NCBI GenBank assembly: GCA_902530885.1
Contig: CACABZ010000006.1
Span: forward strand, 1-33,314
Direction of reading: 5' to 3'
Source of the DNA: an uncultured Pelagibacteraceae bacterium
Lineage (GTDB): Bacteria; Pseudomonadota; Alphaproteobacteria; Pelagibacterales; Pelagibacteraceae
DNA: 33,314 nt
The notes under the pieces are model-generated. The model saw only the letters and a list, made by a program, of their open reading frames with translations. It searched no databases and was not told the origin of the DNA. Numbering within the stretch: position 1 is the first letter of the stretch; every line of letters begins with the position of its first letter. Shown here piece by piece: positions 1-33,314 of this stretch. The position numbers and the translations under genes are program-made.

Positions 1-299
1 TTAGCTAAATCGTAATTTATTGTTGAAGCAAACAAAGGTTTCCAAATAATTTTTAAAATTATTAAGATAAATACGCCGCCACCCCAAATTAATAATAAAT
101 CGCTTTGACTTACAGCTAATATGTCACCAAATAGCAATCCCATCACATCAAATCTAATAGTTGTTAAAAATCCAATGATTACAAGTCCTATTGCTAGTGA
201 TGAATGGGCTAATAAACCTAATAAAGCATCGTTAGGAAGATTTGTTTTAGTTTGTAGTTGAAGAAGGAAAAATTCATAAAGTAGAAAGCAGAAATGCAT
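1..299 (-). pseudogene. znuB: ZnuB zinc ABC permease, 5'-truncated and cut by window edge
   Basis: Read on the minus strand, this frame is open from the window edge to about position 299 and matches the middle of ZnuB, the inner-membrane permease of the high-affinity zinc importer. Recognisable blocks are LPNDALLGLLAHSSLAIGL, then IRFDVMGLLFGDILAVS, then ASTINYDLA. In ZnuB these follow roughly the first 75-80 residues. Here, upstream of about position 265, the frame runs into sequence that codes for Zur on the other strand, so the ZnuB N-terminus is missing. The gene continues beyond position 1. An ATG lies at 299, but there is no reason to think it is a native start. It may be a natural deletion relic or an assembly join. 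Confidence 0.75.
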
Positions 300-499
300 T
301 TGTGGCTTGTAAAAATTCAAATTGTCAAATTTCAAAGGCTACAGCTTTCTCGATTTGCGAAACATGCGAAAAGGTAACTGAAATTAGTGACAAAAAACTT
401 TCTAAATATTTAAAAAATTTTCATGACAAAACTGGCATGATCTATAAAAAATATAATTTAGAATTTTATGGTTTATGTACAACCTGTAAAAGAAATTAA
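251..499 (+). pseudogene. zur: Zur/Fur-family zinc uptake regulator, 3' fragment
   Basis: The frame encodes the dimerisation and metal-binding half of a Fur-superfamily repressor, most like Zur. It runs VEEGKIHKVESRNAFVAC, then SICETCEKVTEI (first CxxC) and ends YGLCTTCKRN (second CxxC). The two CxxC pairs form the structural zinc site in this family. The frame is blocked by a TAG at 248-250, and the DNA-binding winged helix (about 60 residues) is absent. A GTG at 302 would give 65 residues, but homology clearly begins before it, around 257. It lies head to head with truncated znuB, the transporter Zur normally represses. As it stands it could not bind DNA as a normal Zur. Confidence 0.75.
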
Positions 500-558
500 T
501 TTAATACTGCGACAAATCTCAATTTTCAATATCTATTAAATTATCTTAACATTTACAC

Positions 559-1491
559 ATGAAATTTATTATATCTATTATAACTGCACTTTTTTTCTTA
601 ACCTCATTAAATGCTAAAGAAATAAAAATGGGAAAAGCTGACTGGGATACAGGCTTTTTTCAAGCTGAAATATATAAAAAAGCCTTGGAAAAAATGGGTT
701 ACAAAGTATCAGGGCCTACCGTAATGAAGCCTCAAGTTTTCTATGTTGCAGCTGCTGCAGGTGATATGGATTTATGGGTAAACGGATGGTTTGAAAATCA
801 TAATACATATGTGACAGAAGCAATGGGAAAAGTTAAACCTGTAGGATATGTTGTGGAAAAAGGTGGATTACAAGGTTACCTTATAGATAAAAAAACCGCT
901 GATAAATTTAATATAAAATCAATAATGGATATTAAAAAACACGCTAAGGAATTTGATATCAATGACGATGGAAAAGCAGACATGGTAGCTTGCCCTCCAG
1001 GATGGGGATGTGAAAAGATAATTACTAAGCACTTTGCAGAACTTGGTCTTGATGAGTTCATTAATCCATTGAAAGCGGATTATTCTGCATCTATGGCTGA
1101 TACAATTTCAAGATACAAAAATGGAAAATCAATTTTATTTTATACTTGGACACCAAACTGGTCAGTTGGAACATTAAAATTAGGAGAAGATGTTGTTTGG
1201 ATAGAAGCTCCATATAGCGATACAAAGGAAGTAAAAGTACCAAATGCAACGAAATCTAAATTAAATATGGGTTTTGCTGTAAATGATATTAGAGCTGCAG
1301 CAAATGTTGATTTTCTTAAAGCCAATCCAAAAGTCGAAAAAATGTTAAAAAAAGCTTCCATACCACTAGCAGATATTGCTGAGCAAAATCTTAAGATGAA
1401 CGCCGGCGAAAAAAGTGAAAAAGCAATAAAGAAACATGCTGAAGATTGGATAAAGGCAAATCAAAGTACTTTTGACAGTTGGATAAAATAA
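559..1491 (+). CDS. proX: Glycine betaine/proline-betaine ABC transporter substrate-binding protein (ProX type), copy 1
   Basis: 310-residue periplasmic binding protein of the OpuAC/ProX family, which captures quaternary-amine osmolytes for an inner-membrane ABC importer. A signal peptide (residues 1-19, LNA|KE) is followed by the ProX hallmarks ADWDTGFFQAEIYKKALEKMG, MDLWVNGWF, a Dx[DN]xDG-like loop (DINDDGKAD) running into ACPPGWGCEK, and FYTWTPNW. The tryptophans in these blocks correspond to the aromatic cage that holds the trimethylammonium head. The C-terminus ends IKANQSTFDSWIK as in ProX. No clear ribosome binding site precedes the ATG, unlike its tandem paralogue at 1625. Followed by a second proX and by proW on the same strand. 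The exact substrate (betaine, proline betaine, DMSP or similar) cannot be read from the sequence. Confidence 0.9.
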   Translation: MKFIISIITALFFLTSLNAKEIKMGKADWDTGFFQAEIYKKALEKMGYKVSGPTVMKPQVFYVAAAAGDMDLWVNGWFENHNTYVTEAMGKVKPVGYVVEKGGLQGYLIDKKTADKFNIKSIMDIKKHAKEFDINDDGKADMVACPPGWGCEKIITKHFAELGLDEFINPLKADYSASMADTISRYKNGKSILFYTWTPNWSVGTLKLGEDVVWIEAPYSDTKEVKVPNATKSKLNMGFAVNDIRAAANVDFLKANPKVEKMLKKASIPLADIAEQNLKMNAGEKSEKAIKKHAEDWIKANQSTFDSWIK

Positions 1492-1612
1492 TTAAATTTT
1501 AAAATAAATCACATATTAACCACTATTTACCTCAGTTTTTGAAATAAAACTCACCTTTTAGTTGTATTACGGTTACATTTAACAATTATACATGCTAGTT
1601 TTTTTAGAAAAT

Positions 1613-1620
1613 AAGGGGGA
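1613..1620 (+). promoter_or_regulatory. Strong Shine-Dalgarno deciding the second proX start
   Basis: AAGGGGGA ends four bases before the ATG at 1625. This sets the start at 1625, not at the in-frame ATG at 1592, which would add 11 residues without a signal-peptide character. Confidence 0.65.
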
Positions 1621-1624
1621 TTAC

Positions 1625-2566
1625 ATGAAACATTTTAAATTTGTTGTAACATTAATTGCAGCTTTGTTCATAACAAAAGCAGTTAATGCTAACGAAATCA
1701 AAATGGCTAAAGCAAACTGGGATACTGGTTATTTCCAAGCTGAAATATACAAACAAGCTTTGGAAAAAATGGGCTACAAAGTAACTGAGCCTAAAGCAAT
1801 TAAGCCTTCAGTATTTTACGTTGCAGCAGCAGCAGGAGATCTTGACCTATGGGTAAACGGATGGTTTGGAACTCATGATGGATATATCAAAGAAGCTAAA
1901 GGTAAAGTTAAAAAAGTTGGTTATGTAATGAAAAAAGGTGGCTTACAAGGTTACCTTATCGACAAAAAATCAGCTGACAGCCTTGGTATCAAAAGCGTAA
2001 TGGATATTAAAAAACACGCAGCAAAATTTGACTCAAATGGTGACGGTAAAGCAGACATGGTAGCTTGCCCTCCAGGTTGGGGTTGTGAGAAACAAATCAC
2101 AAAACACTTTGCTGAACTAGGTTTAGGTGATTTTATAAATCCAGTAAAAGCTGACTACTCTGCTTCTATGGCTGACGTAGTTGCTAAATATAAAAACGGT
2201 AAGCCAGTATTATTTTATACTTGGACACCGAATTGGACAGTTGGTGCTTTAAAACTTGGACAAGATGTTGTTTGGATAGAAGTTCCTTACAGCGCTACAA
2301 AAAAAGTAGCAGTATCAAACGCGACAAAATCTAAAATAAATATGGGTTTTGGTGCTGATGATATTCGTCCAGCAGCTAACTCTGATTTCTTAAAAGCTAA
2401 TCCAAAAGTGAAAAAAATGCTTTCTAAAGCATCTATTCCACTAGCGGATATCGCAGCACAAAATATGAAGATGAATGCGGGTGAGAAAAGCGAAAGAGCA
2501 ATCAAGAAGCATGCTAAGGAGTGGATTAAAGCGAACCAAAGTACGTTCGACAGTTGGATAAAATAA
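1625..2566 (+). CDS. proX: Glycine betaine/proline-betaine ABC transporter substrate-binding protein (ProX type), copy 2
   Basis: 313-residue paralogue of the preceding gene, with the same architecture: a signal peptide (residues 1-21, ending VNA before NEIKMAK), then KANWDTGYFQAEIYKQALEKMGYK, LDLWVNGWF, SNGDGKADMVACPPGWGCEK and FYTWTPNW. The two proteins are near-collinear and look about three-quarters identical by eye, so this is a tandem duplication that has diverged. The start at 1625 is chosen because of the strong upstream AAGGGGGA. The permease gene begins 12 bp after the stop, so this copy is the one tightly coupled to proW. Substitutions between copies (ENHNTYVTE versus GTHDGYIKE) lie near the ligand-domain surface and might change specificity. 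Confidence 0.9.
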   Translation: MKHFKFVVTLIAALFITKAVNANEIKMAKANWDTGYFQAEIYKQALEKMGYKVTEPKAIKPSVFYVAAAAGDLDLWVNGWFGTHDGYIKEAKGKVKKVGYVMKKGGLQGYLIDKKSADSLGIKSVMDIKKHAAKFDSNGDGKADMVACPPGWGCEKQITKHFAELGLGDFINPVKADYSASMADVVAKYKNGKPVLFYTWTPNWTVGALKLGQDVVWIEVPYSATKKVAVSNATKSKINMGFGADDIRPAANSDFLKANPKVKKMLSKASIPLADIAAQNMKMNAGEKSERAIKKHAKEWIKANQSTFDSWIK

Positions 2567-2578
2567 GTTTTAAGATAA

Positions 2579-3445
2579 GTGAGCTTAAAACTTTCACCAT
2601 CTGACTACGAAGTATACATTCCGATAGCAGAATGGATTGAAAAACATATTAAGGAGTGGTTGTTTATGCAACGACCACTCTTTAAAAAATTATCTGCACC
2701 AATTGACTCAGTTTTAAACGGTTTAGACTCATTATTAAATTTTATACCATTTCCAATTGTAATTTTGATTTTCATGATATTTGCATTTAAAACAAATGGA
2801 ATTAAACTTGCAATTCTTTCAGCGTTAAGTTTAATTTTTATTGATCTAGTAGACTTATGGCAAGAAACAATGACAACACTAGCCATGATTTTTACAGCGG
2901 TTATTTTTTGCATGATAATTGGTATTCCATTAGGTATTGTTGCATCAAGGAGCAACTTATTTGAAGCAATTTTAAGACCGATACTTGATATAATGCAAAC
3001 TATTCCAAGTTTTGTCTATTTAATTCCAGTTGTAATGTTATTTGGTGTTGGGTTAACACCTGGAGTAATTGCAACCATAGTATTTGCATTACCACCAATT
3101 GTACGTTTAACTAATTTAGGTATTAGACAAGTAGGTAAGGGGTTTAAAGAAGCTGGAGCAAGTTTAGGATTAACTAGGTTTTTGATTTTAAGAAAAATAG
3201 AAATTCCTTTGGCAATGAAAACTATTATGGCGGGAGTAAACCAAACTTTAATGTTAGCTCTTTCGATGGTAGTCATAGCTGCTCTAATTGGAGCAGGGGG
3301 ATTAGGATTAACTGTGTACGTTGCTCTAGGTAGATTAGATATTGGTGGTGCCGTTATAGGAGGAACTGGTATTGTAATATTAGCAATAATTCTAGATAGA
3401 ATAACTCAAAAAATTATTCCTCAAGATAATATAAAATCTAGATAA
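2579..3445 (+). CDS. proW: Glycine betaine ABC transporter permease (ProW/OpuAB type)
   Basis: 288-residue integral membrane protein of the ProW/OpuAB family, the channel subunit for the ProX proteins encoded just upstream. After a soluble N-terminal stretch of about 55 residues there are several membrane segments. The BPD_transp_1 region carries MQTIPSFVYLIPVVMLFGVG and the EAA-type cytoplasmic loop (FKEAGASLGLTRFLILRKIEIPLA), which docks with the ATPase. The start is a GTG 12 bp after proX; no better ATG matches the family N-terminus. No ProV/OpuAA ATPase follows: the next gene is convergent. The ATPase must therefore be encoded elsewhere or lost from this locus. Confidence 0.9.
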   Translation: MSLKLSPSDYEVYIPIAEWIEKHIKEWLFMQRPLFKKLSAPIDSVLNGLDSLLNFIPFPIVILIFMIFAFKTNGIKLAILSALSLIFIDLVDLWQETMTTLAMIFTAVIFCMIIGIPLGIVASRSNLFEAILRPILDIMQTIPSFVYLIPVVMLFGVGLTPGVIATIVFALPPIVRLTNLGIRQVGKGFKEAGASLGLTRFLILRKIEIPLAMKTIMAGVNQTLMLALSMVVIAALIGAGGLGLTVYVALGRLDIGGAVIGGTGIVILAIILDRITQKIIPQDNIKSR

Positions 3446-3446
3446 T

Positions 3447-4292
3447 TTAATTAATTTTTCTCACAAAAAGAACAAAAATTATTGATGTCACAAACATAAT
3501 TAAAGCATAAGCTGCTGTCGGAACCATAAAGACAATATCATCAAATAATTGAGTAGCTACAAACACTGCTAACGTCCCATTTTGTAAACCACATTCAAGA
3601 GAGATACATTTTCTCTGAGGAATTCCTGAAGCAAAGATTTTAGCAATATAATAACCTAAGAAAATCATAGTTAGATTAAGAATAAAAGCTATTAAACCTG
3701 CTCTTGTGATAAAACTTATTATTCTGTCCCATTCTTCAATCCAAATAGATATAAAAACAATTAAAAATAATATTACTGATATCCTTTGAACTAATAATGT
3801 CTTAGAAATTATAAAATCAGTCATTAAATTTCTAACAATCATCCCTAAAAGTACCGGCACGGTTACTACAAAAAACATTTTAAGCGCGATATTTAACATT
3901 GAAATTTCTTTAAATATTTCAATACCTAAATAATTAGCTGAATTAAATACAAGCAAGGGGACTGTTAATATGCTTAGCAAGCTTACAACGGCAGTTAATG
4001 TTACTGATAAAGCAACATCTCCATCAGCAAACTTAGTTAATATGTTTGAAGTTACTCCACCAGGTGCAGCTGCAATAACCATGACACCCATAGCAATTTC
4101 TATAGGTAACGAAATCATACTAATTAATATAATAGCTACTATAGGAAGAAGAATGACTTGTGATAAAAAGCCTATAAGAAAATCTTTAGGATTTTTTACT
4201 ACCCTTAGAAAATCTTGAGCTGTTAAACCCAGTCCAAGACCGAACATAATAATAGCCAAACATATTGGCGCTATACTTTTTGCTATTTCCAC
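3447..4292 (-). CDS. BASS-family sodium/organic anion symporter
   Basis: 281-residue polytopic membrane protein of the bile acid:sodium symporter (BASS/SBF) superfamily, with about nine to ten hydrophobic helices. Family signatures are IMFGLGLGLTAQDF near the N-terminus, the discontinuous-helix motif AAPGGVTSNILTKFADGD (residues about 74-91), and the second crossover motif ECGLQNGTLAVFVA in the C-terminal half, where E and N/Q residues line the sodium sites. Bacterial members carry varied substrates such as pyruvate, pantothenate and other organic anions; this one cannot be assigned. It converges on proW with one base between stops and diverges from the iron operon. The start ATG leads directly into the first helix, giving the usual length. 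Confidence 0.85.
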   Translation of the reverse strand: MEIAKSIAPICLAIIMFGLGLGLTAQDFLRVVKNPKDFLIGFLSQVILLPIVAIILISMISLPIEIAMGVMVIAAAPGGVTSNILTKFADGDVALSVTLTAVVSLLSILTVPLLVFNSANYLGIEIFKEISMLNIALKMFFVVTVPVLLGMIVRNLMTDFIISKTLLVQRISVILFLIVFISIWIEEWDRIISFITRAGLIAFILNLTMIFLGYYIAKIFASGIPQRKCISLECGLQNGTLAVFVATQLFDDIVFMVPTAAYALIMFVTSIIFVLFVRKIN

Positions 4293-4390
4293 TTATTCCC
4301 TCGACGTTTTGATGCAACATATACATAAAGAGGGCCCAAAATGAAACAATCTTAGGTTGTGTTTTGTTCAACTTATGATAGATTCGAATT

Positions 4391-4531
4391 ATGAGAATCT
4401 TAGCTTCTAAAATTAAAAATGCCAAAGAGCTTAAGTATGGTAAGCTTAAAACTAACGTAATAAAGCCAAAAAACAATCTTCAGTCAGACTTTTACTATCT
4501 CTTTAAGAAGAAATCTTTAATCAAAAAATAA
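4391..4531 (+). CDS. Possible small basic protein, 46 aa
   Basis: ATG at 4391 opens a 46-codon frame ending TAA at 4531: MRILASKIKNAKELKYGKLK and onward to FYYLFKKKSLIKK. It is lysine-rich, with no signal peptide and no family I recognise. It occupies the otherwise empty gap between the divergent symporter gene and the iron operon. No Shine-Dalgarno is evident, and an inverted AGATTC/GAATCT pair straddles the ATG. It may be a real small protein or chance. Confidence 0.35.
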   Translation: MRILASKIKNAKELKYGKLKTNVIKPKNNLQSDFYYLFKKKSLIKK

Positions 4532-4568
4532 TTAATTAAATCATTTTACTGTGTAAGGTGCGACATTA

Positions 4569-4617
4569 TTGATAATGATAATTATTATCATTCTCAGGTA
4601 ATTGAGAACCATTCGCA
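4569..4617 (+). promoter_or_regulatory. Fur box upstream of the iron transport operon
   Basis: GATAATGATAATTATTATC at 4571-4589 differs at one position from the classical 19-bp Fur consensus. The hexamer array continues as ATTCTC (4590-4595). A second, weaker site-like stretch, TGAGAACCATTCGC, follows at 4603-4616. The cluster lies about 20-70 bp before the fbpA-like start, which has the very strong leader GGGGGGAAAAATG. The GATAAT hexamers could themselves serve as the -10 element, so repressor binding would block polymerase directly. Confidence 0.85.
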
Positions 4618-4636
4618 AAAAAAAAAGGGGGGAAAA

Positions 4637-5647
4637 ATGAGAAAAATAATATTAACAGTTTCAGCATTATTTTTTGTTTTTGGAAATCTTTTAGCTAACG
4701 AAGTAAATATATTCAGTGCAAGACATTATGATTCAGATGTTCAATTGTATGAAAAATTTACAGCTAAAACTGGAATAAAAGTAAATGTTGTTTCTGGAAA
4801 ATCGGGGGCATTAGAGAAAAGAATTATCGCAGAGGGTGGCACAGCAGACTTATATATAACAGCTGATGCTGGCAGACTTGGCGCATTTGCAGCTAATTTA
4901 CAAGGCGGTTTAACTAGCGACGCAATAAAGTCAGCAGTCCCAGGTAATTTTAGAACTTCTAAATGGGTTGGAATTGCTAAAAGAGCAAGAATAGTATATT
5001 TCGCCCCAGAAAGAGTTACAGGTGCAGAACTAAGAGGTCTAACTTATGAAAGTTTGGCTGATCCTAAATGGAAAGGCAGATTAGTTATAAGAGCTTCAAA
5101 CAATATTTATAACCAATCACTCGTTGCTTCATTAATTAAAAATAATGGAAAAGGTAAAGTAGCAGAGTGGTCAAAAGGAATGGTCTCGAATATGGCTAGA
5201 TCTCCAAAAGGTAATGACAGAGCACAAATACTAGCAGTAGCAGCAGGTGAAGCTGATATTGCTGTAGCTAATACATACTACTTAGCTCTTATGTTATCAG
5301 GTAAAAAAGGTGAGGAGCAGCAAGCTGCAGCAAAAAAAGTAAAACCTTTTTTTCCTAATCAAGACGGTAGAGGAACACACATGAATATCAGTGGTGCTGG
5401 TTTAGTAAAAGGAGCTCCTAATAAAGCTAACGCAATTAAGCTTGTAGAGTTTTTATTAAGTCAAGAAGCGCAAGAGCATATTGTTAACAATACTTTTGAG
5501 TACCCAATGATAGCAGGTGTTTCACCTCATCCCTTAGTAGTTAATATGGGATTAGATTTTAAACAAGATTTAAAAACTAAGGTCGTAAACTACGGTAAAA
5601 GACAGGCTGATGCATTAGAAGTAATGACAGCAGCAGGCTGGAAATAG
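4637..5647 (+). CDS. fbpA: Ferric iron ABC transporter substrate-binding protein
   Basis: 336-residue periplasmic ferric-binding protein (FbpA/SfuA/FutA group), which delivers Fe3+ to the permease and ATPase encoded downstream. Signal peptide at residues 1-20 (NLLA|NEV). The mature protein opens NIFSARHYDSDVQLYEKFTAKTGI, the family signature containing the first tyrosine ligand. YFAPERV, GRLVIRASNNIYNQS and DIAVANTYYLALM follow, the last holding the adjacent tyrosine pair (YY) that co-ordinates iron. The length is normal. The start is fixed by a GGGGGG ribosome binding site. It is first in an operon under a near-consensus Fur box, so it should be induced when iron is scarce. An extended hairpin lies immediately after the stop. 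Confidence 0.92.
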   Translation: MRKIILTVSALFFVFGNLLANEVNIFSARHYDSDVQLYEKFTAKTGIKVNVVSGKSGALEKRIIAEGGTADLYITADAGRLGAFAANLQGGLTSDAIKSAVPGNFRTSKWVGIAKRARIVYFAPERVTGAELRGLTYESLADPKWKGRLVIRASNNIYNQSLVASLIKNNGKGKVAEWSKGMVSNMARSPKGNDRAQILAVAAGEADIAVANTYYLALMLSGKKGEEQQAAAKKVKPFFPNQDGRGTHMNISGAGLVKGAPNKANAIKLVEFLLSQEAQEHIVNNTFEYPMIAGVSPHPLVVNMGLDFKQDLKTKVVNYGKRQADALEVMTAAGWK

Positions 5648-5655
5648 TTGGTTAA

Positions 5656-5723
5656 TTCATGGGGCGAACAAACAAAAAAATTAATTTAAATAAATTAAAA
5701 ACTGGTTGTTCGCCTTGCATGAA
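5656..5723 (+). promoter_or_regulatory. Extended hairpin just after fbpA
   Basis: TTCATG (5656-5661) pairs with CATGAA (5718-5723), and GGCGAACAA (5663-5671) pairs with TTGTTCGCC (5706-5714). The stem therefore has 15 pairs, with a G/TTG internal bulge and a 34-base AT-rich loop. It begins 9 bases after the fbpA stop. No U-tract follows, so it looks less like a terminator than an mRNA 3'-end stabiliser, or a structure hiding the ATG at 5659. Confidence 0.65.
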
Positions 5724-5826
5724 TGAAGCTAAAATAATGGAACAAAAAATTTCAAATAGAAAAATTTCAGATTTAAAAGTTGAGGAAATAAAATCAATAA
5801 TTTCATCAATTTTTAAAAATAAATAA
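5659..5826 (+). CDS. Possible small CxxC protein, 55 aa, between iron transport genes
   Basis: ATG at 5659 opens a 55-codon frame to TAA at 5826. The product begins MGRTNKKINL, has KTGCSPCMNEAKIMEQ in the middle and ends SIISSIFKNK. It has no signal peptide. The two cysteines (GCSPC, residues 16-20) and the helical, charged C-terminus make a metal- or thiol-binding small cytoplasmic protein possible. It lies on the coding strand between fbpA and fbpB, where it could be co-regulated by iron. Its start codon lies within the stem of the 5656-5723 hairpin and it lacks a clear ribosome binding site. I do not recognise a family. The alternative is that only the hairpin matters and the frame is incidental. 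Confidence 0.45.
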   Translation: MGRTNKKINLNKLKTGCSPCMNEAKIMEQKISNRKISDLKVEEIKSIISSIFKNK

Positions 5827-5842
5827 AAGTTTGACGTCAATA

Positions 5843-5895
5843 TCTCTGGTTTTAAATGCTAGCTTTATATTCAACCGAGCCGCTTTAGCCAGAGA
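5843..5895. repeat. Inverted repeat before fbpB
   Basis: TCTCTGG (5843-5849) and CCAGAGA (5889-5895) form a perfect 7-bp inverted repeat around a 39-base loop, ending 17 bases before the fbpB ATG. It could fold in the mRNA leader of the permease gene. There is no T-run, so a terminator is unlikely. Confidence 0.4.
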
Positions 5896-5911
5896 TTAAG
5901 TATATAAATTT

Positions 5912-7528
5912 ATGATAAAATATAATGTATGGTTTTTTAGTTCTCTGTTAATTGCTTTAATAGTTGCCTTACCAATTATAACCGTTTTTTTTAGTTTTTT
6001 TAATGAAACAAGTAATTATTTTACTATATTAAAAAACACATTTCTTTTTGATTACATAAATAATTCATTATTAATTTTAATTTCAGTTTTGCTTATAACT
6101 TTTTTATTAGGCGTTATTTCAGCTTATTTTGTATCATTTTACGAATTTCCATTTTGCAATTTCTTTAGTTGGGCTCTAATTTTAGCCTTTGCAATACCAG
6201 GTTATATATTTGCTTTTTCAATAATTGCTTTTTTCGAAAATTATGGAACAGCTTATACAATACTCACAAGTATGTTTGGAGAATATAATTATAATCCGCG
6301 CATACCAAAATTAGATGGAATATTAGGATCAATTATAGCTATAAGTTTTTCTTTGTTTCCTTATGTATACGTATTAACAAGATCATCATTTTTCTTTCAA
6401 TCAAACAATTATATAGAGGTAGGTCAAAATTTAGGTTTATCTGAGAAAGAAACATTTTTTAAGATTATTTTACCTTCTGCAAGACCAGCTATTATTGCTG
6501 GGCTAGCTTTAGTAGCTATGGAATGCTTATCCGACTTTGGAACAGTATCAATTTTTAGCGTTTCAACATTGACTACAGGCATTTATAACTCTTGGCTTTC
6601 ATTTGATGATCTAAATACAGCTAATCAAATTTCATTCATTCTACTATTGTTTATTTTAATCCTTTTATCTGTAGAAATTTATTCTAGAAAAGAAGCAAAG
6701 TATCATCAACCGGAAAGAGGTTTCAAACCAATTAATAAGATTAAACTTAGCGGAAAAAAATCTTTGCTAGCTTTTTCTTTTTGCTTTTTAGTATTTTTTG
6801 TAAGTTTTATTTTTCCAGTTTCACAGATGATTTATTGGACTTTAAAATTTCCAAAATATATCCAAGACATCAATATTCTGAAAATTAATTTAAATACGAT
6901 GTATTTAGTTGGTCTTGCTAGTATAGTTTTAGTATTTATTTCATTATTTATAAATTATGGGAGCAGGATATCCAAAAGTAAAATTTTAAATTATCTAACC
7001 AATTTTTCAATTTCAGGGTATGCAATCCCAGGCGTGATTTTAGCCGTGGCCTTTATAACTTTATTTAGCAATATAAGTGAAATATTAAATGAAAATACAA
7101 ATTTAGGAAGTACAAAAAAACTATTTATAGGATCTATTTTTGGTTTAGTTCTAGCATATTTTATAAGATTCTTTTCTCTTTCTTTTAATGGTATTAAATC
7201 TAGTTACGAAAAAATAAATAATTCTATTGATGAAAGTGCGTATTTGCTTGGATATTCAAAAATTAAAACTTTTTCCAGAATTCACGTCCCGTATTTAAAA
7301 AATAACATAATTTTAATAATTGTTCTAATTTCACTTGAAATTATTAAAGAACTACCGATAACAATGATATTAAGACCCTTCAATTTTGAAACTTTTGCTA
7401 CTCAAGCATATGTTTATGCGTCTCAAGATTTATTAGAAGCTGCGGCATTGCCTTCTTTGTTTCTTATTAGTTGGGCAACTATCCTCATAATATTCTCTTC
7501 AAAATATATACTTTCACAAAAAAACTAA
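5912..7528 (+). CDS. fbpB: Ferric iron ABC transporter permease, two fused domains
   Basis: 538-residue inner-membrane protein with about twelve hydrophobic helices arranged as two BPD_transp_1 modules, the normal FbpB/SfuB design in which one polypeptide forms both halves of the channel. The first module carries the loop YIEVGQNLGLSEKETFFKIILPSARPAIIAG (residues about 168-198), the second SIDESAYLLGYSKIKTFSRIHVPYLKNN. Both are EAA-type loops that contact the ATPase. The ATPase gene starts 12 bp downstream. The upstream 264-bp gap from fbpA holds two inverted repeats and a possible small ORF, which may uncouple its expression from that of the binding protein. Confidence 0.92.
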   Translation: MIKYNVWFFSSLLIALIVALPIITVFFSFFNETSNYFTILKNTFLFDYINNSLLILISVLLITFLLGVISAYFVSFYEFPFCNFFSWALILAFAIPGYIFAFSIIAFFENYGTAYTILTSMFGEYNYNPRIPKLDGILGSIIAISFSLFPYVYVLTRSSFFFQSNNYIEVGQNLGLSEKETFFKIILPSARPAIIAGLALVAMECLSDFGTVSIFSVSTLTTGIYNSWLSFDDLNTANQISFILLLFILILLSVEIYSRKEAKYHQPERGFKPINKIKLSGKKSLLAFSFCFLVFFVSFIFPVSQMIYWTLKFPKYIQDINILKINLNTMYLVGLASIVLVFISLFINYGSRISKSKILNYLTNFSISGYAIPGVILAVAFITLFSNISEILNENTNLGSTKKLFIGSIFGLVLAYFIRFFSLSFNGIKSSYEKINNSIDESAYLLGYSKIKTFSRIHVPYLKNNIILIIVLISLEIIKELPITMILRPFNFETFATQAYVYASQDLLEAAALPSLFLISWATILIIFSSKYILSQKN

Positions 7529-7540
7529 TATAATCAAAAA

Positions 7541-8611
7541 ATGTCAAATCGATTTTTTGAAATTAAAGGTGGTAATTTTGTAGCGAGTGAAAAGAACAAA
7601 GTTAACAATGTAAACCTTACAATAGAAAAAAAAGGAGAAATTGTTTCTTTGTTAGGTCCGTCTGGTGTTGGCAAAACAACAATATTAAGAACAATTGCTG
7701 GACTGCAAAAACTTAGTTCTGGAGAAATTTATTTACAAGATAAATTAATATCTTCTAAAGATGTTCACATTGAACCAGAGAAAAGAAACATAGCTTTATC
7801 ATTTCAAGACAATTCTTTATTTCCAAATTACAAAGTAATTGACAATATTAATTTTGGAAAAAAAAGATCTAATGGTAATGGCTTTTCTTATGAATCAGAT
7901 GATATTATTAAATTACTTCATATTGAACCAATTCTAGAAAAATTTCCTCATCAAATAAGCGCTGGTGAAGCTCAACGAGTTTCTTTAGCAAGATCATTAA
8001 TGTCTAAGCCAGATCTCTTATTGTTGGACGAGCCTTTTTCAAACATTGATCAAAGTCTTAAAGAAGAAATACAATATTCTGTAAAAAAACTACTTAAAAA
8101 AATTAATTTAACAACTATAATTGTTACTCACGATTCCTATGAAGCATTTTCATTAGCAGATCGTTGTGGAATAATTCTTAATCAGGAACTTAAACAATAT
8201 GATGTTCCTTATAATGTTCATCATGAGCCAAATTCCTTAGAGGTTGCAAAATTTTTAAATAAAGGAGTATTTGTAGATGTTAAAGTATTAATTAATGATT
8301 GTGCTGTACACAGTTTACAACATAGCGAGTTAGGTGAAATAAGAGGAAAATTACTAAAAAATTATCCAAAAGGCCAAAATGTTAAACTTCTTTTACAGCC
8401 AGAAGATTTAATTCATGACGATCAAAGTAAATTAAAATTAGAGGTTGTTGATAGAAAGTTTAGAGGAACTAATTTTATTTACACGTTGAAGACGCAAAAA
8501 GGTGAACATATACCAGTTTTCGTACATTCCCATCATATCCACCAACATGAAAAATCTGAAAAGTTTGGTATTAAAACTCCCATTTTTATTGACCACTTAG
8601 TATGTTTTTAA
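7541..8611 (+). CDS. fbpC: Ferric iron ABC transporter ATP-binding protein
   Basis: 356-residue ABC ATPase driving ferric iron import through the FbpB-like permease. Walker A is GPSGVGKTT (residues about 39-47), the Q-loop is in ALSFQDNSLFP, the ABC signature is ISAGEAQRVSLARSL, Walker B is LLLLDEPFSNID, and the switch histidine is in IIVTHDSYEA. After about residue 235 there is a regulatory TOBE-like domain, as usual for FbpC. Two details are unusual: the signature reads SAGEAQR, not SGGxxQR, and the C-terminal domain has a histidine-rich stretch, VHSHHIHQHEK, that might sense metal. The next gene begins 12 bp after the stop, so transcription may continue into the C1 module. Confidence 0.92.
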   Translation: MSNRFFEIKGGNFVASEKNKVNNVNLTIEKKGEIVSLLGPSGVGKTTILRTIAGLQKLSSGEIYLQDKLISSKDVHIEPEKRNIALSFQDNSLFPNYKVIDNINFGKKRSNGNGFSYESDDIIKLLHIEPILEKFPHQISAGEAQRVSLARSLMSKPDLLLLDEPFSNIDQSLKEEIQYSVKKLLKKINLTTIIVTHDSYEAFSLADRCGIILNQELKQYDVPYNVHHEPNSLEVAKFLNKGVFVDVKVLINDCAVHSLQHSELGEIRGKLLKNYPKGQNVKLLLQPEDLIHDDQSKLKLEVVDRKFRGTNFIYTLKTQKGEHIPVFVHSHHIHQHEKSEKFGIKTPIFIDHLVCF

Positions 8612-8623
8612 TTAAATAGGACA

Positions 8624-9361
8624 ATGAAATTTTCGTTAGAAATTACATCAAAAACTGACTTATCAGTCTTACCTGGGCTAAGAGATGTTTATGTAACTAT
8701 GCTTCCGGGAACTGACTATCGAGAAGTAGCTCGTAAAGCCGATGAGCTAGTTAGTTCTGGGTATAATCCAATACCACATTTCCCCGCAAGATCTATAAAG
8801 GATCTAAAGGAGTTAAAAGACTATGTAAAAATGTGTAAAAATTCAGGCGTAAAACAAGCTTTAGTAATTGGTGGAGGGAGAGAACCTGTTGGAGAATACC
8901 ACTGCTCGTTGCAATTACTTGAGACCGGATTATTTGAAGGGATGAAGATAGGAATTGCTGGACACCCTGAGGGTTCCCCTGATATATCCGATTTAGAATT
9001 AGAAAAAGCTATGAAAGAAAAAACTCCTCTTGCAGATTACATAGTAACGCAATGGCTTTTGGACCCAATGGTAATAGCTAATTTTATTTCTAAACAAACT
9101 CTCCCAGTTCATGTTGGAATTACTGGTCCCTTAAAAATAAGCAGCTTATTAAAGTTTGCAAGTATTGTTGGGGCAAAAAATTCTTTAAATTTTCTTAAAT
9201 CTAATACAAAACAAGCTTTAGATTTATTGAAGCCTAGAGACCCGAACGAATTGATAAACAGCTTAAAGAAAGTTACAGAACACTTTCATATTTATACTTT
9301 TGGTGGCCTCAAGGAAACAAACAAATGGTTGATAGCAAATAATTATGCCAAAGAAAAATAA
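8624..9361 (+). CDS. Methylenetetrahydrofolate reductase-like protein
   Basis: 245-residue cytosolic protein related to MetF, the FAD TIM-barrel enzyme interconverting 5,10-methylene-THF and 5-methyl-THF. It starts MKFSLEITSKTDL and has YVTMLPGTDYREVARKADEL, NPIPHFPARSI, VIGGGREPVGEY, GIAGHPEGSP and LPVHVGITGP, matching MTHFR strands and the flavin region. It is shorter than classical MetF (about 290 residues). Its coding end overlaps the GcvT-like gene by 17 bp, so translation is coupled. The pairing suggests oxidation of the methyl group loaded on THF by the partner methyltransferase. That role is inferred from context; a housekeeping MetF role is less likely given the short form and the partner. 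Confidence 0.8.
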   Translation: MKFSLEITSKTDLSVLPGLRDVYVTMLPGTDYREVARKADELVSSGYNPIPHFPARSIKDLKELKDYVKMCKNSGVKQALVIGGGREPVGEYHCSLQLLETGLFEGMKIGIAGHPEGSPDISDLELEKAMKEKTPLADYIVTQWLLDPMVIANFISKQTLPVHVGITGPLKISSLLKFASIVGAKNSLNFLKSNTKQALDLLKPRDPNELINSLKKVTEHFHIYTFGGLKETNKWLIANNYAKEK

Positions 9362-10754
9362 AAAAGCAAAAAAAGTTAAAACAAAAAAAAAATTTAAATT
9401 AATATCTTTAAAACCTGAAAAAGTTAATTATGACAAAGTCCGTCATGAAACATCGGTTGATCAGTCTGATAGACAAGTTCCATACAATCTCAGACAAAGC
9501 GGACCAACTAAGGTTGAAATGTTAATTTCTACAAGAGTAAGAAAATCTCCTTATTGGCATTTGTCAATGAAAGCAGGTTGTTGGAGAGCTACTGTGTACA
9601 ATAGAATTTATCATCCAAGGGGTTACATAAGACCTGAAAAAGGAGGAGCAATGGTTGAGTATGCAGCAATAAAAAACCACGTAACAATGTGGAACGTTGC
9701 TGTTGAAAGACAAATAAGAGTTAAAGGGCCAGATGCAGAAAAATTTGTTGATTATGTAATCACTAGAGATGCTACAAAAATCTCGACAATGAGAGGTCGT
9801 TATGTAATTTTATGTAATTACAAAGGTGGGGTTTTAAATGACCCTGTTTTGTTAAGAGTGGCCGATGATGAATTTTGGTTTAGCTTATCAGATTCAGATA
9901 TAGGTCTTTATTTGCAGGGAGTGAATGCAGATAAAAGATTCAATGTTGAAATAGATGAAATTGATGCATGTCCAGTTCAAATTCAAGGTCCCAAATCGAA
10001 AGCTTTAATGAAAGATTTAGCAGGTAAACAAATTGATTTTGATAATATGCCTTTCTATGGTTTAGCTGAAGCAAATATAGGTGGTCGTAGTTGCGTTATA
10101 TCACAATCAGGTTTTTCTGGAGAAGCAGGTTATGAAATATATTTAAGAAATGCTACTTTGTACGCTGAAGATATGTGGAATGCAGTTTTAAAAGCAGGAA
10201 AAAAACATAAACTGATGGTTATTGCACCCGCTCACCACAGACGTATCCAAGCTGGTATTCTCTCTTGGGGACAAGATTTAGATCATGAAACTAATCCGTT
10301 TCAATGTAATTTAGGTTATCAAGTTTCTTTATCTGGAAAAGGTGTGTGGGAAAAGAAAACTGATTATGTTGGCAAGGAAGCTTTAGAAAAAATGAGAGAT
10401 CAGTTAAGAAACGGTGATAAACCTTATAAGTTACAATTGGTTGGTTTAGAGCTTGGCGGTAAACCTATAGATGATTATGCAAGTGATTTTTATTTAATCT
10501 CTAATATTGATGGAGGTAAACCAGTTGGTTATATTACTTCTCCTTGGTACCATCCAGAAAAGGGAACAAATATAGCCATGGGATATGTGCCTTATGAAGG
10601 ACATTTAAGTACAACAGGTTTTCCGATAGGGAATTTAGGTAAAAAATATAAGGTGCACTTACCAAAAAAATATTCAAGTAAAGCAGTAGATGCTGTTGTA
10701 GTAAAAATTCCATTTACTCAATCATTTAATGCTAATACAAGAGAAGTCTCATAG
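9345..10754 (+). CDS. GcvT-family (DmdA-like) tetrahydrofolate-dependent methyltransferase
   Basis: 469-residue protein of the aminomethyltransferase (GcvT/DmdA) family, which moves a methyl or methylene group from a substrate to THF. After a lysine-rich, probably flexible N-terminus (residues 1-58) come VRKSPYWHLSMKAGCWRATVYNR, VTMWNVAVERQIRVKGPDAEKFV, GGVLNDPVLLRVADDEFWFSLSDSD, QIQGPKS, SGFSGEAGYEIYLRNA and RRIQAGILSWGQDLDHETNPF. The NDP variant of the catalytic-aspartate motif resembles DmdA (DMSP demethylase), but SGEAGYEIY keeps the glutamate block of true GcvT. It is also about 100 residues longer than DmdA, so it is a related enzyme with another or unknown methyl donor. It could start at Met59. 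It overlaps the MetF-like gene by 17 bp, and tRNA-Arg follows directly. Confidence 0.85.
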   Translation: MPKKNKKAKKVKTKKKFKLISLKPEKVNYDKVRHETSVDQSDRQVPYNLRQSGPTKVEMLISTRVRKSPYWHLSMKAGCWRATVYNRIYHPRGYIRPEKGGAMVEYAAIKNHVTMWNVAVERQIRVKGPDAEKFVDYVITRDATKISTMRGRYVILCNYKGGVLNDPVLLRVADDEFWFSLSDSDIGLYLQGVNADKRFNVEIDEIDACPVQIQGPKSKALMKDLAGKQIDFDNMPFYGLAEANIGGRSCVISQSGFSGEAGYEIYLRNATLYAEDMWNAVLKAGKKHKLMVIAPAHHRRIQAGILSWGQDLDHETNPFQCNLGYQVSLSGKGVWEKKTDYVGKEALEKMRDQLRNGDKPYKLQLVGLELGGKPIDDYASDFYLISNIDGGKPVGYITSPWYHPEKGTNIAMGYVPYEGHLSTTGFPIGNLGKKYKVHLPKKYSSKAVDAVVVKIPFTQSFNANTREVS

Positions 10755-10755
10755 A

Positions 10756-10832
10756 GCGCCCTTAGCTCAGTTGGATAGAGCATCGGTTTTCTAAACCGAG
10801 GGTCGTAGGTTCGAATCCTTCAGGGCGCGCCA
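10756..10832 (+). tRNA. tRNA-Arg (anticodon TCT), CCA encoded
   Basis: A complete cloverleaf: acceptor GCGCCCT pairs with AGGGCGC, then discriminator G and an encoded CCA. D-arm AGCTCAGTTGGATAGAGC, anticodon arm TCGGT-TTTCTAA-ACCGA with anticodon TCT, and the T-loop TTCGAAT. The T-stem (GTAGG with CCTTC) has one T:T mismatch. It starts one base after the GcvT-like stop and ends six bases before trmB. Confidence 0.95.
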
Positions 10833-10837
10833 CTTAA

Positions 10838-11458
10838 ATGAAAAAAAAACTTTATTTCGGAAGAGTTAAATCAAGAAAGATTTCAAAGATTAAAGAAAAT
10901 AGCTTCAAAAAATATCTAAAAAAAAAAAATATTAAAGATCTTACATTAAAAAAAAAGCTGATTTTAGAAATAGGTATTGGAATGGGTGAAAACCTAATCT
11001 ATTTATCTAAAAAAAATACTCGAAAAAAAATTATCGGCGTAGATCCTTTTATGAATGGAATGGTAAATGTTTCAGATTATTGTATTAACAATAATATAAA
11101 AAATATTTATCTTTATCCCTATGTATTTCAAAAATTTATCAATAGATTTAAAAAACTTCGTTTTAATGTGGTTTATATTTTATTTCCTGATCCATGGCAT
11201 AAAAAAAGACATAGAAAAAGACGTATTGTAAACGAAGAATTCTTAAAGAAAATATTAAAGGTTCTTAAAAAAAAAGGAAAAGTTTTCTTTAGCACGGATA
11301 GTATAAATTATTTTGAAAGTGTAAAAAATAATTTAAAAAAATTCTCCAATATAAAGGTAAAAAAAATAAAAAAAATTGTAACAATTAAAACTAAGTTTTA
11401 TCTCAAAGCAGAAAAAAAAAATAATAAGATAAATTCACTTATGTTTACCAAACATTAA
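10838..11458 (+). CDS. trmB: tRNA (guanine-N7-)-methyltransferase
   Basis: 206-residue SAM-dependent methyltransferase that makes m7G46 in the variable loop of tRNAs. It has an N-terminal basic segment, then the SAM-binding motif ILEIGIGMGENLIYLSKKN, IIGVDPFMNGM, and the TrmB signature FPDPWHKKRHRKRRIVNEEF, followed by GKVFFSTDSINYF. Its start lies six bases after tRNA-Arg, and its 3' end overlaps the convergent tautomerase-like gene by four bases. The extreme lysine content reflects genome composition. Confidence 0.92.
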   Translation: MKKKLYFGRVKSRKISKIKENSFKKYLKKKNIKDLTLKKKLILEIGIGMGENLIYLSKKNTRKKIIGVDPFMNGMVNVSDYCINNNIKNIYLYPYVFQKFINRFKKLRFNVVYILFPDPWHKKRHRKRRIVNEEFLKKILKVLKKKGKVFFSTDSINYFESVKNNLKKFSNIKVKKIKKIVTIKTKFYLKAEKKNNKINSLMFTKH

Positions 11459-11895
11459 TTATCAATCTTATTTAATCTTGTTTTTAATTTTGTTGGCAAA
11501 TTTTTAAACCACTTTTTTTCACCACCGGATTTTGGCAGAACTTTACCGTACTCTATCATTTGATTAGGCTTTAAATCTAACAAATATACCCAAATGTTGT
11601 CTTTCTCTAGTTTTGTGTTTTCTTTTATTACTTCTCTCAAACCTTTAATCAACTTATTTTTAATTGTTGTTGTTCTGCCCGATCTAATGTGACCGTATAT
11701 AAATATTTCTGGTTTAGAAACTCTTTTACCACCCATATAATGATCTCCTTTTTTTGTATTATTGAAAATTATTTGTGCAAAAAATTTATTTGCACCAGTG
11801 GCTTCATTATGAATTTTTGTGATTTTTTTTGCTAATTTTTCTTTTATAAGTTTTGAAAGCCTCATGTTTGATGAGTTTACAAAGTACGTTGGCAT
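11455..11895 (-). CDS. Tautomerase-superfamily protein, cis-3-chloroacrylate dehalogenase (cis-CaaD/Cg10062) type
   Basis: 146 residues. After removal of Met the protein begins PTYFV, with the catalytic N-terminal proline of the tautomerase superfamily. By eye it aligns along its length with cis-CaaD (about 149 residues): FFAQIIF, GGKRVSKPEIFIYGHIRSGR, NIWVYLLDLKPNQMIEYGKVLPKSGGEKKWFKNLP. Counting from Pro1, the six residues known to be catalytic in cis-CaaD fall at identical positions: Pro1, His28, Arg70, Arg73, Tyr103 and Glu114. The homologue Cg10062 has the same six but is a poor dehalogenase that hydrates or decarboxylates acetylenic acids, so the real substrate is open. It is a single gene, converging on trmB and diverging from aapJ, with no pathway context. 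Confidence 0.85.
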   Translation of the reverse strand: MPTYFVNSSNMRLSKLIKEKLAKKITKIHNEATGANKFFAQIIFNNTKKGDHYMGGKRVSKPEIFIYGHIRSGRTTTIKNKLIKGLREVIKENTKLEKDNIWVYLLDLKPNQMIEYGKVLPKSGGEKKWFKNLPTKLKTRLNKIDN

Positions 11896-12031
11896 AATAA
11901 ATTATATCTCAGAACATGTCTTATTAAAGAGGTGTATATTCGTACATTTGGTGTTTAAATTATATTTGATCTATATATTGTGTTTATTTTATCAGATTGA
12001 AATTAAGCTGTAGATTATACATAATTTGTTC

Positions 12032-12051
12032 TTTGAAATTTAAATTTCAAA
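12032..12051. promoter_or_regulatory. Perfect 20-bp palindrome upstream of aapJ
   Basis: TTTGAAATTT followed directly by AAATTTCAAA is a perfect 20-bp dyad, 35 bp before the aapJ ATG. It is probably an operator for a dimeric regulator or a weak RNA hairpin. AT-richness raises the chance of accidental palindromes, but not often at 20 bp with no spacer. Confidence 0.55.
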
Positions 12052-12052
12052 A

Positions 12053-12066
12053 TATTGTTAACAATA
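12053..12066. promoter_or_regulatory. Second palindrome (14 bp) upstream of aapJ
   Basis: TATTGTTAACAATA is a perfect 14-bp dyad starting one base after the 20-bp palindrome and ending 20 bp before the aapJ ATG. Its GTTAAC core is typical of repressor or activator half-sites. The position overlaps the likely leader, so binding here would probably repress. Confidence 0.5.
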
Positions 12067-12085
12067 AAATGAGGGAATCATAAAT

Positions 12086-13132
12086 ATGATTAAATCAATC
12101 AGAACTTGGATTTTAGTTGGATTTGCATCTCTGTTACTTGTGGCTTGTGGCCAAGGTGGAGGCGGCGCTGGATCTAAAAAATCTAAGACTTTAGACAATA
12201 CTAAGAAAGCTGGTTTTGTTAAATGCGGAGTTTCACAAGGACTTCCAGGGTTTTCAAATGCTGATGAGGCAGGAAACTGGACCGGCATAGATGTGGACGT
12301 ATGTAGAGCTGTTGCAGCTGCAGTATTAGGTGATGCTGACAAAGTTAAATATACTCCATTAAGTGCAAAAGAAAGATTTACTGCATTAACTTCAGGAGAA
12401 ATCGACGTACTTGCACGAAACACTACTTGGACATTATCAAGAGATGCTGACATTGGATTAACTTTTGTTGGTGTTAACTTTTATGATGGTCAAGGTTTCA
12501 TGGTTAGAAAAGCATCAGGAATCAATTCTGTAAATGATTTCAAAAATGGTATATCTGCATGTACTAATACAGGTACTACTACCGAGCTAAACATGAGAGA
12601 CTTCTTTAATTCTAGAAACATAAGTTACGAACCAATTGCGTTTGAAAAAGCGGATGAAGTTGTTCAAGCTTATGATGCGGGAAGATGTGATACTTATACT
12701 ACAGATAAATCTGGATTAGCTGCTCAAAGAACTAAGTTGAGTAACCCAGATGAGCATAAAGTATTACCAGAAACAATATCTAAAGAACCATTAGGACCTG
12801 TTGTAAGACAAGGTGACTCTGTATGGGAAGATATTGTTAGATGGTCTCTAAACACTATGATCGAAGCAGAAGAGTACGGTGTTAATTCATCAAACGCTTC
12901 AAGCTTAAAAGACTCTGACAATCCAGCTATTAAAAGATTAGTTGGAGCTGAGGGTGAATTAGGTGCAGCTTTCGGTTTAGACAATGATTGGAGCTTGAGA
13001 ATTATCGAGCAAGTTGGTAACTACGGTGAAAGCTATAAAAAACATATAGCAGACACTGGAATTTTACCTAATAGAGGTCCAAACGAGTTATGGACAAAAG
13101 GTGGAATTCTTTACGTACCACCAGCAAGATAA
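12086..13132 (+). CDS. aapJ: General L-amino-acid ABC transporter substrate-binding protein
   Basis: 348-residue binding protein of the broad-specificity AapJ/YhdW amino acid importer. FVKCGVSQGLPGFSNADEAGNWTGIDVDVCRAVAAAVLGD, LTSGEIDVLARNTTWTLSRD, TTTELNMRDFF and DTYTTDKSGLAAQR are typical, as is the long C-terminal part ending GILYVPPAR. The N-terminus ends with a lipobox, LLLVACG, with Cys21 followed by a glycine-rich linker, so the mature protein should be lipid-anchored, not freely periplasmic. ATG 12086 is preceded by GAGGGAATC. A terminator-like hairpin separates it from the permease genes, which would give excess binding protein. Confidence 0.93.
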   Translation: MIKSIRTWILVGFASLLLVACGQGGGGAGSKKSKTLDNTKKAGFVKCGVSQGLPGFSNADEAGNWTGIDVDVCRAVAAAVLGDADKVKYTPLSAKERFTALTSGEIDVLARNTTWTLSRDADIGLTFVGVNFYDGQGFMVRKASGINSVNDFKNGISACTNTGTTTELNMRDFFNSRNISYEPIAFEKADEVVQAYDAGRCDTYTTDKSGLAAQRTKLSNPDEHKVLPETISKEPLGPVVRQGDSVWEDIVRWSLNTMIEAEEYGVNSSNASSLKDSDNPAIKRLVGAEGELGAAFGLDNDWSLRIIEQVGNYGESYKKHIADTGILPNRGPNELWTKGGILYVPPAR

Positions 13133-13148
13133 TTGCTAATTAAATTAA

Positions 13149-13179
13149 AAAGGGCTGGATTTATCTGGCCCTTTTTTTT
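13149..13179 (+). terminator. Rho-independent terminator or attenuator after aapJ
   Basis: AAAGGGCTGG (13149-13158) pairs with CTGGCCCTTT (13165-13174), including two G:U pairs, around the loop ATTTAT. An uninterrupted T-run follows to 13179. It lies inside the aap operon, 12 bp before aapQ, so partial read-through is likely. Confidence 0.85.
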
Positions 13180-13191
13180 ATTCTGTATCAA

Positions 13192-14370
13192 ATGAATTTT
13201 AAAAATCTAAAACTGAATTTAAGTAATAAAAATAAAGATTTAATACCGCAAGTTTTAACAGTTTTATTCATAATTTTAGTAGTTATCTACTTCACAATTA
13301 ATGCTCAAAACAATATGGGTAACCGAGGAATTTCATTTGGTTTTGGGTTTTTATCTCAAGAATCTTCCTTTGATATAACTTTTTCTTTAATTGACTACGA
13401 TGGTTCACACTCTTATGCCAGAGCATTTTTAGTTGGACTTTTAAATACGATTTTAGTTTCTGCAATAGGAATTTTCTTCGCTACAATTTTGGGTGTAACT
13501 ATTGGTATAGCTAGATTATCACAAAATTATTTAGTAGCAAAATCAGCAGAATGGTATGTAGAAATATTTAGAAATATACCTTTAATACTACAAATATTTT
13601 TTTGGTATTTCGCAGCTTTAAGAGCTTTACCTTTGACGGTAGACTCAATTAACTTTTACGATATAAGCTTTTTGAATGTAAAAGGTTGGTATGTTCCAAA
13701 ATTCGTTTGGTCAAACTTTTCTTTATTTCTTTATTCTATTATTTTTGCGGTAATCCTAATTTATTTATTATCTAAATATGCACAAAACCAAAGAGATAGA
13801 TACGGCAAACAAATTCCAACACTTTATATCTCTATTTTATTATTCATAGGTTTACCATCTTTAACATTTTTAATTGGTGGAGTTAGTTTGTCATTTGAGA
13901 TTCCTGAATTAAATCAATTATCAAAAACTGTATATGTATACAAAGGTGGTGTAAGTATTATTCCAGAATTAATTTCTTTAGCTTTAGCTTTATCAATGTA
14001 TACAGCCACTTTCATAGCGGAGAATGTTAGAGCTGGTATATTGGGCGTTAACAAAGGTCAGAAAGAGGCCGCTGCTTCTATTGGTTTAACTAAAGGACAA
14101 ATTTTAAAACTTGTTGTCATGCCACAGGCTTTAAGAATTATAATTCCACCAACCACTAATCAATATTTAAATTTAACAAAAAACTCATCTTTAGCTGCAG
14201 CTATAGCCTATCCAGATATTGTTTTAGTGTTCGCTGGAACTGCATTAATGCAAACAGGACGCGCAATAGAGATTATTTCAATTACTATGCTTACATATCT
14301 ATCTTTAAGCCTCTCTATATCAGTATTTATGAATTGGTATAATAAAAAAATGGCTATTAAGGAAAAATAA
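13192..14370 (+). CDS. aapQ: General L-amino-acid ABC transporter permease AapQ
   Basis: 392-residue membrane protein of the HisMQ/YhdX family, one of two channel subunits for the AapJ importer. An N-terminal hydrophobic helix (residues about 19-37) is followed by further helices, including ARAFLVGLLNTILVSAIGIFFATILGVTIGIAR and EIFRNIPLILQIFFWYF. The EAA loop GVNKGQKEAAASIGLTKGQILKLVVMPQALRIIIPPTTNQYLNLTKNSSLA lies at about residues 283-335. The start ATG lies 12 bp beyond the terminator. Its TAA shares one base with the aapM ATG, so translation is coupled. Confidence 0.92.
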   Translation: MNFKNLKLNLSNKNKDLIPQVLTVLFIILVVIYFTINAQNNMGNRGISFGFGFLSQESSFDITFSLIDYDGSHSYARAFLVGLLNTILVSAIGIFFATILGVTIGIARLSQNYLVAKSAEWYVEIFRNIPLILQIFFWYFAALRALPLTVDSINFYDISFLNVKGWYVPKFVWSNFSLFLYSIIFAVILIYLLSKYAQNQRDRYGKQIPTLYISILLFIGLPSLTFLIGGVSLSFEIPELNQLSKTVYVYKGGVSIIPELISLALALSMYTATFIAENVRAGILGVNKGQKEAAASIGLTKGQILKLVVMPQALRIIIPPTTNQYLNLTKNSSLAAAIAYPDIVLVFAGTALMQTGRAIEIISITMLTYLSLSLSISVFMNWYNKKMAIKEK

Positions 14371-15626
14371 TGAATTTATCAATACTTAAACCTGATAAAA
14401 AAAATCTTAGTTCTTTCATTGCAGCTGGCAGTATTCTTGTTTTTGTTGCATTTATTGATATTATTTTTAATTCTTTTTTCAATTCTAACATTACTGAATT
14501 TTTACCGAATAAAATAAGCTATATATCTCCTTTATTATTTGGTTTACTCGGGCTTTATTTAATTAGAATTGAATTTAGTGGAAATAAACTACTTGATAAA
14601 ATTAATACCAATTTCAATTCTTCAAATTTTAATGCGTTACTCACTCTACTTGTAATTTTTACTCTTATAAAATATATCCCACCATTACTTAATTGGTTTA
14701 TCTTTGACGCTAATTTTGCTGGAAATACGAAAGATGATTGTACTAGCAGTGGCGCATGTTGGGTTTTTATTAAAGTCTGGTTAAATAGGTTTGTTTATGG
14801 GTTGTACCCTGATACTGAACAATGGCGAATTAATACTGCTTTTTTGATATTATTCTTGCTCGTTGGAGCCTCATTTTTTGTTCCCCAAAAACTTAAAAAA
14901 TATATAATTATCTTTCTACTATTCATATATCCAATAATTGGACTTAAACTTATATCAGGAGGAGATTTTGGACTTAAATACGTTGAAACTGGTGCTTGGG
15001 GCGGTCTATCATTAACATTTATTGTTTCGGCATTTGCATTAATACTTTGCTTTCCTATTGGGACTATTTTAGCATTAGGAAGAAGATCTCAACTTCCAGC
15101 AATAAGATACACCTCCATAGGATTTATAGAGCTATGGAGAGGAGTGCCTTTAATTACAGTTTTATTTATGTCTGCAGTAATGTTTCCAATGTTCCTACCC
15201 GACGGTACCTACGTAGATAAATTGATAAGAGTATTAATAGCAATCACTTTATTTGAAGCAGCATATATGGCTGAGGTTGTTAGAGGTGGATTACAAGCTT
15301 TACCTAAAGGGCAGTATGAGGCAGCTAAGTCATTGGGTATGGGTTATTGGAGAATGCACTTTTTAATAATTCTTCCACAAGCTCTCAAGTTAGTAATTCC
15401 AGGAATAGCTAATACATTTTTAGCCTTGGTAAAAGATACTCCATTAATATTTGTTGTTGGTCTTTTAGAGTTGGCTGGTATGGTAAATTTAGCAAAAACT
15501 AATCCAAAATGGCTAGGAATGGCTATGGAAGGCTATGTTTTTGCAGGTTTAGTATTCTGGGTAATATGTTATGTTATGAGTAGATACAGTCAAAATTTAG
15601 AGAAGAAATTAAAAACTGAGAGATAA
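14370..15626 (+). CDS. aapM: General L-amino-acid ABC transporter permease AapM
   Basis: 418-residue second permease subunit (YhdY type). Several N-terminal helices and an extra-cytoplasmic insert with a cysteine pair (DDCTSSGACW, residues about 122-131) precede the conserved transport domain. That domain carries GAWGGLSLTFIVSAFALILCFPIGTILALGRR, FIELWRGVPLITVLFM, the EAA loop LPKGQYEAAKSLGMGYWRMHFLIILPQALK and FLALVKDTPLIFVVGLLEL. It heterodimerises with AapQ. The ATPase gene starts at the base after its stop codon. Confidence 0.92.
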   Translation: MNLSILKPDKKNLSSFIAAGSILVFVAFIDIIFNSFFNSNITEFLPNKISYISPLLFGLLGLYLIRIEFSGNKLLDKINTNFNSSNFNALLTLLVIFTLIKYIPPLLNWFIFDANFAGNTKDDCTSSGACWVFIKVWLNRFVYGLYPDTEQWRINTAFLILFLLVGASFFVPQKLKKYIIIFLLFIYPIIGLKLISGGDFGLKYVETGAWGGLSLTFIVSAFALILCFPIGTILALGRRSQLPAIRYTSIGFIELWRGVPLITVLFMSAVMFPMFLPDGTYVDKLIRVLIAITLFEAAYMAEVVRGGLQALPKGQYEAAKSLGMGYWRMHFLIILPQALKLVIPGIANTFLALVKDTPLIFVVGLLELAGMVNLAKTNPKWLGMAMEGYVFAGLVFWVICYVMSRYSQNLEKKLKTER

Positions 15627-16358
15627 ATGGCAAAAATAATTGAATTAAAAAAAGTAAATAAATGGTTTGATAAATTTCAAGCACTTAAAGATGTAGATCT
15701 TGAAGTAAATCAACAAGAAAAAATTGTAATTTGTGGTCCTTCTGGATCTGGCAAATCAACATTAATTAGATGTATAAATAGACTAGAGGAACACCAAGAA
15801 GGTCAAATTATTGTTGATGGTAATGAAATTTCAGAAAATACTAAAGATCTTGAAAAAATAAGAGCTGAAGTCGGAATGGTTTTTCAACAATTTAATTTAT
15901 TTCCTCACTTATCGATAATAGATAATTGCACATTAGCACCTATTTGGGTTAAAAAGATGCCAAAAAAACAAGCTGAAGAATTAGCAATGAAAAATTTGGA
16001 GAGAGTTCAAATAGCTGATCAAGCAAAAAAATTTCCAGGTCAATTATCAGGTGGACAACAACAAAGGTCTGCCTTAGCTAGAGCTTTATGTATGGAGCCA
16101 AAAATTATGTTATTTGATGAACCTACATCTGCACTAGATCCCGAAATGATTAAAGAAGTTTTAGATGCAATGGTCGATTTAGCTAAAGCAGGAATGACCA
16201 TGATTGTAGTGACACACGAAATGGGTTTCGCAAAAGAAGTTGCTGATAATATGATTTTTATGGATCAAGGCCAAATAGTAGAAAAAGCTAAAACAAAAGA
16301 TTTTTTCGAAAATCCAAAATCTGATAGAACTAAACTATTTTTAAGCCAAATTTTATAA
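15627..16358 (+). CDS. aapP: General L-amino-acid ABC transporter ATP-binding protein
   Basis: 243-residue ATPase of the polar amino acid uptake family that energises AapQM. Walker A is GPSGSGKST (residues about 36-44), the Q-loop is [11 protein letters not shown], the signature is [15 protein letters not shown], Walker B is [15 protein letters not shown], and the H-switch is in [13 protein letters not shown]. No regulatory extension is present. Last gene of the aap operon; it converges on the cysteine synthase gene, overlapping by six bases. Confidence 0.94.
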
Positions 16359-17348
16359 CCATTTTGGAATGGGTAAATTCTTACTTTTTAAGAATTCTTT
16401 ATTAAATATTTTACTAGCATATCTCCTACCATCATCACATAAAATAGTAACAATATTTTTATTTTTGCCAAGTTGTTTCGCAAGCTTTATTGCACCTGCA
16501 ATATTTATGCCTGATGAGCCACCTAATATAATGTTTTGATTTTCAATTAAATCATAAACAATATTTAAGGCTTCTTCATCACTAGTTTGAAACGCATCAT
16601 CAATTAATGCTTTCTCAAAATTTTTAGTAATTCTACCAGTTCCAATTCCCTCGGTTATAGAGGTACCTTTACTTTCTAGTTTTTTGTCTTTAATAAAGGA
16701 ATATAAAGATGATCCCATCGGATCTGAAAGTGCAATTTTAACATTTTTATTCTTATTTTTTAATCCAATAGATACGCCAGCTAATGTACCACCTGTTCCT
16801 ACTGAACAAGTAAATCCATCTATTTTGCCTGCAGTCTGAGACCATATCTCATTTGCAGTAGTTTCAATGTGAGCTTTAGTATTTACAGTGTTATCAAATT
16901 GATTGCCCCATACAACACCATGATTATGTTTTTTTGATAGATCTTCAGCAATTTCTTTCGATTGTTTTATATAATTTTTGGGATTTGAGTAGGGCACTGC
17001 ATCAACTTCTATTAAGTCGGCTCCCAATTTTTTCAATATATCTTTTTTTTCATTTGATTGTGTTTTAGGTATAACAATCTTCAAACCTAACCCAAATTCT
17101 TTACAAACAACAGCAAGGCCTATACCAGTGTTCCCAGCCGTTCCTTCAACTATAATTCCACCTTTTTCAATTTTCTTTCTCTCAAAAGCATCTTTAACAA
17201 TATAAAGTGCAGCCCTATCTTTTACAGACTCCCCAGGGTTAAAATATTCTGCTTTTCCGTAAATATTACAACCTGTTAATTCAGAAACTTGTTTTAACTT
17301 GATTAATGGTGTATTACCAATTTGATTAATTATATTTGTTGTTTCCAT
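16353..17348 (-). CDS. cysK: Cysteine synthase (O-acetylserine sulfhydrylase family)
   Basis: 331-residue fold-type II PLP enzyme that makes cysteine from O-acetylserine and sulfide. The N-terminus [13 protein letters not shown] leads to [11 protein letters not shown], with the PLP-binding lysine at residue 43. [13 protein letters not shown] is the substrate-binding loop, [15 protein letters not shown] the phosphate-binding loop, and [12 protein letters not shown] lies near the C-terminus. The loop reads TAGNTG where classical CysK has TSGNTG, so a CysM/CysK variant or another beta-replacement enzyme is possible. It starts 12 bp from the divergent exported-protein gene, so the two promoters must overlap coding sequence. 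Confidence 0.88.
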
Positions 17349-17360
17349 AATAAAAATTAT

Positions 17361-18044
17361 ATGAAAAAATTATCAGTTTCAATTATTTTATACTTTTTTT
17401 TAAGTGTAAATTCTTTTAGTCACCTTAACCATTATGCTGAAGTTAAATATTTAGAATATGATTTATATAGAAATAATGACCTTATAGGCTCACATATATA
17501 TATTTTTGATAGAAAAGGGGATAATTTATCTGTTAAAAGCACAGTTAATTTTAAAATAACTAAACTTGGAATTGACTTATATAAATACTTTGCAGAAAGC
17601 ACAGAAAATTACGAAAAAAATAGTTTTAAATCATTTAAATCAACCACTATCCAAAACAAAAAGAGCAAGTACGTTAACATAAAATTAGATTCCAAGAAAA
17701 ATACACTCAAAATAGATGGATCATCTTTTAAAGGTGATGCTGATGTAAGTTTTATGGTTGGAACTTGGTGGAATCATGAAATTGTTAAAGCTAAAGCCCA
17801 AATTAGTGCGATTTCAGGAAGAATTATTGATCAGAAAGTTCAATTTTTAGGAAAAAAACAAATAGATCTTAATGGTAAGTTTTATGAAGCTTTACATTTT
17901 AAATTTTTATCTTCAGACGAAACACTTCCAGATAATAAGAAGTTAAATACAGATATTTGGTATGATGCCAAAAGTTTAATTTGGTTAAAAGCTCAATTCA
18001 TTAAACAAGGTAATTGGGAATATAGATTAAAAAAACTTAATTAA
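17361..18044 (+). CDS. Exported DUF6134-like protein
   Basis: 227 residues from the ATG at 17361. This start gives a signal peptide (MKKLSVSIILYFFLSVNSFS); an upstream in-frame ATG at 17322 would spoil it and lie inside the divergent cysK gene. The mature part is beta-rich: YAEVKYLEYDLYRNNDLIGSHIYIF, then KFKITKLGIDLYKY-like strands, GTWWNHEIVKAKAQISAISGR, and an end in IKQGNWEYRL. This resembles the periplasmic DUF6134/DUF3108 barrel-like proteins widespread in alphaproteobacteria. Molecular function is unknown. Confidence 0.75.
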   Translation: MKKLSVSIILYFFLSVNSFSHLNHYAEVKYLEYDLYRNNDLIGSHIYIFDRKGDNLSVKSTVNFKITKLGIDLYKYFAESTENYEKNSFKSFKSTTIQNKKSKYVNIKLDSKKNTLKIDGSSFKGDADVSFMVGTWWNHEIVKAKAQISAISGRIIDQKVQFLGKKQIDLNGKFYEALHFKFLSSDETLPDNKKLNTDIWYDAKSLIWLKAQFIKQGNWEYRLKKLN

Positions 18045-18206
18045 TTTGAAATTTTGGCTGCTTTTTTAATGAATATGTCAATAGTGTTTTTATGTTTTTT
18101 TGCATTTTTTACCTCTAAAAACAGTATAAAAAAATGAACCCAAGTTGAACTTAGTTGTTGCATAAATACAGAAATTAATGTTGAATAATTGAAATTGGGA
18201 GATCGG

Positions 18207-18572
18207 ATGGAAGAGAATTTTAACTTACATTTAGGAAAAAAACTAAGAATGAGAAGATTATCTTTAGGTTTAACCCAAACAAAAGTCGCTGAAGCAATAA
18301 ATGTTACATTTCAACAAATTCAGAAGTATGAAAAAGGAACTAATGGCGTTAGCTCCAATAGATTAATGCAATTATCTAATTATTTAAAAGTTCCAATAAC
18401 GTATTTTTTTGAAGACTATAGGCAGTTTCAAGATCTAAAGGAAGGTCAAGAAATTAACATTGATTTGAATTATTCATTTTTAAGCAAAACTTTTTCATCT
18501 TTATCAAAAAACCAAAAAGAAAAAATTCTGCAAATTCTTAAAAATACTGTTTCATTAGAAAAGACTGGTTAA
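18207..18572 (+). CDS. XRE-family helix-turn-helix regulator
   Basis: 121 residues from ATG 18207, which has GGGAGA five bases upstream. A TTG start at 18189 would add six residues with no better signal. The N-terminal HTH_3 domain (residues about 8-63) reads LGKKLRMRRLSLGLTQTKVAEAINVTFQQIQKYEKGTNGVSSNRLMQLSNYLKVPITYFF, the lambda-Cro-like fold with the recognition helix at VTFQQIQKYEKG. A short C-terminal helix region follows. Such proteins are common, conserved regulators in alphaproteobacteria; targets are not evident. It ends exactly at the 3' end of the convergent tRNA-Asn and marks the last core gene before the island. Confidence 0.88.
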   Translation: MEENFNLHLGKKLRMRRLSLGLTQTKVAEAINVTFQQIQKYEKGTNGVSSNRLMQLSNYLKVPITYFFEDYRQFQDLKEGQEINIDLNYSFLSKTFSSLSKNQKEKILQILKNTVSLEKTG

Positions 18573-18648
18573 TGGCTCCTCGGGCAGGACTCGAACCTGC
18601 GACCAATTGATTAACAGTCAACTGCTCTACCAACTGAGCTACCGAGGA
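18573..18648 (-). tRNA. tRNA-Asn (anticodon GTT), CCA encoded
   Basis: The minus-strand cloverleaf has acceptor TCCTCGG pairing with CCGAGGA, discriminator G and encoded CCA. The D-arm is GCTCAGTTGGTAGAGC, the anticodon loop CTGTTAA within TTGA/TCAA stems, and the T-arm GCAGG-TTCGAGT-CCTGC. It abuts the XRE gene stop and lies 46 bp from the tRNA-Cys fragment that starts the island. Confidence 0.96.
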
Positions 18649-18694
18649 ATAATTGAGAACATACTTTTTTTAAAATAATAAAACAACTATTTTT

Positions 18695-18739
18695 TGGAGG
18701 CCGCGCCCAGAATCGAACTGGGATAAAAGGATTTGCAAT
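18695..18739 (-). repeat. Partial tRNA-Cys (3' half), left attachment-site copy
   Basis: These 45 bases equal the intact tRNA-Cys from CCA through the T-arm to the anticodon loop (TTGCAA), with one change in the acceptor strand (G for A at 18703). Beyond 18739 the match dissolves: the 5' half, D-arm and anticodon-stem partner are absent, so it cannot be a working tRNA. Confidence 0.85.
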
Positions 18740-18863
18740 ATTCTGGATTCACAATATCCGTTCTCTCTGGTACTCTTATACGCTCTTATAATAAGGGAAA
18801 CAGTCATATTTTATATTCAACCTAAAAGAGTTATTATATAATCAAAAAAAATGATTTCGACAA

Positions 18864-18887
18864 ACCAGTCCCTAGACCAGTCCTTAA
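18864..18887 (+). repeat. Tandem 12-bp repeat, left end of island
   Basis: ACCAGTCCCTAG (18864-18875) is followed directly by ACCAGTCCTTAA (18876-18887). The same unit pair recurs inside the right end at 23193-23215 in the same orientation. It lies about 125 bp inside the left tRNA-Cys copy and 13 bp before the first island gene. Candidate arm-type recombinase sites; an operator for the first gene is the alternative. Confidence 0.75.
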
Positions 18888-18900
18888 GGATATATCTGTA

Positions 18901-19119
18901 ATGAAAAAATTTGTAATCATATTATTAGTTTTCTATTTAAACTCTATAGCTGTTTTGTACGCAGAAAAAAATAATAAAAATAAAATTGATTTTGATTGGT
19001 TTAATTCCGAGGAATATAAAATGATTAAAAAAATGCAAAACTGCAAAGTTAAGTATCTCGACGGCTCTTCTGGAACTTGCAATCCATATAACTCATATAG
19101 GAACCCTAATTTAAGATGA
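18901..19119 (+). CDS. Small secreted protein of unknown function, island ORF 1
   Basis: 72 residues: a clear signal peptide (MKKFVIILLVFYLNSIAVLYA, cut near residue 21) and a short mature part. That part has an acidic/lysine segment (DFDWFNSEEYKMIKKMQ) and a cysteine pair in NCKVKYLDGSSGTCNPYNSY that could form a disulfide. No family recognised. AAGGA lies ten bases upstream, immediately after the tandem repeat. The next gene overlaps by four bases (ATGA), so the pair is co-translated. Confidence 0.65.
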   Translation: MKKFVIILLVFYLNSIAVLYAEKNNKNKIDFDWFNSEEYKMIKKMQNCKVKYLDGSSGTCNPYNSYRNPNLR

Positions 19120-19655
19120 AATTGATAAAACCAATCTTAGTAATCTTTATTTTTTTTATAGTCGTCTCATGTGTTCCAAGGTCACTATCTGTAGCACAAA
19201 AAAATGCTTGTATGGCACCAAGTGCAAATTTCAAAGCTTTGGATGCCATTCATTCTACAAAAATTCATGCAATTTTATGGGCCAAAAAATTTGCTAAACA
19301 AGCTTCCTCAAAAGAATTAAGTTTAAGTGACAAATGTAGACAAACACAAATTTTAATTAAAGCTTTGTATGGCTTAAGAGATGGTGAAAGTGCATCATGG
19401 GAAAACCCTCAAAATAATACATCAGGTAAAGTTAAAGTTTTAAACACAATAGTTCAAACCGGTGCTTGGGGTTACGGAGGCTGTAGGGATTATTTATCTT
19501 ATATTAAAATTGATGACAAAGTAGATACTTTTAAATTTAGGGCCTGCCCCAAAGAATTAGGCACCTTCGAACTGGTTGATAGCGCAGGTTTTCCAATACC
19601 CGGTCATTTATATTTCGCAGGTTGGTATTTTTATGATTATAGATTTTTTGAATGA
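19116..19655 (+). CDS. Lipoprotein with 17-kDa surface-antigen-like C-terminal domain, island ORF 2
   Basis: 179 residues. The signal peptide ends in a lipobox (FIVVSC, Cys19), so the protein should be lipidated. The C-terminal half, from GESASWENPQNNTSGKVKVL through GGCRDYLSYIKIDDKVDTFKFRACPKELGTFELVD, resembles the domain of rickettsial 17-kDa/RT0821-Lpp0805-type surface proteins, where WxNPxTGNSG is followed by CREY and ACR strands. The middle segment (residues about 45-80) is helical and not familiar. Overlaps both neighbours by four bases, indicating an operon. Probably an outer-membrane-associated protein; role unknown. Confidence 0.7.
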   Translation: MKLIKPILVIFIFFIVVSCVPRSLSVAQKNACMAPSANFKALDAIHSTKIHAILWAKKFAKQASSKELSLSDKCRQTQILIKALYGLRDGESASWENPQNNTSGKVKVLNTIVQTGAWGYGGCRDYLSYIKIDDKVDTFKFRACPKELGTFELVDSAGFPIPGHLYFAGWYFYDYRFFE

Positions 19656-19963
19656 AAAAAATAATTCCTTTATTTATCTTTTTATATAGCTGTACAAATA
19701 CTGGTTCATCTATAAAAGACTCTCCAGGCATTAAAAACGTTCAAAAAGATAAATGTGAAATTGTTTCTTTTTTTTCTTCAAATGAAAATAAACAAATAGT
19801 GAAGTGTGATAGCGGTTATAATTTCCAAATGCCCAAAGAAGAAATTGATAGTAACTCATGTAAATTAGAGAGATACAGGGTAAATTTGGGTGGTTCTTAT
19901 ACGATTAAAGAAAGTTTGAAATGCAAAGACTTTGAAAATGAAAACATTATTACTATATATTAA
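19652..19963 (+). CDS. Small cysteine-patterned lipoprotein, island ORF 3
   Basis: 103 residues. The signal peptide MKKIIPLFIFLYSC ends in a lipobox cysteine (Cys14). The mature part holds Cys35, Cys52, Cys70 and Cys91, likely two disulfides in the periplasm. The 18- and 21-residue spacings of the last three cysteines equal those in the island protein at 20939-21208, and both have a CD after the second mature cysteine, so the two look like divergent paralogues. No known family. It overlaps the preceding gene by four bases and the next by 32. Confidence 0.65.
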   Translation: MKKIIPLFIFLYSCTNTGSSIKDSPGIKNVQKDKCEIVSFFSSNENKQIVKCDSGYNFQMPKEEIDSNSCKLERYRVNLGGSYTIKESLKCKDFENENIITIY

Positions 19964-20447
19964 AAAAATAAATATCCTTACTTTTCTAATATTATTTATT
20001 TTATCTCCTTCTCAGGTTAAGAGTGAAAATTTGAATATTTTTACAGAAACACCAATTATAGTTAATCCAGAGAGTGAATATGAAGGTTTTTTATTTGATC
20101 TTATAATTGATAAAATGGTTTACCATTATTATAAAATTCCCAGTGAAGGAGTAAAAAAACATAATTCGACTTTATTTTTATCTATTAGCGATCCCACACA
20201 CGGAAAAATATATAGTTGGAAAAGTGGAAAATTTTATGGATTAATTAGAATGATTTCATCCAAAAAAGAAAAAGAAAATATTTGTAGAATTTGGCAAGAA
20301 GAAATTGGAAAGTTTACCAACGTTGATAATTACGGTAAAAATTCGTATGTGAGAGTGACTAATAAAATTGGTTCTAACAAAGCATGTTTTAATCTTGATA
20401 AGGGAAAGTGGGTGATGGTTGACGAAAATTATCACTTTAAAAACTAA
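19932..20447 (+). CDS. Exported protein of unknown function, island ORF 4
   Basis: 171 residues, or 169 from the ATG at 19938. A hydrophobic signal sequence (INILTFLILFILSPSQVKS) is preceded by lysines, and cleavage after about residue 31 leaves ENLNIFTETP. The mature part contains DPTHGKIYSWKSGKFYGLIRMIS, two cysteines (NICRIW, KACFN) and ends KWVMVDENYHFKN. No family recognised. It starts 32 bp inside the preceding gene in another frame, an unusually deep overlap, so the 19938 start or re-initiation is plausible. Confidence 0.6.
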   Translation: MKMKTLLLYIKKINILTFLILFILSPSQVKSENLNIFTETPIIVNPESEYEGFLFDLIIDKMVYHYYKIPSEGVKKHNSTLFLSISDPTHGKIYSWKSGKFYGLIRMISSKKEKENICRIWQEEIGKFTNVDNYGKNSYVRVTNKIGSNKACFNLDKGKWVMVDENYHFKN

Positions 20448-20469
20448 TTAAAAGTAAGTATAAATAATT

Positions 20470-20946
20470 ATGAAAAAGGTGTTAATTATAATAAGTTTAT
20501 TATTATTTACGTTCGCATGTTCTTCAACTTATAAAGTTAAACCTTATAAAGATAAAACTCCTGATTGGTATATTGTTGATAAAGATGAATGGAGAACGGT
20601 TTATGGGAAGGCTCTAGGAGAGTCTGAGTCTCTTGAAATGGCGTCACGAAAAGCAGAGGCACTTGCTGTAAGTAATATTATTTTTAAAATTAAAAGCGAG
20701 CTTGACGCGACAAAAAAAGTTTATTTACAAGATAGATACAAGAAAGTAGACGGTAAAGTATCATCCACTCAAAAAAATAATTTTGAAGAAAAAATAACTA
20801 TTGCTTTAGATAATTATCAAATTTCAAAATATAGAGTTTCAAACAAAGAAGTTTTTAGAAATGATAATAATTATAAAGTATTTGTTGAAGTAGCCTTTAA
20901 AAAAAAAGAATTATTTAAATCGTTAGACAAAATCAATATTGATTAA
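20470..20946 (+). CDS. LPP20-like lipoprotein, island ORF 5
   Basis: 158 residues. The signal peptide MKKVLIIISLLLFTFAC has a lipobox cysteine at residue 17. The mature part has the LPP20-family layout: a PDWY motif (KTPDWYIVDKDEWRTVYGKALGE), then an alanine-rich helix (SLEMASRKAEALAVSNI), a polar middle (YLQDRYKKVDGKVS) and a strand region (YKVFVEVAFKKKELF). LPP20 proteins are outer-membrane-associated and of uncertain function. It overlaps the next gene by eight bases. Confidence 0.65.
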   Translation: MKKVLIIISLLLFTFACSSTYKVKPYKDKTPDWYIVDKDEWRTVYGKALGESESLEMASRKAEALAVSNIIFKIKSELDATKKVYLQDRYKKVDGKVSSTQKNNFEEKITIALDNYQISKYRVSNKEVFRNDNNYKVFVEVAFKKKELFKSLDKINID

Positions 20947-21208
20947 GTTTTTTCCATTATTAATCAGTTTAATCCTTTTTTCATGCACTAAGCAAAATAT
21001 AAAATTTCATAAAGCATGTAATTTTAAAACCATAAAAGGTAAAGAGGTTCTAGTATGTGATGAGAGGATGTTAAGAAAAGTAAAATCAATTAATTATGAA
21101 AATAGAGATTGTGAAAAATTTGAATATTTGACTGTAATAAATGGGGTGGAAACAGAAAATGAGGGAATTAAATGTAAAACACCCTATGGTTATGAAGTAA
21201 TAAGGTAA
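20939..21208 (+). CDS. Small cysteine-patterned lipoprotein, island ORF 6
   Basis: 89 residues from a TTG start, chosen because only it gives a proper lipoprotein signal (MIKFFPLLISLILFSC, Cys16). The mature part has Cys27, Cys40, Cys58 and Cys79. Spacings 40-58 (18) and 58-79 (21) are the same as in the island lipoprotein at 19652-19963, and both have CD at the second site and a KC near the end. Likely a diverged duplicate of that gene. Function unknown; expected in the periplasm on a lipid anchor. Confidence 0.6.
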   Translation: MIKFFPLLISLILFSCTKQNIKFHKACNFKTIKGKEVLVCDERMLRKVKSINYENRDCEKFEYLTVINGVETENEGIKCKTPYGYEVIR

Positions 21209-21243
21209 TTGAATTTATTTTTTATATTTCATAAGATATTTTC

Positions 21244-21378
21244 ATGAAAAATTTAATTATTATCATAATTTTGGTTATCCTTTTCAGTTCTGAGGTATTA
21301 ATTTTTAAAAAAAAAAATTGGAATAAATTAGTAGAAAAAACAGGACAGCAATATGAAAGAATTATGGAAAAGTTTTAA
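21244..21378 (+). CDS. Possible 44-aa single-helix membrane protein, island ORF 7
   Basis: ATG at 21244 opens a 44-codon frame to TAA at 21378: MKNLIIIIILVILFSSEVLI, then a short basic tail FKKKNWNKLVEKTGQQYERI. It has one strongly hydrophobic segment, so it is a small membrane-anchored or secreted peptide. It fills the gap between ORF 6 and the large gene and overlaps the latter by 26 bases. No family recognised. Confidence 0.45.
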   Translation: MKNLIIIIILVILFSSEVLIFKKKNWNKLVEKTGQQYERIMEKF

Positions 21379-23173
21379 AGTTCTTCTCTTTTTTTTAATT
21401 TACCCGTTTTATTCTCATTCAATCGAATTGAATGAATATGGCTTAAATCAAAACAGTTTTTCTGAGTTACAAGAACTAAGAACACTATATATTACTGGTG
21501 AAGAAGTAAATTATATAGATCCTGAAGACACTGAAAATTTGTCTAAAATAAAAGATTTTTATTTAAATATTAATTTTTTATCTGATGAGGAAAATACAAT
21601 TTATCAATTTTGTTGCAAATCTAATAATGATGTCAATTTAATTTTTAAAGGCAAACTTAATGGCGCAGAAGAAAAATTTAAAACCTTAAGTCCTAGAGAG
21701 GTTCATGACTTAGATAAGCAAATAAAAGTAAAAAATTTTTTAGTATTTAATGAAAATGGCAAATTAACAAAATCAGTTTATATTAAGGATAACACTTTTA
21801 ATGTGTTTCAAATAACCCCTGAAGAACAAACTTACACACTGCTTTTTAATTCTCAATTACAATTCAAAAATACTATTACATCAATGAATGAAGTTAATTG
21901 GAGTGATTTATCTTTAGGTGATTTTGTTTTATCGATAGAGTTTGGACCTAATTATACCCTTATTACAGATATAGCTTCACGTGTTAATGTTTTTAAAATA
22001 CCAAAACTAGGTTATTTTATTATTCTAGATGAAAAAAGTAATAAGATTATTTATACAGATGAAAAACTTAAAAAAATTAAATATCACGGAGATTATACCG
22101 AAAATGTTGATGTACAAAATCCATCTAGTTTTTTAAATCCAACATTATTAAATTTTTTACCAACCGAATTCAAAAAAATATTAGATAAAGGACGAGAAAT
22201 AAATTCAAATTATCCATTAAATTACACTTTAGACAACATTATAGATTTAGTAAGCAATGTTGAAACACTTAATGCTGACAATGTTAATTTTGCTAAACAA
22301 AAAGAAAATGAGTTACAAAATGCAATACAAAAAAAACAAGCTGAGCTCAAAGCAGAAGAAGATAGAGCTAATGCAGAAAAACTTAAAGCCGCTCAATTAG
22401 AAGAGCAAAAAGCTGAGGAGGAGCGTCAAAGAATTTTAGATCAAAAAGCTGAAGAAGAAAACCAAAGGATGTTAATCGAACTAGAGGAAGCAGAAGCAGC
22501 AGAAAAAAGAAAAAAATACATGCAATATGGAATTATAATATTAATTTCTGCAGGATTTATAGCACTTGCTTTCTTAACTAATTTTTTGCATTATATTAAA
22601 GAATTTTTTAACCAAATATTTGGTAGTATGAAAAAAAAGCGGAAAAGTTTTTTACCCAAAAGTGTTTTAGATAAGCATAAGAAATCACAAAAGAAAACAG
22701 GCGACTGGATAGCAGATTGGGCAAATAATCAAGGAAGTCCAAAAGCTGCAGCTTTTATGATTACCGGAATTTCAATTTTCTTTTTTTTCTTACTTTTAGC
22801 GCTTGATAGTAAGATGGATGAATTTCCTGGATTAGGTTACTTTCTTGGCGTGCTGATTGCAGGATCCGGTTTAATCGCATGGAAACTTTGGCGTGGAGTC
22901 TTTACTTACTATTGTCCAAAATGCCAAAAAATTTATGTTGGTGAAATTCTGTCTTCAAAACATATCGGCTCTCAACAACAAGCAAGAACATATAGAGTGA
23001 GAGACAGAAGAACAGTTAGATATGGAAAATATCAAAATAAGACAAGCAACTATACAGTTGAAAGAGATGAAACTGGAGTAGAACAAGTTGATACTTATCA
23101 CAACAAAGTTAAATGCAAACTTTGTAGTCACAAGTGGGAATACAATTCTTCAACATCAACACGTGTAGCTTAA
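21353..23173 (+). CDS. Large exported/membrane protein with coiled coil and split zinc ribbon, island ORF 8
   Basis: 606 residues. A signal peptide (about 1-23, ending HSIE) is followed by about 280 residues of beta-rich exported sequence with no known match. Next is a charged coiled coil rich in A, E, K and Q (about 315-388), then membrane segments near 391-412, 466-487 and 494-512. The C-terminal tail has YYCPKC (Cys521, Cys524) and KCKLC (Cys588, Cys591), a four-cysteine zinc ribbon with a 63-residue basic insert. Predicted topology puts the coiled coil in the periplasm and the ribbon in the cytoplasm. The coiled coil resembles TolA-like low-complexity helices but that is no evidence of homology. 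It is the last gene before the right-end repeats. Confidence 0.75.
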   Translation: MKELWKSFKVLLFFLIYPFYSHSIELNEYGLNQNSFSELQELRTLYITGEEVNYIDPEDTENLSKIKDFYLNINFLSDEENTIYQFCCKSNNDVNLIFKGKLNGAEEKFKTLSPREVHDLDKQIKVKNFLVFNENGKLTKSVYIKDNTFNVFQITPEEQTYTLLFNSQLQFKNTITSMNEVNWSDLSLGDFVLSIEFGPNYTLITDIASRVNVFKIPKLGYFIILDEKSNKIIYTDEKLKKIKYHGDYTENVDVQNPSSFLNPTLLNFLPTEFKKILDKGREINSNYPLNYTLDNIIDLVSNVETLNADNVNFAKQKENELQNAIQKKQAELKAEEDRANAEKLKAAQLEEQKAEEERQRILDQKAEEENQRMLIELEEAEAAEKRKKYMQYGIIILISAGFIALAFLTNFLHYIKEFFNQIFGSMKKKRKSFLPKSVLDKHKKSQKKTGDWIADWANNQGSPKAAAFMITGISIFFFFLLLALDSKMDEFPGLGYFLGVLIAGSGLIAWKLWRGVFTYYCPKCQKIYVGEILSSKHIGSQQQARTYRVRDRRTVRYGKYQNKTSNYTVERDETGVEQVDTYHNKVKCKLCSHKWEYNSSTSTRVA

Positions 23174-23192
23174 AATATAGGATTAATTGGAT

Positions 23193-23215
23193 ACCAGTCC
23201 TTAACCAGTCCCTGA
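23193..23215 (+). repeat. Tandem repeat, right end of island
   Basis: ACCAGTCCTTAA (23193-23204) and ACCAGTCCCTGA (23204-23215) are the same unit as at 18864-18887, here with an 11-bp period, in the same orientation. They lie 19 bp after the last island gene and 43 bp from the tRNA-Cys 3' end, where arm-type sites are often found. Confidence 0.75.
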
Positions 23216-23258
23216 AGTGGGTAAATTAGTTATTTGTATCCAAAATTATTGATTTTAC

Positions 23259-23332
23259 TGGAGGCCACGCCCAGAATCGAACTGGGATAAAAGGATTTGC
23301 AATCCTCTGCGTAACCATTCCGCCACGTGGCC
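23259..23332 (-). tRNA. tRNA-Cys (anticodon GCA), intact; right boundary of island
   Basis: The minus-strand cloverleaf has acceptor GGCCACG pairing with CGTGGCC, discriminator T and encoded CCA. D-arm GGCGGAATGGTTACGC, anticodon arm AGGAT-TGCAAA-TCC with GCA, and T-arm CCCAG-TTCGATT-CTGGG. Its 3' half is repeated at 18695-18739, so this gene is the inferred integration target, restored on insertion. Confidence 0.96.
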
Positions 23333-23429
23333 ATTAATGCTCTTTTAAATCATTTAGTAGCTTCAATAAAGCAAAATCTAACTCTTTTAGGATTCTGCTC
23401 ATTTGATATAAACTATATAAATCTTAATA

Positions 23430-26078
23430 ATGGAATTTAAAAAGTATAATCACCTAGAAGAAGAAAAAAAAATCTCAGATTTTTGGATTAAAAAAGGTTT
23501 GTTTAAACCCAAAAAAACTCATCTTAAGAAAAATTTTTCAATTGTAATTCCGCCACCAAATGTAACAGGAAGGTTACATATGGGCCATGCATTAAACAAT
23601 AGTATTCAAGATGTTTTAATTAGATATAATCGGATGAAAGGTTTTGAAGCATTATGGCAACCTGGAACTGATCACGCAGGAATTGCCACACAAGCAGTTG
23701 TGGAGAAAAATTTAATTAAAAATGGTGATAAAAAAAATGAATTGGGAAGAGAAAAATTTATTAAAAAAGTTTGGGAATGGAAGGAAGAGTCTGGTGGGAT
23801 AATTTTAGATCAACTTAAAAAATTAGGATGTTCATGTGACTGGTCGAGAACAAGATTCACAATGGACGAAGATTTATCCAGGGCTGTAATAAAAGTTTTT
23901 GTAGATTTATATAATGCTGGTTTAATTTATAAAGATAAAAAATTAGTTAATTGGGATACCCATTTACAAACTGCAATCTCAGATTTAGAGGTGATACAAA
24001 AAGAGGTACAATCTCAATTATATTATATTGATTATCAAATTGAAAACTCCGATGAAAAAATTACAATCGCTACAACTAGACCAGAAACAATGATGGGTGA
24101 TACTGCAGTTGCAGTAAATCCCAAAGACGAAAGGTATAAAAACTTAGTAGGTAAAAATGTAAGAATTCCAATAGTTAATAGAATTGTCAAAATTATAGCA
24201 GATCAATATGCTGATCCTGAACAAGGATCAGGAGCGGTTAAAATAACCCCCGCTCATGATTTTAATGATTATATCGTCGGCAAAAGAAATAAATTACAAA
24301 TAATCAATATTTTTGAAAAAAATGGAAATATAAATCAAAATGGTATTAAAAGTTATGTGGGTCTCGATAGATTTGAAGCAAGAAAAACTTTAATAAATCA
24401 ATTAAAAGAAAATGGTAATTTATTAAAAATTGAAAATATAAATAATAAAGTTCCTTATGGAGACAGATCAAATACAATAATTGAACCACTTTTAACAGAG
24501 CAATGGTTCGTACATGCCAAAAAATTATCAAAAAAACCTATTCAAGTAGTTAAAGAAGGTAAAACTTCTTTTTTTCCAAATAATTGGTCAAAGATATTTC
24601 ATCAATGGATGAAAAATATAGAACCTTGGTGTATATCGAGACAAATTTGGTGGGGCCACAGAATACCAGCTTGGTATGATGATAAAAACAATATCTTTGT
24701 TGCAGAGAATGAAAAATTAGCACTTTCTATGGCAAAGAAAAAAAATAAAAATAAAAATTTTAATTTAAGACAAGAAACAGATGTTCTTGATACATGGTTT
24801 TCATCTGCATTATGGCCTTTTGCTACCCTAGGATGGCCAAAAAAAACAAAAGAGTTTTCAAAATTTTATCCAACATCCGTTTTAGTAACAGGGTTTGATA
24901 TAATATTTTTTTGGGTAGCAAGAATGTTAATGATGGGAAATTATTTTAATAAGTATACACCTTTTCGAAAAGTCTATGTTCATGCTTTAGTGAGAGATGA
25001 AAAGGGACAAAAAATGTCAAAATCGAAAGGTAATGTAATTGATCCAGTTGAATTAATAAATGAGTACGGAGCAGATAGTTTACGATTTACTTTAATTTCA
25101 ATGGCTTCACCAGGTAGAGATGTAAAGTTATCAAAAGACCGTGTTACTGGATATAGAAATTTTATAACCAAAATATGGAGTGCAAATAATTTCTTAAAAT
25201 TAAATAATTGTAAATTAGACGAAAAGATTAATATGAAATTTATAAAACTTCCTATTAATCAATGGATATTTAATGAGTATATTAAAGCCCAAAATCTAGT
25301 ATCACAAAATATTGATATTTTTAGGTTTGATGAGGCTGCAAAAAATGTATATCAATTTGTATGGCATTTTTATTGCGATTGGTATTTAGAGTTTTTAAAG
25401 CCGATTTTTAATTCAAAAAACAAATCAGAAATCAAAGAGGCAAAAATCTTTTCTTCCTTTATGATGGCAAATATTTTAAGATTACTCCATCCATTTATAC
25501 CTTTTTTTACAGAATCTATTTGGGCAACAAATAAATACAAATCAACTTTCAAAGATTATTTAATTTCTTCATCTTGGCCTAACTATAAAAAATCAACCAA
25601 ATTTAAAAAAAACCAGAATGACATTAATGATATCATTGAATTAATTACTAGCATAAGATCTACGAAGGCAGAATTAAAAATTACACCAAAATTGTTCTGC
25701 AATATCTCTTTTTCAGATAAAGCAGGTAAATTAAGGAATTTGATAAATAATAATATTAATTTAATTCAACAAGTCGGTAGAGTTAAAGGGATAATCGAAA
25801 AAAAACAAAAAACTGAAAATTCTGTCGAAATACTAGTTTTAAAGGAAAAATTATCATTAAGTTTTAGTGAGGATATAAATCTAGCTTCTCAAAAAGAGAG
25901 AATTATACAAAAATTAGAACACTTAAAAAAACAAATAGATGGATTAAATAATAAGTTAGAAAACAAGGCTTATTTGAAAAACGCCCCGAAAGAAATAGTA
26001 CAAAATGACAAAAAATTAGTCAAAGAATTAACTATTGAAGATAATAAATTAAGAAGTATTGTATCGAGTATTAATTAA
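23430..26078 (+). CDS. valS: Valyl-tRNA synthetase
   Basis: 882-residue class I aminoacyl-tRNA synthetase that charges tRNA-Val. The HIGH-type site is [18 protein letters not shown] (about residues 36-53). The editing domain contains [17 protein letters not shown]. The ACPGSD-like region has [17 protein letters not shown], the KMSKS loop is [12 protein letters not shown] (about 529-540), and an anticodon-binding domain follows. The C-terminal 65 residues form the tRNA-contacting coiled coil typical of ValRS ([19 protein letters not shown]). The length is normal. The start ATG is preceded by an AT-rich 98-bp leader after tRNA-Cys. ilvD follows after two bases, linking valine charging with valine synthesis. 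Confidence 0.96.
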
Positions 26079-26080
26079 AT

Positions 26081-27799
26081 ATGTCAAAGATAAATAAAAA
26101 AAAATTACCAAGCCGTCATACTTCTCTAGGACCTGATAGAGCTCCGCATAGATCGTTTTATTATGCAATGGGAGAAACTGAACAAGATGTTGCGAAACCA
26201 TTTGTTGGTGTAGTGTCTACGTGGAATGAAGCTGCACCATGTAATACTGCTTTAATGAGACAAGCTCAATCAGTAAAAAAAGGGGTTAAGGAGTCTGGTG
26301 GAACTCCAAGGGAATTTTGTACTATTACTGTGACTGATGGTATTGCAATGGGGCATGAAGGAATGAAATCATCATTGATTTCAAGAGAAGTTATAGCTGA
26401 CTCTGCAGAACTTACTGTAAGGGGACATTGTTACGATGCTTTAGTTGGTATTGCTGGTTGTGATAAGTCATTACCCGGTTTAATGATGTCGATGCTAAGA
26501 TTAAACGTTCCAAGTGTTTTTATTTACGGAGGTTCAATTTTACCAGGAAGATACAAAGGGAAAGATGTAACTGTTTTAGACGTATTTGAAGCAGTTGGTA
26601 AACATTCATCTGGCAACATGTCATCTGAGGAATTACGTGAGTTAGAATTAGTTGCCTGTCCAAGCGCTGGTGCTTGTGGTGGTCAGTTTACTGCAAATAC
26701 TATGGCATGTGTTTCTGAAGCAATAGGTTTAGCTTTACCTTATTCTGCAGGAACTCCTGCCCCTTATGAGGAAAGGGATAAGTATGCTCATCTAAGTGGA
26801 AAAACAGTAATGAATTTATTAGAGAAAAATATTAAACCAAGAGATATTGTAACAAAAAAATCTTTAGAAAATGCTGCAACTATTGTTGCTGCTACTGGTG
26901 GTTCTACAAATGCTGCTTTGCATCTACCTGCTTTAGCAAATGAAATAGGAGTTAAATTCGAATTAATGGATGTAGCTAAAATTTTTAAAAATACCCCTTA
27001 TTTAGCTGATTTAAAACCAGGTGGAAAATATGTTGCAAAAGATCTTTGGGAAGCAGGTGGTGTTCCAATGTTGTTAAAAACTTTGTTAGATGGTGGATAC
27101 ATACACGGAGATTGTATGACAGTAACGGGTAAAACTATGAAAGAGAACCTTAAAGATATTATTTTTAATCCTAATCAAAAAGTTTTACGTGAGCATAACA
27201 AACCTTTATCAGCAGATGGAGGAGTTGTTGGTCTAAAAGGTAATATAGCTACAGAGGGCGCTATTGTAAAAATAGCTGGATTAAAAAAATTACAATTTTC
27301 AGGTAAAGCCAGATGTTTTGACAATGAGGAAGATGCAATGAAAGCAGTTCAAACAAAAAAATATAAAGATGGTGATGTAATTGTTATTAGATACGAAGGA
27401 CCAAGAGGAGGACCTGGCATGAGAGAAATGCTATCAACTACAGGAGCCATTTATGGCCAAGGAAAAGGTGAAAGGGTAGCATTAATAACTGATGGAAGAT
27501 TTTCTGGTGCCACAAGAGGTTTTTGTGTTGGACATGTTGGTCCCGAAGCTGCATTAGGTGGGCCAATAGCTTTACTTAAAAATGGAGATATAATTGATAT
27601 TGACGCCAAAAAAGGAACTATTAATGTTAGATTAACTAAATCCCAATTAGCAACTAGAAGAAAAAAATGGAAAGCAAAAAAATCTGCTTTTGGCTCTGGC
27701 ACTTTGTGGAAATATGCACAGACTGTTGGCCCCGCCTGTCTTGGCGCACCAACACACCCAGGAAAGAAAAAAGAAGTTAAAGAATATTCTAAAATTTAA
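26081..27799 (+). CDS. ilvD: Dihydroxy-acid dehydratase
   Basis: 572-residue iron-sulfur enzyme that dehydrates 2,3-dihydroxy-isovalerate and 2,3-dihydroxy-3-methylvalerate in valine, isoleucine and leucine synthesis. Motifs: [19 protein letters not shown] with the first cluster/substrate cysteine, [24 protein letters not shown] with the next conserved cysteines, [28 protein letters not shown] and [22 protein letters not shown]. Full length. It lies two bases after valS and its stop shares a base with manC, so the three genes form a tight run. The odd manC partner is probably only positional. Confidence 0.96.
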
Positions 27800-29004
27800 T
27801 GAAAATTAGACCAGTAATATTATGTGGTGGATCAGGCACACGTCTATGGCCAGAAAAAAAAGAACACCAAGCAAAACAATTTATTGATTTTGGAAATTGG
27901 ACATTATTAGGAAAAACTCTAGAGAGAATTAAAGCTCCTTTGTTTGATTATCCTATAATAAGTACTAATTTAAAGTTTCTAAAAGATGTTAAAAAACACC
28001 TTAAAAAATATAAATTTAAAAAGTTCAAAATAATTCTTGAGCCATCAAAAAAAAATACAGGCCCAGCTATACTTTCAAGCGCTTTAATAAAAGATATACC
28101 TGAAAAACAGCCGTTAATTTTTTTGTCAGCTGATCATATTATAGAAAAAACTGACAAATTTAATAGAGAAATGAAAAGGAATATCAAAAATTTAACCAAT
28201 AAAAATATTTTTATATTTGGTATTAAACCCAATTTTCCATCAAATCAATTTGGATATTTTAGCTCCAAAAAAAATAACAAAGGTTTAAATAAAGTTTCAA
28301 AATTTCTTGAAAAACCAGATCGCTCAAAGGCAAAAAAAATAATAAAAAGAGGTGGTTACTGGAATTCTGGAATGTTTTTTATAAGGAAAGATTCTTTAGT
28401 GAATAATTTTAAAAAATATCAAAAAAATACATACACAAACTGTTTATTATCTCTGAAAAAATCTAAATATAGAAATAATATCTATTATTTAAATAAAAAT
28501 ATCTTTAAAAAGATTATATCGAAATCCTTTGATTATGCCATTTTAGAAAAAACAAAAGATATCAATGCTATTAAATTAGATATACCTTGGTCAGATCTAG
28601 GAAGTTGGAAAGAGATTTGTTTAATGTATAATAGAAATAAGGCAAAATATTTCAAAAAACAAAATACATTTTACAGACCGTGGGGAAGATACACCAATCT
28701 GTATTATGGTAAAAATTTCTTGATAAAAGAATTATTTGTAAAACCTAAGGGTATATTAAGTTTACAAAAGCATTTTCATAGATCTGAACATTGGGTTGTT
28801 ACTCAGGGCAAACCTAAAATAACTTTAAATAATAAAAATTTTTCAATAGGATTGAATCAAACTATTTTTATTCCACAAGGATCTATTCATAGAATTAAAA
28901 ACCCAAACACAAAACCAGTTAAAATTATAGAAGCGCAATTAGGATCTATTTTAAAAGAAACTGATATAGTTCGGTACGAAGATGTTTATGGTAGAATTAG
29001 TTAA
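27799..29004 (+). CDS. manC: Mannose-1-phosphate guanylyltransferase / mannose-6-phosphate isomerase
   Basis: 401-residue bifunctional-type protein supplying GDP-mannose for surface polysaccharides. The nucleotidyltransferase domain starts VILCGGSGTRLWPEKKEHQAKQFIDF (pyrophosphorylase signature), then FLSADHII, KFLEKPDRSKA, GGYWNSGMFFI and IPWSDLGSWKEI. The cupin isomerase domain has RPWGRYTNLY, LSLQKHFHRSEHWVVTQG (metal-binding His/Glu) and FIPQGSIHRIKNP. It is shorter than the usual 460-480 residues, the loss being spread through the linker region, but both domains appear complete. No other polysaccharide gene is nearby. It converges on xthA, overlapping by eight bases. Confidence 0.92.
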   Translation: MKIRPVILCGGSGTRLWPEKKEHQAKQFIDFGNWTLLGKTLERIKAPLFDYPIISTNLKFLKDVKKHLKKYKFKKFKIILEPSKKNTGPAILSSALIKDIPEKQPLIFLSADHIIEKTDKFNREMKRNIKNLTNKNIFIFGIKPNFPSNQFGYFSSKKNNKGLNKVSKFLEKPDRSKAKKIIKRGGYWNSGMFFIRKDSLVNNFKKYQKNTYTNCLLSLKKSKYRNNIYYLNKNIFKKIISKSFDYAILEKTKDINAIKLDIPWSDLGSWKEICLMYNRNKAKYFKKQNTFYRPWGRYTNLYYGKNFLIKELFVKPKGILSLQKHFHRSEHWVVTQGKPKITLNNKNFSIGLNQTIFIPQGSIHRIKNPNTKPVKIIEAQLGSILKETDIVRYEDVYGRIS

Positions 29005-29773
29005 TTTCTAATTCTATAGGCGTATGATCAGAAGGTTTTACGCGTGATCTAGGTTTTTTATTAATTTTTACAGAAGAAACATCATTTAATAAATTATTTG
29101 ATATTAAAAAATGATCAATCCGCATACCATAGTTCTTTTGCCAAGATCCTGCAAAATAATCCCAAAAAGTATATTCTTGTTTATCTTTATTTTTAATTCT
29201 GTAAATATCGTTAAAGCCTAAATTCAATAATTCACGAAATTTTTTTCTTATCTCTAACTTTCCCAATGCATCATTTTCATATCTCTTAAAATCATACACG
29301 TCTATTTCTTCAGGTATAATATTAAAATCACCAGCTATTATAATATTTGAATTTTTCATTAATCTTTTTTTGACACTAAATATTAATTTTTTAAGCCAAT
29401 TTTTTTTATATATGTATTTTTCAGTATTTACTGGATTTCCATTAGGGATATAAATATTGATTATATCAATTTTTTTTTTTTTTACTTCAATTTCACCAGT
29501 AATAATTCTAGATTGATTAAGATCATCAGAAATAAAATTTTTGGTTACGTTTTTAATTTCGTGTTTAGACAAAATCGCGACACCATTATAACTTTTCTGA
29601 CCAAATATATAAGACTCATAACCAATCTTTTTAATATCTTCTTTTGGAAAAAACTGATCTTGCGTTTTTATTTCTTGACATAGTAGTATGTCAGGTTTTT
29701 CTTCTTGAATGTACTGAATAATATTATCTATCCTTGCTCTAATTGAATTTACATTCCATGAACTTATCTTCAT
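28997..29773 (-). CDS. xthA: Exodeoxyribonuclease III (AP endonuclease)
   Basis: 258-residue DNA repair enzyme of the exonuclease III/Mg-dependent endonuclease-phosphatase family, cleaving at abasic sites. MKISSWNVNSIRARI is the typical beginning, so the start is at 29773 (an upstream ATG at 29803 adds ten unnatural residues). Then LLCQEIKTQ (metal-binding Glu), the INIYIPNGNPV region, IIAGDFNIIPEEIDVYD (Asp-Asn pair), FWDYFAGSWQKNYGMRIDHFLIS and SDHTPIELEI (catalytic Asp-His). Its ATG overlaps the erpA stop (ATGA), so the two are translationally coupled. Confidence 0.95.
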   Translation of the reverse strand: MKISSWNVNSIRARIDNIIQYIQEEKPDILLCQEIKTQDQFFPKEDIKKIGYESYIFGQKSYNGVAILSKHEIKNVTKNFISDDLNQSRIITGEIEVKKKKIDIINIYIPNGNPVNTEKYIYKKNWLKKLIFSVKKRLMKNSNIIIAGDFNIIPEEIDVYDFKRYENDALGKLEIRKKFRELLNLGFNDIYRIKNKDKQEYTFWDYFAGSWQKNYGMRIDHFLISNNLLNDVSSVKINKKPRSRVKPSDHTPIELEIN

Positions 29774-30090
29774 TTTACAGCAAAAGATAAACCACAACCA
29801 CAAGAGGCTGATGCTTGTGGGTTTTTAATAACAAATGACTCTCCAATCATTTCTGTTTTAAAATCAACGGTTGAACCAGCAATAATATCAAGAGAATTTT
29901 TATCAATAACCGTAAGATCAAACAACACATCGTCTTTTTCGACAACATTATCGAAACTAAAATTATATTTAAATCCTGAACATCCGCCGCCTTTTACTGA
30001 AATTCTAAAATATTTTTTATTTGCATCACTATTAGTGATTTTAAGGATTTGTTTTTTAGCTCTGTCAGTAAATTCTAATTTTTTTTCCAT
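29770..30090 (-). CDS. erpA: A-type iron-sulfur cluster insertion protein
   Basis: 106-residue HesB/IscA/ErpA family scaffold or carrier that delivers Fe-S clusters to target enzymes. The three conserved cysteines are present, in GGGCSGFKY (residues 35-43) and in SASCGCGLSF near the C-terminus. The length and the GESFVIKNPQASASCGCG tail fit ErpA best, but IscA cannot be excluded. It is the upstream partner of xthA and diverges from dgt across 31 bp with a perfect palindrome. Confidence 0.93.
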   Translation of the reverse strand: MEKKLEFTDRAKKQILKITNSDANKKYFRISVKGGGCSGFKYNFSFDNVVEKDDVLFDLTVIDKNSLDIIAGSTVDFKTEMIGESFVIKNPQASASCGCGLSFAVK

Positions 30091-30100
30091 AATTATCTAG

Positions 30101-30115
30101 TATATAGTCTATATA
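30101..30115. promoter_or_regulatory. 15-bp palindrome between erpA and dgt
   Basis: TATATAG-T-CTATATA is a perfect inverted repeat in the 31-bp divergent interval, 11 bp from the erpA start and 7 bp from the dgt ATG. It is positioned to act on both leaders. It may be an operator or just overlapping -10 elements. Confidence 0.4.
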
Positions 30116-30121
30116 GTGTGC

Positions 30122-31258
30122 ATGCAAAAAAATTCAATTATTAGATTGTCAAAATTAGCAGTTCCTCTTAAATCTAAAGGTAGGTTTTTTAAAGACAAAA
30201 GAACAAATATAAGAACAGATTTTCAAAGAGATAGAGATAGAATTATTCATTCAACCGCCTTTAGAAGATTAAAACATAAAACACAAGTTTTTGTTAATAC
30301 AAGCGGAGATCACTTTAGAACAAGAATTACTCATTCCCTAGAGGTGGCACAAATTGCAAGAACGTTATCAAAATTTTTTAACTTAAATGAAGATTTGTGT
30401 GAAACTCTAAGCTTAGCTCATGATCTTGGGCACACACCTTTTGGACATGCAGGAGAAGAAATTCTTAACAATTGTATGATAAATAATGGAGGGTTTGATC
30501 ATAATATTCAAACATTAAGAGTAGTAACATTACTTGAAAAAAAATATTACGATTACGATGGTTTAAATTTATCAATAGAAGCTTTAGATGGTTTAATTAA
30601 GCATAACGGAAAAATCACTAATATAAATAAGTTGAATAGCATTTTAGGAAAAAATTTTTTTAAAGGAAAAATACAATTAAAAAAACAACCATCACTTGAA
30701 GCTCAAATAGCTTCTATTTCAGATGACATTGCGTACAACAGTCACGATTTAGAGGATGGAATAAAGGCAAATTTGTTTAAGATAGAAGAATTAAAAGATA
30801 TATCGATATTGAATGATATTGTTGTAAAAAATCTTAAAAATAAAAGAAAAAAAGACAATCAAATAGTAGTAAGACAAATAGTAAGAGAAATAATCAATGA
30901 AATGGTCGAAGACATCATTTTAAATATAAAACATAATTTAAAAAACAATAAAATTAACAAATTAGCCGATGTGTATAATTCTAAAAATTTAATTGTAATT
31001 TTTTCACATAAAATGAGAAAGTTTGATATGCAGATTAAAGAATTTCTGAGAGAAAAAATGTATTATAGTAAACAAGTTTTAAAAAAAACAAACGAAGGAA
31101 AAAAAATAATCGGTTTTTTGTTCAAACAAATTAAAAATAATAAAAGAACGTTTATTAATATAAACGATTACAATCATTATGGCGTTAGGTCTATTTGTGA
31201 TTTCATTGCAGGAATGACTGATAGATATGCAATTAATCTTTATAAAAAATTAAAATGA
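30122..31258 (+). CDS. dgt: Deoxyguanosinetriphosphate triphosphohydrolase-like protein
   Basis: 378-residue HD-domain phosphohydrolase of the dGTPase-like family, splitting dNTPs to nucleoside and triphosphate to balance nucleotide pools. FQRDRDRIIHSTAFRRLKHKTQVFV is the family opening. The HD metal ligands are in RITHSLEVAQIARTL, SLAHDLGHTPFGHAGEEIL and ISDDIAYNSHDLEDG. The ATG at 30122 is preferred to a GTG two codons upstream. Its stop overlaps the argS start (ATGA). The erpA-dgt-argS order is a familiar alphaproteobacterial neighbourhood. Confidence 0.93.
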   Translation: MQKNSIIRLSKLAVPLKSKGRFFKDKRTNIRTDFQRDRDRIIHSTAFRRLKHKTQVFVNTSGDHFRTRITHSLEVAQIARTLSKFFNLNEDLCETLSLAHDLGHTPFGHAGEEILNNCMINNGGFDHNIQTLRVVTLLEKKYYDYDGLNLSIEALDGLIKHNGKITNINKLNSILGKNFFKGKIQLKKQPSLEAQIASISDDIAYNSHDLEDGIKANLFKIEELKDISILNDIVVKNLKNKRKKDNQIVVRQIVREIINEMVEDIILNIKHNLKNNKINKLADVYNSKNLIVIFSHKMRKFDMQIKEFLREKMYYSKQVLKKTNEGKKIIGFLFKQIKNNKRTFININDYNHYGVRSICDFIAGMTDRYAINLYKKLK

Positions 31259-32973
31259 ATATTTATAATCATTATTTAAAATTAATTAATAATTGTGTAA
31301 AAGATAATAAAAAAAATTTAGAACTGAAAGACCTTAATAATTTTAAAGGAGTAATATTAGAAAATCCCCCCACAAATTTTAATTATGATTTTTCCACAAA
31401 TATTTGTTTAGTTTTAGGAAAATTAAATAAATTAAATAGTATTAATTTAGCCAAAAAAATAAAAAAAACTTTAGAGGAAAATATTGGAGATTTTTCAGAG
31501 ATTGAAGTTGCAGCCCCAGGTTTTTTAAATTTAAATTTGTCCAAAAAAGGTGCAATCGGATCAATATTAAAAATTTTAAGTAACGATAATTATGGATCAA
31601 TTCCAGAGAACAAAAATTATAATATAGAGTTTGTGTCAGCTAATCCCACTGGCCCTTTACACGTTGGCCATTGTAGGGGGGCGGTTTTTGGTGATGTTTT
31701 GTCAAATTTATTAATTTTCAATGGCAATAAAGTTACAAAAGAATATTACGTAAATGACTACGGTAATCAGATTCAAAATTTTCTAAAATCAGTTTATTTA
31801 AGAATTAGAGAAATTAAATATAATGAAAAATTTACCCCGAGTGAAAATATCTATCCAGGTCTTTATATTATTGAAATAGCAAAAAAAATTATAAAAAAAA
31901 CAAAATTAGATTTTAACGATTATGAAAAATCAAAATCTCTATTAGGCACTGAAGCAATTAAAAGCTCAATGGAAATGATCAAAGAAGATTTAAACAAATT
32001 AGGTATAAAACATGATAATTTCATATCAGAAAGGAGTAATGTTGAAAAAAAATTAGTTGAAAAGGCAATTAAAAAATTAACAAACAGCAATTATGTTATT
32101 GAAGGATATTTAGATCCTCCTAAAGGCGAGGAGAGCAAAAACTGGAAAAAAACAAAAAAATTAGTTTTTAAATCTTCTTTATTTGGTGATGATACGAATA
32201 GAGCGTTGCAAAAAGACGACGGTTCATGGACTTATTTTGCAAATGATGTTGCATATCATTTCGATAAAGTTTCAAGAAATTATGATTATTTAATAGACAT
32301 CTTGGGTGCAGATCATACAGGTTATATAAAAAGAATTACTGGAGCAGTTAGTGCGCTTTCAGAAACTAAAACAAAATTATATTGTAAAGTATGTCAATTA
32401 GTTAAACTTTTTAAAAAAGGCAAACCATTTAAAATGTCTAAAAGAGCTGGTGATTTCATTACAGTATCTGATTTACTAAACGAGGTTGATAAAGACTCCA
32501 TAAGATTTATGATGCTTAATAGAAGCAACGATGTAGAAATAGACTTCGATTTTGATAAAGTACTAGAAAAAACAAAAGAAAATCCTGTTTTTTATGTTCA
32601 ATATTGTTATGCTAGAATTTGTTCTCTATTTAGAACTTTAAAAATAGACTTAAATGAATTGGTACAACTAGATCAAGAGAATTTTAATCTAAATTTATAT
32701 GAAAAAAAAATACTTAGAAAAATATACGAGTGGCCTAAAGTAATTAATATTTCTTCACAAAAATTAGAGCCACATAGAATCCCTTTTTATTTGTACGATT
32801 TATCAACTTTGTTTCATGCCTATTGGAGCAAAGGTAACGAAAATGAAGAATTAAAATTTATAAGTAATGGTAAAGTAAAAAATAAAAATACATTAGTCAT
32901 AATTAAGCTAATTTCTATTGTGGTTAAAAATGGTATGAATATATTGGGTGTATCTTTACCTGAAAAAATGTGA
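31255..32973 (+). CDS. argS: Arginyl-tRNA synthetase
   Basis: 572-residue class I synthetase that charges tRNA-Arg. The N-terminal additional domain (about residues 1-115) ends in VAAPGFLNLNLS. The HIGH-type motif is in FVSANPTGPLHVGHCRGAVFGD. RALQKDDGSWTYFANDVAYHFDK and the KMSK motif KPFKMSKRAGDFITVSDLL follow, and the DALR anticodon-binding domain occupies the C-terminus (YVQYCYARICSLFRTL). Full length. Coupled to dgt by a four-base overlap and to the next small gene by TGATG. Confidence 0.96.
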   Translation: MNIYNHYLKLINNCVKDNKKNLELKDLNNFKGVILENPPTNFNYDFSTNICLVLGKLNKLNSINLAKKIKKTLEENIGDFSEIEVAAPGFLNLNLSKKGAIGSILKILSNDNYGSIPENKNYNIEFVSANPTGPLHVGHCRGAVFGDVLSNLLIFNGNKVTKEYYVNDYGNQIQNFLKSVYLRIREIKYNEKFTPSENIYPGLYIIEIAKKIIKKTKLDFNDYEKSKSLLGTEAIKSSMEMIKEDLNKLGIKHDNFISERSNVEKKLVEKAIKKLTNSNYVIEGYLDPPKGEESKNWKKTKKLVFKSSLFGDDTNRALQKDDGSWTYFANDVAYHFDKVSRNYDYLIDILGADHTGYIKRITGAVSALSETKTKLYCKVCQLVKLFKKGKPFKMSKRAGDFITVSDLLNEVDKDSIRFMMLNRSNDVEIDFDFDKVLEKTKENPVFYVQYCYARICSLFRTLKIDLNELVQLDQENFNLNLYEKKILRKIYEWPKVINISSQKLEPHRIPFYLYDLSTLFHAYWSKGNENEELKFISNGKVKNKNTLVIIKLISIVVKNGMNILGVSLPEKM

Positions 32974-33236
32974 TGAAAAAACAAATTTTTAATTTATTAA
33001 TAATTATATTTATTTTTTCTTTCATTTTTATTGTTATAAAAACTTATATTTCAGATGAGTACCACAAATCCAAAATAGATAATAGAAAACAAAATCTATC
33101 ATTAAATAAAGAGTTTGTTGATACGTTGCCAATACTTAAAAATAATATTGATGACTCCATAAAATTTAATAATGGATATCTTGAAGAAAGTAATAAAAAA
33201 ACTAATAGAAATTTTTGGGATTTATTTAAAAATTAA
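32973..33236 (+). CDS. Small membrane-anchored protein between argS and nagZ
   Basis: 87 residues from ATG 32973, which shares its A/TG with the argS stop; a GTG one codon earlier is less likely. One N-terminal transmembrane helix (IFNLLIIIFIFSFIFIVIKTYI) is followed by a polar, asparagine- and lysine-rich periplasmic tail ending NRNFWDLFKN. In many alphaproteobacteria the gene in this position encodes a SPOR-domain cell-division protein. Here no SPOR domain is visible, so it may be a shortened counterpart or an unrelated gene. Function unknown. Confidence 0.65.
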   Translation: MKKQIFNLLIIIFIFSFIFIVIKTYISDEYHKSKIDNRKQNLSLNKEFVDTLPILKNNIDDSIKFNNGYLEESNKKTNRNFWDLFKN

Positions 33237-33314
33237 ATGAAAAAAGCTATCATTACTAGTATTGCTGGGACAAAATTAACTGCAAAAGAAAGGAGGCTTT
33301 TCAGAAAGCATCAG
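33237..33314 (+). CDS. nagZ: Beta-N-acetylhexosaminidase NagZ, N-terminus only (cut by window end)
   Basis: The last 26 codons, MKKAIITSIAGTKLTAKERRLFRKHQ, match the beginning of alphaproteobacterial NagZ, the glycoside hydrolase family 3 enzyme that removes GlcNAc from anhydro-muropeptides in peptidoglycan recycling. Position supports this: nagZ often follows argS and a small membrane/SPOR gene. It starts at the base after the preceding stop. The catalytic domain is outside the window. Confidence 0.7.
   Translation, partial: MKKAIITSIAGTKLTAKERRLFRKHQ

Follow-up and report, generated by a model that had tools for sequence, protein, structure and literature searches.

SAR11 genomes are small, carry few recognised mobile elements and vary greatly in gene content, and the routes by which genes move among them are largely open. 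The window studied here, a stretch of 33,314 nucleotides, raised this question at a single locus, where a block of mostly unrecognised genes was enclosed by a tRNA-Cys gene and a copy of its 3' half. How did such a block arrive without an integrase of its own, and could it still be mobile?

Insertion at the tRNA-Cys gene

The original prediction was that the 3' half of tRNA-Cys was duplicated around about 4.5 kb of DNA that lacked an integrase. Both points held. The two copies (Table 1) agreed at 44 of 45 bases, with an extended match of 56 nt at 91% identity, and the identity stopped at the anticodon loop, after GGATTTGCAAT. On the island side of the left copy, three sister islands showed strong conservation of the extension ATTCTGGATTCACAATATCCGTTCTCTCTGGTACTCT, which could also be recognised in G014. 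Moreover, 93 genomes of this genus had an empty site, with a gap of 44-51 bp between tRNA-Asn and tRNA-Cys (46 bp in the window), and the two flanks of the window, when joined, gave the empty allele of G026. Alignment of these alleles showed that a block of about 4.5 kb had entered tRNA-Cys at the anticodon loop and replaced the 3' half of the tRNA with its own copy. Such empty alleles had been expected, and a lack of them would have spoken against insertion. An ancient tandem duplicate of tRNA-Cys was also ruled out, since the displaced half-tRNA was found only where an island was present.

Neither an integrase nor a remnant of one was found among the island ORFs in Pfam and PHROGs scans, and HMM and tblastn comparisons of the island with eight integrases gave a best E of about 0.7 (control, 1e-143). 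The same scans contained no integration or transfer families, and no conjugation remnant was seen. No PHROGs family fell below E 0.04 in the window cargo, leaving the island without a phage family match, and no replication or packaging gene was recognised in it. In a set of eight islands, there was no integrase or replication remnant.

Table 1. Features of the island and its flanks (positions in the window)
Feature	Position	Strand	Basis or remark
tRNA-Asn	18573..18648	-	conserved left flank; ARAGORN; syntenic in relatives
Displaced tRNA-Cys 3' half, left att core	18695..18739	-	ends at anticodon loop; 44/45 identity, empty-site alignment
Core extension, island side, ATTCTGGATTCACAATATCCGTTCTCTCTGGTACTCT	18740..18776	+	left-end alignment
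Putative left arm site 1, ACCAGTCC	18864..18871	+	offset 168/169 bp from core in four islands
Putative left arm site 2, ACCAGTCC	18876..18883	+	offset 180/181 bp in four islands; ACCGGTCC in G079
AAGGATATAT box after left arm pair	18886..18895	+	end alignment, integrase-element comparison
72-aa secreted small protein	18901..19119	+	signal peptide by inspection
179-aa putative lipoprotein	19116..19655	+	weak 17-kDa-antigen match, E 0.0098, below cut-off
103-aa putative lipoprotein	19652..19963	+	
169-aa secreted protein	19938..20447	+	
158-aa putative lipoprotein	20470..20946	+	weak LPP20 match, below cut-off
89-aa putative lipoprotein	20939..21208	+	
606-aa membrane protein	21353..23173	+	signal peptide, coiled coil, hydrophobic segments, C-terminal CxxC pairs
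Putative right arm site 1, ACCAGTCC	23193..23200	+	66 bp before tRNA 3' end, four islands
Putative right arm site 2, ACCAGTCC	23204..23211	+	54/55 bp before tRNA 3' end
tRNA-Cys (gca), intact	23259..23332	-	3' half 23259-23303 = right att core, element-supplied
valS	23430..26078	+	conserved right flank

The window island carries a set of putative envelope (lipo)proteins, which may alter the cell surface. Relatives were found for the 179-aa putative lipoprotein (52% and 35% identity) and for the 606-aa membrane protein (40%, in G339), and SAG-MED41 had an 80-aa protein at the position matching that of the 72-aa protein. Structure models of the 606-aa and 179-aa proteins (pLDDT 42 and 58, respectively) were too poor for a structure search. 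The dS of the shared cargo was 0.23-0.39 compared with 1.08-1.90 for the adjacent valS; since the cargo was far less diverged than this neighbour, it had moved between species. Homologous recombination between the flanks could also have moved the cargo, which is a point against reading the block as a mobile cassette.

Paired end motifs and sister islands

Each end of the island contained a tandem pair of the 8-mer ACCAGTCC with the copies 11-12 bp apart. The 8-mer occurred four times in the 33-kb window, against 0.18 expected, and all four copies were at the island ends; when the two 200-bp ends were shuffled 20,000 times, no shared tandem 8-mer pair ever arose. The offsets of the left pair from the core were kept in four islands despite a divergent spacer (Table 1). 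A search for a close form of the pair covered 257 Gb of sequence from the genomes of about 85,000 species and recovered nine stretches. All six from SAR11 were located at tRNA-Cys, and no tRNA lay close to the other three. The original prediction had missed these pairs.

SAR11 elements with an integrase gene, at tRNA-Met, -Glu, -Asn and -Ser, had the same layout immediately upstream of that gene, and in one SAR11 integrase family pairs at the 11-12 bp spacing preceded every integrase inspected. By analogy with this position, we infer that the motifs are most likely integrase arm sites. The box that followed the left pair resembled boxes that several SAR11 elements with an integrase have ahead of the start of that gene, and it is possibly a promoter, which is likewise an inference.

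Alternative cargo at the same site, another expectation, was indeed found: sister islands with the same ends, marked by the six SAR11 stretches, carried unrelated genes. One, in AG-915-L04, had a type I restriction-modification system, and others had SNase/TerB genes or a MORN protein. The group was small (five complete islands, four partial ones and one apparent array) and was found beside tRNA-Cys in several SAR11 genera. All the complete and partial islands lacked an integrase and had paired end motifs at fixed spacing. Further integrase-less tRNA-Cys islands were bounded by the variant motifs GCACGAG, GGCACGA and TTGACCA/TGGTCAA. Of 169 genomes, just 2 had a GCACGAG pair, which lay next to tRNA-Cys in each of them; in 121 genomes, pairs of GGCACGA were confined to the two ends of a single-gene element of 1.9 kb. 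In genome G408, four TTGACCA/TGGTCAA pairs accompanied three cores; the pairs lay at +139/+150 and at -97/-86 or -105/-94, an arrangement that fits an apparent array of two cassettes. A 246-aa gene of this genome resembled, on visual inspection, an isolated arm-binding domain, but it matched no Pfam or PHROGs family and we make no claim for it.

Possible origins of the integrase-less islands

We consider the block to be a non-autonomous integrative cassette mobilised by an integrase supplied in trans, and we put the probability of this reading at roughly 0.7, given that no helper was found and that excision, circles and transfer were unobserved. The original prediction, a non-autonomous or decayed integrative element, was thus supported, and its non-autonomous form fits better than one-off decay because every island, complete or partial, lacks an integrase and yet keeps its end pairs at fixed spacing. 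A tyrosine integrase akin to the SAR11 enzymes of 327-335 aa that are encoded directly behind such pairs would bind the paired motifs through its N-terminal domain. A helper element or phage would bring the matching integrase into the cell, where it could bridge core and arms and excise the cassette as a circle, and this circle could insert into a free tRNA-Cys. Co-packaging, transduction or natural uptake are candidate routes from cell to cell. The cargo probably pays for the carriage of the cassette, for example through the restriction-modification system of the sister island or the envelope (lipo)proteins of the window.

The viral contigs, phage records and genomes searched contained no integrase with ACCAGTCC, GCACGAG or GGCACGA arms at tRNA-Cys. 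Since the window genome was only 64% complete, a helper in its missing part could be neither excluded nor demonstrated. Pairs of ACCAGTCC were found in 110 stretches of the viral contigs, about the number expected by chance (uniform-base estimate), and none was at a tRNA-Cys core; stricter forms of the pair turned out to be coding repeats or lacked a tRNA context. Pairs of GCACGAG and GGCACGA in these contigs had no tRNA-Cys core (one, in L326, was inside the reading frame of an unrelated integrase), and the core extension was not found there. Among the non-Xer integrases of 169 genomes of the genus, those adjacent to a tRNA were at Leu, Glu, Met, Val or Pro, and none was at tRNA-Cys.

A broader proposal, to which we give slightly less than an even chance, is a two-part system. 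In this system, cassettes constitutively without a recombinase would use their arm pairs (ACCAGTCC, GCACGAG, GGCACGA, TTGACCA) as an address code, separate integrase elements would each read a single code and mobilise every cassette that has it, and the cassettes could queue in one tRNA anticodon.

Instead of a mobilised cassette, each island could be a decayed prophage, satellite or ICE that lost its integrase independently and was stranded as a CIME with no ongoing mobilisation. A CIME is defined by the lack of integration and transfer genes and by two retained att ends (PMC5704250), a definition that the islands fit literally. The failure to find a helper agrees with decay, and two genomes (G015 and G478) had insertions of 10.6-11 kb at the tRNA-Cys site that showed neither arms nor att duplicates, which is what old, stranded insertions should look like. 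However, we regard this explanation as unlikely. The eight islands had no integrase or replication remnant, arm pairs and spacing were kept in divergent elements, and the cargo transfer was recent relative to the chromosomal neighbours. Moreover, independent loss hardly explains the unrelated cargoes, the one-gene version and the apparent array.

It was still less probable that a pelagiphage tRNA-Cys integrase (from relatives of the HTVC019P type) acts through the core alone and that the paired motifs serve another DNA-binding protein. HTVC022P was reported to integrate at tRNA-Cys (PMC12753301), but its attP carries the 5' half of the tRNA and has the opposite polarity; it was rejected as a helper, and a prophage of this type differs from the cassette in the same respect. 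In the uncultured pelagiphages L158 and L159, an integrase did adjoin a tRNA-Cys 3' half that matched the island core (44/45) and had its polarity; however, their attP lacked paired motifs and the L158 integrase had no N-terminal domain. A core match in HTVC019P was rejected as an attP because it was a complete phage tRNA-Cys gene.

SAR11 bacteria recombine readily, the flanking tRNAs and valS are conserved, and near-identical right ends with different cargo in two sister islands are a sign of recombination between islands; yet a hotspot in which alleles from tRNA-Asn to valS are swapped through these flanks, the ends being relics of one ancient integration, was very improbable, as it leaves unexplained the different arm motifs at the same distances, the apparent three-core array and the tRNA-Cys islands in several genera, and as the much more diverged valS would require the swap to stop no more than a few hundred bases from the island.

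Relation to known elements

Similar to CIMEs, the cassettes had both att ends (core duplication, conserved extension and arm pairs) and no integration or transfer genes were found in them. Descriptions of known CIMEs present them as products of decay that usually stand in tandem with a second element. The cassettes, in contrast, recurred across several genera of SAR11; their cargo was interchangeable, their arm motifs differed and no parent was linked to them. CALIN, the integrase-less cassettes of integrons, and MITEs are cargo or empty units that depend on the recombinase of another element (PMC11389934), as the cassettes would; however, they use attC hairpins or terminal inverted repeats, in contrast to a tRNA anticodon core with paired arms. 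Small size, exchangeable cargo and a place in the tRNA genes of marine or streamlined bacteria are also features of tycheposons, PICMI and VEIME. The tycheposons described contain a tyrosine recombinase gene (PMC10872708), which is absent from the cassette, and phage satellites (PICI, PICMI, VEIME) have an integrase together with replication or packaging-interference genes, none of which was found in it.

Cassettes as small as 1.9 kb without a mobility gene would escape detectors based on integrases, and the paired arm motif provides a simple DNA signature for finding both cassettes and helper integrases in single-cell and metagenome data. As at least one cargo was a type I restriction-modification system, cassettes may spread phage resistance. 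The two-part system, if true, would be the tRNA-based counterpart of an integron cassette array, and through it genes for phage defence and for the envelope would spread among highly streamlined free-living bacteria.

Two integrase-bearing elements, L293 at tRNA-Met and L291 at tRNA-Glu, resembled the window cassette in genus, size (4-5 kb), half-tRNA duplication and paired arms at both ends. They encoded an integrase of 327-328 aa right behind the left arms, where the tRNA-Cys cassettes had cargo instead, as well as one more large gene, whose product in L293 has an AAA domain. The end layout common to the cassettes and the integrase-bearing SAR11 elements suggests common ancestry, the direction of which is unknown.

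Boundaries of the tRNA-Cys island and its empty site

Eight open reading frames, all on one strand and encoding 72-606 aa with one exception of 44 aa, were enclosed in the window between the intact tRNA-Cys gene and a duplicate of that gene's 3' half (see Table). The identity of the two copies ended at the anticodon loop. It had originally been noticed that this duplication flanked an island without integrase, transfer or replication genes, and the observation was confirmed. No match to integrase, relaxase or replication families was found among the eight reading frames, and an eight-integrase profile (SAR11 and pelagiphage) detected nothing in the island (best E ~0.7; positive control 1e-143). 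The anatomy of the cassette and the absence of an integrase were established. Its cargo consisted of envelope proteins of unassigned function.

Table. Features of the window island, its sister islands at tRNA-Cys and integrase-bearing SAR11 elements
Feature	Position or size	Description
Intact tRNA-Cys, window	23259-23332	minus strand
Second copy of tRNA-Cys 3' half, window	18695-18739	44/45 bases identical to intact gene
Left-end tandem ACCAGTCC pair, window	18864 and 18876	
Right-end tandem ACCAGTCC pair, window	23193 and 23204	
AG-919-M05 (G079) island	4.1 kb	SNase (8.5e-18), TerB (6e-9), 588-aa membrane protein, 295-aa coiled-coil protein
AG-915-L04 (G482) island	5.6 kb	fused type I methylase/specificity protein (1e-191), type I restriction enzyme (2e-40)
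SAG-MED41 (G422) island	5.2 kb	homologues of window's first 6 genes; MORN protein replaces 606-aa protein
AG-457-M20 island		window's cargo; interrupted by contig end
AH-326-D14 island		AG-919-M05 cargo; interrupted by contig end
L293 element at tRNA-Met, window's genus	6518-11711; 5.1 kb	integrase, AAA-domain protein; arm-like pairs at both ends
L291 element at tRNA-Glu, window's genus	7010-11257; 4.2 kb	integrase; arm-like pairs at both ends

Empty alleles, which had also been predicted, were documented in 93 congeneric genomes, where tRNA-Asn and tRNA-Cys were 44-51 bases apart with nothing in between. In the window, 46 bases separated tRNA-Asn from the partial copy, and the flanks joined at the core (the tRNA-Cys 3' half ending at the anticodon loop) equalled the empty allele of genome G026. 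The possibility that the 45-bp copy was an ancient tRNA-Cys duplicate, which would have refuted an insertion, was not upheld. Because empty alleles existed and the joined flanks matched one of them, the copy is a half-tRNA pushed aside by the insertion.

By the published definition the window cassette was CIME-like (PMC5704250), and it fell more broadly among helper-dependent elements (PMC11389934). Lacking a recombinase as well as any recognised gene for replication or packaging, it was neither a tycheposon nor a phage satellite as these are defined. The literature searched, whose coverage was partial, contained no account of cassettes like these in SAR11, which does not prove that none has been published. 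A 2007 study noted tRNA genes flanking one hypervariable region and an integrase gene in another, and no more on the subject (PMC2217521).

Paired motifs at the island ends

All four copies of ACCAGTCC in the 33 kb window (expected 0.18) lay at the island ends as tandem pairs, referred to here as arms. When the two 200-bp ends were shuffled 20,000 times, a shared tandem 8-mer pair never appeared. Relative to the anticodon core (GGATTTGCAAT), the pairs were located at about +135/+147 and -100/-89. When a genome collection (257 Gb, ~85,000 species) was scanned with the pattern ACCAGTCCYTAN{0,1}ACCRGTCC, nine stretches were obtained, six of them from SAR11, and all six were at tRNA-Cys. By a uniform-base estimate, chance alone would give about 15 across the collection and hardly any in its small SAR11 fraction.

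An inverted repeat, TTTGAGTC...TTTGACTCCAAA, was conserved between the right arms and the core in islands with longer right spacing (L186 13541-13568, L187 1118-1145, L256 1346-1373). It was common to two arm types and is possibly an accessory or excisionase site.

Cargo and arms in other genomes

As anticipated, other SAR11 genomes carried different cargo at the same tRNA-Cys site, namely SNase/TerB, type I restriction-modification or MORN islands, and none of the five sister islands in the Table contained an integrase. Lateral spread of the cargo was evident from dS values. Between the window and AG-457-M20, four cargo genes had dS of 0.23-0.31 and the 606-aa gene 0.55, against 1.08 for the adjacent valS; between AG-919-M05 and AH-326-D14, the 295-aa gene had 0.39 and valS 1.90. 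Judged by this divergence, the cargo was passed between species after their chromosomes had diverged.

Genome G014 had the SNase/TerB cargo of AG-919-M05 but a different arm pair (GCACGAG...GCACGAG at +139/+150), and AG-915-L04 and SAG-MED41 had the right end in common with different cargo; ends and cargo were therefore swapped as modules. Among 169 genomes of the genus, the GCACGAG pair was found besides G014 only in G424, also beside tRNA-Cys. The latter genome was 7% contaminated, and its GCACGAG-bearing contig had a different neighbour gene. This contig (C48; L256 1-1400), where the arm pair adjoined tRNA-Cys and the other tRNA neighbour was a nitrilase-like gene, is probably a contaminant, and the cassette family may extend beyond the window's genus.

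In another genus, G309 had a 1.9-kb element with a single gene, encoding a 525-aa zinc-finger protein (DUF4379, 9e-48). Each end of the element carried a GGCACGA pair, and this paired motif had no further occurrence among 121 genomes. In a further genus, G408 (C21, about 3336-6174; L316 and L311) had cores at 1541, 2917 and 4299, in coordinates of the joined, reversed L316+L311, and arm pairs at +139/+150, -97/-86, +139/+150 and -105/-94. This layout apparently fitted two cassettes in a row at tRNA-Cys. The history of the array was more complex, since the second cassette had the arm motif of the first in inverted orientation and both outer tRNA copies were complete. At its distal end the array had a different tRNA 3' half.

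In G339, from another genus, rearranged relatives of four window cargo genes adjoined tRNA-Arg (L045 9595-13374). No tRNA duplication was seen around them, and thus the cargo also lives outside tRNA-Cys. Insertions of 10.6-11 kb between tRNA-Cys and tRNA-Asn (L037 7592-18529 and L215 2478-12971) lacked att duplication and arm pairs. By eye, their genes looked like those for proteases of caspase-like and trypsin-like type and for a ligand-gated ion channel, and the L037 insertion also had genes related to TerB and to the 588-aa gene. They are possibly an older defence cluster.

Integrase-bearing elements and phages

In the integrase-bearing elements L293 and L291, the integrase gene started directly behind the left pair. 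In six further integrases of this family, from other genera, a pair with 11-12 bp spacing preceded the start of the gene. In the tRNA-Cys cassettes the corresponding place, often with an AAGGATATA-like box, was followed by cargo. The tRNA-Cys integrase of two uncultured pelagiphages (L158, L159) had neither paired motifs nor an N-terminal domain. From this architecture, without any binding result, we inferred that the paired motifs were arm-type sites read by the N-terminal domain of L293/L291-family integrases. Most likely, a tRNA-Cys-specific helper integrase of this family would act in trans on the core and arms of the cassette; such trans action, as well as arm function and cassette excision, was inferred.

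Besides an integrase of 327-328 aa, both L293 and L291 had one other large gene (the AAA-domain protein in L293) and a few small genes. It is possible that these compact 4-5 kb elements are phage satellites in the window's genus.

The attP of phage HTVC022P (L305, MH598798; about 4040-4085) held the 5' half of tRNA-Cys, and integration would therefore take place at the same anticodon loop with polarity opposite to the cassettes. Phage HTVC019P had an apparently complete tRNA-Cys gene of its own (L302 1501-1574).
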